Source: Acidobacteriota bacterium (GTDB lineage: Bacteria; Acidobacteriota; Vicinamibacteria; Vicinamibacterales; UBA2999). From it: a stretch of 54,712 nt of DNA. The stretch lies in contig JAUSDY010000137.1 in NCBI GenBank assembly GCA_030650395.1, positions 1 through 54,712 on the forward strand. The letters are read 5' to 3'. The translations under genes were made by a program, and so were the position numbers. Under the pieces are notes generated by a model that saw only the letters and a list, made by a program, of their open reading frames with translations, did no database searches and was not told the DNA's origin. Each line of letters begins with the position of its first letter. Within the stretch, counting starts at the first letter, position 1. Positions 1 to 54,712 of this stretch are shown piece after piece.

Positions 1-91
1 TCGCCACGTGCCGTCCCTGCTACCCCGAGGGAGCGTCTCGGTGCCTCGACTGAGCGGCCTTCCCGAGACGTGCTGCCTTCGCGCGATTTGA

Positions 92-2255
92 AGACGCTCG
101 GCACCGTTTCGTGGTGCCGGAACGGAAGACCTCAATCTGCGCGACGACACGCCGGTCCGCGTCACCGCCGGGCAGGAGGACGTCGCAGGTGTGCTGGTGT
201 CGTTCCGTGACGGCGTCCTTCTCGTGGCGCTGGAGAAGGACCTCGGCCCGAAGATCGCGGCCGCGCGGCTGGTCGCGAACGACGCCTTCCTGATCGAGCG
301 GCTCAGGGAACGCCTGGAAAAGGTGCGTAGCGGCGAGGCGCAGTTCAACCGCCCGGCAGCCGAGCGGGTTCTGGGGCTGGCCTCACCGCGCACCACCGAA
401 GCCGAGCCGCACGCTACCGTCCTGCAGGATGGCAGCGCCAATGCCGATCAGGTGCTTGCCGTTCGCCGCTCACTGGGTAGCGACACGACTTATGTCTGGG
501 GCCCCCCGGGCACGGGGAAGACGACGACTCTGGCGCGGATCGCTCATGCCGCCGCTCATCTACTACGCCGCCGGGCTCGCCACGCAATCGGTCACCGTTA
601 CTGGAGACTTCCGCCAACTCCCGCCGATCGTCATGTCCGACGAGTCCCTTGCCGCGGACTGGCTCAAGCAGGACGTGTTCGAGAAGGCAGGCATTCCCTC
701 GCGCCTCGAGCGACGCGAGCCCACGCCGCATCTCGTGGCGCTCCGCACGCAGTACCGGATGCGCGAGCCGATCTGCGCCGTCATCAACGAGCTGTTCTAC
801 GCGGATCGTCCCCTGCGCTCCGACGGGTGCGTGAGTCGCGGCGTCGGGGGCTTCCCACTCTCCACTGCCCCGCTCCTCTTCGTCGACACGGCCCCCTTCC
901 ATCCGTGGACGGCGCTGCGCGTCGGCACCTACTCGCGGTACAACCTCTTCCACGCGCTTCTGGTGCGGAACATCGTGCTCCACTTGGCCGAGACAGGCTT
1001 CCTCCCGCCGGCCGGTGAGCCCAACGACGCCGTGGGCGCCGTGGCGCCGTACGCCTCGCAGGCGCGCTTGATCCAGGCCCTGCTCGACAACCGCATCGGC
1101 CCCCGCGCTGCGGGGATCGCCGCGACGGTCCACCGTTTCCAGGGCAACGAGAAGCGGGTGATGCTCCTCGACCTAACCGATTCCATCGGCGCACGCCTCG
1201 GCCGCTTCCTGCAGGCGACGCGCATCGAGGAGGATGGAGCGCGTCTGCTCAACGTTGCCGTGAGCCGCGCGCGTCACCACGTCGTGCTGCTCGGGAACTT
1301 CGAGTACTTGCGGGCGAAAGCGCCGGGCGACGGCTTCGTGCGCCGGCTCGTGGACCACTTCGAAAAGCACGGCGAGGCGCTCGACCTGAACACGCTCCTT
1401 CCGCTGGCCGAGCGCGACTGGGTGGACGGCCTGCACCGCGTGCTACCGGCGACCTTCGATCTCCCCGACAGCGCCGCCGGCGCCTTCACGGAGGGCACCT
1501 TCTATCCGGCGTTCCTGAAGGATCTCGGGCGGGCGCACGAGTCGATCGTGATCTTCTCGCCGTTTGCGACCGGACCGGGCACCGGCCGATGGGTCGATCC
1601 GCTCCGCGCTGCGCTGGCTCGTGGCGCGCGCGTGCGCATCCTCACGCGCCCGCCGGAGGAGTTCGGCGGTGGCGGAACGGACGAGGTCGGCGAGCTCGTG
1701 CGCGCCCTGCGCGATCTCGGCGTTGCTGTCGACCTGCGCGCGCGGATGCACGAGAAGATCGCGATCCTCGACGGTCGAGTCCTGTGGCACGGCTCGCTCA
1801 ATGTCCTCTCGCACCGCGACACCCACGAGAGCATGTTGCGCATCGAGAGCCCGGCTGCGTGCAGCCAGCTTGCGCGTTTCGTCAGCACGCCGGTGGGCCG
1901 GAGAGACGAGGCGCCGTCGCTGGAGACGCCCGAGAATCCGCCGTGCCCCACGTGCAGCGGCACCACGGTCTGGAACAACGGGCGTTACGGCATCTATTTC
2001 GCGTGCGAGGACCCGAACTGCGACGGCAAGGTGGACCCGCGCCGGCGAAGCCGGGGGCAGCAGGGGGAGAACACGGGGCGGGGTGGTACCGGTACCCGAG
2101 GCGGCCGGCGCAAAGCGGCCAGTTCAGGGCAAACCGGACGGCCTTGCCCGCAGGCCGGATGCGACGGGCACGTGGCCGAGCGCAACGGCCGCTTCGGTCG
2201 TTTCTTGGGCTGCACGAACTTCCCCCGTTGCCGGTACACGGAGAACTTGGCATGA
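92..2255 (+). pseudogene. UPF1-like helicase with PLD and zinc fingers, internally deleted and frameshifted
   Basis: Two reading frames together make one superfamily 1 helicase-like protein. Frame 2 (from about 92) carries the Walker A motif GPPGTGKTTTLARI near 500-540. Frame 3 (from about 545) resumes at VTVTGDFRQLPP, then has the late helicase motifs (RTQYRMR, TVHRFQGNE, NVAVSRARH), a phospholipase D HKD motif (HEKIAILDG then GSLN) and two topoisomerase-type four-cysteine fingers at the C-terminus. The segment expected between Walker A and motif III, including the Walker B acidic residues, is absent, and the frame changes at the same point. The 5' end is unclear: frame 2 has a TGA at 89-91 and no good start. 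Related helicase/PLD/zinc-finger proteins occur in accessory and defence regions; that role is only inference here. As it stands the gene should be inactive, unless the gap is an assembly error. Confidence 0.7.
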
Positions 2256-2261
2256 GAAGCC

Positions 2262-2317
2262 AGCTAACAACAGCAGCGGACGGCGCTGCGCGCCGCCGCT
2301 GATGCTGAGCGTTAGCC
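2262..2317 (+). other. attC-like integron recombination site 1
   Basis: The site opens with AGCTAAC (2262-2268) and closes with GTTAGCC (2311-2317), close to the RYYYAAC and GTTRRRY core sites of attC. Between them the arm CAGCAGCGG (2271-2279) pairs with CCGCTGATGCTG (2296-2307), leaving unpaired bases as attC hairpins do. The loop ACGGCGCTGCGCGCCG can pair on itself. The site lies just after the helicase stop and before the first cassette ORF. One core base deviates from consensus. Confidence 0.6.
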
Positions 2318-2353
2318 AGCTGCCTGGGCGTGTGAACTGGTGAGGAGGGCGAG

Positions 2354-2575
2354 ATGAATATAGAGGAGATCGTCGGACGCCTTCATGACAAGGGCTGCGT
2401 GATCGCCAGATCGCAGGTCAACCATCAAGGACGGATGGTCCATCTCGTTCAGCCTTGGGATGTCGCGATGTTCCAGGAAGATATTGAAGACATCGTGATG
2501 GGGCGGGTCTCGCTCAATGGGGTTATCAGCCGCAACAAGGGGGCGGACCTCGCGGATCCGTGGCCGGTTGCCTGA
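2354..2575 (+). CDS. small hypothetical protein, integron-cassette ORF
   Basis: A 73-residue protein of unknown function. Its start has a strong Shine-Dalgarno, GAGGAGG, seven bases upstream of the ATG. It is soluble and acidic, with no signal peptide or membrane segment, and I recognise no domain. It lies between attC-like sites 1 and 2, directly upstream of another unknown ORF, so both probably belong to one mobile cassette. It could equally be a small folded protein acting with its neighbour; nothing in the sequence decides this. Confidence 0.55.
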   Translation: MNIEEIVGRLHDKGCVIARSQVNHQGRMVHLVQPWDVAMFQEDIEDIVMGRVSLNGVISRNKGADLADPWPVA

Positions 2576-2594
2576 CAGGAGCTCAGTTGCGGCC

Positions 2595-3119
2595 ATGGAG
2601 AGGACGTTGTTGAATGACAACCAGTGGTCGTCCATCGACGGCCAGCTATGCCTCGTCACGACCTTCACACCGATGGCGACGGTCCAGGATGGCTCGGTTG
2701 TGGCCATGAGCGCAGGCACACCCTACGCTTCAGTGCATCTAAGATGTGAGCGTTCCGCGGACGATATCACCGGGTTCATCAGCCACAAGACTGACTTCGC
2801 GATGCTCTGGGCGGCCTTCAAGCAGAGAACGGCCGTGCCTGGCACGCGCGTCGAAGTTCGGTCTTTAGAGGAACTGGACCCCGCAGGCATTGGAGAGGCT
2901 GAAGAGGTCTGGTTGGTGTGGACGCGAAAGAACTATCGAGGGTCGGCTCGGCTGTTCAGCATGTTCCTGCCGCGACTGGTTGTCATGGTAAGTCGGAAGG
3001 GTGCATTTGAACTCGCGATGGACCACACTCGGCAGATCAGACCAGAACTCAAGGGAGAGGCGAGGGCCATGGCGACTCTCCCATTGGCCACGTGGACGCC
3101 GGAGGTAATGAAACCGTGA
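2595..3119 (+). CDS. hypothetical protein, integron-cassette ORF
   Basis: A 174-residue protein of unknown function. The chosen start is the ATG at 2595; an AGGAG lies about 14 bases upstream, so the start is not certain, and the frame stays open further upstream to 2517. The sequence looks globular, with a basic stretch (VWLVWTRKNYRGSARLF) and a hydrophobic segment (MFLPRLVVMV) in the second half. It follows the 73-residue ORF by 19 bases and ends about 50 bases before the next attC-like site. This is a typical layout for a gene cassette. Confidence 0.5.
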   Translation: MERTLLNDNQWSSIDGQLCLVTTFTPMATVQDGSVVAMSAGTPYASVHLRCERSADDITGFISHKTDFAMLWAAFKQRTAVPGTRVEVRSLEELDPAGIGEAEEVWLVWTRKNYRGSARLFSMFLPRLVVMVSRKGAFELAMDHTRQIRPELKGEARAMATLPLATWTPEVMKP

Positions 3120-3169
3120 TCGGTTCTTCGCTGGCCGTGGTTCCCGTCTAGTACGATGCAACCGACGCA

Positions 3170-3240
3170 GGCTAACATCGCGATGGAGCCGACGGCGCTG
3201 ATGTGATCGGGCGCGCCGCGGCTCATCGCGCACGTTGATA
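3170..3240 (+). other. attC-like integron recombination site 2
   Basis: GGCTAAC (3170-3176) and GTTGATA (3234-3240) flank a hairpin whose arms are ATCGCGATGGAGCCG (3177-3191) and CGGCTCATCGCG (3219-3230). The arms match except for one extrahelical base, the feature that sets strand choice in attC sites. The right core departs from GTTRRRY at its last two positions. The start codon of the next ORF overlaps its final base, as is usual where cassettes abut. Confidence 0.65.
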
Positions 3241-4061
3241 TGGCAGCATTGGAATCACCCGCTTGGATGTCGTTCATGTTCGAGGTTAACCAAGAGTCGG
3301 CCGACGAGCGATTTCGTGCCGTTTGGCGCGCCGCTGGTCAACACCTTCAACACCGGGGTGAGGGCAGCATCAATTGGCTACGCGCTGATCTGAATCCTCC
3401 CCTTGCCGAACACCTATCTTTTCGACTGGCCAATCATTTGTTCTTCGTCTTCATAGAAGTGCGTGGCGGCATTGACGGTCCAAGCTCGAAGGATCTGTTT
3501 CTACAGGTCGCTGCGGAGGCCGCCGCGTTGCCTGTCGTCCTTCTTATGGCGCCCGTCGGGAGTGGATTTCAGCCGGTTCACGGCGGATGGGGGCTCCGCG
3601 ATGCTCGAGCCGACCGAGCGATCGACCCGCCTTCACTCGTATCGGATGAGCTGATTGAGATGTCCGATTGGGAAGTCCATGACTTCGCGATCCAGAACGT
3701 CGCCTCGCAGATCGAGAAGTCGTCAGGTGCTGTCTTTTCGAAGCAACCGTCTCTCCATATCGATCCTTCCGTGTGGTTCCGCGACAAGCATGGCCCCGCA
3801 TATGTCGTGGTTCGAAGCGGTCGCTTTCCTCAGGCCGAGGCACCGAGGCCCACGAACCTGGTCGCGATCATGTCTTCATGCGCCAAAATGAGCCAACGAG
3901 GCTTCTTCGCGTCGGTAATAGTAGCCAGCGCTGAGCAACAAGAAGCGCCTGCTTCCAGAGGTGCGATTCCGCTCTATCGCGGCCACGGCATGGTCGTCAA
4001 ATTCACTGGACTCGAACCGCTTCAACCCTCCAACGGAGTCAACGATAGCGGCACTGGGTGA
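3240..4061 (+). CDS. hypothetical protein, integron-cassette ORF
   Basis: A 273-residue protein of unknown function that starts on the last base of attC-like site 2. It has no signal peptide or clear membrane helix and no motif that I recognise. A hydrophobic stretch (AALPVVLLMAPVG) near residue 95 suggests a buried beta strand in a globular fold. The reading frame after it (4047-4397) looks like protein sequence in another frame, so this ORF may be the front part of a longer gene cut by a frameshift near 4045. Confidence 0.5.
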   Translation: MAALESPAWMSFMFEVNQESADERFRAVWRAAGQHLQHRGEGSINWLRADLNPPLAEHLSFRLANHLFFVFIEVRGGIDGPSSKDLFLQVAAEAAALPVVLLMAPVGSGFQPVHGGWGLRDARADRAIDPPSLVSDELIEMSDWEVHDFAIQNVASQIEKSSGAVFSKQPSLHIDPSVWFRDKHGPAYVVVRSGRFPQAEAPRPTNLVAIMSSCAKMSQRGFFASVIVASAEQQEAPASRGAIPLYRGHGMVVKFTGLEPLQPSNGVNDSGTG

Positions 4062-4397
4062 TTCGGAGTCTCTCGACCGTGAGCACGGCGAGGTCCTCGA
4101 GCAAGAAGCAATCGACTACGCCATTCGCGGTAGTCGCCACTGGTCAGATCTCAAAGGATGAGAGCAGGACAATTACATCTGGGCGTGCTTCGAAGGTGAG
4201 TCGGCGCGAGCCGAAGTCGAGAAGCGGCTGCACCTGTTTGATCGAATCGCGGCGACCGTTGCGGACAACATTCTTGGCCCGTTTCGGCAGTTTGATATCA
4301 CGGAAGGACGAGCACACTATCAGCCGGAGAATGCCGCACGAGTTGAGCGCGTACTTTTGCTTCGAATGACCGCGCTGACGGGAACACCCCTGGGCGA
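4047..4397 (+). pseudogene. decayed reading frame with one internal stop
   Basis: Frame 1 reads as plausible protein from about 4047 (ALGDSESLDREHGEVLEQ) to a TGA at 4159-4161. It continues in the same frame as EQDNYIWACFEGESARAE to about 4397. There is no start codon of its own in a good context, and the 3' end runs into the toxin gene on the other strand. It is either the tail of the 3240-4061 gene after a frameshift, or an unrelated remnant. I recognise no family. Confidence 0.4.
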
Positions 4398-4718
4398 CCG
4401 GCTGTCTACCGCTCTTTCTTCGATCGTCGGGCCACGCTCGCGACGGGCACCCCATAGGGCGCGAACGATCACTTCATCGTCATTGAACGTGTAGTAAACA
4501 TGGCAGGCGATCTTGCGCAAGTAGAGTCGCCTGAGTCCAGGGAGTTTCGTGCGAACGTACGGAGTGCCTGCGCCCGGCAGGATTGCAAGAATCTTCACAG
4601 CGGATTCAAGCTCGGTGGCAAATAGTTCCTGATGGTCGCGATTCTTGAGCCACCAAGTGCGCTCGTGTTCGACGTGTTGTCCGGCGGTCGCCGTTAAGCG
4701 AACACGCCGTTCCGTCAC
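4320..4718 (-). CDS. RelE/ParE-type toxin
   Basis: A 132-residue toxin of the RelE/ParE fold. These toxins either cleave mRNA on the ribosome or poison gyrase; which one applies here cannot be told. The core (residues 1 to about 97) has the family pattern: a helical N-terminus, then LPGLRRLYLRKIACHVYYTF and the final strand VIVRALWGARRERG. The last 35 residues are low in complexity, lie over decayed sequence on the other strand and look like read-through after loss of the original stop. Its start overlaps the antitoxin stop by four bases, the usual translational coupling. The pair sits in the attC-bounded array, where such modules are thought to stabilise cassettes. Confidence 0.75.
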   Translation of the reverse strand: MTERRVRLTATAGQHVEHERTWWLKNRDHQELFATELESAVKILAILPGAGTPYVRTKLPGLRRLYLRKIACHVYYTFNDDEVIVRALWGARRERGPTIEERAVDSRSPRGVPVSAVIRSKSTRSTRAAFSG

Positions 4719-4939
4719 CGCGACCGAAGTCCTTTCAGGACTTCTGTCGCATCAAGCAACCGACCGGCCTTCACGTCGGCCTCCGATTGCGCGAGAGCTT
4801 TGTGCAGGGCGGCTCGGTCGGCGTCGTCCAGCCAGTCGCCAGGGTCAAGCGGGAGCAACTGCACCTCGGTGCCTTCTGGGAGGTTTGTGGGTTCGTCGAT
4901 TATCAAACGCCCGGCGTGGACGCGGGCCTTAATCGTCAT
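4715..4939 (-). CDS. antitoxin partner of the RelE/ParE-type toxin
   Basis: A 74-residue antitoxin. The N-terminal half (ARVHAGRLIIDEPTNLPEG) has the beta-hairpin look of small DNA-binding antitoxins whose front half resembles AbrB-type proteins. The C-terminal half is an acidic helix (DWLDDADRAALHKALAQ) of the kind that wraps the toxin. It is first in the operon and its stop overlaps the toxin start. In such modules the antitoxin, alone or in complex, represses its own promoter. The pair points against the direction of the cassette array, which is common for toxin-antitoxin cassettes with their own promoter. Confidence 0.75.
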   Translation of the reverse strand: MTIKARVHAGRLIIDEPTNLPEGTEVQLLPLDPGDWLDDADRAALHKALAQSEADVKAGRLLDATEVLKGLRSR

Positions 4940-4965
4940 GACGTCAGCCTAGCACTCGAAGCGCC

Positions 4966-5056
4966 GCCTAACAAGCGCGTGGAGCCGCCGGCGTCGAGGC
5001 CTTTGTGGCACAATTTGCGCAATGAACCACCGCGGCTCACGCGCCGGGCGTTATGC
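4966..5056 (+). other. attC-like integron recombination site 3
   Basis: This is the clearest of the four sites. GCCTAAC (4966-4972) matches the left core exactly, and GTTATGC (5050-5056) is one base from the right consensus. The arms AAGCGCGTGGAGCCGC and GCGGCTCACGCGCC pair with unpaired bases typical of attC. At 91 bp it has a larger loop than sites 1 and 2. Confidence 0.75.
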
Positions 5057-5100
5057 CGCCACTCGTGATTCGCAGAAATCTGCGAGAGAGGCAGGGAATC

Positions 5101-5577
5101 GTGCGAGCAGCCTTCACCGTTGCGCTCATCGTTGCCTTCCAGGTGGCCAGTGCGAGCCCACGCGCCGCCGAACCGCAGGTATCCGCCAACCAGTCCTACG
5201 ACGAGTTCATCGCCCTCAACTCCGACGCACGGCGGGAGCGGCTCGGGCAGATGAGCCCTGAAACGATCGCAGCCCTTAAGCGCACGCATGCCGAACGCTG
5301 GTTCGCAGCTCACGGCAGTCGGCTATCCAGCGCGCAGGTCGCTGTCTTCGTCGAAGCGCTCGAGTTCATCACGGTTGATCGCTATGCGCACCCAGACGAT
5401 TCGGGAGCCAGAAAGCGAGAGGTCGTTCTGACCCACAAGCTGACGTGCGTGTTGGGCACTGAGAACACTCGTCAGGCTTTCGTGCTTCACCTGCCCCCAG
5501 AGTCAGCCGAGCGCCCCGGATGGCGAAGTACGGTAGACGCGTGGCTATCGTGGTTCTTCGATTGCGTCACCCCGTAG
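5101..5577 (+). CDS. secreted hypothetical protein, integron-cassette ORF
   Basis: An exported protein of 158 residues and unknown function. I chose the GTG at 5101 because it gives a clean signal peptide (MRAAFTVALIVAFQVASA) with cleavage likely near ASA-SPRAA. The longer frame from 5053 would start inside the attC core. The mature part is mostly helical, with two cysteines near the C-terminus (KLTCVLG and FFDCVTP) that could form a disulfide in the periplasm. It is bounded by attC-like sites 3 and 4, so it is probably a single-gene cassette. Confidence 0.6.
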   Translation: MRAAFTVALIVAFQVASASPRAAEPQVSANQSYDEFIALNSDARRERLGQMSPETIAALKRTHAERWFAAHGSRLSSAQVAVFVEALEFITVDRYAHPDDSGARKREVVLTHKLTCVLGTENTRQAFVLHLPPESAERPGWRSTVDAWLSWFFDCVTP

Positions 5578-5585
5578 AGGCCGCG

Positions 5586-5682
5586 GCATAAGCGGCTGCA
5601 CCCGACGGCGGCCGCAGAGGCAGCAATCCGGGTAGAATCAGCGGCGCAGCGGCCGCCGCGGGTGAGCCGCAGGCCGTTGATA
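5586..5682 (+). other. attC-like integron recombination site 4
   Basis: GCATAAG (5586-5592) and GTTGATA (5676-5682) are weaker cores. The 22-24 base arms are highly complementary: GCGGCTGCACCCGACGGCGG from 5592 against GCCGCCGCGGGTGAGCCGC ending near 5670, with a few bulged bases. The right core GTTGATA is identical to that of site 2. This is the last site of the array; chromosomal DNA resumes after the hicA remnant. Confidence 0.55.
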
Positions 5683-5699
5683 ACACCTAGCTGGAGAGA

Positions 5700-5864
5700 C
5701 TAGAGATCGCTAGGTTGCAAGCCGGTCCGCTTCGCAATTCTCGCCAACATCGCGGGGCCAATTTCCTCATCGTCGTGGAACGCGAAAACGAAGTCTGGCC
5801 ATCCCTCGCGCGCGAGGGTCCGATGAGAACCCTGTTCTTGGAACTCCTGAACTCGCGTCTCCGT
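5700..5864 (-). pseudogene. hicA: hicA toxin remnant, 5' truncated
   Basis: The minus strand reads QEFQEQGSHRTL, then PDFVFAFHDDEE and IGPAMLARIAKRTGL before a TAG at 5700-5702. This is the second half of the HicA mRNA-interferase fold; GSHRTL holds the catalytic-histidine motif normally written GSHH. The frame is closed by a stop at 5865-5867 and has no start codon, so the first 20 or so residues are missing and no hicB is present. It is a dead fragment at the edge of the cassette array. Confidence 0.55.
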
Positions 5865-5867
5865 CTA

Positions 5868-5906
5868 TTGACTACATTGCAGGCATTGATATAGCCTGCA
5901 TTGCAG
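5868..5906 (+). promoter_or_regulatory. padR promoter with dyad operator
   Basis: TTGACT (5868-5873) and TATAGC (5890-5895) are 16 bases apart, just before the padR start. An inverted repeat TGCAGGC/GCCTGCA (5878-5884, 5894-5900) covers the -10 region, and CATTGCAG recurs 24 bases apart (5875-5882, 5899-5906). PadR proteins bind such dyads and repress their own genes. The start codon follows so closely that the transcript would be nearly leaderless. Confidence 0.55.
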
Positions 5907-5908
5907 TC

Positions 5909-6238
5909 ATGGCACCCATTTACCTCGGCGAATTCGAATACGCGGTCCTGCTGGCCACCCTCCACTTCGACCAGGAGGCCTACGCCGTGCCGATCCGCGA
6001 GCTGATTGAAGAGCGCACCGGGCGTCCGGTCGCGAGAGGCGCGTTGTACACCGCGCTCGACCGGCTCGAGGCCAAGGGCTGCCTGCGCTCGCGCATGGGC
6101 GAATCCACCGAAGAGCGCGGCGGCAAGGCCCGCCGCTATTTCACGGTCAGCGCGGCGGGACTGAAGGCGATCAAGGCCACGCACGGCGCCCTGGCCAGCA
6201 TGGCCAGGGGACTCGAAACCATCCTGGAGCGATCATGA
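5909..6238 (+). CDS. PadR-family transcriptional regulator
   Basis: A 109-residue PadR-like repressor. It consists of a winged helix-turn-helix (LATLHFDQEAYAVPIREL, then ARGALYTALDRLEAKGCL) with the basic wing KARRYFTVSAAG and a short C-terminal helix for dimer formation. This is the compact subclass found beside orphan MacB-like permeases. Its stop overlaps the permease start (ATGA), so the two are translationally coupled. The dyad upstream suggests it represses this two-gene operon. The ligand is unknown. Confidence 0.85.
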   Translation: MAPIYLGEFEYAVLLATLHFDQEAYAVPIRELIEERTGRPVARGALYTALDRLEAKGCLRSRMGESTEERGGKARRYFTVSAAGLKAIKATHGALASMARGLETILERS

Positions 6239-8919
6239 CTTCCCCATCGCCATTCGCCGAGCGCGTACTCGCCATCGTCGTGCGCGATCCGGAAGGGCGC
6301 GACGCCGTGATCGGCGATCTGCGGGAGGAACACACCAAGCTATCGGCGCGGGTGGGCGCTGCGCGCGCCAGACGCTGGCACACGCAGCAAAGCCTGCGCA
6401 TCGCGTGCCGTTACGGCACGCATCGCCTGCTGCGCCGCGGCACGCCGCCCCGCCGCTGGCTCGCCATCGCCGCGCAAGAGCCCGGCGGGTCGTGGACCGC
6501 CGGCCTGTCGCGCGACGCGTTGTATGCCTGGCGCGCGGTCGCGCAGCGTCCGGCGCTGTCGGGTGTGATTGTGCTCACACTGGCACTCGCGCTCGCCGCG
6601 AACGCGACGACGTTCAGTTTGATGGATGCGATCGTCCTCCGGCCGTATCGCTTCGACGGGGTGAACCGCTTGATAGCGGTGGCCTCGAGCGTCCCGGGCG
6701 CTCCGTTTTACGACCGCGAAACGGTGACGCGCGCCGACTTCCGAGACTGGCAGCGCGATGCGAAATCGGTCGAGCAGCTGGCGGCCTTTGAGTGGTGGCA
6801 GCCGAACCTTTCCGGCATCGACAATCCGGAGCAGGTGCCCGGGTTCAAAGTGACGGCGGAGTTCTTCGACCTCCTGGGCGTGTCGCCGCGCCTGGGGCGG
6901 ACGTTTCTCGCGGAGGAATCAGAGCCGGGCCGCCACCAGCGCGTGGTCCTCGGCCACGAGCTGTGGACGCGTCGTTTTGCGGCGGACCCCGCGATCGTTG
7001 GCCGGACCGTCCGGCTCGACGGCGAGCCGTACGAAGTCGTGGGTGTGGCGCCCGAGGGATTCAATATTCCGCTTGGCGCGCAGGCGTGGGCCCCCATCAG
7101 CTACGACGCCGCGGCATGGGATGACCGGCGTGACACCAGCCTCACCGTGATCGGCCGCCTGGCCGACGGCGGTTCGATTGACAACGCACGCGCAGAAATG
7201 TCGACGATCGGCGAGCGGCAGCGGACCGCTTACCCCGAGACAAACGCCACGCGTGACGTCACGGTCACGACCTTTGCCTTGGGCATGAACGACCCGGGCG
7301 CGGGGCCGATGATCGGGACCTGGCAGGCCGCCACAGGCTTGTTGCTGCTGATCGCTTGCGCCAACATCGCCAACCTGCTGCTCGCGCGAGGCGGCGAACG
7401 CGCGCAGGAGTTTGCCGTGCGGCTGGCGCTTGGCGCGAGCCGCGCACGGCTGTTCTGGCAAACCATTCTGGAAGGGCTGACGCTCGCGGCGCTCGCGGTC
7501 GCTGCCTCGGTCCCGCTCGCGTGGGTCGGGCTCGGCCTGTCGCGGCGGTCCATTCCCGAGTCGGTCATACGGTTCGTGCCGGGCTGGCAATACATCCAGA
7601 TCGATTTTCGTCTGCTGGCGATCACGGCGCTGCTCGCGACCGTGGCGATGCTGCTCTTCTCGATCGTGCCGGCCCTGCAGGCCACCGGCACCGAGGTCGG
7701 CGATCAACTGCGACAGTCGGGGCGATCACTGACCCCGGGCCGCCGCCGAAATCGGACGCGATTCGTGCTCGCGGTCGCCCAGGTGTCGTTGACGCTCGCG
7801 GTGCTGTTCGGGTCCGGATTGATGCTGTCAGCGGCGGACACGGCCGCGAATGGCGCGACCGGTTTCGACAAACACAATGTGCTCATCGCCCAGGTCGACC
7901 TGCCCGAGCGCAGCTATCAGGACGCGGAGGGGCGCCGCCGTTTCATCACGCGCGTGCTCGAGAGCATGCGCGCGATCCCCGCGGTCACCGAGTCGGCGTT
8001 CACAAGCCACATACCGTATGGCAATGCCAACACGGACCGCGAGTTCCGGCCCGAAGGCGAGGACGTTCGCGAAGGTGAGGTGCGGCGCGCGGCTTACCGG
8101 CGTAACTCCGCCGACTACTTCGCCGCGATGCGGATCCCTCTGGTGCGCGGCCGCTTGTTCAACGACGGCGATCGAGCGGACTCGACGCCGGTCGCCATGG
8201 TCAGTCATTCGCTCGCGCAGCAACAGTGGCCCGGCGAGGACCCGATCGGCCGGCGCTTCAAGATTGCCGCCACCGGCGAGTGGATCACGGTTGTGGGCGT
8301 GGTCGGCGATGTGGTCCATAGCTGGTTCCTCAGGCCGGTCGATCGCACCGTGTACCGGCCGCTGTCGCAGGAAGTGCCCTTCCGCGCGGTGTTCACCTTC
8401 CGCACGGTTGGCGACCCGATGGCGCTTGCCGGCGACGTGCGGCGCGCGGTGGCCGCCGCCGACCCCGATCTGCCGATCGCGCAACTGCTCTCGATGGAGC
8501 GCCTGATGGAAAACAATCTGGCAGGGCTATCGTTCATCGCGAGCTCGCTCGGCATCGTGGCCCTCATCGCCTTCACGCTCGCGGTGATGGGCATCTACAG
8601 CCTGATGGCGTATCTCACCAGCCAGCGGACGCAGGAGATCGGCGTGCGGATGGCGCTCGGCGCAAGCTGGTGGCAAGTGGTCCGCCTCACCACGGCCCAG
8701 GCCTTGAAGATCACGGTGGCTGGCCTCATCCTCGGGGCCGCGCTCTCGTTCGCGCTCGGTCGGTTGATGCAATCGGTCCTGTTCGGGATCGTCTCGACCA
8801 ACCTGCTGCAACTGGCTGCGTTGGTGATCGGACTCGCGGCGGCGGCGCTCGTGGCCGCGTATCTGCCCGCGCGCCGGGCCGCCAGGCTCGATCCAACGAT
8901 CGCGCTGCGGGAGTACTAA
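6235..8919 (+). CDS. ADOP-type (acidobacterial duplicated orphan) MacB/FtsX-like permease
   Basis: An 894-residue inner-membrane permease. It has a cytoplasmic N-terminal segment (AVIGDLREEH), then a first membrane helix near residue 105 and a MacB periplasmic core domain. The first FtsX transmembrane block (LLLIACANIANLLLARGGER) follows, then a second helix/periplasmic/FtsX repeat ending in SLMAYLTSQRTQEIGVRMALGA and a final helix pair. The duplicated architecture without an ATPase gene alongside is the hallmark of the acidobacterial orphan permeases. MacB relatives transmit force for export of peptides, antibiotics or lipoproteins; the substrate here is unknown. It is coupled to padR, and a palindromic repeat begins one base after its stop. 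Confidence 0.85.
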   Translation: MTSPSPFAERVLAIVVRDPEGRDAVIGDLREEHTKLSARVGAARARRWHTQQSLRIACRYGTHRLLRRGTPPRRWLAIAAQEPGGSWTAGLSRDALYAWRAVAQRPALSGVIVLTLALALAANATTFSLMDAIVLRPYRFDGVNRLIAVASSVPGAPFYDRETVTRADFRDWQRDAKSVEQLAAFEWWQPNLSGIDNPEQVPGFKVTAEFFDLLGVSPRLGRTFLAEESEPGRHQRVVLGHELWTRRFAADPAIVGRTVRLDGEPYEVVGVAPEGFNIPLGAQAWAPISYDAAAWDDRRDTSLTVIGRLADGGSIDNARAEMSTIGERQRTAYPETNATRDVTVTTFALGMNDPGAGPMIGTWQAATGLLLLIACANIANLLLARGGERAQEFAVRLALGASRARLFWQTILEGLTLAALAVAASVPLAWVGLGLSRRSIPESVIRFVPGWQYIQIDFRLLAITALLATVAMLLFSIVPALQATGTEVGDQLRQSGRSLTPGRRRNRTRFVLAVAQVSLTLAVLFGSGLMLSAADTAANGATGFDKHNVLIAQVDLPERSYQDAEGRRRFITRVLESMRAIPAVTESAFTSHIPYGNANTDREFRPEGEDVREGEVRRAAYRRNSADYFAAMRIPLVRGRLFNDGDRADSTPVAMVSHSLAQQQWPGEDPIGRRFKIAATGEWITVVGVVGDVVHSWFLRPVDRTVYRPLSQEVPFRAVFTFRTVGDPMALAGDVRRAVAAADPDLPIAQLLSMERLMENNLAGLSFIASSLGIVALIAFTLAVMGIYSLMAYLTSQRTQEIGVRMALGASWWQVVRLTTAQALKITVAGLILGAALSFALGRLMQSVLFGIVSTNLLQLAALVIGLAAAALVAAYLPARRAARLDPTIALREY

Positions 8920-8920
8920 A

Positions 8921-8976
8921 GGGTGGGCACCCATTAAGGGGTGCCCTACAGATCCGATAAAGGGGTGCTCTACAGG
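8921..8976 (+). repeat. palindromic repeat, GGGCACCCC family
   Basis: One full imperfect palindrome, GGGCACCCATTAAGGGGTGCCC (8924-8945) bordered by GGT and TACAG, is followed by a right-half copy (ATAAAGGGGTGCTCTACAG). It begins one base after the permease stop codon. The same element lies at 33727-33755 and, shortened, at 36856-36880. There is no T-run, so it is not a simple terminator. Confidence 0.8.
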
Positions 8977-9001
8977 TTATAGTGTCGGCCGAGGACCCCC
9001 T

Positions 9002-10804
9002 TTGGCCGAACTCTTCCTTCAGACCTACAGCCCAGTGGCCGGCAGCGTGTTGCTGTCGGCCCTCATTGCCTCTATACCTCCGATCCTGCTGGCCATTTGC
9101 CTGGCCGGTCTGCGCATCGCGCCGTGGAAGTCCGCCATCGTCGGTGCGGCGAGCGCCTTTCTGCTGGCGTGGATGGTCTGGGGCATGCCACTCGGTCTGA
9201 CCTTTGCGGCCGCCACTCACGGCATGGCCTTCGGTTTGTGGCCGATCTGCTGGATCGTCTTCAGCTCCGTGATGTTCTACAACCTCTCGGTCGAAAGCGG
9301 CGACTTCGATGTGATCCGGCGATCGCTCGCGCGGCTCACTACCGATCGGCGCATCCAGATCCTGCTCGTCGCCTTTTGCTTCGGTGCGCTGATCGAAGGC
9401 ATTGCCGGCTTCGGCGCACCGGTCGCGATCACGGCGGCGATGCTGGCGGGGCTGGGCTTCGAGCCGATCATGGCCGCGGTGCTCGCGCTGATTGCCAACA
9501 CCGCGCCGGTCGCGTTCGGGTCGCTGGGCATTCCGGTGACCACCCTCGGCGGCCTGCTCGCGCCGATGCTTGGCCATGACACGCAGACCACCACGCGTGC
9601 GTTGTCGGCCATGGTCGGCCGCCAACTGCCGTTCTTCTCCCTGATTATCCCGGCGTATCTCGTGGTGCTGTACGCGGGCTGGGGCCGCATGATGGCGGTG
9701 TTCCCCGCCGTGGCGACCGCCGGCGTGTCGTTCGCGATCGGCCAGTTCCTCGTGTCCAACTATGTGGGCCCGGAGCTCACCGATACGCTCGCCGCCCTGT
9801 TCTCGCTGGCGTCGGTGGCGCTGCTGCTCAAGTTCTGGAGTCCCAAGGACGCCTACGTCGATGGCCGGCCGTCAGTGCTCGAGACGATCGTGGATCCGGC
9901 GTCGCGCGTGAGCCGGGCGTATGCCACCTACGGCATCCTGATCGTGACCGTGTTGATTGGCCAGATCGGCAACTTCGCCGGCATGTCGCAGTTGCAGCCC
10001 CCCGCCAACGTCACCGCGTTCCTGCGCTGCGGCCAGATCGGCAATCGGCTGTGTCCTGAGCCATGGGTCGGACAGCCGGCGTCGGTCGACCCGCAGCGAT
10101 TCCGCTTTCCGGTGTGGGAATTCAATTGGCCCGGCGCCTACAACCTGGTCGACGGCAAGCCCACGGCCCGCGTCCAGCGTCAGGCGCCGGTCGTGGCGAC
10201 GACCTCGCCCTACGCGCTGACCTATCGGCTCGATTTCCTGGCCACGGCCGGCACGCTGGTCCTGTTTGCGACGTTCATCGCGCTGATCCCGATGGTCGCC
10301 GCCGGGGCCCGCCCCGGCATTCTTGGCGTCGCGTTTCGAAAGACGGCCGCGCAGTTGCGGTTGCCGATCATCACCATCGCCTTCATTCTCTCGATCGCCA
10401 CGGTGATGAACTATTCCGGCATGACCTCGTCGATGGCGCTAGCGCTCGCGCAAACCGGGTGGATGTTCCCGTTCTTCTCGGCGTGGCTCGGCATGCTCGG
10501 CGTCTTCCTGACCGGCAGCGACACTTCGTCGAACACGCTGTTCGGCCCCCTGCAGGCGACCACCGCCAAGGTCTCGGGTCTGGATCCGATCCTGATGGGC
10601 GCCACCAACAGTTCGGCCGGCGTGATGGGCAAGATGATCAGCCCGCAGAACCTTTCGGTCGGCGCCGCCGGCGTGGGCGCGGTCGGGCGCGAAGGCGAGA
10701 TCTTTTCGAAAGTGATCGTCCACAGCCTGGTGCTCACCGCCCTGATGGGTGTGCTCGCCATGCTGCAGGCCTACGTGGTGCCGTGGATGGTTCCTACTCT
10801 CTGA
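9002..10804 (+). CDS. lctP: L-lactate permease family transporter
   Basis: A 600-residue transporter of the LctP family, which imports lactate (and glycolate in some members) with protons. The start is a TTG with GAGGA six bases upstream; a TATAGT at 8978-8983 may be the -10. Family features are the opening NLSVESGDFDVIRRSL, the glycine-rich signature EGIAGFGAPVAITAAMLAGLGF, and TGSDTSSNTLFGPLQATTAK near the end. Around 12-14 membrane helices are visible. An unusual soluble stretch of about 70 residues (residues 335-405, with two cysteines and WEFNWPGAYN) interrupts the helices. No lactate dehydrogenase or regulator lies next to it. Confidence 0.88.
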   Translation: MAELFLQTYSPVAGSVLLSALIASIPPILLAICLAGLRIAPWKSAIVGAASAFLLAWMVWGMPLGLTFAAATHGMAFGLWPICWIVFSSVMFYNLSVESGDFDVIRRSLARLTTDRRIQILLVAFCFGALIEGIAGFGAPVAITAAMLAGLGFEPIMAAVLALIANTAPVAFGSLGIPVTTLGGLLAPMLGHDTQTTTRALSAMVGRQLPFFSLIIPAYLVVLYAGWGRMMAVFPAVATAGVSFAIGQFLVSNYVGPELTDTLAALFSLASVALLLKFWSPKDAYVDGRPSVLETIVDPASRVSRAYATYGILIVTVLIGQIGNFAGMSQLQPPANVTAFLRCGQIGNRLCPEPWVGQPASVDPQRFRFPVWEFNWPGAYNLVDGKPTARVQRQAPVVATTSPYALTYRLDFLATAGTLVLFATFIALIPMVAAGARPGILGVAFRKTAAQLRLPIITIAFILSIATVMNYSGMTSSMALALAQTGWMFPFFSAWLGMLGVFLTGSDTSSNTLFGPLQATTAKVSGLDPILMGATNSSAGVMGKMISPQNLSVGAAGVGAVGREGEIFSKVIVHSLVLTALMGVLAMLQAYVVPWMVPTL

Positions 10805-10809
10805 AGCTG

Positions 10810-10978
10810 GCCAAGTTGAAAGTTGAAAGTTGAAAGTTCAAAGTTTCAGTCGTCAGTTCGTTTTCAGTTGAGCTTTGGGGCGGCGACGGTGACACTTTGA
10901 ACTAACACTTACAACTCAAACTCAAAACTGAAAACTGAACTTACAACTGAAACTTTCAACTTTCAACTTACAACTGTC
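10810..10978 (+). repeat. heptamer repeat tract (AGTTGAA and complement)
   Basis: The left part has AAGTTGAAAGTTGAAAGTTG and variants; the right part has the complement (CAACTTTCAACTTACAAC). The 176-base gap between lctP and the FHA gene is almost entirely this tract. The two sides could fold into a long imperfect hairpin. No promoter or Shine-Dalgarno stands out before the next start. Confidence 0.75.
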
Positions 10979-10980
10979 AA

Positions 10981-11616
10981 ATGGCGCACGCGTTCGGAGA
11001 TTTTGTGTTCGACGCCAAAGCGCGCCTGCTCACCCATCGCGGCAAGCCGGTCCACCTCACGGCCAAGGCGTGCGAGCTGCTGCAGCTGCTGGCGTCGCGG
11101 CGGCCGGATGCGATCGCGAAAAAAGAGATTCACAAGGAGCTCTGGCCCGATACATTCGTATCGGATGTCAGCCTGACCACGCTCGTCTTCGAGCTGCGCG
11201 CCGCGTTGGGCGAGTCGGCGCGGTCGCCACGCTTCGTGCGCACGGTGCACGGCTTCGGCTACGCCTTTCAGGTCGCCGACGGGGCCGAAGGCCAGGATGA
11301 GACGCCGTTCTGCGTCATCCACGACGGCCGCGAGATGGCGTTGAAGCGGGGTGAGAACCTGATCGGCCGATCGCGCGACTGCGTGGTGCGGCTCGATTCA
11401 ACCCGCGTGTCGCGCCATCACGCGCGCATCACCGTCGATGGCGATGCGGCGTTGATCGAAGACTGCGGCAGCCGCAACGGCACGGCCGTTGGCGGCAACA
11501 AGATCAAGGGCCGTGTCCGCCTCAAGGACGGCGACGACATCGCCATCGCCGGCATCAGCGTGCTGTTCCGCGTCGTGGACGACGCCAGTGGCACCCAGGC
11601 TACGGAATGGGCCTAA
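10981..11616 (+). CDS. winged-helix (OmpR/PhoB type) and FHA domain protein
   Basis: A 211-residue soluble protein. Residues 1-98 form an OmpR/PhoB-type DNA-binding winged helix (LTAKACELLQLLASR, then VHGFGYAF). Residues 115-205 are an FHA domain with the phosphothreonine-binding signature GRSRDCVVRLDSTRVSRHHA and the loop GSRNGT. FHA domains bind phosphothreonine, so the protein may join Ser/Thr kinase signals to transcription; no kinase gene lies in the window. The start is preceded only by repeats and has no Shine-Dalgarno, so translation may be leaderless, or the start may be wrong. Confidence 0.82.
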   Translation: MAHAFGDFVFDAKARLLTHRGKPVHLTAKACELLQLLASRRPDAIAKKEIHKELWPDTFVSDVSLTTLVFELRAALGESARSPRFVRTVHGFGYAFQVADGAEGQDETPFCVIHDGREMALKRGENLIGRSRDCVVRLDSTRVSRHHARITVDGDAALIEDCGSRNGTAVGGNKIKGRVRLKDGDDIAIAGISVLFRVVDDASGTQATEWA

Positions 11617-11690
11617 CGAGTTTCGAGTTAGAGTGCAGAGTTTAGAGTGTTGTTCTGAACTCTGCACTCTTAACTCTGCACTCCTTCGGG
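11617..11690 (+). repeat. inverted GAGTGCAGAG repeat
   Basis: AGAGTGCAGAGTT and AACTCTGCACTCT face each other across a short spacer, with further CTTAACTCTGCACTCC. The stop codon of the CDGSH gene (11670-11672) lies inside the repeat, so its last residues (GVQS) are encoded by it. Confidence 0.7.
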
Positions 11691-11906
11691 CGGATTGGCC
11701 CTCGGCCCGGGCGCCCCTTCGCCGGCGGTGAATCCGCAGGTCTTGTGCGAGCCGTCGCAAAACGGCTTCTGCTGCGACTGCCCGCAGCGGCACAACGCAA
11801 ACGGCTTCTTCGGCACCACGTACTCGGCGCCCGTCCAGTCCACCAGCTTGACGTCTTCGCCTTCGACCAACAGCGAGCCGTTCTCTCGAACCTTGATTGT
11901 GACCAT
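11670..11906 (-). CDS. CDGSH iron-sulfur domain protein
   Basis: A 78-residue protein with one CDGSH motif, CRCGQSQQKPFCDGSHKTCG. Its three cysteines and one histidine bind a redox-active, acid-labile 2Fe-2S cluster. The N-terminal half (IKVRENGSLLVEGEDVKLVD) forms the usual beta scaffold. Bacterial members are small cytoplasmic proteins of uncertain role in electron transfer or cluster handling. AAGGAA precedes the start. The C-terminal residues and stop come from the repeat at 11617-11690. It lies downstream of rho on the same strand, separated by another repeat tract. Confidence 0.88.
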   Translation of the reverse strand: MVTIKVRENGSLLVEGEDVKLVDWTGAEYVVPKKPFALCRCGQSQQKPFCDGSHKTCGFTAGEGAPGPRANPPEGVQS

Positions 11907-11924
11907 TGTTTCCTTCGCTGGAAG

Positions 11925-12019
11925 TGCAGAGTCAAGAGTTAAGAGTTAGGAGTTAGGAGTTAGGAGTTAAGAATATTGCGCTCGCTTTCTTAACTCTAAA
12001 CTCTAAACTCTGAACTTTG
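11925..12019 (+). repeat. heptamer repeat tract (GAGTTAG/GAGTTAA)
   Basis: At least five units of AGAGTTA or GGAGTTA run from 11935, followed by complementary TAACTCTAAACTCTAAACTC. The tract fills the gap between the rho stop and the CDGSH start and could form a long hairpin. It is related in style to the tract at 10810 but differs in unit sequence. Confidence 0.75.
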
Positions 12020-12020
12020 T

Positions 12021-13388
<1,368 letters not shown>

Positions 13389-13495
13389 GCAGGCTATTCC
13401 AAAAAGTGGTCAGACTCGGGTTGTCAGGTTCTGGTGAGGGTCGGGCGAGGGGCCCGCGGGAACGAAACTGGGGAACTGCCGGTAGTATACCACCA

Positions 13496-15163
13496 GTGCA
13501 TCGCATCACGCTGCCGCTGGTCCTGCTCGCCGCCCTGACGTTTTTTGCCGGTCTCGGCCGCGGGGCCATCACCGATTCGGATGAAGCCTTCTATGCCGAA
13601 TCGGCGCGCGAGATGGTGGCGTCGGGCGACTGGGTGACACCGCATTACAACTACCAGCCGCGCTTCCAGAAGCCGGTGCTCTATTACTGGCTGACCGCCA
13701 TCACCTACGTCATTCTCGGCGTCACCGAAATGGCGGCGCGGTGGTGGGCGGCGATGGCGGGCTTCGGTCTGGTGCTCGTCACGGCGGCGGCGGGCCGACG
13801 CTGGTACGACGAGTCAACGGGGCTGCTGGCGGGGGCGATTGTCGCCACCAGCTTCGGATACTTTTCGATCGGGCGCATGGCGCTGCCCGATCTGCCGCTG
13901 ACCTTCTGCATCACGCTCGCGATCTGGGCCGCGCTCGTCGCCACCCTCGAACAGGAGCGGTCGCCGCGCAACTGGATGCTGCTCGCGTCGCTCGCCCTCG
14001 GCCTCGGCTTTCTGATGAAAGGGCCGGTCGGCTTGATCATTCCGGCGCTGGTCATCGTTCCCGTGCTGCTGATCGAGCGGCGATCGATTGCGCTCACTCC
14101 CAGCGACATCGTGCTCGGGTTCTTCGTGTTCGTGGCCGTCGCGGTGCCGTGGTACGCGTTGATGTGGCTGCGCCACGGCAACGACTACCTCTACGGATTC
14201 TTTGTCGGCGACAACTTCGAGCGGTTTGCCACCGATCGCTTCAACGATCCGCGGCCCTGGTGGTTCTACTTGCCGGTCGTGGCGGGCGGGCTGCTGCCGT
14301 GGACGCCCCTGGCGCTGGTCTGGCTGGGGCCGCTGACGCAGTTCCTGCGCCGCCGCCGAGACGTCGGCACGATCGATCTGCGCCTGTTGCTGTGGGCGGT
14401 GTTGCCGCTGGCGTTCTACGCCTTCTCGGTCGGCAAGCAGCCGCGATACGTGCTGCCGATGCTGCCGCCGCTCGCGCTGCTGCTCGCCTCATCCATCGTC
14501 GAGCGCACGCAGGAATGGCGCGGGTTCGACGGCGCCCGATCGCGGCCACGCCGGGCCACGCCGGTGGTGGTCGGGTCGCTCCTGAGCGGACTGTTTTTCG
14601 TGGTCCTGGCGGCGCTGCTCTATCGGGCGCAGCCGCTGTTGATCAACGTGAAGCCGGCCTTTACGCTCGGCGCGGCCATCGTCATCGCCGCGGGGGGCGT
14701 GCTCGTGATTGTTCTCGCGCTCTCAAAGGGCTGGCGCGCGGCGCCGCTGATGATCACGCTGGCGTCCGCCGTCACCTTGCTGGCGATCCAGTATGGCGGG
14801 CTGTCGAGCGGCGGCGAAGACACGGTGCAGCAGATGGCGCGGCTCGTCCAGCAACATCGTACTGGCAGTGAAAGCGTCGGCACCTACGGCGTCTTCGTCC
14901 GCAACCTGGTGTTCTATTCCGGCATCCGCACGACCGACATCATCACCGACGATCAGGCGCAGGCTTTCCTTTCCCAGCCGACGCGCGCCTTCGTCGTCGC
15001 ACCGTCGGATGTGGTCGATCGTCTCGAGCGCGAGCGCGCGTTGAAGCTGCATCGCATCGCCGAGCTGCCGTACTTCAATGAGGCTGGTATCAGGGTGCGA
15101 TCGCTGCTGTGGCCTGACCCGTCACGCGACTTGACGAGGGTGGTGCTAGCCGCCAATCGGTAA
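13496..15163 (+). CDS. GT39/ArnT-type membrane glycosyltransferase
   Basis: A 555-residue integral membrane protein of the ArnT/PMT (GT-C fold) group, which transfers sugars from polyprenyl-phosphate donors to lipids or proteins on the outer face of the inner membrane. The first loop has the catalytic acidic motif DSDEAFYAESAREMV, followed by HYNYQPRFQKPVLYYWL, both typical of the family. Around 12 hydrophobic helices and a C-terminal soluble part follow. I start at the GTG at 13496 because it opens directly on the first helix; the frame is open upstream to 13406 but that part is not protein-like. Acceptor and donor are unknown. Confidence 0.85.
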   Translation: MHRITLPLVLLAALTFFAGLGRGAITDSDEAFYAESAREMVASGDWVTPHYNYQPRFQKPVLYYWLTAITYVILGVTEMAARWWAAMAGFGLVLVTAAAGRRWYDESTGLLAGAIVATSFGYFSIGRMALPDLPLTFCITLAIWAALVATLEQERSPRNWMLLASLALGLGFLMKGPVGLIIPALVIVPVLLIERRSIALTPSDIVLGFFVFVAVAVPWYALMWLRHGNDYLYGFFVGDNFERFATDRFNDPRPWWFYLPVVAGGLLPWTPLALVWLGPLTQFLRRRRDVGTIDLRLLLWAVLPLAFYAFSVGKQPRYVLPMLPPLALLLASSIVERTQEWRGFDGARSRPRRATPVVVGSLLSGLFFVVLAALLYRAQPLLINVKPAFTLGAAIVIAAGGVLVIVLALSKGWRAAPLMITLASAVTLLAIQYGGLSSGGEDTVQQMARLVQQHRTGSESVGTYGVFVRNLVFYSGIRTTDIITDDQAQAFLSQPTRAFVVAPSDVVDRLERERALKLHRIAELPYFNEAGIRVRSLLWPDPSRDLTRVVLAANR

Positions 15164-15182
15164 CACCCCCCTTCCTTGCTCG

Positions 15183-15299
15183 CTAGGTCTTCATGATGTT
15201 CTTGCCGGCTTTTCGGTTGGCGAGTTTACCTTTGCCCCCGGCCTTCTTTGCCGCGCGCTTCTTCGCCGCCGCCATCCGGCCGCCTCTAGTCTTCTTCAT
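15183..15299 (-). CDS. 38-residue highly basic small protein
   Basis: A short ORF with a perfect GAGGAGG Shine-Dalgarno at ideal spacing. The product is 38 residues and mostly Lys, Arg, Ala and Gly (AAAKKRAAKKAGGKGKLANR), with no hydrophobic core. It may bind nucleic acid, like small histone-like tails or ribosome-associated peptides; I do not recognise a family. It stands alone between the glycosyltransferase, which ends 19 bases away on the other strand, and the sulfatase. The ribosome binding site and codon choice make it a likely real gene. Confidence 0.6.
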   Translation of the reverse strand: MKKTRGGRMAAAKKRAAKKAGGKGKLANRKAGKNIMKT

Positions 15300-15380
15300 G
15301 GTGTAGCCTCCTCGGCGCGATATTAGTTCACGAATCGTGCCCTTCAGTGTTCAGATCGGTACACCTGCCGCACAGCACGC

Positions 15381-16751
15381 TCATTTTGTCGCCTTCGCTT
15401 CCGCATCGACATCCTTTTCCCATGCCGCAATCAGCGGCCGGAGCTTCGCCACCAGGTCCGGCCGGACGGCGGCCAGGTCGTTTCGCTCGCCGATGTCTGC
15501 CTTTAGATTGAACAGCAGGAGATCGTCGCCGTCGAGGAGGAGCTTCCAATCGCCGCTTCTGACGGCCCGCTGGTGCCGGAGCTCCACATTGATCCGCCAG
15601 AACAGCGTGCGCTCCCTAACCGGGGCACGGCCTTCCAGAATCGGCAGGAGGTTGATGCCGTCCGGCCGGGCTTCGACCGGCACGGGCGTGTTGGTCGCGG
15701 CGAGGATCGACGCGGTGAGATCCATCGTGATGCCGGCTTGCGCGCTGGTCTTGCCGGCGGGGATGCGTCCGGGCCACCGAAAGATCGTGGGCACGCGGAT
15801 GCCGCCCTCCCACAGTGTGTCTTTGCGATGAAACAGCGGCGCATTGCGCGACAGCCATTCCCCGCCGTTATCGTTCGTGAAAATCACGAGCGTGTTTTTC
15901 GTGAGGCCTAGCGCCTCCAGCTTCTGCACGATTTGCCCGACGCCCGCATCAGCGCGCTCCAACATCGCCGCATAGTCTTTGCGCGTCGCCGGCACGGCAT
16001 CCTCGGGCCCCTGGAAGGCCCCGTTGTTCGCGGCCTTCGAGTAGCGATCCGGAGGTTGGTACGGCCAATGCGTAGCGTTATAGGCGACTTCCAGGAAGAA
16101 CGGCTCGGCGGCTCGCTGCTCGATGAAGCGCAAGGCATGCGCGGTGATGAGGTCGGTCATGTAACCGTCTTCATGGACCGGCGCGGTGTTCTCGAACAGG
16201 TCGTGCTGGCCGTCGCCCCGGATGTGCGTGTAGAAATCGATGTAGCCGCTCAGGAAACCGAAGAAGTAGTCGAAGCCGTGGGCGTTCGGCCCGAACTCCG
16301 GCTTGTAGCCGAGGTGCCACTTTCCGACGAGCCCGGTTCGGTAACCGTTGTTCTTGAGCAGCTGCGGCAGCGTTCGTCCCGTGGCGGGCAGGCCGGTTTC
16401 GAGCCACGCCCCGACACTGCCCATCGCACGCTCCATCCTCACCCGTTGCTGATACCGCCCCGAGATCAACGCGGCCCGAGTGGGCGTGCATTGCGGCGCG
16501 GCATAGAAGTCCGTCAGGCGCACGCCTTCTTTCGCCAGGCGATCGATATGGGGTGTCTTGATGTCGGGCGACCCGTAACTACCGATGTCGCCATAGCCGA
16601 CATCGTCGGTGATCACCAACACGATGTTCGGCCGTTCGGCGGAGGCCGGCTGGTCCTCCTTCGCCAAGGCTTCGGAGGACAAGTGCGCTGCGGACTCTGA
16701 CAAGCCCTGAAGCACCAGCACGCTGACCAGCATGAATACAGACCGACGCAT
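15381..16751 (-). CDS. exported sulfatase (arylsulfatase family)
   Basis: A 456-residue sulfatase. The start at 16751 gives a signal peptide (MRRSVFMLVSVLVLQGLSES) and has GAGGAGG upstream; the frame is open further 5' but is not coding. The metal-binding opening PNIVLVITDDVGYGDIG and the formylglycine motif CTPTR (in AAPQCTPTRAALISGR) are intact, as are GKWHLGY and TNDNGGEW. The cysteine must be oxidised by a formylglycine-generating enzyme, which is not in the window. It probably removes sulfate from carbohydrate or aryl substrates in the periplasm. Loss of a C-terminal domain is not apparent. Confidence 0.92.
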   Translation of the reverse strand: MRRSVFMLVSVLVLQGLSESAAHLSSEALAKEDQPASAERPNIVLVITDDVGYGDIGSYGSPDIKTPHIDRLAKEGVRLTDFYAAPQCTPTRAALISGRYQQRVRMERAMGSVGAWLETGLPATGRTLPQLLKNNGYRTGLVGKWHLGYKPEFGPNAHGFDYFFGFLSGYIDFYTHIRGDGQHDLFENTAPVHEDGYMTDLITAHALRFIEQRAAEPFFLEVAYNATHWPYQPPDRYSKAANNGAFQGPEDAVPATRKDYAAMLERADAGVGQIVQKLEALGLTKNTLVIFTNDNGGEWLSRNAPLFHRKDTLWEGGIRVPTIFRWPGRIPAGKTSAQAGITMDLTASILAATNTPVPVEARPDGINLLPILEGRAPVRERTLFWRINVELRHQRAVRSGDWKLLLDGDDLLLFNLKADIGERNDLAAVRPDLVAKLRPLIAAWEKDVDAEAKATK

Positions 16752-16811
16752 CACTGCCTCCTCACCCAGACTCCGGAAATCCCGCGCCGATCCTACATTG
16801 ATGGATCGATA

Positions 16812-17393
16812 ATGTTCGAGATGATCCGATTCGCCTCTGGTATCTGGCTGCTGGCGCTGGGAGCCGCCGCGTGTTCCCCGCCGGCGCCGCCACCGGCCTC
16901 GACCACCGCCAGGGAGATCGCGGCGCTCGAAAAACAGCTGAAGGAACGGCCCGCGCCGCCGGCCGAGGTGGCGTCTCCGCCGCTGGTCGCGCAAGGGTCC
17001 GCGGTGTTTGCCAGGCAAGCCGACGAAGCCATGCGCCTGGTTGACGCCAGGCTCGGCGGTTCGTCACCCAAGCGCGACGAGGCGCAGTATGACGCGGACG
17101 TCGAAGACAGCCGGAAGTCGCTCACCGAATTGCGATCGAGCGCGTCGACCGAGGCCGAGAAGAACGTGGCGATCCTGCTGACCGCGATGATGGTCAAGCA
17201 GCGCGAGCGTCATCTCATCCTGCTGACGAAGCCGCAGGATGCCGGTGAGACCCGCGCGCTCGAACACAGCTCCACCGAGTGCCTGGCGGAGGCCGAGGAA
17301 TGGATCAAGGCGATCCGTGGCGAGGTGGAAATTCTCGAAGCCGGGCGCTGCCTGAAGGAGACGCAGGAGGCGCTGCGCCGGGCGCAGGACTGA
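16812..17393 (+). CDS. putative lipoprotein
   Basis: A 193-residue protein with a lipoprotein signal: a hydrophobic segment (IRFASGIWLLALGAAAC) ending in a plausible lipobox cysteine near residue 21. A Pro/Ala linker follows, then a long helical region rich in Glu, Ala and Arg (TAREIAALEKQLKERP and later). Two more cysteines occur in the last 45 residues (STECLAEAEEW and AGRCLKETQ). The start could be 16812 or the ATG at 16821; neither has a good Shine-Dalgarno. I recognise no family. It diverges from the sulfatase and converges on the aminotransferase. Confidence 0.7.
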   Translation: MFEMIRFASGIWLLALGAAACSPPAPPPASTTAREIAALEKQLKERPAPPAEVASPPLVAQGSAVFARQADEAMRLVDARLGGSSPKRDEAQYDADVEDSRKSLTELRSSASTEAEKNVAILLTAMMVKQRERHLILLTKPQDAGETRALEHSSTECLAEAEEWIKAIRGEVEILEAGRCLKETQEALRRAQD

Positions 17394-17401
17394 GCCGCCC
17401 G

Positions 17402-18619
17402 CTAGCGGTTGGTCGTCACGGCGGCAATCTTGCCGGTCTTCTCCATCGTGGCGACAAACGACTGCATGCGCGCGACGCCTTCCTTGAGCCGTTCAATCGA
17501 TGTCGCGTACGACAGGCGGAAGAACCCGGGCGCGTCAAAGCCTTCGCCGGGTGTCACTGCGACCGCGACTTCCTTCAACATCGCTTCGGCCAGCTCACCG
17601 GTACTTCTGATTCCGGTGGGCGACAGCAGATCCGCCACATACGGGAACAAATAAAACGCGCCGCCGGGCTTCACGCACTGAAAGCGCGGATCGGCCGTCA
17701 GCCATCCGTGCACGGCGTCACGCCGCTTGCGATATTCGTTCAGCATCGCCGTCACGCCGTCTTGCGGGCCGGTGAGCGCGGCGATGGCCGCCTTCTGGGT
17801 GATCGAATTGATGTTCGACGTCGAGTGTCCCTGCACCACGTTGCACTGGGTGATCAGGTCCTTCGGGCCGATCGCCCAGCCGCACCGCCAGCCCGTCATG
17901 GCATAGGCCTTCGACGCGGCGCTGCAGATCACGGTGCGGTCGCGCAGGCGATCGAACAGCACCTTGACGAGGTTGTGCGCCACCGGGTCGTAGATCAGAC
18001 GTTCGTAGGTGAGGTCCGCGATCACCCAGAGGCCGCGCGCGGCGGCGGCGTCCGCAATCGCCGCCATTTCTTCCTCCGAAATCAGCGCGCCGGTCGGGTT
18101 GCACGGCGAGTTGACGATGATCGCCTTGGTGCGGGGCGTGATGGCATCGATGATGGCGCTGGCCCGGATCACGAAGCCCTCTTCGCGATGGGTCTGCACC
18201 ACCACCGGCTTGGCGTCGGCCAGCTTGATCTGATCGCAGATCGACGGCCAGAACGGCCCGTGCGTGATCACCTCGTCGCCCTGCTCGAACAGCGTCATCG
18301 CGGTGTTGTAGAGCGCCTGCTTGCCGCCGGCGGTGATGATCACCTCTTCGGGTTTGATCTCGACGCCGTAATCAAGCCGATAGCGCTGGGCGACCGCGTC
18401 TCGCAGCTCGAGCACGCCGGCCGAGGGCGTGTACTTGGTGAAGTTGTCGTCGAGCGCCTTGTGGGCCGCGTCCTTGACGTGTTCGGGCGTCGGAAAATCG
18501 GGCTCGCCGGCCCCGAGGTCGACGACGTCGACACCCTGGCGCCGCAGCCGATCCGCTTCGGCCGTCACCTTCAGCGTGGGCGACGCCGTGACCCGGCTCA
18601 TTCGTTGCGCGAATCGCAT
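17402..18619 (-). CDS. class I PLP aminotransferase (aspartate-type)
   Basis: A 405-residue fold-type I aminotransferase of the subgroup that includes thermophilic aspartate (and prephenate) aminotransferases. Visible are the substrate-binding opening VDLGAGEPDFPTP, NSPCNPTG with the PLP-contacting Asn, the Schiff-base lysine in SAASKAYAMTGWRCGW, and the C-terminal Arg in FFRLSYATS. It probably interconverts aspartate/2-oxoglutarate and oxaloacetate/glutamate. Since the window also encodes Tyr/Trp synthesis, a role on prephenate or aromatic keto acids is possible but not shown. It lies downstream of coaD across a short repeat. Confidence 0.88.
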   Translation of the reverse strand: MRFAQRMSRVTASPTLKVTAEADRLRRQGVDVVDLGAGEPDFPTPEHVKDAAHKALDDNFTKYTPSAGVLELRDAVAQRYRLDYGVEIKPEEVIITAGGKQALYNTAMTLFEQGDEVITHGPFWPSICDQIKLADAKPVVVQTHREEGFVIRASAIIDAITPRTKAIIVNSPCNPTGALISEEEMAAIADAAAARGLWVIADLTYERLIYDPVAHNLVKVLFDRLRDRTVICSAASKAYAMTGWRCGWAIGPKDLITQCNVVQGHSTSNINSITQKAAIAALTGPQDGVTAMLNEYRKRRDAVHGWLTADPRFQCVKPGGAFYLFPYVADLLSPTGIRSTGELAEAMLKEVAVAVTPGEGFDAPGFFRLSYATSIERLKEGVARMQSFVATMEKTGKIAAVTTNR

Positions 18620-18627
18620 TTCGGTGA

Positions 18628-18652
18628 TCCTTCTGCCTTTTGCCTTTTGCCT
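18628..18652 (+). repeat. short TTTTGCC heptamer tract
   Basis: About three units of TTTTGCC/CTTTTGCC fill the gap between coaD and the aminotransferase. A related tract of AAGGCAGA and AAGGCACA units lies at 19699-19730. Confidence 0.6.
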
Positions 18653-19165
18653 TTACTTCCTTCTCTTCTTCCCCGCCTGCTTGGCCCGCAGCTTGTCTTC
18701 CACGATGGGCGGGACGAGGCCTTCGACCTCGCCGCCGAGCATGAACACTTCCTTGATCAGCCGCGAGCTGATGTAGGTGTATTGCTCGGCCGGCATCATG
18801 AACACTGTCTCCAGGCCGGGGGCGAGGTGGCGGTTCATGAGCGCCATCTGGAATTCATACTCGAAGTCCGACACCGCGCGCAGGCCGCGCACCAGCACCG
18901 ACGCCTTCTTGCGCTGCGCGTAGTCGACGAGCAGGCCTTCAAAGGTCTCGACCTGCACGTTGTCTTTGCCCTTGAAGACCTCGCGAATGATCGAGACGCG
19001 CTCCTTCTCGCTGAAGAGCGGCTTCTTCTCGACGTTGGCGAGGATGGCGACGATGATCGAATCGAAGATTCGCGCGCCGCGCTCGATGATGTCGACGTGG
19101 CCGTTGGTCAGCGGGTCAAACGACCCGGGATAAATCGCGACGCGGTGAGGATGGCTCTGGCTCAT
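18653..19165 (-). CDS. coaD: phosphopantetheine adenylyltransferase
   Basis: A 170-residue CoaD, which joins ATP and 4'-phosphopantetheine to make dephospho-CoA, the penultimate step of CoA synthesis. The nucleotidyltransferase signature GSFDPLTNGHVDIIERG holds the HxGH-type histidine (here TNGH). RGLRAVSDFEYEFQMALMNR and the ISSRLIKE motif follow. The start ATG at 19165 overlaps the rsmD stop by four bases, a pairing common in bacteria. The C-terminus is a basic tail (KQAGKKRRK). Confidence 0.95.
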   Translation of the reverse strand: MSQSHPHRVAIYPGSFDPLTNGHVDIIERGARIFDSIIVAILANVEKKPLFSEKERVSIIREVFKGKDNVQVETFEGLLVDYAQRKKASVLVRGLRAVSDFEYEFQMALMNRHLAPGLETVFMMPAEQYTYISSRLIKEVFMLGGEVEGLVPPIVEDKLRAKQAGKKRRK

Positions 19166-19695
19166 GAGTAAAACGTCAGGGCGCTGTCGCCCGACTTGAC
19201 CGTGCGCGTGGCCACCAGGCCCGCGGGCGCCGGCGGCACCACCCGTGATGCGTGCTCCAGCACGAGGAGCCCGCCCGTGGCGCGCTGCGTTGCGGCGTCT
19301 CGCACCGCGTTCTCGATCGCCGCGTACTCGTACGGAGGATCGAGCACCACGATGTCGAACGGTCCGCCGGCTACTGGTGTTAACAACGCGCGCTCGACAG
19401 CGTCGCGGATGATAACACAGCGTTCGGTCTCGCCACACCGCTCGCGATTGTCTTCAATCAACAATGCCGCGCGGCGATCGTGTTCGATGCAGGTCGCCGC
19501 GGCCGCGCCACGGCTCAACGCTTCGAGCGCAATCGCGCCCGTGCCGGCAAAGACGTCCAGCACGCGGGCGCCGTCGAGATACGGCGCGATGATGTTGAAC
19601 AAGGTCTCCCGCAGCTTATCCGAAGTCGGCCGCAGGCCGTCCCACTTCGGCGCCTTCAACGTGCGCCCCTTATTGGTGCCGGCAATGATGCGCAT
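19162..19695 (-). CDS. rsmD: 16S rRNA (guanine966-N2)-methyltransferase
   Basis: A 177-residue RsmD, which methylates N2 of G966 in 16S rRNA. It starts with the family opening MRIIAGTNKGRTLKAP, then RPTSDKLRETLFNII. The SAM-binding VLDVFAGTGAIALEALSRGA and the catalytic DPPY motif follow. The frame is open upstream to 20022 but the opening motif fixes the start at 19695. A repeat tract occupies the place of a normal Shine-Dalgarno. It is coupled to coaD. Confidence 0.94.
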   Translation of the reverse strand: MRIIAGTNKGRTLKAPKWDGLRPTSDKLRETLFNIIAPYLDGARVLDVFAGTGAIALEALSRGAAAATCIEHDRRAALLIEDNRERCGETERCVIIRDAVERALLTPVAGGPFDIVVLDPPYEYAAIENAVRDAATQRATGGLLVLEHASRVVPPAPAGLVATRTVKSGDSALTFYS

Positions 19696-19698
19696 ATC

Positions 19699-19730
19699 AC
19701 AAGGCAGAAGGCACAAGGCAGAAGGCAGAA
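19699..19730 (+). repeat. AAGGCAGA/AAGGCACA tandem repeat
   Basis: Alternating AAGGCAGA and AAGGCACA units fill the gap between recG and rsmD, immediately upstream of the rsmD start. They leave no recognisable ribosome binding site. Confidence 0.65.
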
Positions 19731-19733
19731 CGC

Positions 19734-21893
19734 TTAGCCAACGGTAATCAAGCCAAACTGCCGTTGCCACACGCTGCGGACGTAGTCTTGCTGCACGGCT
19801 GTGAGCGTGCCCGCGTCGACGCGCTTGCGGGCTTCTTCGAAGGCGCGCTCCAGCAGATCCACGTCGCGGGTCAGGTCGCCGGCCCGCAGCGTCGGCAACC
19901 CCGACTGGCGCGTGCCGAAGAAATCGCCCGGCCCGCGCAGCTGCAGGTCGCGCTCGGCGATCACGAAACCGTCGCTCGTGTCTGACATCGCCTTCAAACG
20001 CGCCCGCGCATCGTCCGACCACGGCGCCTGGTACAGCAGGATGCAGGTCGAGGCATGCTCGCCGCGGCCGATGCGGCCCCGCAGCTGGTGCAGCTGCGAC
20101 AACCCGAATCGCTCCGCGTGCTCAATCACCATCACCGTGGCGTTCGCCACATCGACGCCGACTTCGACCACAGTTGTCGACACCAGAATCTGCAGCGCGC
20201 CGGCGAGGAAGGCCCGCATCACGTTCTCTTTCTCATCGCCTTTCATCCGGCCGTGCAGCAGCGCGACGCGGTACTCTGGAAAGACCAGCGTCAATTCCGC
20301 CGCCATCGCGGTTGCGGCCCTCAAGTCGATCTTTTCCGACTCTTCGACGAGCGGGTAGATCACGTAGACCTGTCGGCCTTTCGCGACCTCATCGCGCATC
20401 ACCGCGTAAGCCTCATCGCGCCGGGAGTCGGCCTTGACGATGGTCTTGATCGGCTTGCGGCCCGGCGGCAACCCGCGGATCACCGACACCTCCATGTCGC
20501 CGCACTCGGTGAGTGCGAGTGTTCGCGGAATCGGCGTGGCCGTCATCACCAGCACGTCGGGGTTAAGGCCCTTGGCCGCCAGCGTGCCGCGCTGCACCAC
20601 GCCAAACCGGTGCTGCTCGTCGATCACGGCGAGCGCCAGCGACTTGAACTTGACGGTCTCCTGCACGAGCGCGTGCGTGCCGACCACGAGGTTGATGTCG
20701 CCTCGTTCAATCGCCGGCAGCAGATCCCGGCGAGTGGCCGCGGTCACGCGTCCGCTCAGGAGCGCCGTGCGATACGGCTTGCCGTCGAGCACCTTGACGA
20801 TGGTCCGAAAATGCTGCTCGGCGAGGATCTCCGTCGGCGCCATCACGGCAACCTGGAACCCGTTCTCCATCGCCACGACCGCCGCCAACAGCGCCACGAT
20901 GGTCTTGCCCGCGCCGACGTCACCCTGAAGCAGGCGCTGCATCGGCCACGGCTTCTGCAGGTCGGCAACGACTTCCGCCAGCGCGTCGCGCTGCCCCGCC
21001 GTCAGCTTGAACGGCAGCACCGCGCGCGCACATTGGCGAATGCGGTCGTCCACCTTGCTCACGAGCGTCTTCTTCACCTGTGCGTTTTCGTGGCGCCGCA
21101 GGGCCAGCCCGGTCTGGAAGACAAAGAAATCTTCGAAGATGAGGCGGCGTTGCGCCGGCGTCGTAAAGGCGTTGAGCGCATCGACCGAGGTGTCACTGTC
21201 TGGAAAGTGCGCCTTGCAGAGCGCGTCCCGTCGCGACGGCCATTGCTGTTCGGCAAGGATGTCGGCCGGGACGGGGTCGAACGGCTCTTGCGCCAGCTGT
21301 TCGAGCGCCTGCCACACAAACCGCCGCTGCATGTTGGGCGTGACGCTGCCGGTGCGTTCGTACACCGGTACGATGCGTCCGGTGTGAATTGTGTCGCTTG
21401 CGGGCTTGAGGACTTCCACCCCAGCGCGGTTGCCGCGCTGGGGGCCCGGTTGGGGGCTTGAGGGCTTGGGTTCGTCTGCGATTATTTCGAACTCGGGATC
21501 GGTGATCTGCAGCCCACGCGAACCCCAGATCTCAACCTTGCCGAACAGCACGATCCGCTGCTGCGATCGAATGACGTCTTTCAGGAAGGCCTGATTTGGC
21601 CAGACGGCCTGCACCTGGCCGCTGTCGTCCTGGATCAATGCGGAGAACAGACGGAAACCCGGACGGCGCGTGTGCGCGAGGCCGGCGTTCAACACGACTC
21701 CGCTGATCGCCGCCGTTTGTCCGGGCTTGAGCGAGATGATGTTTTGGAGTCGGCTGCGATCTTCGTAACGGCGGGGAAACCGGAACAGCAGATCCTCGAC
21801 AGTGTTCAGCCCCGCCTTCTTCAGGTCGGCGGCCTTGCGCGGGCCAACGCCCTTCAGATACTGCAAGGGCATCTGCAGAACGTCGTCCGCCAT
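19734..21893 (-). CDS. recG: ATP-dependent DNA helicase RecG
   Basis: A 719-residue RecG, which remodels stalled forks and branched DNA. The N-terminal HhH-like part (LQYLKGVGPRKAADLKKAG) and wedge OB domain precede Walker A (LQGDVGAGKTIVALLA), the DEQH box, motif III VMTATPIPRTLAL and motif VI QLRGRIGRGEHAS. Between the wedge domain (DPEFEII) and HTGRIVPVY lies an extra stretch of about 25 residues rich in Pro, Gly and Arg. It is encoded by a palindromic repeat (see 21402-21463) and keeps the frame open. Length is slightly above the usual 690. It follows the exported-protein gene by three bases. Confidence 0.95.
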   Translation of the reverse strand: MADDVLQMPLQYLKGVGPRKAADLKKAGLNTVEDLLFRFPRRYEDRSRLQNIISLKPGQTAAISGVVLNAGLAHTRRPGFRLFSALIQDDSGQVQAVWPNQAFLKDVIRSQQRIVLFGKVEIWGSRGLQITDPEFEIIADEPKPSSPQPGPQRGNRAGVEVLKPASDTIHTGRIVPVYERTGSVTPNMQRRFVWQALEQLAQEPFDPVPADILAEQQWPSRRDALCKAHFPDSDTSVDALNAFTTPAQRRLIFEDFFVFQTGLALRRHENAQVKKTLVSKVDDRIRQCARAVLPFKLTAGQRDALAEVVADLQKPWPMQRLLQGDVGAGKTIVALLAAVVAMENGFQVAVMAPTEILAEQHFRTIVKVLDGKPYRTALLSGRVTAATRRDLLPAIERGDINLVVGTHALVQETVKFKSLALAVIDEQHRFGVVQRGTLAAKGLNPDVLVMTATPIPRTLALTECGDMEVSVIRGLPPGRKPIKTIVKADSRRDEAYAVMRDEVAKGRQVYVIYPLVEESEKIDLRAATAMAAELTLVFPEYRVALLHGRMKGDEKENVMRAFLAGALQILVSTTVVEVGVDVANATVMVIEHAERFGLSQLHQLRGRIGRGEHASTCILLYQAPWSDDARARLKAMSDTSDGFVIAERDLQLRGPGDFFGTRQSGLPTLRAGDLTRDVDLLERAFEEARKRVDAGTLTAVQQDYVRSVWQRQFGLITVG
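21402..21463 (+). repeat. palindromic element inside recG
   Basis: A palindrome CCCCAGCGCGG/CCGCGCTGGGG with a 3-base loop (21419-21443) is bracketed by a 10-base direct repeat GGGCTTGAGG (21402-21411 and 21454-21463). It encodes roughly residues 143-165 of RecG, a region absent from typical RecG sequences, without breaking the frame. Confidence 0.6.
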
Positions 21894-21897
21894 CGGC

Positions 21898-22491
21898 TTA
21901 CTGGATCAGGGTGAAGCGCGCGGCGTCGACATCGATGCGCCGAACCTTCACAGGCAGCTCGAAGGTGTCGTCGATGCTCGAGCCCCTGGGGTTGTCGGCC
22001 GTCTTGGTGAAGTAGTTGACCATTTGCGCGAGCAGCGCCTTCGGCACCGGCACGCCGCTGACCTCGACGCGCTCGAACTCGAACCGGCCTTTGCCGTCGC
22101 CCGTCACGATGGTGCCGGTCGCCATCACCGGCAGCTTGCCCGTGAGATAGCTCGTGGGGTCAAACCAGCTGCCGCTGCCCTGTTTCTGCCGGACGATGTC
22201 GAGATCGACGACGGCGCGTCCGATGACGCGGTCGTTGTCGAAGAGCGTCATCGACGGTTCGGTGAGACCGGTCGGCAGCAGGCCGGTGGCCTTGAACTTC
22301 AAATAGGAATTCAGCTCGGCTTCGGAAAACGACGTCGACCGCGCGGTCTTGGACGGGGTCTCGGACTGCCTCTGGACGAGGACGATTTTCTTTTCGAACG
22401 CGTCGCCGAGCTTTCGCGTCAACGTTTCAGCGGCCGAGAGCATGGCGCCGGCGATCACACAACAAGCGACGAGCGACATGTTCGAGCGCAT
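21898..22491 (-). CDS. exported hypothetical protein
   Basis: A 197-residue protein with a signal peptide (MRSNMSLVACCVIAGAMLSA). The mature part looks like a beta-rich domain (SFSEAELNSYLKFKATGLLP, then VSGVPVPKALLAQMVNYF), vaguely like the lipid-binding DUF2993 style of periplasmic proteins; that likeness is weak. It lies three bases upstream of recG and after the Spy-like gene, all on the same strand. It is therefore probably part of the sigma-factor operon. Function unknown. Confidence 0.7.
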   Translation of the reverse strand: MRSNMSLVACCVIAGAMLSAAETLTRKLGDAFEKKIVLVQRQSETPSKTARSTSFSEAELNSYLKFKATGLLPTGLTEPSMTLFDNDRVIGRAVVDLDIVRQKQGSGSWFDPTSYLTGKLPVMATGTIVTGDGKGRFEFERVEVSGVPVPKALLAQMVNYFTKTADNPRGSSIDDTFELPVKVRRIDVDAARFTLIQ

Positions 22492-22568
22492 ACCCTATTC
22501 TACGCTTCCACAGGAGGCCAGGAGATCAGGAGAAATCGGTCTCCTGTTTTGGCTATTCGGTTCTGAAT

Positions 22569-23162
22569 CTAATGGGACGGCGGCGGAGGCCGGCGTAACG
22601 GTTGCGGATTGTTCGGACGGTTCTGCTGGCGCGCCCGCATCAGCAGCTCGATCTTGCGGCGCTCGATCTGTTCCTCGAACACCCGGAAGCGGGCCTGCTG
22701 CCGCACGTCAAGCACCTCGTCCAGCGCGGCGTATGCCTTGCGCATTTCGGCGGCGTTGCGCGATTCGAGCGCCAGCAGCGCGGTCAGCCGCTCTTTAATG
22801 GCGCCCTCGTCGCCGCGATTGGCGGCGCGTGGATTGGTGAGGCGCTGCAGCTGTCCCATCAGCTGGATCCGCTCCTGCTGGTTGCGGCGCCGCGTGTCCT
22901 GCAGCGTGCGCAGCCGCGCCAGGAATTGCGGATACTGCTGGTCGGTCAGCGCCAGCGCCTGCTGCGTCTCCATCACGAGATAGGCGTCGAACAGCTTCTG
23001 GATTTCCGCAGGCGACATGTCGCCGTTACCGAGCCCCGGCAGCGGCATGCCGCCCTGCGGAGGTGGCTGTTGTGGCTGCAAATCCTGCCCTTCCGCAGGC
23101 GCCGACAGCGCGACTACCAGAGCGATGCCGAGGAAGAGTGAACGTATCGAGATCGTTTTCAT
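22569..23162 (-). CDS. Spy/CpxP-like periplasmic helical protein
   Basis: A 197-residue exported protein with a signal peptide cut near APAEGQ. A Pro/Gln/Gly linker is followed by a long helical region with one LTxxQ-type motif (ALTDQQYPQFLARLRTLQ) and many charged residues (RNQQERIQLMGQLQRL). This pattern fits the Spy/CpxP group of periplasmic chaperones and stress sensors, and the C-terminus is Pro-rich. Just upstream lie the anti-sigma and ECF sigma genes, so it is a likely target or modulator of an envelope-stress response. The assignment rests on pattern, not on strong similarity. Confidence 0.65.
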   Translation of the reverse strand: MKTISIRSLFLGIALVVALSAPAEGQDLQPQQPPPQGGMPLPGLGNGDMSPAEIQKLFDAYLVMETQQALALTDQQYPQFLARLRTLQDTRRRNQQERIQLMGQLQRLTNPRAANRGDEGAIKERLTALLALESRNAAEMRKAYAALDEVLDVRQQARFRVFEEQIERRKIELLMRARQQNRPNNPQPLRRPPPPSH

Positions 23163-23174
23163 TCTGTGCCTTTA

Positions 23175-23756
23175 TTATGACTTCGCGCGTTGCAGCTCAG
23201 CCCGGAGCAGGCGCGTCAGTTCGCGCTGCTCGTCGGCGCTCAGCTCGAGCACGGCGCGTTCTGCTGCGCCCGGTTCCACGACGAGGCCCGCGGCGCTTGC
23301 GGTGTCCCAATCCATCTCACCGACAATGTCGGCCACCAGCACCCAGCGATCGTCGGCGAGCGCGATGTCGTCAGCCGTCGCGCTGCTGGCGTCGCCGCCG
23401 TATTCCAAGACCAGCGATGTCACCGGCTCCCCCTGCGTCGGCGCCCGCAGCATCATCGCGATCACGAGCAGCGCTGCGGCGCCGAGCGGCACGAGCACCG
23501 GCCAGCGCAGCCAACCCGCCCAACTGCTCGACGGCAGGGCTTCAGCCTCGATCGCGGTCCGCACCCGCTGGGAGAAATGCTGCCAGAAGATCGGCGACGG
23601 CTCCGGCATGTCAACCGCGCGCGCTTCACGCAACACGCTCGACAGCTCGGCCAGCTCGCCGCGGCACTGCTCGCACGTGTCAAGGTGCGCCTGGCGGGCG
23701 GCGTCGAGCATGCCCTCCATCGCGTCGATCAGTTCGTCCGCAGTCAGATGAGTCAT
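23175..23756 (-). CDS. membrane anti-sigma factor with zinc-finger domain
   Basis: A 193-residue anti-sigma factor. The N-terminus carries the zinc-binding ZAS pattern HLDTCEQCRGEL (His-x3-Cys-x2-Cys). One transmembrane helix (WPVLVPLGAAALLVIAMML) lies near residue 95, and a periplasmic C-terminal part contains EQRELTRLLRAELQ. It should hold the ECF sigma factor at the membrane until a signal is sensed. Its start overlaps the sigma stop by four bases. Confidence 0.85.
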   Translation of the reverse strand: MTHLTADELIDAMEGMLDAARQAHLDTCEQCRGELAELSSVLREARAVDMPEPSPIFWQHFSQRVRTAIEAEALPSSSWAGWLRWPVLVPLGAAALLVIAMMLRAPTQGEPVTSLVLEYGGDASSATADDIALADDRWVLVADIVGEMDWDTASAAGLVVEPGAAERAVLELSADEQRELTRLLRAELQRAKS

Positions 23757-24415
23757 GGCTCGCTACCCAGGATCTTCTTCAAATTTGCCAGCGCGTGGAA
23801 GAAATTGGCCTTGACCGCGCCGACCGAGCTGCCGAGGACGTCCGCGATCTGCTGATGCGACATCTCGTGATAGGCGCGCAGGATCAACGTAGCGCGCTGT
23901 TTCTTCGGCAACCCGGCAATGGCTTTGCGCACCGTCGCCGCGCGCTCCTCGCGCAGCAACATGCTGCGAGCGCTTTCGGTCCGGGTATCTTCGAACCGCT
24001 CGATCGATTCGATCGGCTCGGTCGCCGGCGTCTTCAGGCTCACCTTGTTGAGGCAGACGTTCACGGCAATGCGATAAAGCCACGTCGATAACTGCGACTG
24101 GCCCTTGAAATTCTTCAGCCCGCGCCAGGCCCGCACGAACGCTTCCTGCGACAGGTCGCTGGCGTCTTCGTGGTTGCATACGAAGCGGTAGCAGACCTGG
24201 TAGACCGTGCGGCGGTGCCGTTCGACGATCACGTCGAAGGCTTCGCGGCGGCCCGACACACAGGCGGCCACGAGCGCCGCGTCGTCCAGTCCCAACAGGG
24301 CGGCCGCGTCGGGCGCTGTGGGGTTTACCACCGTGACCCTCCAGCCGCCCTGAGCGAGCGCGCGCCCGAACGCGGGCGAGTCGAAGGGCTTGCGAATTGC
24401 CGATCCATGCGTCAT
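23753..24415 (-). CDS. ECF RNA polymerase sigma factor (RpoE-like)
   Basis: A 220-residue ECF sigma factor. Region 2 (DVIVERHRRTVYQVCYRFVC, then DLSQEAFVRAWRGLKNFKG and STWLYRIAVNVCL) recognises the -10. Region 4 (LPKKQRATLILRAYHEMSHQ, then IADVLGSSVGAVKANFFHA) recognises the -35. I start at the ATG at 24415 because AGAGGA is then nine bases upstream; the ATG at 24424 would have no spacing. It heads the gene run sigma, anti-sigma, Spy-like, exported protein, recG. The target promoters are unknown. Confidence 0.88.
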   Translation of the reverse strand: MTHGSAIRKPFDSPAFGRALAQGGWRVTVVNPTAPDAAALLGLDDAALVAACVSGRREAFDVIVERHRRTVYQVCYRFVCNHEDASDLSQEAFVRAWRGLKNFKGQSQLSTWLYRIAVNVCLNKVSLKTPATEPIESIERFEDTRTESARSMLLREERAATVRKAIAGLPKKQRATLILRAYHEMSHQQIADVLGSSVGAVKANFFHALANLKKILGSEP

Positions 24416-24487
24416 GGCCCGCATTCCTCTGCTGTAGGGTTAGACCGGCAGGGGTGCGGAAGGTTGAATGAGTATGCGCCAAACTAT

Positions 24488-24516
24488 TTGACTTTCGCCT
24501 TTTGTTTGTTTACGCT
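24488..24516 (+). promoter_or_regulatory. lexA promoter
   Basis: TTGACT (24488-24493) and TACGCT (24511-24516) are 17 bases apart. Downstream a CCCTGTTCAGGG dyad (24517-24528) and GAACAAAC lie before the ATG at 24551. The dyad could be a LexA operator for autoregulation, but it does not match the best-known LexA boxes. Confidence 0.45.
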
Positions 24517-24550
24517 CCCTGTTCAGGGCGAACAAACGGGGAACCGACCT

Positions 24551-25159
24551 ATGCAACCACTTACCAAACGCCAGCGCGAGATCCTCGACTACCTGAACGA
24601 GTTCATTCAGCAGCACGGCTACGCGCCGAGCCTCGAAGAGATCGGCGAGCGGTTCAGCCTGTCGTCGCTGGCGACGGTGCACAAGCACCTCACCAACCTG
24701 CAGGAAAAGGGGTTCATCCGCCGGGCCTGGAACCGGAGCCGATCGGTCGAGCTGCTGCCCAGCCGATCGGGCGGCCGCGCCATCGAGCTGCCGATGCTCG
24801 GGTACGTCGCGGCAGGCATGCCGATCGAAGCCGTGACGGGCAGCGAAACCATCAGTGTTCCCGACTCGATGGTCGCCGGCAAGCGCGACACCTACGTTCT
24901 GCGCGTCCGCGGCGAGTCGATGATCGACGAGCAGATTCGCGACGGCGACTGGGTCGTGGTCGAGGATCGTAAGACCGCCGACAACGGCGAAATGGTGATC
25001 GCACTCGTGGGCGGTCAGGACGTGACGCTGAAGAAGTTCTACAAGGAAGCCAACCGCATTCGGCTGCAGCCGGCCAATCCGGCCATGCAGCCAATCTACG
25101 TCGACCTCGACGGCCTGCAGATTCAGGGTGTGGTTGTGGGGGTTATGCGCAAATACTAG
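24551..25159 (+). CDS. lexA: SOS repressor LexA
   Basis: A 202-residue LexA. The winged helix-turn-helix (LTKRQREILDYLNEFIQQHG, then SLATVHKHLTNLQEKGF) is followed by the S24 peptidase half. The self-cleavage Ala-Gly is in GYVAAGMP, the catalytic Ser in RGESMIDEQI, and the Lys in VTLKKFY. On DNA damage, RecA filaments trigger self-cleavage and derepress SOS genes. The ATG at 24551 is the family start. The next gene begins six bases after its stop, so a run of co-directional genes starts here. Confidence 0.95.
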   Translation: MQPLTKRQREILDYLNEFIQQHGYAPSLEEIGERFSLSSLATVHKHLTNLQEKGFIRRAWNRSRSVELLPSRSGGRAIELPMLGYVAAGMPIEAVTGSETISVPDSMVAGKRDTYVLRVRGESMIDEQIRDGDWVVVEDRKTADNGEMVIALVGGQDVTLKKFYKEANRIRLQPANPAMQPIYVDLDGLQIQGVVVGVMRKY

Positions 25160-25165
25160 GGGAGT

Positions 25166-25492
25166 ATGACCGACCGAAAACAAATCAACTTCACCATCGT
25201 CCCCGAAGACGGTGGATCCGAACCGCGCACCTATGCCAACTTCTGCGCGGTCAATCACACGCCCTTCGATTTCACGCTGACCTTCTGCGAAGTGCAGCCG
25301 CTTTCGGAAAAAGAGATTCGCGACGCCGAGGCCGAGCACATTGTTCGAGCGCCGGTCAAGGCGCGGCTCGTGTTGCCCGTGCAGTTTGTTCCCACGCTGA
25401 TCGCCGCGCTGCAGGAAAACATGCGCATCTTCTCCGAGTCGCATTCGCCGCAGCCGCAGGCGCCGCCTCAAGACAAGGGACCGATTCACTAA
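25166..25492 (+). CDS. DUF3467 protein
   Basis: A 108-residue protein matching the DUF3467 pattern: YANFCAVNHTPFDFTLTFCE near residue 23 and PVQFVPTLIAALQENMRIF toward the C-terminus. The family is small, beta-rich and cytoplasmic, without an assigned function, and is found widely in bacteria. It is probably co-transcribed with lexA. A Pro/Gln tail ends the protein, and a palindromic repeat starts two bases after the stop. Confidence 0.8.
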   Translation: MTDRKQINFTIVPEDGGSEPRTYANFCAVNHTPFDFTLTFCEVQPLSEKEIRDAEAEHIVRAPVKARLVLPVQFVPTLIAALQENMRIFSESHSPQPQAPPQDKGPIH

Positions 25493-25494
25493 CC

Positions 25495-25547
25495 GACAAA
25501 CCTAAAGGTTTGTCGCCACATAGACCTAAGGGTTTGTCGCCACAGAG
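25495..25547 (+). repeat. palindromic repeats, ACCTAAAGGT core
   Basis: A perfect 20-base palindrome GACAAACCTAAAGGTTTGTC (25495-25514) is followed by CGCCACA and a degenerate second copy (GACCTAAGGGTTTGTCGCCACA). It fills the gap between DUF3467 and nth. The arm GACAAACC/GGTTTGTC recurs at the ends of the element inside trpC (49000-49052). The ACCTAAAGGT core recurs at 45733-45776. Confidence 0.8.
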
Positions 25548-25553
25548 TCTCAG

Positions 25554-26237
25554 GTGAAGTCGCCCGCAGTCGTTAAACGCATCTTCGATGCGCTCGATCG
25601 GCATCACCCTGGCGCCGACACGGAGCTGGTCTACAGAAACCCGTTCGAGCTGCTGGTGGCGACGATGCTGTCGGCGCAGTCGACGGATGCGCGCGTGAAT
25701 CTCGTCACGCCTGCGCTGTTTGCGAGGTTCCCCGACGCCAAAGCGATCGCGGGCGCGGACACCGGCGAGCTCGAAATCCTCATTCACGCGACCGGCTTTT
25801 TTCGTCAGAAGTCGAAATCATTGATCGGCATGTCGTCGCTCCTGCTGAGCGAGCACAAGGGCACTGTCCCCGCGTCGATGGACGCGCTCACGGCGCTACC
25901 CGGCGTCGGCAGAAAGACCGCCAATGTGGTGCTCGGTCATGCGCTCGGGGTGCCGGGGCTGCCGGTCGATCGCCACGTGTTGCGCGTCAGCAATCGCATC
26001 GGCCTGGTGCGATCCGAGGATCCCGTGAAGGTCGAGGCCGAGCTCTGCAGCATGTTGCCGCCCGCGCGATGGACGCGCGCCTCGGATACGTTGATCCTGC
26101 ATGGGCGCCGCATTTGCCGTCCTGCCCCGCTATGCCCGCGCTGCAACGTGCGCAATGACTGCGATTATTTCCGGACGGGCGGAGCGACCAAGCTGATCAA
26201 GAAAGGCGCGTCCAAAGCCAAGCGGGCGCGGCGATGA
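25554..26237 (+). CDS. nth: endonuclease III
   Basis: A 227-residue DNA glycosylase/AP lyase for oxidised pyrimidines. The helix-hairpin-helix LPGVGRKTANVVLG with the catalytic Lys, the catalytic Asp in VDRHVLRVSNR, and four cluster cysteines at the C-terminus are present. The spacing is Cys-x5-Cys-x2-Cys-x5-Cys instead of the usual x6-x2-x5, one residue short in the first loop. The start is a GTG at 25554, seven bases past the palindromic repeat. The stop overlaps the next start. A basic tail (KKGASKAKRARR) ends the protein. Confidence 0.94.
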   Translation: MKSPAVVKRIFDALDRHHPGADTELVYRNPFELLVATMLSAQSTDARVNLVTPALFARFPDAKAIAGADTGELEILIHATGFFRQKSKSLIGMSSLLLSEHKGTVPASMDALTALPGVGRKTANVVLGHALGVPGLPVDRHVLRVSNRIGLVRSEDPVKVEAELCSMLPPARWTRASDTLILHGRRICRPAPLCPRCNVRNDCDYFRTGGATKLIKKGASKAKRARR

Positions 26238-26692
26238 CGCGCGACGAATTTCGCGAGCTCGTCGAAGAAGCGATCGACACGATCCCGCTGCGCTTTGCCC
26301 GCGAAGTGCGTAACCTCGCCATCGTGATCGAGGACGAACCATCCGAAGAGCTGCTCGACGAGATGGAGATCGATGAGCCCGGCAACCTGCTCGGGCTGTA
26401 TCAAGGCACGCCCCTGAACGAGCGCGGCTGGGGCTACGGCAACCAGCTGCCGGATAAGATCACGCTGTTCCAGGACACCATCGAAGATGAATATGACGGC
26501 GACGAGGAAGAAATCATCGTCGCGATCGGCGAAACGCTGATCCACGAGCTTGGCCACTACTTCGGCATGAGCGAAGCCGAGATCATGGACGTCGAAGAGC
26601 GCTACTGGCGGGGTGAGCCGGATCCATCCGATGAAGCGGAAGCGGCGGCGGGCGAGCCGGCGGATCCGGATCGCGGGGACCCGAAGGAGTGA
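26234..26692 (+). CDS. zincin-like metallopeptidase family protein (PF06262 type)
   Basis: A 152-residue acidic protein with the zincin motif HELGHYFGMSEAEI (HExxH). The preceding pattern (FREVR-type opening, LYQGTPLNERGWGYGNQLPD, then ITLFQDTI) is typical of the small zincin_1 family. Members are cytoplasmic; their substrates are unknown. It overlaps nth by four bases and rsmA by four, so it is tightly coupled in this operon. Highly acidic stretches (DEYDGDEEE) and an Ala/Glu/Asp-rich tail are unusual additions. Confidence 0.82.
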   Translation: MTRDEFRELVEEAIDTIPLRFAREVRNLAIVIEDEPSEELLDEMEIDEPGNLLGLYQGTPLNERGWGYGNQLPDKITLFQDTIEDEYDGDEEEIIVAIGETLIHELGHYFGMSEAEIMDVEERYWRGEPDPSDEAEAAAGEPADPDRGDPKE

Positions 26693-27510
26693 AAGCCCGC
26701 AAGCGGTTCGCGCAGCATTTTCTCGAGCCTGCATGGGTCACAAAGGTGGTCGCGGCCGTCGGGGCGACGACAGACGATACCGTGCTCGAGATCGGCCCCG
26801 GCCGCGCGGCCATCACGGTTCCACTGGCGGCCCGGGCCGGACGCGTGCTGGCGATCGAGATCGATCGCGATCTCGCCGCTGACCTCGAGGCCAACAAGCC
26901 CGACAACGTCACGGTGGTGTGCGGCGACTTTTTGTCTCTCGACCTGCCGCGGGTGCTCGAAGAGTGGTTGGGCTCCCCTCCTGGCCCCGCCAACCGCGTG
27001 CGGGTCGTCGGCAACCTGCCGTACAATATTTCCTCGCCGATCCTGTTTCGACTGCTCGACCTGGCCGCAGCCACCGGCGGCCTGAGCGACGCGACGCTGA
27101 TGTTGCAGCGGGAGGTCGCAGATCGACTGACGGCGAAGGTTGGCACCGGCGATTACGGGGTGCTGGCCATCCTGACCGCGGTCCGCGCCGACGTGAAGCG
27201 GGTCCTGACCCTGCCGCCCGGCGCGTTCCGGCCGCAGCCGAGGGTGCAATCGGCGGTGGTGCGCCTGTCGTTTCGGCCGCCGACGGTGGTGATCCCCGAC
27301 CACGCCGTGTTTGTCCGCATGGTCCGCAGCATGTTCACCCAGCGGCGCAAGACCCTGCTGAACGCCCTGAAGCCGTTCGCGGCGGAACGGTCGGCCGATG
27401 CCGCCGCGGCGCTCAAGGCGGCGGCGATCGATTCGCAACGCCGTCCCGAGACCCTGACGATGGCGGAAGTGGCTGAGCTTGCGCGCGCGTTCCACGCGCC
27501 CGGAAGTTGA
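26689..27510 (+). CDS. rsmA: 16S rRNA dimethyladenosine transferase
   Basis: A 273-residue KsgA/RsmA, which dimethylates A1518 and A1519 of 16S rRNA late in small-subunit assembly. Visible are the opening RKRFAQHFLEPAWV, SAM motif I VLEIGPGRAAITVPLA, the acidic EIDRDL, and the catalytic VVGNLPYNIS. The C-terminal small domain has QRRKTLLNALKP. The start is a GTG overlapping the previous stop. Slightly shorter than the E. coli protein in the C-terminal domain. Confidence 0.95.
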   Translation: MKARKRFAQHFLEPAWVTKVVAAVGATTDDTVLEIGPGRAAITVPLAARAGRVLAIEIDRDLAADLEANKPDNVTVVCGDFLSLDLPRVLEEWLGSPPGPANRVRVVGNLPYNISSPILFRLLDLAAATGGLSDATLMLQREVADRLTAKVGTGDYGVLAILTAVRADVKRVLTLPPGAFRPQPRVQSAVVRLSFRPPTVVIPDHAVFVRMVRSMFTQRRKTLLNALKPFAAERSADAAAALKAAAIDSQRRPETLTMAEVAELARAFHAPGS

Positions 27511-27515
27511 AGCTG

Positions 27516-27524
27516 TGCTATAGT
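27516..27524 (+). promoter_or_regulatory. extended -10 promoter for rnj
   Basis: TGC-TATAGT (TG at 27516-27517, hexamer 27519-27524) is an extended -10 without a clear -35. It would give a 5' leader of about 128 bases that contains a hairpin CGACTCG/CGAGTCG (27588-27603) before rnj. Confidence 0.4.
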
Positions 27525-27658
27525 TTCCGACGAAAACCCGCCCCGTTTTACAGGCGCTCTCGGCAGCCTGAACACGGCCATCTCTGGCGACTCGCCCGAG
27601 TCGATTGAAGGCCTGAAATCGTTTCCTGGGCGAACCGTCCGCCCGGCTGGGACTTCGT

Positions 27659-29350
27659 ATGAGTGTGTCCGAGCACCCGGCGTCTGCCGGCGTGCTTCCA
27701 GTCGATGTCGTGCCGCTTGGCGGCCTCGGCGAGTTCGGCCTCAACATGATGGCGATCTCGTGCGGGGATACCACCATCGTCATCGACGCCGGCTCGATGT
27801 TCCCGGATCAGGATCTGCCGGGCGTCGACCTGATCGTGCCGGACCTCGCCTATCTGGAGAGCCGCCGCGGCCAGGTGAAAGCGCTCGTCCTGACACACGG
27901 GCACGAAGACCACATCGGCGGGGTTCCGTACGCGCTTCCCTTTATCGATGGCCCGATCTACGGCACGCCGCTGGCGCTCGCGCTGCTTGGCAAGAAACTC
28001 GAAGAGCACGGCCTCGAGCCCCACACCATCGCCATCAAGCCGCGTGACGTGATCACGATCGGGCCGTTCACGCTCGAGTTCATCCGCGTCACGCACAGCA
28101 TGCCCGACTGCGTCGGCATTGCCGTCCGCACGCCGCAGGGCGTGTTGCTGCACACCGGCGACTTCAAGGTCGATCAGACGCCGCTCGACGGCGAGGCCTT
28201 CGACCTGCATCGCTTCGCCCAGCTCGGCAGCGACGGCGTGCTCGCGTTGTTTTGTGACAGCACCAACATCGACCGGCGCGGCTACACCGGCTCCGAGATG
28301 GACGTCGAAGACGCCTTCGAAGAGATCTTCACCAGCACCGAGGGCAAGATCGTCGTCGCGACGTTTTCGTCGAGCCTCTACCGGCTCCAGATCCTGGTCG
28401 ACCTGGCGGCGCAGTTCGAGCGCAAGGTGGCGTTTGTCGGCCGCGGCATGACCGAGAACTCGCAGATCGCACAGCGGCTCGGGCACCTGCACATGCCGAC
28501 CGGCACCGCGATCAAGGACAGCGACGTCTCGAGCTTTCCCGCGCAGGACGTGGTCTGTCTCGTCACGGGCTCGCAGGGCGAGGCGAACGCCGCCCTGTCG
28601 CGGATTGCGATCGACGATCACCGGCACGTGCGGCTGCACGAAGGCGATCGCGTCGTGCTGTCGGCGCGCGCGATCCCGGGCAACGAGAAAGCGATTGGCC
28701 GCGTCATGAACCACGTCGCGCGCCGCAACGTCGAGGTCGTGACCGAGTCGGACAAGCACGTGCACGTCTCGGGGCACGGCTCCGAGGAAGAGCTGAAGCT
28801 CGTGCTCTCGCTGGTGCGGCCGCAGTACTTCGTGCCGATTCACGGCGAGTACCGGCAGCTGGCCCGCCACGCGCGGGTCGCGAAGTTCGTGACCAAAGGA
28901 TTGCCGTCGGCGGTGGAGGTCATCACCGCGGAAGACGGCGATGTCATCCGCTTCGATCACGCCGGCGGCCGCATCGTCGACAAGGCGCCGATCGGGCGCA
29001 CCCTGATCGACGGCACCCGGGTCGGCGAGGTCGGCGACGAAGTCATCCGCGATCGGCGGCACATCTCCATCGACGGACTGGTCGTGCCGGTCGTGGCCAT
29101 CAATACGCAGACCGGAATCATCGAGGGCGTGCCGGAGCTGATGGCGCGCGGGTTCGTCAACGACGAGAGCACCGCGGACGTGCTCGCGGAAGGCGCCAAG
29201 GTGCTGGCCAACACGATCGAGGAGTGCAGCGTGGAAGAGCGCGCCGATCCCGGGTTGATGAAGGAACGCATTCGTACCGAGTTGCGAAAGTATCTGAAGA
29301 AACGTACCGGACGCCGCCCGATGGTGGTGCCGGTGGTGATCGAAGTCTGA
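27659..29350 (+). CDS. rnj: ribonuclease J
   Basis: A 563-residue RNase J, a metallo-beta-lactamase/beta-CASP nuclease that degrades and matures RNA by 5'-3' exonuclease and endonuclease cleavage. The metal site THGHEDHIGG, the HTGDFKVDQTP segment, the beta-CASP motifs (FCDSTNIDRRGYT, and VPIHGEYRQLARHARVA with its conserved His) and the C-terminal domain are all present. Length is typical. It starts a new run (rnj-ftsK-amidase) after a leader of about 130 bases. The start ATG lacks a strong Shine-Dalgarno. Confidence 0.95.
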   Translation: MSVSEHPASAGVLPVDVVPLGGLGEFGLNMMAISCGDTTIVIDAGSMFPDQDLPGVDLIVPDLAYLESRRGQVKALVLTHGHEDHIGGVPYALPFIDGPIYGTPLALALLGKKLEEHGLEPHTIAIKPRDVITIGPFTLEFIRVTHSMPDCVGIAVRTPQGVLLHTGDFKVDQTPLDGEAFDLHRFAQLGSDGVLALFCDSTNIDRRGYTGSEMDVEDAFEEIFTSTEGKIVVATFSSSLYRLQILVDLAAQFERKVAFVGRGMTENSQIAQRLGHLHMPTGTAIKDSDVSSFPAQDVVCLVTGSQGEANAALSRIAIDDHRHVRLHEGDRVVLSARAIPGNEKAIGRVMNHVARRNVEVVTESDKHVHVSGHGSEEELKLVLSLVRPQYFVPIHGEYRQLARHARVAKFVTKGLPSAVEVITAEDGDVIRFDHAGGRIVDKAPIGRTLIDGTRVGEVGDEVIRDRRHISIDGLVVPVVAINTQTGIIEGVPELMARGFVNDESTADVLAEGAKVLANTIEECSVEERADPGLMKERIRTELRKYLKKRTGRRPMVVPVVIEV

Positions 29351-29365
29351 AGGAGACGAACTCAC

Positions 29366-31675
29366 GTGGCTGCATCCGGTTCTGTCCTATCGCGTCGCGT
29401 CAGCGAGGTCGTGGGCGTCGCCCTGTTTGCGGGCGCGCTGATCTGGCTGATCGCTCTCGCCACCTACGACCCGAACGATCCGGTGTGGTTCTTCAGCACC
29501 GGGACGCACGAGGCGCCGGCGAATTTTGCCGGGCGGGTGGGCGCATTTCTCGGTGAGTTGTCGTTCCAGGTGCTGGGCTACGCCTCGTATCTCATCCCCG
29601 CGATGATCGCGGTGGCCGGTTGGCACTATTTCTGGTGCCGGGCGATCGATGCCATCTACACGAAGGTCACCGGCGCACTGATGCTGTTCGCGTGCAGCAG
29701 CGCATTCCTTGGGCTGACGCTCGGCCGCGTCGACTTCGGACCGCGCGCGTTTCGTGCCGGCGGCTACCTCGGCGAATGGATCGGCGGGTTCATGGCCGAG
29801 TACCTGAGCCGCACCGGATCGGTGATTGTGATCCTGGCGCTGATGGTCGCCGCGGTGATCCTCGCCACACAGTTTTCGTTCGGGCGCTTGTTTGCCGCGC
29901 TGTTCGCTGCGCTGCAGGGCATAGGCGGCCGCGGGTTGGAAGCGTTTCAGCTGTGGCGCGAGGAACGGCGTAAGGCCCGGCAGCGCCGCGACGTGCTGGT
30001 GAAGTACGGCAAGAAGGACACCGTGGCGGAAGCGAAAAGCGACAAGAAGACCGTCAAGATCGAACGGCCCGGCGAGGCACAGGCGCAACGCGAGCTCGCG
30101 GCCGAAGACGACGATCTGCCGCTGTCGCGCACGCCGCCCGTGGTGCAAAAGAAAGCCGCGAGGACGCCCGTGTCTTCCCCGCTGCCCTTGCCGGAGCCGG
30201 AGCGCGTTGAGCGCCGGCTCGGCGCGTACTCGCTGCCGCCGGTCTCGCTGCTGGATGCGCCGAAGGCCGAGCGCAAGATCGACGAGCGCGAACTGATGGA
30301 TTCGGCCCGGCTGCTCGAAGAGAAGTGCCGCGAGTTCAGCGTCGAGGGCTCGGTGGTGCAGATCCATCCCGGCCCGGTGGTGACGACGTTCGAGTTCAAG
30401 CCGGACGCGGGCGTGAAGTATTCGAAGGTCACGGGGCTGTCCGACGACCTGTGCCTCGCCATGCAGGCGGAGTCGGTGTTGATCGATCGCATTCCCGGCA
30501 AGGCCACCGTCGGCATCCAGATTCCGAATCCCAATCGCGAAGCGATTTCGCTGCGAGAGCTGCTCGAATCCGACAGCTACACGCGCTCGGCGTCGAAGTT
30601 GACGTTTGCGCTCGGCAAGACCATCCACGGCGAGCCGTTCATGGCGGACCTGGCGACCATGCCCCACTTGCTGATCGCCGGCTCGACCGGCTCGGGCAAG
30701 TCGGTGGGGCTCAACGCGATCCTGACGAGCATCCTGTACCGGGCGACGCCGGACGACGTGCGGATGATCATGGTCGATCCCAAGCGGCTCGAGCTCGGGA
30801 TGTACGAGGACATTCCGCACTTGATGACCCCGGTCGTCGTCGAGCCGAAGAAGGCCGCCAACGCCCTGCGCTGGGCGGTGCGCGAAATGGAAGACCGCTA
30901 CAAGACCCTGGCGGCGTACGGCGTGCGGAACATCGAGCAGTTCAACCGCAACGTGCGCGCGATGCTCGAGTCGGGCGAGGTGCCGAAAGAAGGCCAGCCG
31001 ACGCGGCCGCTGCCGTTCATCGTGGTGGTGGTCGACGAGCTCGCGGACCTGATGATGGTGGCCGGCAACGAGGTCGAAGAATCGATCTGCCGGCTCGCCC
31101 AGATGGCGCGGGCGGTCGGCATCCACTTGATCCTCGCCACGCAGCGGCCGTCGGTCGATGTGATCACCGGGCTCATCAAGGCCAACCTGCCGGCGCGCAT
31201 CTCGTTCCGCGTGTCGTCGAAGATCGACTCGCGCACCATTCTCGACAGCAATGGCGCCGAACAGCTGCTGGGCATGGGCGACATGTTGTTCCTGCCCCCG
31301 GCGTCATCGCGCCACACGCGTCTGCATGGTCCGTACATCTCCGAGCAGGAATCGGCGCGGCTGGCCAGCTTCCTTCGAAAACAAGGCAAGCCGGCCTACG
31401 ACGACAGCATCACCGACGAAGAGAAGAAGGCCGGCGACGACATGGTGTTCGAGAAGGACGACCTCTACGACGAGGCCTCCCGCATCGTCGTGCAGACCGG
31501 CCAGGCGTCGATCTCGTACCTGCAGCGCAAGATGCGCATCGGGTTCAGCCGCGCGGCGCGGCTGGTCGACATGATGGAGGCCGAAGGGCTCGTCTCGGCG
31601 GCCGCCGGCGGCAAACCGCGCGAGGTCCTCGTCGGACGCGAGTACTTCGAGGAGGTGGATGCCCAGCTTCGCTAG
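29366..31675 (+). CDS. ftsK: DNA translocase FtsK/SpoIIIE
   Basis: A 769-residue septal DNA pump. About four N-terminal membrane helices lie in residues 15-175. A charged linker follows, then the alpha domain and the RecA-like motor with Walker A AGSTGSGKSVGLNAIL, Walker B VVVVDELADLMM and the FtsK signature ATQRPSVDVITGLIKANLPA. The C-terminal gamma winged helix (ASISYLQRKMRIGFSRAARL) reads KOPS sites and contacts XerD. The start is a GTG at 29366. It clears chromosome termini at division. The amidase start lies inside its last 17 bases. Confidence 0.95.
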   Translation: MAASGSVLSRRVSEVVGVALFAGALIWLIALATYDPNDPVWFFSTGTHEAPANFAGRVGAFLGELSFQVLGYASYLIPAMIAVAGWHYFWCRAIDAIYTKVTGALMLFACSSAFLGLTLGRVDFGPRAFRAGGYLGEWIGGFMAEYLSRTGSVIVILALMVAAVILATQFSFGRLFAALFAALQGIGGRGLEAFQLWREERRKARQRRDVLVKYGKKDTVAEAKSDKKTVKIERPGEAQAQRELAAEDDDLPLSRTPPVVQKKAARTPVSSPLPLPEPERVERRLGAYSLPPVSLLDAPKAERKIDERELMDSARLLEEKCREFSVEGSVVQIHPGPVVTTFEFKPDAGVKYSKVTGLSDDLCLAMQAESVLIDRIPGKATVGIQIPNPNREAISLRELLESDSYTRSASKLTFALGKTIHGEPFMADLATMPHLLIAGSTGSGKSVGLNAILTSILYRATPDDVRMIMVDPKRLELGMYEDIPHLMTPVVVEPKKAANALRWAVREMEDRYKTLAAYGVRNIEQFNRNVRAMLESGEVPKEGQPTRPLPFIVVVVDELADLMMVAGNEVEESICRLAQMARAVGIHLILATQRPSVDVITGLIKANLPARISFRVSSKIDSRTILDSNGAEQLLGMGDMLFLPPASSRHTRLHGPYISEQESARLASFLRKQGKPAYDDSITDEEKKAGDDMVFEKDDLYDEASRIVVQTGQASISYLQRKMRIGFSRAARLVDMMEAEGLVSAAAGGKPREVLVGREYFEEVDAQLR

Positions 31676-33440
31676 CCCGTCGCGGCTGCTGATGGCTGTT
31701 GCCGTGTGGCTATCGGTGTCGAATGCGGCGTCCGCGCAGAACGCGCGCGAGCGGTATCAGGTCGCGATCGAGCGCGATGCCGACGTGCGTACCGCGATCG
31801 AGAAGGCCATGGCGGCAACGCCGGCGGGCGATCTGCTGGCGCAGGCGGGCAAGGTGATGACGTCGTTCGAGGCGATCGTGCGCCGCTACCCGGCGAGCGG
31901 CTACGCCGACAATGCGTTGTGGCAAGCGGCGTCGCTGGCCGATGCGGCCTACCGGAAGTTCAATCGCCCGGAAGATCTCGATCGAGCGGCGCGTTTCTAT
32001 CGTTGGCTGGTACAGGAATACCCGAGCAGCTCGCTGGTAAAGCGCGCGAACGTGCAACTGGCAGCGCTCGCACAGCCGCAGGCGCCGGCACGTGGAGCGG
32101 TGAGCGCTCCTCCGCCGGCCCTTCGACTCGGTGGCGACGACGTGTCGTCGCCACCTCGCTCAGGGCAGGCCACGCTGACGGCCATTGAGCGGACGGTCCT
32201 GCCCGACACCGTGCGCGTGACGCTCGAGCTCGATCGCGAGGTCAGCTATCGCGAGGAGCGGCTCGACGGACCTGCCCGCGTCTTCTTCGACCTCAAGAGC
32301 GTGCAGCTCACGCCGGCGCTGATGGACAAGGTGCTGACCTATCCCAGCGACGTCGTGAACAAGATTCGCGTGGGCCGCCATCCCGACAACAAGGTTCGCG
32401 TCGTGCTCGATCTCGAAGACGTGTCGCGCTACAGCGTCTTCACGCTCTACAGTCCGTTCCGCCTGGTGATCGACGCAGAGCGGACCGTGGCGCGAACGGC
32501 TGCCACGGCCAACCTGGCCGCTGCGGTCTCGGGGCCGGTGCCGCTGTCGGCCCCTGTATCGCCGGTGGCGCCTGCGGTGCAGAGTGATGTTGACGATGCC
32601 CCGAAGGCGCACGGACCGGCAGCGGTGATGATTGCGCCGGCTCCGCGCGCGGCCGCCCCGGCACCCGCCCCGCCACCATCGCCGGCGGCACCAGCGGCCA
32701 ACGGGCTCGGCGGCTTTTCGATGGCGCGGCAGCTTGGCCTCGGCGTCTCGCGCATCGTGATCGATCCCGGCCACGGCGGCCACGACCCGGGCGTGCTCGG
32801 GAAGGGCGTGAGCGAAGCGGCGCTGGTGCTCGACATCGCGCTCCGCCTCGAGAAGCTGCTGTTGAAAGAGCCGGGTGTCGAAGTCGTGCTCACGCGCCGG
32901 ACCGACGTCTATATTCCGCTCGAGGAACGCACCGGGATTGCCAACCGGCAGAGCGCCGATCTGTTCCTGTCGATTCACGCCAATTCGAGCCGCAACGACG
33001 GCGCGAAGGGCATCGAGACGTATTTTCTCAGCTTCGCGTCATCGCCCGAAGCCGAGGCGGTGGCGGCGCGCGAGAACTCGGCGTCGGCGCGTGAGATGCA
33101 CCAGTTGCCGGACATCATCAAGGCGATTGCGCTCAATAACAAGCTGGACGAATCGCGCGACCTCGCCAACATGGTGCAGGAAGCGCTGGTCACCAACTTG
33201 CGAAAGAGCAACAAGGAAGTCCGCAGCCGCGGCGTCAAGAAGGCGCCGTTCGTGGTGCTGATCGGCGCGGCGATGCCCAGCGTGCTGGCCGAGATCTCGT
33301 TCGTCACGAACAAGCAGGAATTGCAGCTGCTGAAGACGCCGGTCTATAAGCAGAAGATCGCGGAGTCGTTGCAGACGGCGGTGCTGCGCTACCGCCGCTC
33401 GCTCAAAGGCACCGCGGCGATCGCGATGCAGGACCGCTAA
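31659..33440 (+). CDS. N-acetylmuramoyl-L-alanine amidase (AMIN and Amidase_3)
   Basis: A 593-residue exported cell-wall amidase that cuts stem peptides from peptidoglycan, as AmiC does when daughter cells separate. In order: signal peptide (ending near ASAQN), a helical TPR-like region (residues 25-135), a Pro/Ala linker, an AMIN domain (VRVTLELDREVSYREERLDG), a second long Pro/Ala linker, and Amidase_3. Amidase_3 has zinc ligands in IDPGHGGHDPG, SEAALVLDIA and FLSIHANS, and the catalytic Glu in VLAEISFVTN. A palindromic repeat in the first linker encodes LRLGGDDVSSPPRSGQ. The gene overlaps ftsK by 17 bases. An ATG at 31692 is an alternative start. Confidence 0.92.
   Translation: MPSFASPSRLLMAVAVWLSVSNAASAQNARERYQVAIERDADVRTAIEKAMAATPAGDLLAQAGKVMTSFEAIVRRYPASGYADNALWQAASLADAAYRKFNRPEDLDRAARFYRWLVQEYPSSSLVKRANVQLAALAQPQAPARGAVSAPPPALRLGGDDVSSPPRSGQATLTAIERTVLPDTVRVTLELDREVSYREERLDGPARVFFDLKSVQLTPALMDKVLTYPSDVVNKIRVGRHPDNKVRVVLDLEDVSRYSVFTLYSPFRLVIDAERTVARTAATANLAAAVSGPVPLSAPVSPVAPAVQSDVDDAPKAHGPAAVMIAPAPRAAAPAPAPPPSPAAPAANGLGGFSMARQLGLGVSRIVIDPGHGGHDPGVLGKGVSEAALVLDIALRLEKLLLKEPGVEVVLTRRTDVYIPLEERTGIANRQSADLFLSIHANSSRNDGAKGIETYFLSFASSPEAEAVAARENSASAREMHQLPDIIKAIALNNKLDESRDLANMVQEALVTNLRKSNKEVRSRGVKKAPFVVLIGAAMPSVLAEISFVTNKQELQLLKTPVYKQKIAESLQTAVLRYRRSLKGTAAIAMQDR
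32119..32171 (+). repeat. palindromic element inside the amidase gene (CCCTTCGACTC family)
   Basis: Constant arms CCCTTCGACTC and GCTCAGGGCAGGCC enclose a variable perfect hairpin (GGTGGCGACGA and TCGTCGCCACC). The same arms, with different hairpins, lie at 36807-36854 and 48692-48746. Here the element is in frame and encodes about 17 residues of a flexible linker. Confidence 0.85.
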
Positions 33441-33474
33441 CCACCCACGCGCGGATGCCGCGCGCGGGGCCCGG

Positions 33475-33639
33475 CTAAGCCCGAAACAGATTGTGCTGCC
33501 CGCCCTGGGCTTCGATCATCGTGATCGGACGGCGCGACCGGTACCAAATGAACAACGCGCCCGCGAGCAAGCCCGCCACGACCGCGGCCGTCATGATCAC
33601 GCCGATCAGCCCGAAGGCGGCGACGGCCACGTCGATCAT
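33475..33639 (-). CDS. 54-residue single-pass membrane protein
   Basis: A small protein with one membrane helix (VAAFGLIGVIMTAAVVAGLL, then AGALFIWY) and a short basic-then-polar tail (RSRRPITMIEAQGGQ). I chose the ATG at 33639 because AAGGAG lies six bases upstream; the longer frame from 33711 has no ribosome binding site. The tail should face the cytoplasm by the positive-inside rule. It converges on the amidase and follows pepA on the same strand. Function unknown. Confidence 0.65.
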   Translation of the reverse strand: MIDVAVAAFGLIGVIMTAAVVAGLLAGALFIWYRSRRPITMIEAQGGQHNLFRA

Positions 33640-33726
33640 GCTCAGCTCCTTCGCAGGCGGATCCGTGACGATGTGGATGATCGTCGGTGTGATGGCGTCG
33701 GGTTGTTGCACTAGCTGATCTTAACA

Positions 33727-33755
33727 GGTGGGCACCCCATAAAGGGGTGCCCTAC
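33727..33755 (+). repeat. palindromic repeat, GGGCACCCC family
   Basis: An almost perfect palindrome GGGCACCCCATAAAGGGGTGCCC, preceded by GGT and followed by TAC. Its last base is the last base of the pepA stop codon. It is the same element as at 8921. Confidence 0.85.
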
Positions 33756-35257
33756 TACGGGAATCCGGCGCGCGCGACTTCGATTAGTGTCCGGATCATG
33801 GCGCCAGTAGCCCCCTTGGGCTGCCAGGGCTTGCTTTCTTCGGCCCACGCCGTGCCGGCGATGTCGAGGTGCGCCCACGGGCCGTCGCCCGCGAACTCCT
33901 TGAGGAACATGGCCGCGGTGATCGATCCGGCCGGACGGCCGGGACTGTTCAGCAGGTCGGCGATTTCGCTCTTCAGCTGCTCGCGGTACTCCTCGAACAG
34001 CGGCAGCGGCCACAGCTTCTCGCCGGCCGTCGCCGCAGCCACACTCACGTGATCGACCCACGGTTGCGGCGAGCCGTACAGCCCGGTCGTGATCTTGCCG
34101 AGCGCCACCACCACCGCTCCGGTCAACGTCGCGACGTCGATGAGGTGGGTCGCGCCGAGCTGCCGCGCGTACCACAGGCCGTCACCGAGAATCAGCCGCC
34201 CTTCGGCGTCGGTATTGTTGACCTCGACGGTCAGGCCCGCGGCGCCGCGCAAGATGTCGCCGGGCTTGATGGCGCGGCCGCCGGGCATGTTCTCGGTCAT
34301 CGGCACGACGGCGATCGCCCTGATCGGCAGCTTCTGCGCCGCAATGCAGCGCAGCGCGGCCACGACGGTGGCGCCGCCGGCCATGTCGTCTTTCATGCGC
34401 TCCATGCCGTCGGCAGGCTTGAGCGACAGGCCGCCGGTGTCGAAGGTGATGCCCTTGCCAACCAGCCCCAGGGTCTGACCCTTCGGGGCGCCGGCGGGCT
34501 CGTAGCGCAGCACGAGCAGCCGCGGCGGCTCGCTGCTGCCGCGCGCCACGCCCAGCAACAGGCCCATGCCGAGCTCTTCGATGCGCCGTTCGTCGAGGAT
34601 CTCGGCCGTGATCCCCGGCACGGCGGCAAGCGCCGCGGCCTTGTCGGCCAGCACGCGCGGCGTGAGGTAGTTGCCAGGCTCGTTGATCAGCACGCGCGCC
34701 GCGTTTACGGACTCGCCGATGAACCGCCCGGAGTCGGCAGCCGCGCCGGCCCCCGCGCCGCTGGCGAGCACCGTCGCATCGGTGAAGAAAAACTGTTGAT
34801 CGTTCTTGCTCTTGTGGACGCCGTTGTCGAAGTTGGCGAGCGTCAGCCCCTCGGCGATGGTCTCGATGCGGTTCGCCGCGGCGACCGTGCCCGGCTCGGC
34901 ATCGACCCACGCAATGCGGCGGCGCCGTTGATCGCGTGCCGCCTGGGCCGCGCTGACGGCCATCCGCCGGAACCGCTCCGCGCCCATTTCGGCGCGAGGG
35001 CCGCCGCCGACAAAGAGCATGCGCGCCGCGCGCCAGGCCTGGTCGCGGATCGCGGCTGAAAACATGTCGCCGGCTTTGGCGCGGAACTCGCCGCGCTCGA
35101 GCGCGGAGTTGAGGTCGCCGCCAACGGCGGCGTCATAGGCGCCCACGGCGTCTGCGATATGGTCCTGGGCGACGGGAACGATCAAGACATCGACATCTGC
35201 CGCCGCGGGCGGGTGGCCGGCGACCGAAATCCTGGGCACTTCGTAAGCAGCGTGCAT
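33755..35257 (-). CDS. pepA: leucyl aminopeptidase (M17)
   Basis: A 500-residue cytosolic M17 aminopeptidase that removes N-terminal residues from peptides. The N-terminal regulatory half is followed by the catalytic half, with metal and catalytic residues in GLVGKGITFDTGGLSLKP, KDDMAGGATV, and the signature VNNTDAEGRLILGDGL. An ATG at 35257 with AAGGAA 12 bases upstream starts it. In some bacteria PepA also binds DNA at xer sites; nothing here shows that. The stop abuts a palindromic repeat. Confidence 0.94.
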   Translation of the reverse strand: MHAAYEVPRISVAGHPPAAADVDVLIVPVAQDHIADAVGAYDAAVGGDLNSALERGEFRAKAGDMFSAAIRDQAWRAARMLFVGGGPRAEMGAERFRRMAVSAAQAARDQRRRRIAWVDAEPGTVAAANRIETIAEGLTLANFDNGVHKSKNDQQFFFTDATVLASGAGAGAAADSGRFIGESVNAARVLINEPGNYLTPRVLADKAAALAAVPGITAEILDERRIEELGMGLLLGVARGSSEPPRLLVLRYEPAGAPKGQTLGLVGKGITFDTGGLSLKPADGMERMKDDMAGGATVVAALRCIAAQKLPIRAIAVVPMTENMPGGRAIKPGDILRGAAGLTVEVNNTDAEGRLILGDGLWYARQLGATHLIDVATLTGAVVVALGKITTGLYGSPQPWVDHVSVAAATAGEKLWPLPLFEEYREQLKSEIADLLNSPGRPAGSITAAMFLKEFAGDGPWAHLDIAGTAWAEESKPWQPKGATGAMIRTLIEVARAGFP

Positions 35258-35302
35258 GTTGGGTTAGAATTCCTTTGCGCCCTGCGTCCGGAGATTTCAG
35301 CC

Positions 35303-35743
35303 ATGCTTTCTAAAACAGGCTTTTGCCAGGCCGTCATGCTGGCGTGCAGTGCGCTTCTCCTCGTCCAATCCACGACCGCGCTCGCCCGCGCGCAAGGCGG
35401 CAACAAAAAGCCTAGCTTATCACTCAAGGCGACGCCGTCCGTCTCGTTTGCACCGGCGCGCATCGTGGTGGTGGCGGAGCTCAAGGGCGGGGCGGACGAT
35501 TCCGAGGAATTCTACTGCCCGACGGTCGAGTGGGAGTGGGGTGACGGCACGACGTCAACCGCCGAAGCCGACTGCAATCCCTACGAAGCGGGCAAGAGCC
35601 AGATCAGGCGCCGCTATACCGTCGAGCACCAGTTCAAGAACGCCGGCGGGTTCAAGATTTCGCTGCGGCTGAAGAAGGGCACCAAGGTCGCCGCCATGGC
35701 CAACGCCGTCGTGCAAGTGCGCGCCGGACTCGGGCCCGGTTAG
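35303..35743 (+). CDS. exported PKD-like domain protein
   Basis: A 146-residue secreted protein. The start at 35303 gives a signal peptide (KTGFCQAVMLACSALLLV), cut near ARAQGG. The mature part resembles a single PKD-type Ig fold: VEWEWGDGTTST is the usual WxWGDG turn, and the closing strands FKISLRLKK and ANAVVQVRAG follow. Two cysteines (FYCPTVE and EADCNP) may form a disulfide. It overlaps the 3' end of the convergent membrane-protein gene by four bases. The role may be surface binding, but no partner is visible. Confidence 0.7.
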   Translation: MLSKTGFCQAVMLACSALLLVQSTTALARAQGGNKKPSLSLKATPSVSFAPARIVVVAELKGGADDSEEFYCPTVEWEWGDGTTSTAEADCNPYEAGKSQIRRRYTVEHQFKNAGGFKISLRLKKGTKVAAMANAVVQVRAGLGPG

Positions 35744-36759
35744 TAGGCGACGCTCGGGGTCGACTGGCTCGGCGGGTTGGGCTGCACGACAATTGGCGGC
35801 GGCACCGTGTGCCACCGGCCCAGGCCGGTCATCAGCGCCGCGCCCACACCCATCGTCCAGACGAGAGTCTCGATCGCCAGGCCCACCATTAACAGCGCGA
35901 AGGCGCCGAGGCGAAAGCCCGGCGGCGCGACCCCGATCAGCTTCGCGGCGAGCGTGGGTCCGATGATCACGAAGAATCCCAGCGCGGTCGAGACGAACGC
36001 GTTGCCGGGCTGCCATCCCAATCGATCTTCCAGCCACTCGCCGAGCCGGCACGCCATCGCCGTGAAGCCGAGCACCAGCGTGAACGCGGCGATCGCGAGC
36101 GCGATCGGCACGAGCAGCGCCACGAACGGAATGCCGATGATCGTGATGGCGAGCGCGATCGATGCGGCAATCAGAACTGGGATGAAGAAGATGCCGGCCG
36201 CGAGGCCGACGAGCGTCGCGCGCACGGGCTCCGCGCCGGCGGCGCGACCGACCCGCGCGACCGGCGCGCGAGCGACGATCAGCATCAGCGCCATCAGCAC
36301 GCCGAGCACGGAGAGACGCGCCAGCGTTCCGGCCAGACGCAGCCACTGGCCAAAGTCGCCGAAGCCGCCGACGTTGATCCGCGGAAACCACGCCGTGGCC
36401 AGGCGCGACCATTCGCCAAACGAGACGTAGTTGATGCTCCCGACCTGCCGCGCGCTGGCATCGCGCGTCAGCTTGCCGCCGACCAGCACGATCTCGCCGC
36501 GCACGTCCGACGCCGGGCCGAGGTGAAGGTCGCCGCCGACCACGACGATGCCGTCGCGGACGCGTCCTTCAACGGTCAGCGAGCCGAGAATGACGACCGC
36601 GGCGCCGGTGACCTCTTCATCGCGCTCGACCCGCACGTCCTGCCCGATCGCGATGCGGGCGCCGGTCAATTTGTAAGTGGTGACCTCCGTGGTCTGAGCG
36701 AACACGGCAACGGGAGCGACGAGACTAACCAGGACGAGTGTCAGCAGCGCTCTGCGCAT
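35740..36759 (-). CDS. membrane protein with N-terminal bactofilin-like beta repeats
   Basis: A 339-residue envelope protein. A signal peptide (RRALLTLVLVSLVAPVAVFA) leads to a short beta-helix-like stretch of hexad repeats (AAVVILGSLTVEGRVRDG, then GDLHLGPASDVRGEIVLVGG) as in polymer-forming/bactofilin-type modules. About five membrane helices and a Pro-rich tail follow. I start at the ATG at 36759, which opens the signal peptide; an ATG at 36777 is also in frame. Function unknown; related genes in other bacteria are annotated only as hypothetical. Confidence 0.65.
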   Translation of the reverse strand: MRRALLTLVLVSLVAPVAVFAQTTEVTTYKLTGARIAIGQDVRVERDEEVTGAAVVILGSLTVEGRVRDGIVVVGGDLHLGPASDVRGEIVLVGGKLTRDASARQVGSINYVSFGEWSRLATAWFPRINVGGFGDFGQWLRLAGTLARLSVLGVLMALMLIVARAPVARVGRAAGAEPVRATLVGLAAGIFFIPVLIAASIALAITIIGIPFVALLVPIALAIAAFTLVLGFTAMACRLGEWLEDRLGWQPGNAFVSTALGFFVIIGPTLAAKLIGVAPPGFRLGAFALLMVGLAIETLVWTMGVGAALMTGLGRWHTVPPPIVVQPNPPSQSTPSVAY

Positions 36760-36806
36760 CAGTATCCCACCCTCCATTTACGGACGAGTGCAGACCGTCG
36801 TATGTT

Positions 36807-36880
36807 CCCTTCGACTCCGCTCGCGAAAACGCGAGCGTCGCTCAGGGCAGGCCCCGGCACCCCAAAAAGGGGTGCCTACG
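36807..36880 (+). repeat. compound palindromic repeat at the scoB 3' end
   Basis: Two different families are joined. CCCTTCGACTC...GCTCAGGGCAGGCC with the variable hairpin CGCTCGCG/CGCGAGCG (36807-36854) runs straight into GGCACCCCAAAAAGGGGTGCC followed by TACG (36856-36880). The second ends one base before the scoB stop codon. Confidence 0.8.
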
Positions 36881-36881
36881 A

Positions 36882-37529
36882 TCAGAAGCGGCCGAGGTCG
36901 CGAGCCACTTCCAGCGTGGCGCCGGTCGCTGCCTGCACGGCCTCGAGCGTGGTGTCCTCGGCAATCTCCCGCAGCAGCAGACCCTTGGGCGTGACGTCGA
37001 TCACCGCCATCTCGGTCACGATTCGATGAACGACCTTCACGCCGGTGAGCGGCAGCGTGCATTTCCTGAGGATCTTATGGTCGCCGTCCTTGGTCGTGTG
37101 CTCCATCGCAATCACGACCCGCTTGGCGCCGGCGACGAGGTCCATCGCGCCGCCCATGCCCTTGACCATCTTTCCGGGGATCATCCAGTTGGCGAGGTTG
37201 CCTGCCTCGTCGACTTCGAGCGCGCCCAGCACGGTCAAGTCGATGTGGCCGCCGCGCACCATGGCAAACGAGTCGGCGCTGCTGAAATACGACGCGCCGG
37301 GTAGCTCCGTGACCGTCTCCTTGCCGGCGTTGATCAGGTCGGGATCTTCCTCGCCCGCGGCCGGAAACGGCCCGACGCCGAGCATGCCGTTTTCGGAGTG
37401 CAGCGTGATCTCGATGCCCGGCGGCACGCAGTTGGCCACGAGCGTGGGCATGCCGATGCCGAGGTTGACGTAATCGCCGTCGCGCAGGTCCTGTGCGATG
37501 CGTCGGACGATGCGGTCGCGCTTATCCAT
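36882..37529 (-). CDS. scoB: 3-oxoacid CoA-transferase subunit B
   Basis: A 215-residue beta subunit of a succinyl-CoA:3-ketoacid-type CoA-transferase. It carries the active-site glutamate in the signature [14 protein letters not shown], and further family motifs such as [15 protein letters not shown] and [14 protein letters not shown]. The enzyme activates acetoacetate for ketone-body or fatty-acid use. It overlaps scoA by eight bases, so the two subunits are translated together. Length is normal. Confidence 0.93.
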
Positions 37530-38217
37530 TTCGAGTGGTCCGTTTCTCGATGCGCTTCACGTACGGCGGGCCTTGCAGGATGCCCTTCACGAAGATGCCC
37601 GGCGTATGAACGCTGTCGCCATCGAGCTGCCCCGTCTCGACAAGGAGCTCGACCTCGGCGATGGTGTGCGTGGCGGCCGTGGCCATCATCGGATTGAAGT
37701 TGCGGGACGTCTTCCGGTAGACGAGATTACCGGCGTGGTCGCCCTTCCAGGCCTTGACGAACGCAAAGTCGGCGTGCAGCGGCGCTTCGAGAATATAGGT
37801 GCGGCCGTTGATGACGCGGCTCTCCTTGCCTTCCGCGATCAGCGTGCCGGCGCCGGTGGGCGTGAAGAAGCCGCCGATGCCGGCGCCCGCGGCGCGCATC
37901 CGCTCGGAGAAGGTGCCCTGCGGCACGAGCTCCACCTCGATTTCCTTTTGCAAGTACTGCCGCTCGAATTCCTTGTTCTCACCGACGTAGGTCGCGATCA
38001 TCTTGCTGATCTGGCGGGATCGCAGCAGGATGCCGACGCCGTAGTCGTCGATGCCGGCGTTGTTGCTGATGACGGTGAGGTTCTTGGTGCCGCGCCGGTG
38101 CAGCGCTGCGATCAGGTGTTCGGGGATGCCGCAGGTCCCGAAGCCGCCGCACATGATGCTGGCGCCGTCGGGGATCATCGCTACCGCTTCGTCCGCGGTC
38201 GCCACGACTTTGTTCAT
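37522..38217 (-). CDS. scoA: 3-oxoacid CoA-transferase subunit A
   Basis: A 231-residue alpha subunit. The family signature [20 protein letters not shown] is intact, as are [15 protein letters not shown] and [20 protein letters not shown]. The start at 38217 is the family start; the frame is open upstream but not protein-like. Together with scoB it should form the heterotetramer that moves CoA from succinyl-CoA to acetoacetate. No thiolase or hydroxybutyrate dehydrogenase is next to it. Confidence 0.93.
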
Positions 38218-38639
38218 CGGTTGATTATAGGCAGGAAGACGACGCGGCAAACGGATCGCGAACGCGGATTCAGGCTTAGCGGCGACGACGGTGAACCACG
38301 TGAACGACCTGCGCAATCAGGGCGGGGACCAGCGCGATTGCGGTGCCGACCACAAGAGCTGGGGCTGACGCGTGATGTGCCCAAGTCTTCCTGGAGGGCG
38401 GAAGGGTAGGAGAGAAACACCGTCACCAGAATCGCTGCTTAGCGATTCCGGACTTCGCGGCGCTGGGAAGACGAAGATCCGACGTCACTGGAGCCCGTAG
38501 TGTCCCACGTCTCGGCCGAACCGATTTCGACGGGCCTCCGGCATTGCGGCAGACTGTAATGTCCCACTACCCCGCCGCGCGATGGCGCTAAGTCGGAGAA
38601 CTACCTGGTCAACCTGTGAGGCGAACGTCACGCTGCCGT
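38218..38639. other. gene-poor gap before the insertion-sequence debris
   Basis: No intact gene is seen. On the minus strand, 38276-38422 reads PPSRKTWAHHASAPALVV, then a hydrophobic run and HRRRR before a stop. This looks like the C-terminal membrane anchor of a lost surface protein but has no start. CGTAGTGTCCCAC (38497-38509) and TAATGTCCCACTAC (38560-38573) form a near repeat that could mark an insertion-sequence edge. Confidence 0.35.
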
Positions 38640-38893
38640 CGGCGATCAGGTCGACCCCCAGGGGATCCTGGCCCTTGAGCGGATCGATTCGGTTACTCGG
38701 ACAGGCGCTGGGTCTACGGCTGGCGCGCGACGCGGCACGGCGTGACGACGCCGCCGCGACGATCCTCGATTTACGGCTCGCGCTCAAGCGCGCCGAACAG
38801 GAGATCGCGTGGCTGACGGCGCGTCTCGCCCGCCTGCCGCCGCGCCATCGCCCACATTACACGCCCACCGAACGCTGGCCAGCTGCAGTGCCA
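38640..38893 (+). mobile_element. IS remnant copy A (N-terminal part of a DDE transposase)
   Basis: The plus strand reads GQALGLRLARDAARRDDA, then AEQEIAWLTARLARLPPRHR and HYTPTERW. This is the same opening as the transposase of copy C (43050-43260), at high identity. The frame is cut right after TERW, where sequence of the surface-protein gene on the minus strand takes over. No rve domain or right end is present. Confidence 0.7.
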
Positions 38894-39902
38894 CGATCTT
38901 GAGAATGGCCGCGACGCCGTTCATCACCGCGTCTTCGGGAATGCGGACTTCGACGCCGCCGGGCCCCAGGATCTCGCCGCCGCCGTTGCCGACCGCGGTG
39001 GTGCCATCCGGCGCCACGTATTCGCTGCGCTTGAACGAGGTCTGACGCCCGATCAGGTCGGTGATCGTCACGATCAGCCGATCGGAATTCTCCGCGACCA
39101 GATCACCGCCGACGGAGCCGTCATTGAACACCGGCAGCGTGGACACTTCGCCGGTGGTCTCGTTGACGACGAGCACGGTGGATCCGGGCGCGAGCGTCCC
39201 CGGCGGACCACTGAGCGTGACCTGCCCTTCCGCATTCGGGAACGAAAACACCAGCAGGTCGAGATCGTATTGCGGCGCGGTATTCGACTGCGTCGTGAAC
39301 GTCGTCTGCGGCACGGTGATGGCGCCGCCGACGGCGTCCGCCAGACCGGAGACCGCGACGCTGAACTCCGTGCCTTCCGCGAGCCGCGCGAGCGGCACGA
39401 TGGCGAGGGTGCGGCCGGAGCCGGAGAGCACGAGGCGAAACGGCACGGGCGCCGAGGGCGCGGTGATCTGTGTGAACGTGATCGCCGCGGTCGTGAGGCT
39501 GCCCGGCTTGATCGGCACGGACGAGGAGACTTCCACCTGCGCACCGGGCGACACCGTGATGGCGCCGTCGGCCGGGACAACAGTGGCCTCCGTGACCTCG
39601 CCGGCCAGCGCGATATCCACCGTGGCGTCTGCGCCCGTCACCACGGTCGCGTTGGCTTCTCCGGCGAGCGACGTGTTTGCCGCGCGGGCGCGGACCGTCA
39701 CGTTGCCGGCACGGCCGATCGTGGCATAGCGGCCGTCGACGCCGAGGGTGGCGAACGGCAGGCCGCTGACCTCGACGACGGTATTGACGGGCGTGCCCGC
39801 GGCGTCGGTCAGGCCGCGGACGAAGCCGATGCCGCCGGTCACGCGATCCCAGACGTAGCGGCCGCCGAGCCGGACAATGGCGGCAAGGCCCAGTTTTTCG
39901 AG
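38894..39902 (-). pseudogene. surface-protein gene fragment 1 (Ig-like repeats), both ends lost
   Basis: About 335 codons of a secreted or surface beta-sandwich protein, rich in Val, Thr, Gly and Ala, with no cysteine in the body. The protein reads VRLGGRYVWDRVTGGIGFVR, then carboxypeptidase-regulatory-like and Big-type repeats, ending near ILGPGGVEVRIPEDAVMNG. There is no start or signal peptide: its 5' end is fused to a DUF6883 fragment near 39885-39902, and its 3' end to IS copy A near 38893. The first 125 residues are duplicated in fragment 2 (41470-42189) with about 85 percent identity. Confidence 0.65.
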
Positions 39903-40139
39903 TCACTCGGCTTCTCGATCACGAATCCGATGTGGCTCGCCGAGGCCCTGCTCGGCGTGGCGCGGTCCGGGCAGGTGGTGGCGGAGCTCAAATCTGTCCA
40001 CGGTCAGAAATATGTTGTGGATGGACGCCTGTCGTCGCACACTGAAACCAGTCGCCAACGGATGGTCCGAACGGTCTGGGTTATCGATGATGAAACGGAC
40101 GCGCCGCGCCTGGTGACCGCCTATCCTGGCAGGGAGTGA
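39885..40139 (+). pseudogene. DUF6883-type gene, 5' truncated
   Basis: The frame reads FFESLGFSITNPMWLAEALL, then HGQKYVVDGRLS and RMVRTVWVIDDE, ending TAYP. This is the second half of a DUF6883-type protein (FFxxLGF, GQKYVVxG, VxTVWxI), normally about 110 residues. The first third and start codon are missing at the junction with the surface-protein fragment. It lies nine bases before a DUF4926-type gene, its usual neighbour. Confidence 0.6.
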
Positions 40140-40148
40140 GCTTTCGCG

Positions 40149-40379
40149 ATGATCAACGAACACGATCGGGTGGTCTTGACGGCGCCAGTGCCTTCGGAGG
40201 GTCTCGAGAGTGGCGATGTGGGCACGGTGGTGCACGTCTACTCAGACCGCCAGGCCTTCGAAGTCGAATTCACCACGCTGGACGGGGGGACGGCCGCCGT
40301 GGCCACTGTGGAGGCCTCCTGTGTCCGGCCCGTCACCAACCGCGAGATCACCCATGCTCGCGAGTTGACGGTCCGTTAA
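40149..40379 (+). CDS. DUF4926-type small protein
   Basis: A 76-residue protein that opens MINEHDRVVLTAPVPSEGL, then GDVGTVVHVYSDRQAFEVEF. This is the small SH3-like beta-barrel pattern of DUF4926. Such proteins are often next to DUF6883 genes and may form a functional pair with them, perhaps of toxin-antitoxin type, which is unproven. Its partner here is truncated, so it may be an orphan. It looks intact. Confidence 0.65.
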   Translation: MINEHDRVVLTAPVPSEGLESGDVGTVVHVYSDRQAFEVEFTTLDGGTAAVATVEASCVRPVTNREITHARELTVR

Positions 40380-40499
40380 ATCCACCTTCATTCTTCTTCG
40401 GCAACGTCCTCCGCGGGTACTGGCGGCCATTCGCCGCGGCGGCCATGACGGCGGCACGATGGCCAAATCGGCGGTACGACGATCCGTGGGTGCTGCGTG

Positions 40500-41469
40500 T
40501 GACAGCATGCGCGCATGCGTGCCGTCGATTCGCCGCTCCGAGCGGTCGGGAATGCTCTGATCGCGCGCACGCTGGTGCGCGCGGGTTGGCGCGTCTCGCC
40601 GGAGACGGTGCGCCGCATTCGCCGTGAACGGCCGATCGCCCCACCGGCCGCGCCGCGTGGCTCCGGCGTGATCGCGTCGCGGCCGAATCAGGTCTGGCTG
40701 ATCGATCTCACCAGTATCCCGGGTCTGTTCCGCGCGACAACATTTCACGTCGGCGTGATCTTCGATGCCTTCGCGCGCCTACCACTCGGCTGGCGGGTGT
40801 TTGTTAGGCGCCGACGGCGCGCCAAATCGCACGCCTCCTTCAGTCGGCAATCGATCGCTGCGGCCGCCCCCGTCATCTCATCAGCGATCGCGGCGTGCAA
40901 TTTACGGCGACGACGTTTCGACGACGGCTTCGCCGGCACCACATCCGACATCGTTTCGGGGCGGTTGGGCGCGTCGGCTCCATCGCGCTGATCGAGCGCT
41001 TCTGGCGTACGCTCAAGGATGCGGCGCGCGTGCGTCAGCGGCCACCGCTCTCGGCGGTGTCGCTCGCGGCGCGGCTGCGACTGACGATGGCGTGGTACAG
41101 CGCCGCACGCCCACACACGGCGCTCGGTACCGCGACACCCCGGGAGGTCTCTCGCGCCCAACGGTCGGCGGTACCGGCGCGTTCGCCACCACGAGGCCGT
41201 CGCGGTGACGGCCCACCAGTCTCCCCCTTTGCGATCGTGTTCTTAGATCCGAACCAGACCTTGCCGGTCCTCGTCCGCCGCGCTGCCTGATCTACGGCCC
41301 GCGGCGTTCGCAGCGCGGCGACGCGCTCGACGTGTGCCCGCCGATGACGCGACGATCAACTGTTCCTATCAACGGAGCACTGCGGTATGCGGACACACGC
41401 GGCGAGGCCTTTCGAACGCCTCAGTTAGACGTCGAAGATCGCCCGATCAATTCCCATTGAGGTAGTACA
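40500..41469 (+). mobile_element. IS remnant copy B (DDE transposase, internally deleted and frameshifted)
   Basis: An rve-type DDE transposase with damage. The reading starts like copy C (MRAVDSPLRAV) but jumps to NALIARTLVRAGWRVSPETV, an internal deletion of about 440 bases. The first Asp (PNQVWLIDLTSIPG), second Asp (ISDRGVQFTATTF) and Glu (ALIERFWRTLKDAARV) are present. A frameshift near 40800-40810 separates the first Asp from the rest. The right end is the 26-base sequence at 41444-41469 shared with copy C. Confidence 0.75.
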
Positions 41470-42189
41470 CGGTCGTGAGGCTGCCTGGCTTGATCGGCAC
41501 CGACGAGGAAACCTCGACCTGCGCGCCGGGCGACACCGCGATGGCGCCGGTCGCTGGTGTCACGGTGGCGGCCGTGACCTCGCCCACGAGGGAGATATTC
41601 ACCGTGACTTCGGCCCCGGCCACCGTCGTCGCGTCCTCATCGCCGGCGAGCGAGGTGCCCGCCGCGCGGGCGCGCACCGTGACGCTGCCGGCGCGGCCGA
41701 CCGTGGCATAACGGCCGTCGACGCCGGGGGTGGCGAACGGCACGCCGCTGACCTCGACCACCGTGCTGACGGGCGTGCCCGCGGCGTCGGTCAGGCCGCG
41801 GACAAAGCCGATACCGCCGGTCACGCGATACCAGACGTACCGGCCGCCAAGCCTGATCCCGGACAGGCCGTGGACGGCGCGCGCCATGTAGCGATCGCCC
41901 GCCAGCTCGCCGATCGCCACCGGCACCAGGCGCGATCGTCCGTCGAGTGATTCGACGTGTGCAACAACGAGCGTCTCGTCCAGGCCGAGCGATGGGAACT
42001 GCGACGCCAACACGGAGAGATCGGCGCCGTCCTTGAGCGCGCGGCCCGCGAAGTCGATCGAGAACTCGAGCAGGGCGGTGGCGTCAGCCGTCGTCGGCAG
42101 GAACGACGACAGCACCGCGGACTGGAACGTCAGCGGCACGTCTTCGGTCAGCGCGCCGGCGGACACCGCGAGCGTGGCACATCCGTCCT
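41470..42189 (-). pseudogene. surface-protein gene fragment 2 (Ig-like repeats), both ends lost
   Basis: About 240 codons that start, without a signal peptide, at ATLAVSAGALTEDVPLTFQS. They continue to RLGGRYVWYRVTGGIGFVRG and end at VPIKPGSLTT, where the right end of IS copy B interrupts the frame. It overlaps fragment 1 by about 125 residues at roughly 85 percent identity, so the two come from tandem paralogues or a duplicated gene. GTG at 42166 opens the frame, but translation from it would give a truncated protein. Confidence 0.65.
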
Positions 42190-42245
42190 AACTGGCCGGA
42201 CTAGCCCGTCGTCTCTTCGGCCGATCCGTGGCCCCGGAGTTTGTT

Positions 42246-42512
42246 ATGATGCGATCGTTGGCTATGGATAATCTGGCTCTGAACGCGATCGAACTGATCG
42301 GGGACGTGGATGCTGATCATCGCCTGCACGCCGATGTCCCCAAAGAAGTGCCGGCCGGCCAGGTGCGCCTGATCGTCCTGCTGCCCGGCGAGGATGCCGC
42401 CGGCGGCGTGTGGGCACAGGGGATTGCCGCAGACTGGTCGGCGGAATTGCACGATGCCCGCGAGGACATCTACACGCTCGATGACGGCCAGCCCGTGAAT
42501 GCGGGCCGGTGA
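42246..42512 (+). CDS. antitoxin of a MazEF/PemIK-type pair
   Basis: An 88-residue small acidic protein. The middle part (VDADHRLHADVPKEVPAGQV) has the look of antitoxins whose first half is a small beta domain, followed by an acidic helix (WSAELHDAREDIYTLDDGQP). GGAG seven bases before the ATG at 42246 decides the start; the ATG at 42264 is also in frame. It overlaps the toxin gene by 14 bases. It should bind the toxin and repress the operon. Confidence 0.7.
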   Translation: MMRSLAMDNLALNAIELIGDVDADHRLHADVPKEVPAGQVRLIVLLPGEDAAGGVWAQGIAADWSAELHDAREDIYTLDDGQPVNAGR

Positions 42513-42870
42513 GATCTACCTAGCGCGCTTTCCGTTTGGCGATGTGCCGGGGATGAAGTTGCGCCCGGTGCTGCTGCTGACCGGACGACTCGGACCGGTT
42601 CCCGAAGTGCTGGTGGCCTATATTTCGTCGGTGCTACCCGCGCAACCGTTGGCGTCCGATCTCATCGCCGATCCGTCTGCGCCCGCCTTTCAGGCCACGC
42701 ATCTCAAAGTGCCGTCGGCGGTCCGCCTCCACAAACTCGCGACCATTCATGGGTCGAGTTTGTCGCGACATCTGGGTCGCTTGGAATCGCCGCAACAGGC
42801 GATCGTCGCCGGAAAACTTCGGGCGCTCCTCGGGCTGACAACAGAGCCGGACGCCCCGAGCGGCTCGTAA
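42499..42870 (+). CDS. MazF/PemK-type toxin
   Basis: A 123-residue toxin of the PemK/MazF fold, an endoribonuclease that cuts mRNA at short sequences. MRAGEIYLARFPFGDVPGMK is the usual opening, KLRPVLLLT the RNA-binding arginine loop, and HGSSLSRHLGRLESPQQ the closing helix. Both toxin and antitoxin look intact although the surrounding 5 kb is debris, which fits a selfish module that resists loss. Confidence 0.8.
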   Translation: MRAGEIYLARFPFGDVPGMKLRPVLLLTGRLGPVPEVLVAYISSVLPAQPLASDLIADPSAPAFQATHLKVPSAVRLHKLATIHGSSLSRHLGRLESPQQAIVAGKLRALLGLTTEPDAPSGS

Positions 42871-42998
42871 GCCGGCGTCCGAGCTCGTTATGCCTGATCA
42901 TCAGTGCCGGATCGCAGGGCCGCCGAGCCGCTCGCCCTCAACAACAAAAAGGGCGGTCGATGTCTTCCCGCCGTTCTTGAACGACGAACAGGTTCGCA

Positions 42999-43746
42999 TG
43001 TGCCACGATGCGCGCATGCGTCGTCTGGTCGAGTCCCCGCTCCGAGCCGTGCTGATCTCGATTCGATTATTCGGGCAGGCGGCGGGCTTTCGGCTGGCGC
43101 GCGAGGCGGCGCGGTGTAACGGCGCGGCCGCCTCGATCCTCGAGCTGTGCCTCGCCCTGGCACGCGCCGAGCAGGAAATTGCCTGGCTCGCCGCGCGATT
43201 GGCCCGGGTGCCGCCGCGACATCGTCCTCACTACACGCCCTCCGAGCGCTGGCAGTGGCTCGAATGCCGGCACCTGCAGGGCTGGAGTCTCGACGACACC
43301 GCGCGCCGCGCGTTGGTGACGGCGGCGACGATCGCCCGATGGGAGCGCGACGCCGTTAGAGCGGAGGACGGTCGCGCCCCCGTCGCGCGGCCGACGCCGC
43401 CCATCCGTCGTTTTTCCGACGCGGTGCGCGCCCTCGTGCAGCTGATGGACCGCTGCGGCGTCGGCGGCAACGCGCTGATCGCGCGTACGCTGCTGCGCGC
43501 CGGCTGGCGCGTCTCGCCCGAGACGGTGCGGCGCATTCGGCCGAACGGCCGATCGTCGGGCCGACGGACGCGCGCGGCACGGGTGTGATGGCAAGGCAGC
43601 CGAATCACGTCTGGTTGATCGATCCCGATCCGCTGCCTGCTGATGACAACCAAAGAACCGACATCACGTGATGGGCGTGCCAGGCGCGTTGGACCGGCGG
43701 ACCCCTCGCCAATATTGCCGCGATCAATTCCCATTGAGGTAGTACA
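42999..43746 (+). mobile_element. IS remnant copy C (transposase lacking most of the rve domain)
   Basis: The best-preserved N-terminal half of the transposase: MRRLVESPLRAVLISIRLFG, a helical region AEQEIAWLAARLARVPPRHR, a helix-turn-helix (GWSLDDTARRALVTAATIAR) and LIARTLLRAGWRVSPETVRR. It reads as an open frame to 43588. In another frame it continues to PNHVWLIDPDPL, the first catalytic Asp, and then the rve domain is gone. The right end CGATCAATTCCCATTGAGGT (43721-43740, extended to 43746) is identical to that of copy B. Copies B and C together suggest a parent element of about 1.5 kb. Confidence 0.75.
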
Positions 43747-43834
43747 GCACGAATCGTCGCTGCCGCGGTCTGAAGAGTGCGCTCTTTGCACGGTGATTTC
43801 GCGCGCGCAAATCGACAGTTCGTGCGCGCGAAGT

Positions 43835-44623
43835 CTACAGAAGGGCTTTCGCGCGCGCGGCCTGTTCGAAGAAGCGGCGCACCGCCTCGCGGTCTTCGAG
43901 GCGATCGGCGAGGGCCGCAAGGTCCGCGGCCAGGCTTTGCAGGAGCGGCTTCAGTTCTTTGCTATTGGTGGCCAGCACGCTTTCCCACATGTCGGCGCCG
44001 CTCGCGGCCAGCCGTGTCGTGTCGCGCAGCCCGTTGCCCGCCCACTTCAGGTTGTCGTCGCCGATGGCGCGGGCGACCGCGATCATCAACGCGCTCGCTG
44101 TCAACTGAGGCAAGTGGCTGACGGCAGCCATCAAGCGATCGTGTTCCTGTCCGTGATCCGAAAGCGGAACCGCGCGCGCGCCGAGCGCCTCGACGAACTT
44201 GACGGCGCGCCGCATTACGTCTGGCGCGTCGGGATTGGTCAGGAACCACGGCTGTGCGTCAAAGAGATCGGCGCGCGCCATCTCGGGGCCGGATGAGGTG
44301 CCGCCGGCCATCGGGTGTCCGCCCACAAACTGCGGCATCCGGGCGGCCGCCGCCGCCCTCATGATCGAGTGCTTCGTGCTGCCGGTGTCGAGGACGAGCG
44401 TTTGTGGGCTGATGACGCGCGCGAGCTTTGGAAGCATCTCGATGATGGCATCCACCGGTGCCGCGAGCACAACCACCAGCGCGTCGCCCACGCCGTCCAG
44501 CGCTTCGCCCTGGTCGACCGTGCGGACATCGAGTCCCGGCCATCGCCGCTGTGCAGCGAGGGTTACTGAGGTGCCAATCAACCCCGGCCCTACGACCGCG
44601 AGCCGCGGAATGGGATCGGGCAT
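43835..44623 (-). CDS. tyrA: prephenate dehydrogenase
   Basis: A 262-residue TyrA that oxidatively decarboxylates prephenate to 4-hydroxyphenylpyruvate for tyrosine. The NAD-binding Rossmann motif is VVGPGLIGTSVTLAAQ. Conserved pieces GGHPMAGGTSSGPEMA and the catalytic-His segment AAVSHLPQLTASAL follow, then a C-terminal helical dimer domain. It is short and single-domain, with no fused chorismate mutase or ACT domain, so direct feedback by tyrosine is not obvious. It is the last gene of the aromatic operon, 49 bases after the DAHP synthase gene. Confidence 0.93.
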   Translation of the reverse strand: MPDPIPRLAVVGPGLIGTSVTLAAQRRWPGLDVRTVDQGEALDGVGDALVVVLAAPVDAIIEMLPKLARVISPQTLVLDTGSTKHSIMRAAAAARMPQFVGGHPMAGGTSSGPEMARADLFDAQPWFLTNPDAPDVMRRAVKFVEALGARAVPLSDHGQEHDRLMAAVSHLPQLTASALMIAVARAIGDDNLKWAGNGLRDTTRLAASGADMWESVLATNSKELKPLLQSLAADLAALADRLEDREAVRRFFEQAARAKALL

Positions 44624-44672
44624 CTAGCTCTTTGGCACTCTTCGCACCGTACGCACCTTAGGCACCCTGGCT

Positions 44673-45719
44673 TTACCTGGCCCAGCCCCGCCGCGCGACG
44701 GGTTCGAGGCAGATGCTGCGGCCGATCGCCGGCGCGATGATGCGGAGCTCCGCCATCAGACGATCGAACTGCGACGGGAACATCGACTGCGCGCCGTCGC
44801 TCAAGGCGTGATCGGGATCGTTGTGCACCTCGATGATCAGGCCGTCGGCGCCGGCCGCCACCGCCGCGCGCGCCATTGGCGCCACCTTGTCGCGCCGGCC
44901 CATGCCGTGGCTGGGGTCGACGAAGATCGGCAGGTGCGACAGCTCCTTGACGATCGGAATCGCGGAGAGGTCGAGCGTGTTGCGCGTGAAGGTTTCGAAG
45001 GTGCGGATGCCGCGCTCGCAGAGGATCACGTCGGTGTTGCCGCCCGAGAGGATGTACTCCGCCGACAGCAGCCACTCCTCCATCGTCGCGGCGATGCCGC
45101 GCTTCAACAGGATCGGCTTGCGGGTGTGGCCGAGCTCGCGGAGCAACGTGAAGTTCTGCATGTTGCGCGCGCCGACCTGGTAAATGTCGGTGTATTTGCC
45201 GATCACTTCGATCTGGCTCGCGTCCATCACCTCGGTGACGAGCTTGAGGTCGTGGGCGTTCGCGCCGCCGCGCAGCAGCTGCAGGCCCTCTTCGCCCAAG
45301 CCCTGAAAACTGTATGGTGATGAGCGCGGCTTGAAGGCGCCGCCGCGCAGGATCTTGGCGCCCGCCCGCTTGACGGCGGCCGCCGTTGCGTGAACCTGGG
45401 CCTCGCTTTCGGCCGAGCACGGGCCGGCGATCACGATCACCTCGTCGCCGCCGATGCGGACGTCGCCGATCGTGATGATGGTGTCATCCGGCTTGAAGGT
45501 GCGGCTCGCCAGCTTGTAGGGCTGCGTGATGCGCAGCACTTCGTGGACACCGGCCATCAGCTCGATCAGCCGCGGGTCGACGGTGCCGCCCCCGACCACG
45601 CCGAGCACGATGCGCGACGCGCCGGTCGAACGGTGCACATCCATTCCCATTTCAACGAGGTGGGCGATCACAGCTTCGACTTCGCTGTCACTCACCCGCT
45701 CTTTCATTACGACAACCAT
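44673..45719 (-). CDS. aroF: DAHP synthase (class I, beta type) with N-terminal ferredoxin-like domain
   Basis: A 348-residue 3-deoxy-7-phosphoheptulonate synthase, the entry step of the shikimate pathway (phosphoenolpyruvate plus erythrose 4-phosphate). Residues 1-75 (MVVVMKERVSDSEVEAVIAH) form the ferredoxin-like regulatory domain that senses Tyr or Phe in this subclass. The barrel has GPCSAESEAQV, GAFKPRSSPYSFQGLG, LKRGI and FVDPSHGMGRRD. Upstream lies the palindromic repeat of the chorismate mutase gene (44-base gap). Its place beside that gene fits the known interaction of the two enzymes in related bacteria. Confidence 0.95.
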   Translation of the reverse strand: MVVVMKERVSDSEVEAVIAHLVEMGMDVHRSTGASRIVLGVVGGGTVDPRLIELMAGVHEVLRITQPYKLASRTFKPDDTIITIGDVRIGGDEVIVIAGPCSAESEAQVHATAAAVKRAGAKILRGGAFKPRSSPYSFQGLGEEGLQLLRGGANAHDLKLVTEVMDASQIEVIGKYTDIYQVGARNMQNFTLLRELGHTRKPILLKRGIAATMEEWLLSAEYILSGGNTDVILCERGIRTFETFTRNTLDLSAIPIVKELSHLPIFVDPSHGMGRRDKVAPMARAAVAAGADGLIIEVHNDPDHALSDGAQSMFPSQFDRLMAELRIIAPAIGRSICLEPVARRGWAR

Positions 45720-45732
45720 GATGTTTTTCCCT

Positions 45733-45776
45733 CGCGGACCTAAAGGTCCCGTCCATCGCGGACCTAAAGGTCCGCG
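45733..45776 (+). repeat. palindromic repeats, ACCTAAAGGT core, supplying a stop codon
   Basis: Two tandem copies: an imperfect CGCGGACCTAAAGGTCCCG (45733-45751) and a perfect 20-base palindrome CGCGGACCTAAAGGTCCGCG (45757-45776). The TAG stop of the chorismate mutase gene (45764-45766) lies in the centre of the second copy, which therefore also encodes the last residues (ADL). Confidence 0.85.
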
Positions 45777-46093
45777 CTACCTTTCGCTGCCTTCTCGCGC
45801 TCGTCACGCTCGGCTTCGAGCCGCTGGATGCGGCGCGCTTCGTCCATGATGCGCTCGTACAGCCGGGCCACCGCATCGCCATCGAGCGGTCCATCCAGCG
45901 CCTCGTTGACCTGGCGCACGTGCGCGATCACTGCGGCTTCACGCGCCGGCTCGTACACCGGCCGCCCGAGTTCGTGCTTCAACCGCCCGATCGAATACGC
46001 ACAGCGCGCGCGGCTGTCGAGCAGACGGACAATGACCTCGTCGATCTTGTCGATCTCGTCGCGCAACGCCTCGAGGCTCAACTGCGCAGCCAT
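45764..46093 (-). CDS. chorismate mutase (AroQ class)
   Basis: A 109-residue all-helical chorismate mutase that converts chorismate to prephenate. The N-terminal helix (LRDEIDKIDEVIVRLLDSRA), then RCAYSIGRLKHELGRPVY with the active-site Arg and Lys, fit the AroQ fold. The closing helices (ARLYERIMDEARRIQ) complete the fold. Its start overlaps trpA by 16 bases. The C-terminus (KGSADL) and stop come from a palindromic repeat. With tyrA downstream it directs chorismate to tyrosine, so the operon serves both branches. Confidence 0.9.
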   Translation of the reverse strand: MAAQLSLEALRDEIDKIDEVIVRLLDSRARCAYSIGRLKHELGRPVYEPAREAAVIAHVRQVNEALDGPLDGDAVARLYERIMDEARRIQRLEAERDEREKAAKGSADL

Positions 46094-46849
46094 TGCACAT
46101 ACCGCTCGACTTCGTCGAGCAATCCCGCCGACTGGCCGTGCTCGGCGATCACCTTGACCAGCGCGCTCCCCACCACCGCGGCGTCGGCCCACTGCCCGAC
46201 GGCCCGCACGTGCTCGGGGCGCGATAGTCCGAATCCAAGCGCCAGGGGCATCGCCGTTTCCGCCCGCACCCGCCCCGCGAGATCCTTCGCCGAATCGTCG
46301 AGGGACTCGCGGACGCCCGTCACGCCTAGTCGCGAAATGCCGTAGAGGAACCCGCTGCCCAGTGTCGAGGCGCGCCGGATCCGCTCGACCGACGTGGTCG
46401 GGCTCAACAGAAAAATTGTATCAATCCCAGCCCCGGCGAATGCGCCACGGAACGCCTCACCTTCCTCGGGGGGCATATCCAGGGTGAGGACCCCGTCGAC
46501 GCCGGCGGCTTTCGCTTCGGTCACAAATCTATCCAGGCCCATCCGGAGTATCGGATTGGCGTAGCTAAAGATGACGACCGGGGCGGAAATATCCGCCCGC
46601 ACCCCGGCGATCATCGCCAGCACCTTTTCGAGGGTCGTGCCTGCGGCCAGCGCCCGCTCGGTCGCCCTCTGAATCACCGGCCCGTCCGCCAGCGGATCCG
46701 AGAACGGCACGCCCACTTCGAGCACGTCGGCGCCGGCGCGATCGAGCCGGCGAAGAATCTCCGCCGATCGCGCTACATCCGGGTCGCCCGCGGTGACGTA
46801 GGTCACGAGCCCGGTGCGCTTGTTGGCGCGCAAGTCGGCGAAGCGCTGC

Positions 46850-46863
<14 letters not shown>
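46078..46863 (-). CDS. trpA: tryptophan synthase alpha subunit
   Basis: A 261-residue TrpA that releases indole from indole-3-glycerol phosphate. The catalytic Glu is in [19 protein letters not shown] with the active-site Asp in the next segment. Other conserved parts are the loop-2 region [15 protein letters not shown] and [10 protein letters not shown]. The start is a GTG at 46863 inside trpB (14-base overlap). Length is normal. Confidence 0.95.
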
Positions 46864-48072
<1,209 letters not shown>

Positions 48073-48076
<4 letters not shown>

Positions 48077-48684
48077 ACCGTCTCCTTCGCGGCCGCGATG
48101 AACCGCCGCATCAACTCGTGGTCTTTCACGCCGGGGCTCGCTTCGACGCCCGACGCCACATCGACCGCGTACGGCCGGACCGTGCCGATCGCCTCGGCCA
48201 CGTTCGCCGGCGTAAGACCGCCGGCCAGCACGACGCGCCGCAGCCGCGCCACCAGCGCGGCGCGTGTCCAATCAACCGTCTTGCCGGTTCCGCCATGACG
48301 CTTCGGATCGTGGGCATCGAGATGGATCGTCGCGTCGGGCACCGGCGGTTCGATCGAGTCGGCGCCATCCGATCCCAGATGGACCGCCCGAATCACCGGC
48401 ACTGGCGGCCGCCCGGCCGGCCAGGTGGGAACGTCGCCGTGAATTTGCGCCAGCTGGATTCCGCTCGCCGCGGCCTGGCTGACGTCGCCGGCGGACGGGT
48501 TCACGAAGACGCCGACCTTGATCACGAACGGTGGAAGAAACGCCCCGATCCGCTGCACCACTTCGAGTGAGGCATGCCGCGGGCTGTTCGGCCACCACAC
48601 GAATCCCAACGCGTTGGCGCCGAGCGCCACCGCGGCTTCCGCGTCTTCGAGGCGCGTGATGCCGCAGATCTTGATCGCCGTCAT
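48073..48684 (-). CDS. trpF: phosphoribosylanthranilate isomerase
   Basis: A 203-residue TrpF (PRAI), the third step specific to tryptophan. The catalytic Cys is in [36 protein letters not shown] and [14 protein letters not shown] follow, with the final Asp in [13 protein letters not shown]. It is short but complete. Its start overlaps the trpC stop by four bases; that overlap lies in a frame of which the last 24 codons derive from a palindromic repeat. Confidence 0.95.
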
Positions 48685-49616
48685 ACGGGCTCCCTTCGAC
48701 TCGGGACGAGACCGGGACCCGGTCTCGCCCCTCGCTCAGGGCTGGCCGGGCTCCCCTGTTTCAGCGACTCGAGTAGATGCGCGAGTGCGGCGCCGGGATC
48801 CGGCGCCACCATGAAGCGCTCGCCGATCAGAAACGCTTTGTAGCCGAGCGACGTCATCGCCCGCAGATCGTCGGGCGTCTTCAGGCCGCTCTCGCTGATC
48901 GCGACCACATCCCTGGGCAGCGAACGCGCGATCACGTGCGAAGCCTCGAGATCGACCTGCAGCGTCCTGAGATTGCGGTTGTTGACGCCGATCACGACAG
49001 ACAAACCTGACTTGTCCGCCGTAGCGCATGGCGCGAAGGTGGAAGGTTTGTCCCCACCGGTGCACGCGAGCGCGCGCTCGCATTCCTGCGCGCTGTGTAC
49101 CTCGACGAGTGCGGCAAGTCCGAGTTGATCGGCCGCGGCCGCAAGTCGCCTCAAGTCCGCGTCGTTGAGGGCCGCAACGATCAGCAGAATCGCGTCGGCG
49201 CCGGCCGCGCGGGCTTCGAGCAGCTGGTAGTCATCGACGATGAAGTCTTTACGGAGCAGCGGAATGCGGACGGCGGCGCGCACCGACTCGAGGTGCGCGA
49301 GGGAGCCGTCGAAGAATCCCGGCTCGGTCAGGACCGAAATGGCCGCCGCGCCCGCACGTTCGTACCCGGACGCGATGTGCGCGGGTTCGTAGGCCGCGCG
49401 CAGAATCCCGCGCGACGGCGATCGCCGCTTGCACTCGGCGATCACGTTGACGCGATCCATTCGCGACAGCGCGGCGACGAATCCAGCGCCATCGGGCGAC
49501 CGCTCCATCGCTCGCCGCTCGAGGGCCGGGCGTGCTTCGCGCGCCTGAGAAGAGGCGACGCGCGCGCGGGTCGCGCCGACGATGGCCTCGAGCAGGTCCG
49601 GCGAGCCGGCGGTCAT
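48681..49616 (-). CDS. trpC: indole-3-glycerol-phosphate synthase carrying two palindromic-element insertions
   Basis: A 311-residue TrpC; the usual length is about 260. Core motifs are intact: IAECKRRSPSRGILR, LLRKDFIVDDYQLLEARAAG, VIGVNNRNLRT and ISESGLKTPDDLR. An extra stretch (about residues 185-206, containing GDKPSTFAPCATADKSG) sits in the loop before the VIGVNNRNL strand, where relatives have only a few residues. It is encoded by a palindromic repeat at 49000-49052. After the normal end (LLESLKQ) a further 24 residues (GSPASPERGARPGPG and so on) come from a second element at 48692-48746, which also leads to the stop overlapping trpF. Both additions keep the frame, so the enzyme is probably active. 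Confidence 0.93.
   Translation of the reverse strand: MTAGSPDLLEAIVGATRARVASSQAREARPALERRAMERSPDGAGFVAALSRMDRVNVIAECKRRSPSRGILRAAYEPAHIASGYERAGAAAISVLTEPGFFDGSLAHLESVRAAVRIPLLRKDFIVDDYQLLEARAAGADAILLIVAALNDADLRRLAAAADQLGLAALVEVHSAQECERALACTGGDKPSTFAPCATADKSGLSVVIGVNNRNLRTLQVDLEASHVIARSLPRDVVAISESGLKTPDDLRAMTSLGYKAFLIGERFMVAPDPGAALAHLLESLKQGSPASPERGARPGPGLVPSRREPV
48692..48746 (+). repeat. palindromic element at the trpC 3' end (CCCTTCGACTC family)
   Basis: Constant arms CCCTTCGACTC and CTCGCTCAGGGCTGGCC enclose the hairpin GAGACCGGG/CCCGGTCTC. The direct repeat CGGGCTCCC borders it on both sides (48686-48694 and 48746-48754). It encodes the C-terminal extension of TrpC. Confidence 0.85.
49000..49052 (+). 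repeat. palindromic element inside trpC (GACAAACC ends)
   Basis: The ends GACAAACC (49000-49007) and GGTTTGTC (49045-49052) match those of the intergenic palindrome at 25495. Inside is a second imperfect hairpin (TCCGCCGTAGCGC/GCGCGAAGGTGGA). The element is 53 bases with flanks of the same composition, and lies in frame. Confidence 0.8.
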
Positions 49617-50647
49617 GCCTGTGCTCCGGCGGAGCGATTGGAGACCGACACAAGGCGATCGAGCACGCCGCGGGCGGCACCGCTGTCGATCGCCGCGGCG
49701 GCCATGCCGATGCCGGTGCGAACGGTGTCGGCGGCGCCGGCGACGAACAACGCCGCGCCGGCATTCAGCACGACCACGTCGCGCGGGTTCCCGGTGGCGC
49801 CGTCGAGGACGCTTCGAACGATCGTCGCGTTGGTCGCGGCATCTCCACCTTTGAGCGATTCGGGCGTCGCCTTGGCCAGGCCGAAGTCGGCAGGATGCAC
49901 GTAGAAGGTCTGCACCGTATTGGCGCGGCATTCCGAGACCTTCGTGTAGCCGGTGGTCGAGAGCTCGTCGAGGCCGTCGGCGCCGTGCACCACCCACGCG
50001 CGCTCCGACCCGAGCAGCGCCAGCGCTCGAGCCAGCAGCTCCGTCAGATCCGGCCGCGGCACGCCGACGATCTGCCGCGTCGGGCTGGCGGGGTTGGTCA
50101 GCGGTCCCAGTAGGTTGAACGCGGTGCGCACGCCCAGATCCTTGCGGGCTTGCGCCGCGTGCCGCATCGCGGGGTGGAAAGTTGGCGCGAAGAAAAACGC
50201 CATGCCCACTTCGTCGAGACACCTGGCAGCGAGATCGGGCGCCGCCTGCACATTCACGCCGAGCGCCTCGAGCACGTCGGCGCTACCGCATTGGCTCGAG
50301 ACCGATCGGTTGCCGTGCTTGGCAACGCGGACGCCGCAGGCCGCCAGCACAATCGCCGCGGCGGTTGAGATATTGAACGTGCCCGACTTGTCGCCCCCGG
50401 TCCCACACGTGTCGAACACCATCCCTTGCTGAGCCGGCACCGCCACCGCATTCGCCCTCATCGTCCTCGCCAGCCCAACCAACTCGGCGGGCCGCTCGCC
50501 TTTCATCGCCAGGCCGATCAACAACCCGGCGATCTGCGCGGGCGCGGCGTCGCCGTTCATGATCGCCGCCATGGCGGCCGCGGCCTCGTCGGTCGAGAGA
50601 TCTTCCTGGCGCCGGAGCTTCTCGATCAGGGCTGGAAACATGTTCAA
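49613..50647 (-). CDS. trpD: anthranilate phosphoribosyltransferase
   Basis: A 344-residue TrpD that joins anthranilate to PRPP. The PRPP loop is FDTCGTGGDKSGTFNIST, then KHGNRSVSSQCGSADVLEAL and the metal-binding NLLGPLTNPA. It overlaps trpC by four bases. Between trpG and trpD there is a 104-base gap holding a perfect hairpin. The start at 50647 (MNMFPALIEKL) or the ATG at 50641 are both possible. Confidence 0.95.
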   Translation of the reverse strand: MNMFPALIEKLRRQEDLSTDEAAAAMAAIMNGDAAPAQIAGLLIGLAMKGERPAELVGLARTMRANAVAVPAQQGMVFDTCGTGGDKSGTFNISTAAAIVLAACGVRVAKHGNRSVSSQCGSADVLEALGVNVQAAPDLAARCLDEVGMAFFFAPTFHPAMRHAAQARKDLGVRTAFNLLGPLTNPASPTRQIVGVPRPDLTELLARALALLGSERAWVVHGADGLDELSTTGYTKVSECRANTVQTFYVHPADFGLAKATPESLKGGDAATNATIVRSVLDGATGNPRDVVVLNAGAALFVAGAADTVRTGIGMAAAAIDSGAARGVLDRLVSVSNRSAGAQA

Positions 50648-50703
50648 TGGAGCGTATCAACCATTTCTAGGGAGCCGAGCACCGTCGCTCGACCAACATA
50701 TTC

Positions 50704-50726
50704 GGGCCGTTCCTACGGAACGGCCC
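50704..50726 (+). repeat. palindrome in the trpG-trpD gap
   Basis: GGGCCGTTCC and GGAACGGCCC are separated by TAC. It has the arm-short-loop-arm shape of the other palindromes, but with its own arm sequence. There is no T-run, so it is probably not a terminator, though it could act as an mRNA-stabilising hairpin between trpG and trpD. Confidence 0.7.
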
Positions 50727-50751
50727 CGTGGCGCATCGATCCGATACTCCA

Positions 50752-51318
<567 letters not shown>

Positions 51319-51323
51319 GTCGC

Positions 51324-52796
51324 CTACAGCCCCGTCTGCGCCAGTTCGAGCGCGCGCATCATCGCGCCCGCCTTGTCTTTCGATTCCTGATACTCGGCGG
51401 TCGGGTTCGAATCGGCGACGATGCCGCCGCCGGCCTGGATGTAGGCCTTGCCGCCTTCCATCAGAATCGAGCGGATCGCGATGCAGAAATCGAGGTTGCC
51501 CGCAAAATCGAGGTAGCCAACCGCGCCGGCATACAGACCACGGCGTGTCGATTCGAGTTCGTTGATGATTTGCATGGCGCGCACCTTCGGCGCCCCTGAC
51601 ACGGTGCCGGCCGGGAAGCACGAGACCAGCGCATCAAGTCGATCGCGACCTTCCGCCAGTTGACCTTCCACCACCGAGACCAGATGCATGACGTGCGAGT
51701 AGCGCTCGAGGCTCATCAGCTTCGAGACGCGCACGCTGCCGTAATCGCAGACGCGGCCGATGTCGTTGCGTCCCAAATCCACCAGCATGATGTGTTCGGC
51801 CTTCTCTTTCTCGTTTCGCTTGAGCTCCTCGGCCAGGCGCATATCTTCTTCATCGGTGCGGCCGCGCGGCCGCGTCCCGGCGATCGGATGTGTCACCGCG
51901 TGGCGGCCTTCGACCCGCACCAGCATTTCGGGCGACGAGCCGACGATCGATCGATCGCCCATGCGGATGAAGAACATGTAGGGCGACGGGTTGACGTGGC
52001 GAAGCGCGCGATAGACGGTGAAGGCATCGACGCCGACTTCGGCCTCGAACCGCTGCGACAGCACGACCTGGTAGATGTCGCCGGCGGCGATGTATTCCTT
52101 CGCCTGTTTGACGATGCCCTCGTAGGCGTCTTGCGACATGTTCGAGACCAGCTTCACGGCTTCACCACCGGCCGGACGCTTGATCGACAGCGCGCGCTCG
52201 AGCTCGCCCTCGAGAAATTCGATCTTGGCGCAGGCGAACTGATAGAGCGACCGCAAGTCTTCATCGCCGGAGATCCGCGCGTTGGCGATCAACAGGATGC
52301 GATGCTGGACGTGATCGAATGCCAGCACCGTGTCGAACACCATGAATCCGGCGTCATCGCGATCGGCGGTACCGGCATCGGCGCGCGCCACCGTCGGCTC
52401 GAACCAGGCGGCCGTGTCGTAGCCGAGGTAGCCGACGGCGCCGCCGGTGAATCGCGGCAGGCCGGGCACGAAGGGTGATTGAAAGCTGTTCATCAGCTCG
52501 CGCAGCGTGTCGATGAACGGCGTCGCGACGTCGCTCGTGACGCCCTGCTTTTCTATCACCGTCTGGCCGTTCCGGCTCTTCAGGATCAGGAACGGGTCCT
52601 TGCCGAGGAACGAGTAGCGGCCGACGTGCTCGCCGCCCTCGACGCTTTCGAGCAGGAAGGCGTAATCGGAGTGCTCGGCAATCTTCAAGAAGGCCGACAC
52701 CGGCGTCAGCAGGTCCGCCACCAGCTCCTTGCACACGGGCACGAATGTCGCGCGCTTGGCCAGGTCCACGAACTCTTCAAACGTCGTCTGCTTCAT
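51324..52796 (-). CDS. trpE: anthranilate synthase component I
   Basis: A 490-residue TrpE that makes anthranilate from chorismate. FLLESVEGGEHVGRYSFLG holds the LLES element for tryptophan feedback. The chorismate site is in IAGTRPRGRTDEEDMRLAEE, VDLGRNDIGRV, SGAPKVRAMQIINELE and IQAGGGIVADS. The start overlaps the aroDE stop by four bases. Besides allosteric feedback, transcription into the gene is probably set by the leader attenuator upstream of aroDE. Confidence 0.96.
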   Translation of the reverse strand: MKQTTFEEFVDLAKRATFVPVCKELVADLLTPVSAFLKIAEHSDYAFLLESVEGGEHVGRYSFLGKDPFLILKSRNGQTVIEKQGVTSDVATPFIDTLRELMNSFQSPFVPGLPRFTGGAVGYLGYDTAAWFEPTVARADAGTADRDDAGFMVFDTVLAFDHVQHRILLIANARISGDEDLRSLYQFACAKIEFLEGELERALSIKRPAGGEAVKLVSNMSQDAYEGIVKQAKEYIAAGDIYQVVLSQRFEAEVGVDAFTVYRALRHVNPSPYMFFIRMGDRSIVGSSPEMLVRVEGRHAVTHPIAGTRPRGRTDEEDMRLAEELKRNEKEKAEHIMLVDLGRNDIGRVCDYGSVRVSKLMSLERYSHVMHLVSVVEGQLAEGRDRLDALVSCFPAGTVSGAPKVRAMQIINELESTRRGLYAGAVGYLDFAGNLDFCIAIRSILMEGGKAYIQAGGGIVADSNPTAEYQESKDKAGAMMRALELAQTGL

Positions 52797-54250
52797 CGGG
52801 TCTCCTTGATCGCGTCGAGCCGTGCCCTGGCCGCGTCGCGCATCACGCGATCCGCGGGCCGTTGATCGGTCCACCATTCGAACTGCGCCTGCGCCTGCGC
52901 CACGAGCATGTCGAGGCCGCCGATGGTCTGGCAGCCGGCGCGCTCCGCGTCGATCAGCAGGCGCGTGGCCGGCGGGTTGTAAACCAGGTCGTACACGAGC
53001 ATGCCGTCGAGGCGGTGGCCCTCGGGCAGCGGCGACGCGTCAACGGCGGGCGCGGTGCCGACCGGCGTCGCGTTCACCAGCACATCCCAGCTGCCCGGCG
53101 ACGGCGGCCACGTGCCGACGGTCGCGCCGCTCAACGCCGCCACGGTTCGCGCCTGGTCTTCGCGGCGGGCCGCAATGGTCACGCGAACGCCGGCCGACTG
53201 GAGCGCCACGGCGACCGAGCGAGCCGCGCCGCCCGCGCCAAGCACGGTGGCGCGCTTGCCTGGCAACCGCATCGCAGACTGGAGCGGTGTGAGGAAACCG
53301 GTGACGTCGGTGTTGCAGCCGAGCCACTTCGTGCCGCTGCGCCGCAGGGTGTTGACCGACTGGATGCGCCGGCTGACGGGGTCGCACTCGTCGGCGCGCT
53401 CGAACGCCGGCACCTTGAACGGCGCCGTCACGCTGACCCCCGCAAGATTGACCGCGTCGGCAAACATCAGGAAGTCGTCGAAATCAGCCGCGGCCAGGGG
53501 CAGATACACGGCATCGAGGTGGGCGGCGCGAAACGCCGCGTTGTGCATCGCGGGCGAGACTGAGTGGCCGACGGGGCGGCCGAGCACGCCGTAGATCGCC
53601 GTACGGGATCCGATCCGGCGAAAGCCGAACTCGTCGCTCATCCGCTGAGCGCTGATCTGCCTGGGCGCCACGCTGTCTCCGGCATAGGTCCAACACGACC
53701 CGATCCAGCTGGCCAGCACGCGGCTTGGCAGGCCCGCATCGCCCATGGCGATCAACACCACCGGCACGCGCGTTTGCTGCCCGATCGAACGAAGCGCGAG
53801 GCAATCGGCCAGTCGTTCAGCCGTGACGGCGATCTTCACAACTTCAGCGCCTGACGCCAGCATGGCTTGCGACAGCTCCGAGAGATCCGCCGGCACGCCG
53901 TCGAAATCGTGATGCGACATCACAATGCGGCGCCCGCCGGTTTTCTGCATCAGATCGGCGCAGCTGCCCTGCCACTCGAGGTCGACATATTCGGCGCCCA
54001 GCGAGAGCGCGTCGCTCAGGATCGCGCGGCGCTCTTCTTCGGAGCCGGCGAACCATCCGCCGTCGGACTTGGGGCGGCAGGTGACGATGACGGGCTTGCG
54101 CCGGCCGGCGAGGGCCGCGGCGGCGCTCGGATCGCTGGCCGAGTCGAGCCGAAGCTCAATCAGATCGGCGTCGTGGACCTGATCCCTCCGCGTACGCAGC
54201 TCGGCCATGGTGTCGCCGGTCACGGTCACGCAGAGCTTGGCTGGTTTCAT
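52793..54250 (-). CDS. bifunctional 3-dehydroquinate dehydratase / shikimate dehydrogenase
   Basis: A 485-residue AroD-AroE fusion. The N-terminal 220 residues are a type I dehydroquinase (LIELRLDSA, VIVTCRPKSDGGWF, MSHHDFDG with the catalytic His, and a Schiff-base Lys in AEVVKIAVTA). The rest is shikimate dehydrogenase (GRPVGHSVSPAMHNAAF, VTAPFKVPAF with the catalytic Lys, NTDVTGF, VLGAGGAARSVAVAL). Such fusions are known in plants and some bacteria. ATG at 54250 is the likely start; TTG at 54259 and GTG at 54256 are in frame. The best ribosome binding site (AAGAGG, 54271-54276) lies in the 3' arm of the attenuator hairpin, so translation may also be controlled. Confidence 0.94.
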   Translation of the reverse strand: MKPAKLCVTVTGDTMAELRTRRDQVHDADLIELRLDSASDPSAAAALAGRRKPVIVTCRPKSDGGWFAGSEEERRAILSDALSLGAEYVDLEWQGSCADLMQKTGGRRIVMSHHDFDGVPADLSELSQAMLASGAEVVKIAVTAERLADCLALRSIGQQTRVPVVLIAMGDAGLPSRVLASWIGSCWTYAGDSVAPRQISAQRMSDEFGFRRIGSRTAIYGVLGRPVGHSVSPAMHNAAFRAAHLDAVYLPLAAADFDDFLMFADAVNLAGVSVTAPFKVPAFERADECDPVSRRIQSVNTLRRSGTKWLGCNTDVTGFLTPLQSAMRLPGKRATVLGAGGAARSVAVALQSAGVRVTIAARREDQARTVAALSGATVGTWPPSPGSWDVLVNATPVGTAPAVDASPLPEGHRLDGMLVYDLVYNPPATRLLIDAERAGCQTIGGLDMLVAQAQAQFEWWTDQRPADRVMRDAARARLDAIKETR

Positions 54251-54256
54251 AAGCAC

Positions 54257-54300
54257 CAAAACAAAAAGCGCCTCTTCCCGTTCGGGTTAAAGAGGCGCTT
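54257..54300 (-). terminator. intrinsic terminator of the trp attenuator
   Basis: On the minus strand AAGCGCCTCTT and AAGAGGCGCTT form a perfect 11-base stem (54290-54300 and 54266-54276), extended by CCCG/CGGG, with TTTTTGTTTT after it. It ends seven bases before the aroDE ATG. On the plus strand there is no T-run, so it serves the minus strand only. Confidence 0.9.
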
Positions 54301-54329
54301 CGGTCGAGCGTCAGATTGCTTCGTGGTGG

Positions 54330-54446
54330 TTACACGGACCGGGCAGCCTCTCCCATTGGGCACCAATACCACCACGCGCGCACACCGCTGCCGGTTCGGC
54401 CAAAAGACCGAGTGCGGGTGGCGGTGAAAACGGCTGTCGAGCGCAT
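54330..54446 (-). CDS. trpL: trp operon leader peptide (regulatory)
   Basis: A 38-residue leader peptide ending in a stop at 54330-54332. Residues 24-30 read AWWYWCP: three Trp codons and one Tyr codon in four positions (codons 25-28, 54363-54374). The Trp codons lie in GTGGTGGT, which pairs with ACCACCAC just after the stop (hairpin 1:2). The segment AGAGGC (54346-54351) can pair with GCCTCT of the terminator arm (54291-54296) as antiterminator. Stalling at the Trp codons would free AGAGGC and let the operon be read; a ribosome at the stop would cover it and let the terminator form. No Shine-Dalgarno is visible, and the predicted start of transcription is only a few bases upstream, so translation may be leaderless. 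Confidence 0.85.
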   Translation of the reverse strand: MRSTAVFTATRTRSFGRTGSGVRAWWYWCPMGEAARSV

Positions 54447-54458
54447 GTGAACGTCGAA

Positions 54459-54488
54459 AGGCTAGCAGACCCCGTGCGCCGGCGTCAA
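54459..54488 (-). promoter_or_regulatory. promoter of the aromatic operon
   Basis: On the minus strand TTGACG (54483-54488) and TAGCCT (54459-54464) are 18 bases apart. The start of transcription would fall near 54452, about six bases before the trpL ATG. Confidence 0.55.
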
Positions 54489-54545
54489 ACCGGGGGACAG
54501 CGACGGGCGCACGTCAGGGGAGTGGGGCGCGCGCGGCTCCGACTG

Positions 54546-54574
54546 TTGCGGCGTATTGACCTTGCGGATATAAT
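54546..54574 (+). promoter_or_regulatory. divergent promoter for the DUF6788-type gene
   Basis: TATAAT (54569-54574) is a perfect -10, with TTGCGG 17 bases upstream (54546-54551). A second TTGACC at 54556-54561 is too close to serve as its -35. AAGGAG (54581-54586) follows, before the ATG at 54593. Confidence 0.6.
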
Positions 54575-54592
54575 AGCCGCAAGGAGTGACCC

Positions 54593-54712
54593 ATGCCCCA
54601 CCCGACGATTCCCGCAGACGTCAGCGCGGTGGCCGATCAGATCGCGCGGCCGCGCCCGATGCGTCGCGGCTCGGTGTCCGAGCGCTACGTGAAATGCAAC
54701 AAGGCGGGCTGC
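54593..54712 (+). CDS. DUF6788-type protein, cut by the window end
   Basis: The first 40 residues of a protein that opens MPHPTIPADVSAVADQIARP and runs on to MRRGSVSERYVKCNKAGC. RxGSVxERYVKCxKxGC is the start of the small zinc-ribbon-like DUF6788 family, often found beside transposases and other mobile genes. It has its own promoter and Shine-Dalgarno, divergent from the trp operon. The rest lies beyond the window, so neither length nor function can be judged. Confidence 0.65.
   Translation, partial: MPHPTIPADVSAVADQIARPRPMRRGSVSERYVKCNKAGC

Follow-up and report, generated by a model that had tools for sequence, protein, structure and literature searches.

The window analysed here, a stretch of 54,712 nucleotides, comes from an acidobacterium of the order Vicinamibacterales and carries a leader sequence followed by the gene order aroDE-trpEGDCFBA-CM-DAHPS-tyrA, all on the minus strand. 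The first gene, aroDE (52793..54250, with its ATG at 54250), encodes a fusion of 3-dehydroquinate dehydratase and shikimate dehydrogenase (Pfam PF01487, PF08501, PF18317). It is followed by trpE (51324..52796; PF00425, PF04715), trpG (50752..51315; PF00117), trpD (49613..50647; PF00591, PF02885), trpC (48681..49616; PF00218), trpF (48073..48684; PF00697), trpB (46850..48076; PF00291) and trpA (46078..46860; PF00290), then by genes for a type II chorismate mutase (45764..46090; PF01817) and a DAHP synthase (44673..45719; PF00793, PF18152), and finally by tyrA, of the prephenate dehydrogenase family (43835..44623; PF02153, PF20463), which ends the supraoperon; the starts of trpE, trpG, trpC, trpB, trpA and the chorismate mutase gene are approximate. 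The Pfam matches confirm the operon content of the original prediction, from aroDE through the trp genes and chorismate mutase to DAHP synthase and tyrA, and the whole cluster would probably be read as a single transcript.

Ahead of aroDE lies a leader ORF of 38 codons plus TAA, MRSTAVFTATRTRSFGRTGSGVRAWWYWCPMGEAARSV (54330..54446, minus strand), recognised by translation and by comparison with relatives. Its sensing codons, TGG TGG TAT TGG (Trp-Trp-Tyr-Trp), occupy positions 54363..54374. A lax promoter search finds a promoter-like TTGACG-18-TAGCCT at 54459..54488, from which transcription is predicted to start near 54452; the ORF would then begin only ∼6 nt downstream, and the mRNA is therefore probably leaderless or nearly so. 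When anchored on the leaders of relatives, the same lax search places a best match, in some cases a weak one, ahead of 87 of 90 leaders, and finds none for G007, G069 and G098; a stricter consensus scan of 43000-54712 returned no promoter. The leader with its Trp-Trp-Tyr-Trp run is present as originally described, and the limits given for the whole regulatory region (54250-54488) are correct and enclose the promoter-like sequence.

Two mutually exclusive structures can be drawn in the leader RNA. The antiterminator strand GGAGAGGC (54346..54353, minus strand) lies inside the leader ORF and was identified from comparison and from its complementarity to arm 3, GAAGCGCCTCTTT (54289..54301), which is at once the 5' arm of the terminator and the partner of the antiterminator. 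Arm 4, GAAGAGGCGCTTTTTGTTTT (54258..54277), comprises the 3' arm of the terminator and a T-rich tract; both arms are supported by folding and comparison. The terminator (54301-54265) with its T-rich tract has a predicted stability of -21.4 kcal/mol, equalled by none of 200 shuffled sequences. A third element, the 1:2 hairpin, is formed in the predicted fold by strand 1, CGTGGTGGT (54368..54376), and strand 2, ACCACCACG (54322..54330), which takes in the last base of the stop codon and the bases beyond. The two strands are perfect complements, and the hairpin by itself is not unusually stable, being matched by 26 of 200 shuffles. The pattern of antiterminator followed by two arms occurs exactly once per genome in nine genomes of the genus, always at the leader locus; its reversed control has no match in the same nine genomes.

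Conservation and geometry of the switch in the Vicinamibacterales

A short upstream ORF with an aromatic cluster is found in 90 of 91 readable relatives, which represent 15 families. Of 99 genomes searched, 94 gave a match; setting aside two fragments (G015, G092) left 92, and one locus without upstream DNA (G078) reduced the readable set to 91. The leader of G070 was missed by the leader filter and recognised by eye as having one Trp codon. The switch is not an isolated case: members of the whole order carry it, and leaders of differing codon content occur in part of the remaining phylum.

The Trp codons are its most constant feature, with at least two in 88 of 89 codon windows (ten codons ending at the variable start of the antiterminator match; G066 omitted from the 90). 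Only G070 and G082, among the 91 readable loci, are reduced to a single Trp codon; the terminator is retained in each, and both leaders contain Phe codons. Loss of the Trp codons from close relatives that retain the terminator, the observation named beforehand as one that would refute the prediction, is not seen in the genus, all nine members of which keep WWYW or WWWYW. By a strict rule, a terminator precedes the first gene behind 87 of the 90 leaders, including that of G066 despite loss of its conserved 5' arm, while in G016, G038 and G047 the conserved hairpin is followed by a weaker T tract.

Pairing between the antiterminator and arm 3 was examined in 85 leaders, G045 being omitted from a set of 86 that itself excludes G016, G038 and G047 for their weak T tracts and G066, which has no antiterminator match. 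Positions +1 to +6 are paired in 82-84 of the 85, with compensatory changes, although the strand was chosen as the best complement and raw pairing percentages are biased towards it. Arm swaps and shuffles serve as controls for this choice. Arms exchanged between genomes always pair worse, true partners matching in 761 of 850 cells against 742.4 ± 3.5 (0/5000), or with one genome per genus in 493 of 550 against 478.3 ± 2.7 (0/5000), both calculated with the tree ignored. Again with the tree ignored, dinucleotide shuffles reach the antiterminator complementarity in no more than 5% of cases for 73 of 83 leaders (the set of 86 less G029, G074 and G088, in which the automatic antiterminator match is off register). 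The prediction of an antiterminator and a terminator before aroDE is borne out by folding, shuffles and relatives alike. The predicted 1:2 hairpin on the Trp codons fares differently: it is real in the source sequence and present in seven of nine members of the genus, but across the order its count of 47 of 83 does not stand out from the 41.9 ± 3.7 expected from shuffles, and we no longer regard it as a universal part of the switch.

The distance from the antiterminator to the aromatic codons is nearly fixed. In the 86 leaders the antiterminator strand begins a median of 24 nt after the first aromatic codon and 13 nt after the last, and it ends a median of 12 nt before the stop codon; just one Trp and three Tyr codons fall less than 12 nt from it in 83 leaders. 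If a ribosome footprint of 13 nt is assumed, as in all our masking and geometry tests, most Trp and Tyr codons are confined to the 5' side of the presumed front edge of the ribosome. Under the same assumption, folding with a stalled ribosome masked predicts the antiterminator in 82 of 83 leaders, and folding with a ribosome masked at the stop codon predicts the terminator in 80 of 83. When no strand is masked, folding favours the terminator in 75 of 83 leaders, which means that antitermination has to be kinetic. Comparison of these sequences establishes the leader, the antiterminator and terminator, their spacing and their covariation, and the locus is almost certainly a ribosome-mediated transcription attenuator.

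We envisage that transcription begins a few bases upstream of the leader AUG and that a ribosome loads on to the leaderless or nearly leaderless ORF. A shortage of charged tRNA-Trp or tRNA-Tyr would stall it in the Trp-Trp-Tyr-Trp cluster, with its front edge ending about where GGAGAGGC begins; that strand could then pair with the 5' arm of the terminator once the arm has been made, blocking the terminator and allowing read-through from aroDE to tyrA. With both amino acids plentiful, the ribosome would reach the stop codon and cover GGAGAGGC, so that the terminator folds and transcription ends. Such direct masking would suffice without a 1:2 hairpin. Alternatively, the ribosome would leave and, in the genus of the source organism, the 1:2 hairpin would form, again letting the terminator fold.

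Tyrosine as a probable second input and alternative explanations

Tyr is present in 82 of the 89 sensing windows, and makes up 113 of 631 non-Trp codons there compared with 57 of 2527 in the upstream part of the leaders. It is bound by the same 12-nt limit as Trp (83 leaders). Its position within the window varies between genera, and the codon may be TAT or TAC. The rarer of the two is preferred in the window, where TAT accounts for 74 of 107 Tyr codons (69%), compared with 14 of 57 upstream in the leader and 143 of 557 (26%) in aroD(E); taking one genome per genus, the figures are 45 of 69 in the window and 97 of 352 in aroD(E). This comparison covers the 86 loci in which 300 or more codons of aroD(E) could be read. 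The original guess that the Tyr codon lets a shortage of tyrosine cause read-through gains comparative support from the windows, the spacing and the TAT preference, and we consider it likely that Tyr is a real second input. Phe is not enriched overall (6.5% in the window compared with 6.8%; 89 windows), and as a general third input it is unsupported by window frequency; in lineages whose leaders read WWWFFYF or WFWFIYF, a Phe input is possible.

The same observations bear on the foremost alternative, a classical attenuator that senses Trp only, its Tyr codon being a mere passenger retained through the context of the RNA or the peptide. The constancy of the Trp codons fits this reading, as do the occurrence of Cys near Trp (13 of 83 leaders at 9-11 nt) and the presence of Tyr elsewhere before certain operons that contain trp genes only (G151, G214). 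A precedent is the AroR leader of C. glutamicum aroF, which likewise sets a mixed aromatic run (Phe-Tyr-Phe) before a DAHP synthase gene of the shared pathway; as described in a review (PMC11802643), it differs from our leader in that no Trp is mentioned and in that Phe shortage acts while Tyr availability does not, making it a working leader with a Tyr codon that does not sense Tyr. A passenger would not be expected, however, to be eightfold more frequent within the sensing window than elsewhere in the leaders, to differ in placement and codon between genera, to take the rarer codon in the window and not upstream, or to tend to track operon content in other families (p = 0.07 by family). We therefore judge a passenger Tyr unlikely, if still worth weighing, and an attenuator with both Trp and Tyr as inputs to be the best explanation overall and a distinctly probable one. 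Stalling, read-through and the action of Tyr shortage alongside Trp shortage are what we infer from the sequence comparisons.

Alternatively, the ORF might encode an arrest peptide of the TnaC type, or a peptide or RNA acting in trans, with codon-stalling attenuation secondary. In Sinorhizobium, the leader peptide and the attenuator RNA are described as having roles in trans (PMC7298713). The 8-nt antiterminator core is distributed over the three reading frames as 73, 5 and 5 of 83 leaders, and as one frame (GAA GAG GC and similar) dominates, part of its conservation could be conservation of the peptide. Outside the aromatic cluster, though, the peptide is by eye unconserved across the order, except for a Glu/Gly/Ala-rich stretch, and that stretch encodes the antiterminator, whose core is kept although its frame differs in 10 of 83 leaders (eight genera) and although it lies at or past the stop codon in five (G012, G024, G045, G057, G076). 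An arrest or trans-acting peptide as the primary device is thus very improbable, while an added trans role of the leader peptide or RNA is possible.

T-boxes, TRAP sites and other attenuators that bind trans factors or ligands likewise have a terminator in the 5' leaders of amino acid operons. The searches give these no support. Rfam had no match in the whole window at gathering thresholds, and in 54200-54600 at E up to 10 it gave three weak matches to unrelated families, taken as chance, with RF00513 not among them. RF00513 (Trp_leader) was absent from the nine genus genomes among the 150 candidates scored in each (of 319-564), the E. coli control being positive. The T-box model RF00230 matched in none of 40 genomes and in 5 of 14 control genomes; no TRAP gene (PF02081; B. 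subtilis control positive) and no TrpR gene (PF01371; E. coli and B. subtilis controls positive) was found in 21 genomes. A switch of this kind is extremely improbable. GC-rich DNA commonly contains short ORFs, and some relatives have other upstream ORFs in which a run of six codons includes three for aromatic residues, but a chance ORF ahead of an ordinary terminator is refuted by the conservation in 90 of 91 relatives, by the single occurrence per genus genome and by a stricter phylum scan with 32 matches beside trp/aro genes and 4 elsewhere, leaving it practically no probability.

Relation to known attenuators and to leaders in other Acidobacteriota

Ribosome-stalling leader switches have so far been described mainly in Proteobacteria and Actinobacteria. 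The trp attenuator of E. coli and other Proteobacteria (RF00513) resembles ours in the tandem Trp codons of its leader ORF, its alternative antiterminator and terminator hairpins and the trp operon downstream. Our switch differs in that it has no RF00513 match, that a Tyr codon stands among the Trp codons, that the antiterminator strand falls within the ORF or at the stop codon, that the 1:2 hairpin is not above chance across the order, and that shikimate and Tyr genes share the gene cluster. Multivalent leaders, in which one leader senses several amino acids made by the operon, are found before the thr and ilvGMEDA operons of E. coli, where the amino acids are branched-chain and Thr/Ile, not aromatic. 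Both operons are listed in PMC1183508.

The rhizobial trp leaders quoted in PMC7298713 are, unlike ours, without Tyr. Corynebacterium and Streptomyces trp attenuators share with ours double or triple Trp codons, a GC-rich terminator and complementary triples that are conserved in the antiterminator and the terminator, and differ in phylum and in that, within the excerpts of those reports, only Trp codons are mentioned for their trp leaders; leaders for Leu, Met and Thr in S. lividans are described there as leaderless (PMC1262725, PMC8079986). The Bacillus aro-trp supraoperon also embeds the trp operon among shikimate genes under Trp-responsive control (PMC1173090), but there control is protein-mediated, by TRAP, for which we found no gene in the 21 genomes searched. 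In the literature searched, as far as its text was available, there is no report of acidobacterial trp attenuation or of a Trp-Tyr leader, and an earlier mention is possible; for Acidobacteria and other groups, the available part of PMC4833913 goes no further than a general statement that short leader genes are over-represented at certain distances. Relative to known Trp attenuators, the new feature is Tyr as a probable part of the sensor. The leader ORF and its RNA could enter Rfam and gene calls.

Within one order almost every readable genome has the switch, and it is found again in other parts of the phylum. Ninety-four Acidobacteriota genomes outside the order were selected from trpE matches, with an uneven upstream reach (4-6 kb in most, little in some; some fetched twice), and in this sample 66 have no such leader, among them both fetched class-mates from outside the order (G158, G378). 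The stricter scan cited above covered 2.75 Mb of these loci with both strands counted; the leader of G213, 738 nt from its trpE match, was not scored as beside a trp gene, and G174 lies outside the scan. We lean, by a narrow balance, to the view that multivalent leader-peptide attenuators control many acidobacterial aromatic operons, and that the codons in these leaders change in evolution as the operon does. Leaders before operons of trp genes only would mostly have Trp codons and no others, whereas Tyr (in some lineages Phe) would accompany Trp once the operon has gained DAHP synthase, chorismate mutase or TyrA, the extra codons lying within the ribosome window and being written as the rarer, probably slower, synonym. 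A single leader would then act as a logical OR, responding to a shortage of Trp or of Tyr on behalf of the entire shikimate-Trp-Tyr supraoperon.

Since leader codon content differs among operons of differing make-up, these loci offer a natural series for the evolution of multi-amino-acid sensing. Outside the order, Tyr occurs in the leaders of 12 of 15 operons with DAHP synthase or TyrA and 3 of 12 with neither (p = 0.007; p = 0.07 when collapsed by family), G104 being left out as its contig ends inside the operon. Three operons in the latter group (G136, G159, G341) are cut by the contig or fetched end; without them the counts are 12 of 15 and 2 of 9 (p = 0.010), or by family 9 of 11 and 2 of 6 (p = 0.11). 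A link to TyrA alone (Tyr in 5 of 5 leaders with TyrA and 10 of 22 others) is too weak to claim. Within one family, Tyr is present in all three leaders of operons with DAHP synthase or TyrA and in none of the three without.

Layout of the leader region

The element lies on the minus strand at the end of the window, where a promoter-like site (TTGACG-18-TAGCCT, 54488-54459), a leader ORF of 38 codons (54446-54330), the two arms of a terminator and aroDE (start ATG at 54250) follow one another 5' to 3'. The Trp-Trp-Tyr-Trp run of the original prediction is present in this ORF as TGG TGG TAT TGG (54374-54363), followed by the antiterminator strand GGAGAGGC (54353-54346), still within the ORF, and the stop codon TAA (54332-54330). 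The antiterminator strand pairs with the terminator 5' arm (arm 3), GAAGCGCCTCTTT at 54301-54289; the 3' arm (arm 4), GAAGAGGCGCTTT at 54277-54265, is accompanied by a T-rich tract. The terminator expected before aroDE is borne out by a predicted fold of -21.4 kcal/mol that 0 of 200 shuffles equalled, and the 128-nt leader fold gives z = -2.7 against shuffles. The original prediction describes the region correctly. Pfam likewise bears out the predicted operon content, with aroDE, trpE, trpG, trpD, trpC, trpF, trpB and trpA followed by type II chorismate mutase, DAHP synthase and tyrA (prephenate dehydrogenase family); from gene order and spacing we infer a single transcript from aroDE to tyrA.

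Upstream, a divergent ORF (ATG at 54593), truncated by the contig end, is directly preceded by the inverted repeat CTTGCGG-ATATAATAG-CCGCAAG (54561-54583, plus strand), which resembles an operator covering a -10 element. Near the supraoperon's 3' end, 38684-43539 looks like mobile-element debris, with diverged repeats (300 nt at 82%, 196 nt at 78%, 75 nt at 88%), an rve_3 integrase-core fragment (40895-41290, plus strand), part of a gene for an Ig-like-domain protein and a PemK/MazF-like toxin ORF (PF02452; 42499-42870, plus strand).

With a lax promoter search, 87 of 90 leaders had a best match upstream, in a few cases a weak one, mostly of the form TTGAC(A/G/C)-17/18-TAnnnT. The predicted transcription start precedes the first in-frame start codon (ATG, GTG, TTG or CTG) by a median of 6 nt and the first in-frame ATG by a median of 10.5 nt (72 leaders); the distance is 5-6 nt in all eight genomes of the window's own genus with a promoter match, and at least 25 nt in some families. 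A start codon so near the predicted 5' end would leave no space for a Shine-Dalgarno sequence in the genus and many relatives, in which the leader is probably translated in a leaderless or near-leaderless manner. Translation of this kind has been described for trpL of S. meliloti (PMC7298713) and for some Streptomyces leaders (PMC8079986).

The predicted antiterminator switch and its class

In 86 leaders, the antiterminator strand follows the first aromatic codon at a median distance of 24 nt and the last at 13 nt, and the median gap between the end of the strand and the leader stop is 12 nt. The predicted antiterminator pairing holds across the order: in 85 genomes, positions +1 to +6 of the 8-nt core pair with arm 3 in 82-84, +7 in 78 and 0 in 70, with base changes on both sides at +3, +5 and +6. 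Since the strand was selected as the best complement, pairing percentage alone is weak proof; whole-arm swaps between genomes reached the observed pairing in 0 of 5000 trials, both for all 85 and for one genome per genus (n = 55), and dinucleotide shuffles (60 trials each) reached the observed complementarity in at most 5% for 73 of 83 genomes and in none for 45, both controls ignoring kinship among genomes. The core occupies a common frame in 73 of 83 leaders and a different one in 10 (8 genera), and lies at or beyond the stop in five (G012, G024, G045, G057, G076), indicating conservation at the RNA and not the peptide level, at least in those leaders.

Masked folding assumed a ribosome footprint 13 nt ahead of the A-site codon and counted an antiterminator when at least 5 of the 8 core pairs formed. 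Stalling at the first aromatic codon gave the antiterminator in 82 of 83 leaders and at the last in 75, and a ribosome at the stop gave the terminator in 80.

The predicted 1:2 hairpin, between the Trp codons and a strand at or after the stop, stands in the window, where CGTGGTGGT and ACCACCACG are perfectly complementary and pair in the predicted fold, the 1:2 part by itself being of ordinary stability (z = -1.2). It is seen in 7 of 9 own-genus genomes and is not above the shuffle expectation order-wide, the cluster pairing with the region after the stop in 47 of 83 leaders against 41.9 ± 3.7 with that region shuffled. It appears to be a local trait and not a defining part; a ribosome at the stop masking the antiterminator strand would be enough without it.

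The element is almost certainly an attenuator and, judged from sequence, appears to work like a ribosome-mediated one, with the tested defining features present, except that the 1:2 hairpin is clear in the own genus and not above chance across the order; a response to tRNA charging is predicted. With positive controls detected in each case, none of 40 genomes gave a T-box, none of 21 a TRAP or TrpR gene, and none of nine an Rfam Trp_leader among the candidates listed; the element is not a member of that family. A 2010 survey describes leader-peptide systems outside Proteobacteria and Actinobacteria as unknown, ermC aside, before its Firmicutes case (PMC2965389), and in a 2005 TyrA study tyrA supraoperons of other bacteria were already described as having predicted attenuators (PMC1173090). 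A search covering part of the attenuation literature found no description of a trp attenuator in acidobacteria or of a leader combining Trp and Tyr.

Distribution among Vicinamibacterales and AroDE relatives

AroDE was matched in 94 of 99 Vicinamibacterales genomes. Upstream DNA was read for 91, and 90 of these loci, from 15 families, carry before aroD(E) a small ORF in which Trp and other aromatic codons are clustered (three aromatic residues within six codons, at least one Trp). The named relatives of AroDE come from MAGs titled Acidobacteria, Vicinamibacterales or Vicinamibacteria, the closest being RIFCSPLOWO2_12_FULL_67_14b (85% identical); some titles, such as Bifidobacterium breve, look wrong. 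On our reading of 80 named loci, the element is whole or partial in 33 close relatives; within this set, L131, L136, L138 and L164 were not selected by the Trp-pair criterion and L132 has a weaker T tract. The remaining 47 loci, AroDE or AroE relatives from Planctomycetota, Nitrospinota, Desulfo-groups, Dehalococcoidia, archaea, Granulicella and other Acidobacteria, have no comparable leader and terminator, one of them (L195) showing a Trp-containing ORF and a weak hairpin (score 17 versus 25-41).

Each of the nine own-genus genomes has a single copy of the three-strand pattern, always at the leader of the supraoperon, and no match to the reversed control; a Trp-Tyr pattern is likewise single in the window's own genome. 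At L076 (G066), upstream of aroDE, a leader with YWWWC and arm 4 are present and arm 3 is gone, a natural terminator loss with possibly constitutive expression.

Tyrosine codons and operon content

The ten codons before the antiterminator strand, taken as the sensing window, include Tyr in 82 of 89 leaders. Tyr makes up 113 of 631 non-Trp codons there, compared with 57 of 2527 in the leader sequence upstream of it; Phe shows no enrichment (41/631 versus 172/2527), and some lineages carry WWWFFYF or WFWFIYF. Trp and Tyr codons share a boundary. They lie mostly 12-38 nt upstream of the core, and across 83 leaders only one Trp and three Tyr codons come within 0-11 nt of it. A ribosome stalled at about this boundary would leave the antiterminator strand uncovered. 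Codon choice also shifts. TAT accounts for 74 of 107 Tyr codons in the sensing window, whereas its share is 143 of 557 in aroD(E) and 14 of 57 further upstream in these leaders (45/69 versus 97/352 with one genome per genus, 54 genomes). Phe codons shift similarly, TTT being 26 of 40 versus 267 of 1175 in the gene, with a smaller shift against the upstream leader (75/172). Outside the order the TAT shift is weaker (17/30 versus 140/387 in trpE, p = 0.03). Sensitive attenuation, according to Elf and Ehrenberg, requires particular synonymous codon choice (PMC1183508).

Beyond the order, 94 Acidobacteriota genomes were scanned for a Trp-rich ORF combined with an antiterminator and a terminator, and 28 have such a leader directly before a trpE, aroDE or DAHP synthase gene. 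The 100 loci covered, among which some genomes appear twice, amount to 2.75 Mb over both strands; 32 matches lie beside these genes and four elsewhere, two of the four coming from a single leader in G213, 738 nt away from the trpE match there. Tyr in the cluster tends to follow operon content, being present in 12 of the 15 operons that include DAHP synthase or TyrA and in 3 of the 12 that lack both (Fisher p = 0.007; by family 9/11 versus 3/8, p = 0.07); three of the latter 12 are truncated by contig or fetched ends, and without them the counts are 12/15 versus 2/9 (p = 0.010; by family 9/11 versus 2/6, p = 0.11). Within one family, f41, trp-only operons (G132, G206, G303) carry WRW, WCW and WHWW, and those with tyrA (G255, G269, G310) GYYWYWRW, YDYWYW and GYRWCWW. 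Among 59 Vicinamibacterales operons for which 10.8 kb or more of downstream DNA was available, tblastn located tyrA in 58, DAHP synthase in 55 and chorismate mutase in 50. The sole operon without tyrA (G017), a single case, has the leader WWWW and no Tyr.

We consider Tyr a probable second input of the attenuator. The best argument for caution comes from C. glutamicum, whose AroR leader, the closest one with mixed aromatic codons, is described as sensing Phe and not Tyr (PMC11802643). The element is a known mechanism in an unexpected phylum, its probable second input being unusual.

Several DAHP synthase operons also contain aroA, one aroB and aroC, or precede an aromatic amino acid hydroxylase gene. 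In G270 a biopterin-dependent hydroxylase gene of this kind (L322:11656-12600, plus strand) follows DAHPS-trpEGDCFBA, with the leader WYWW, and at three f41 loci in three genomes (L274, L277, L292) a gene for a RACo-like corrinoid-activation protein follows the trp-only cluster on the same strand.
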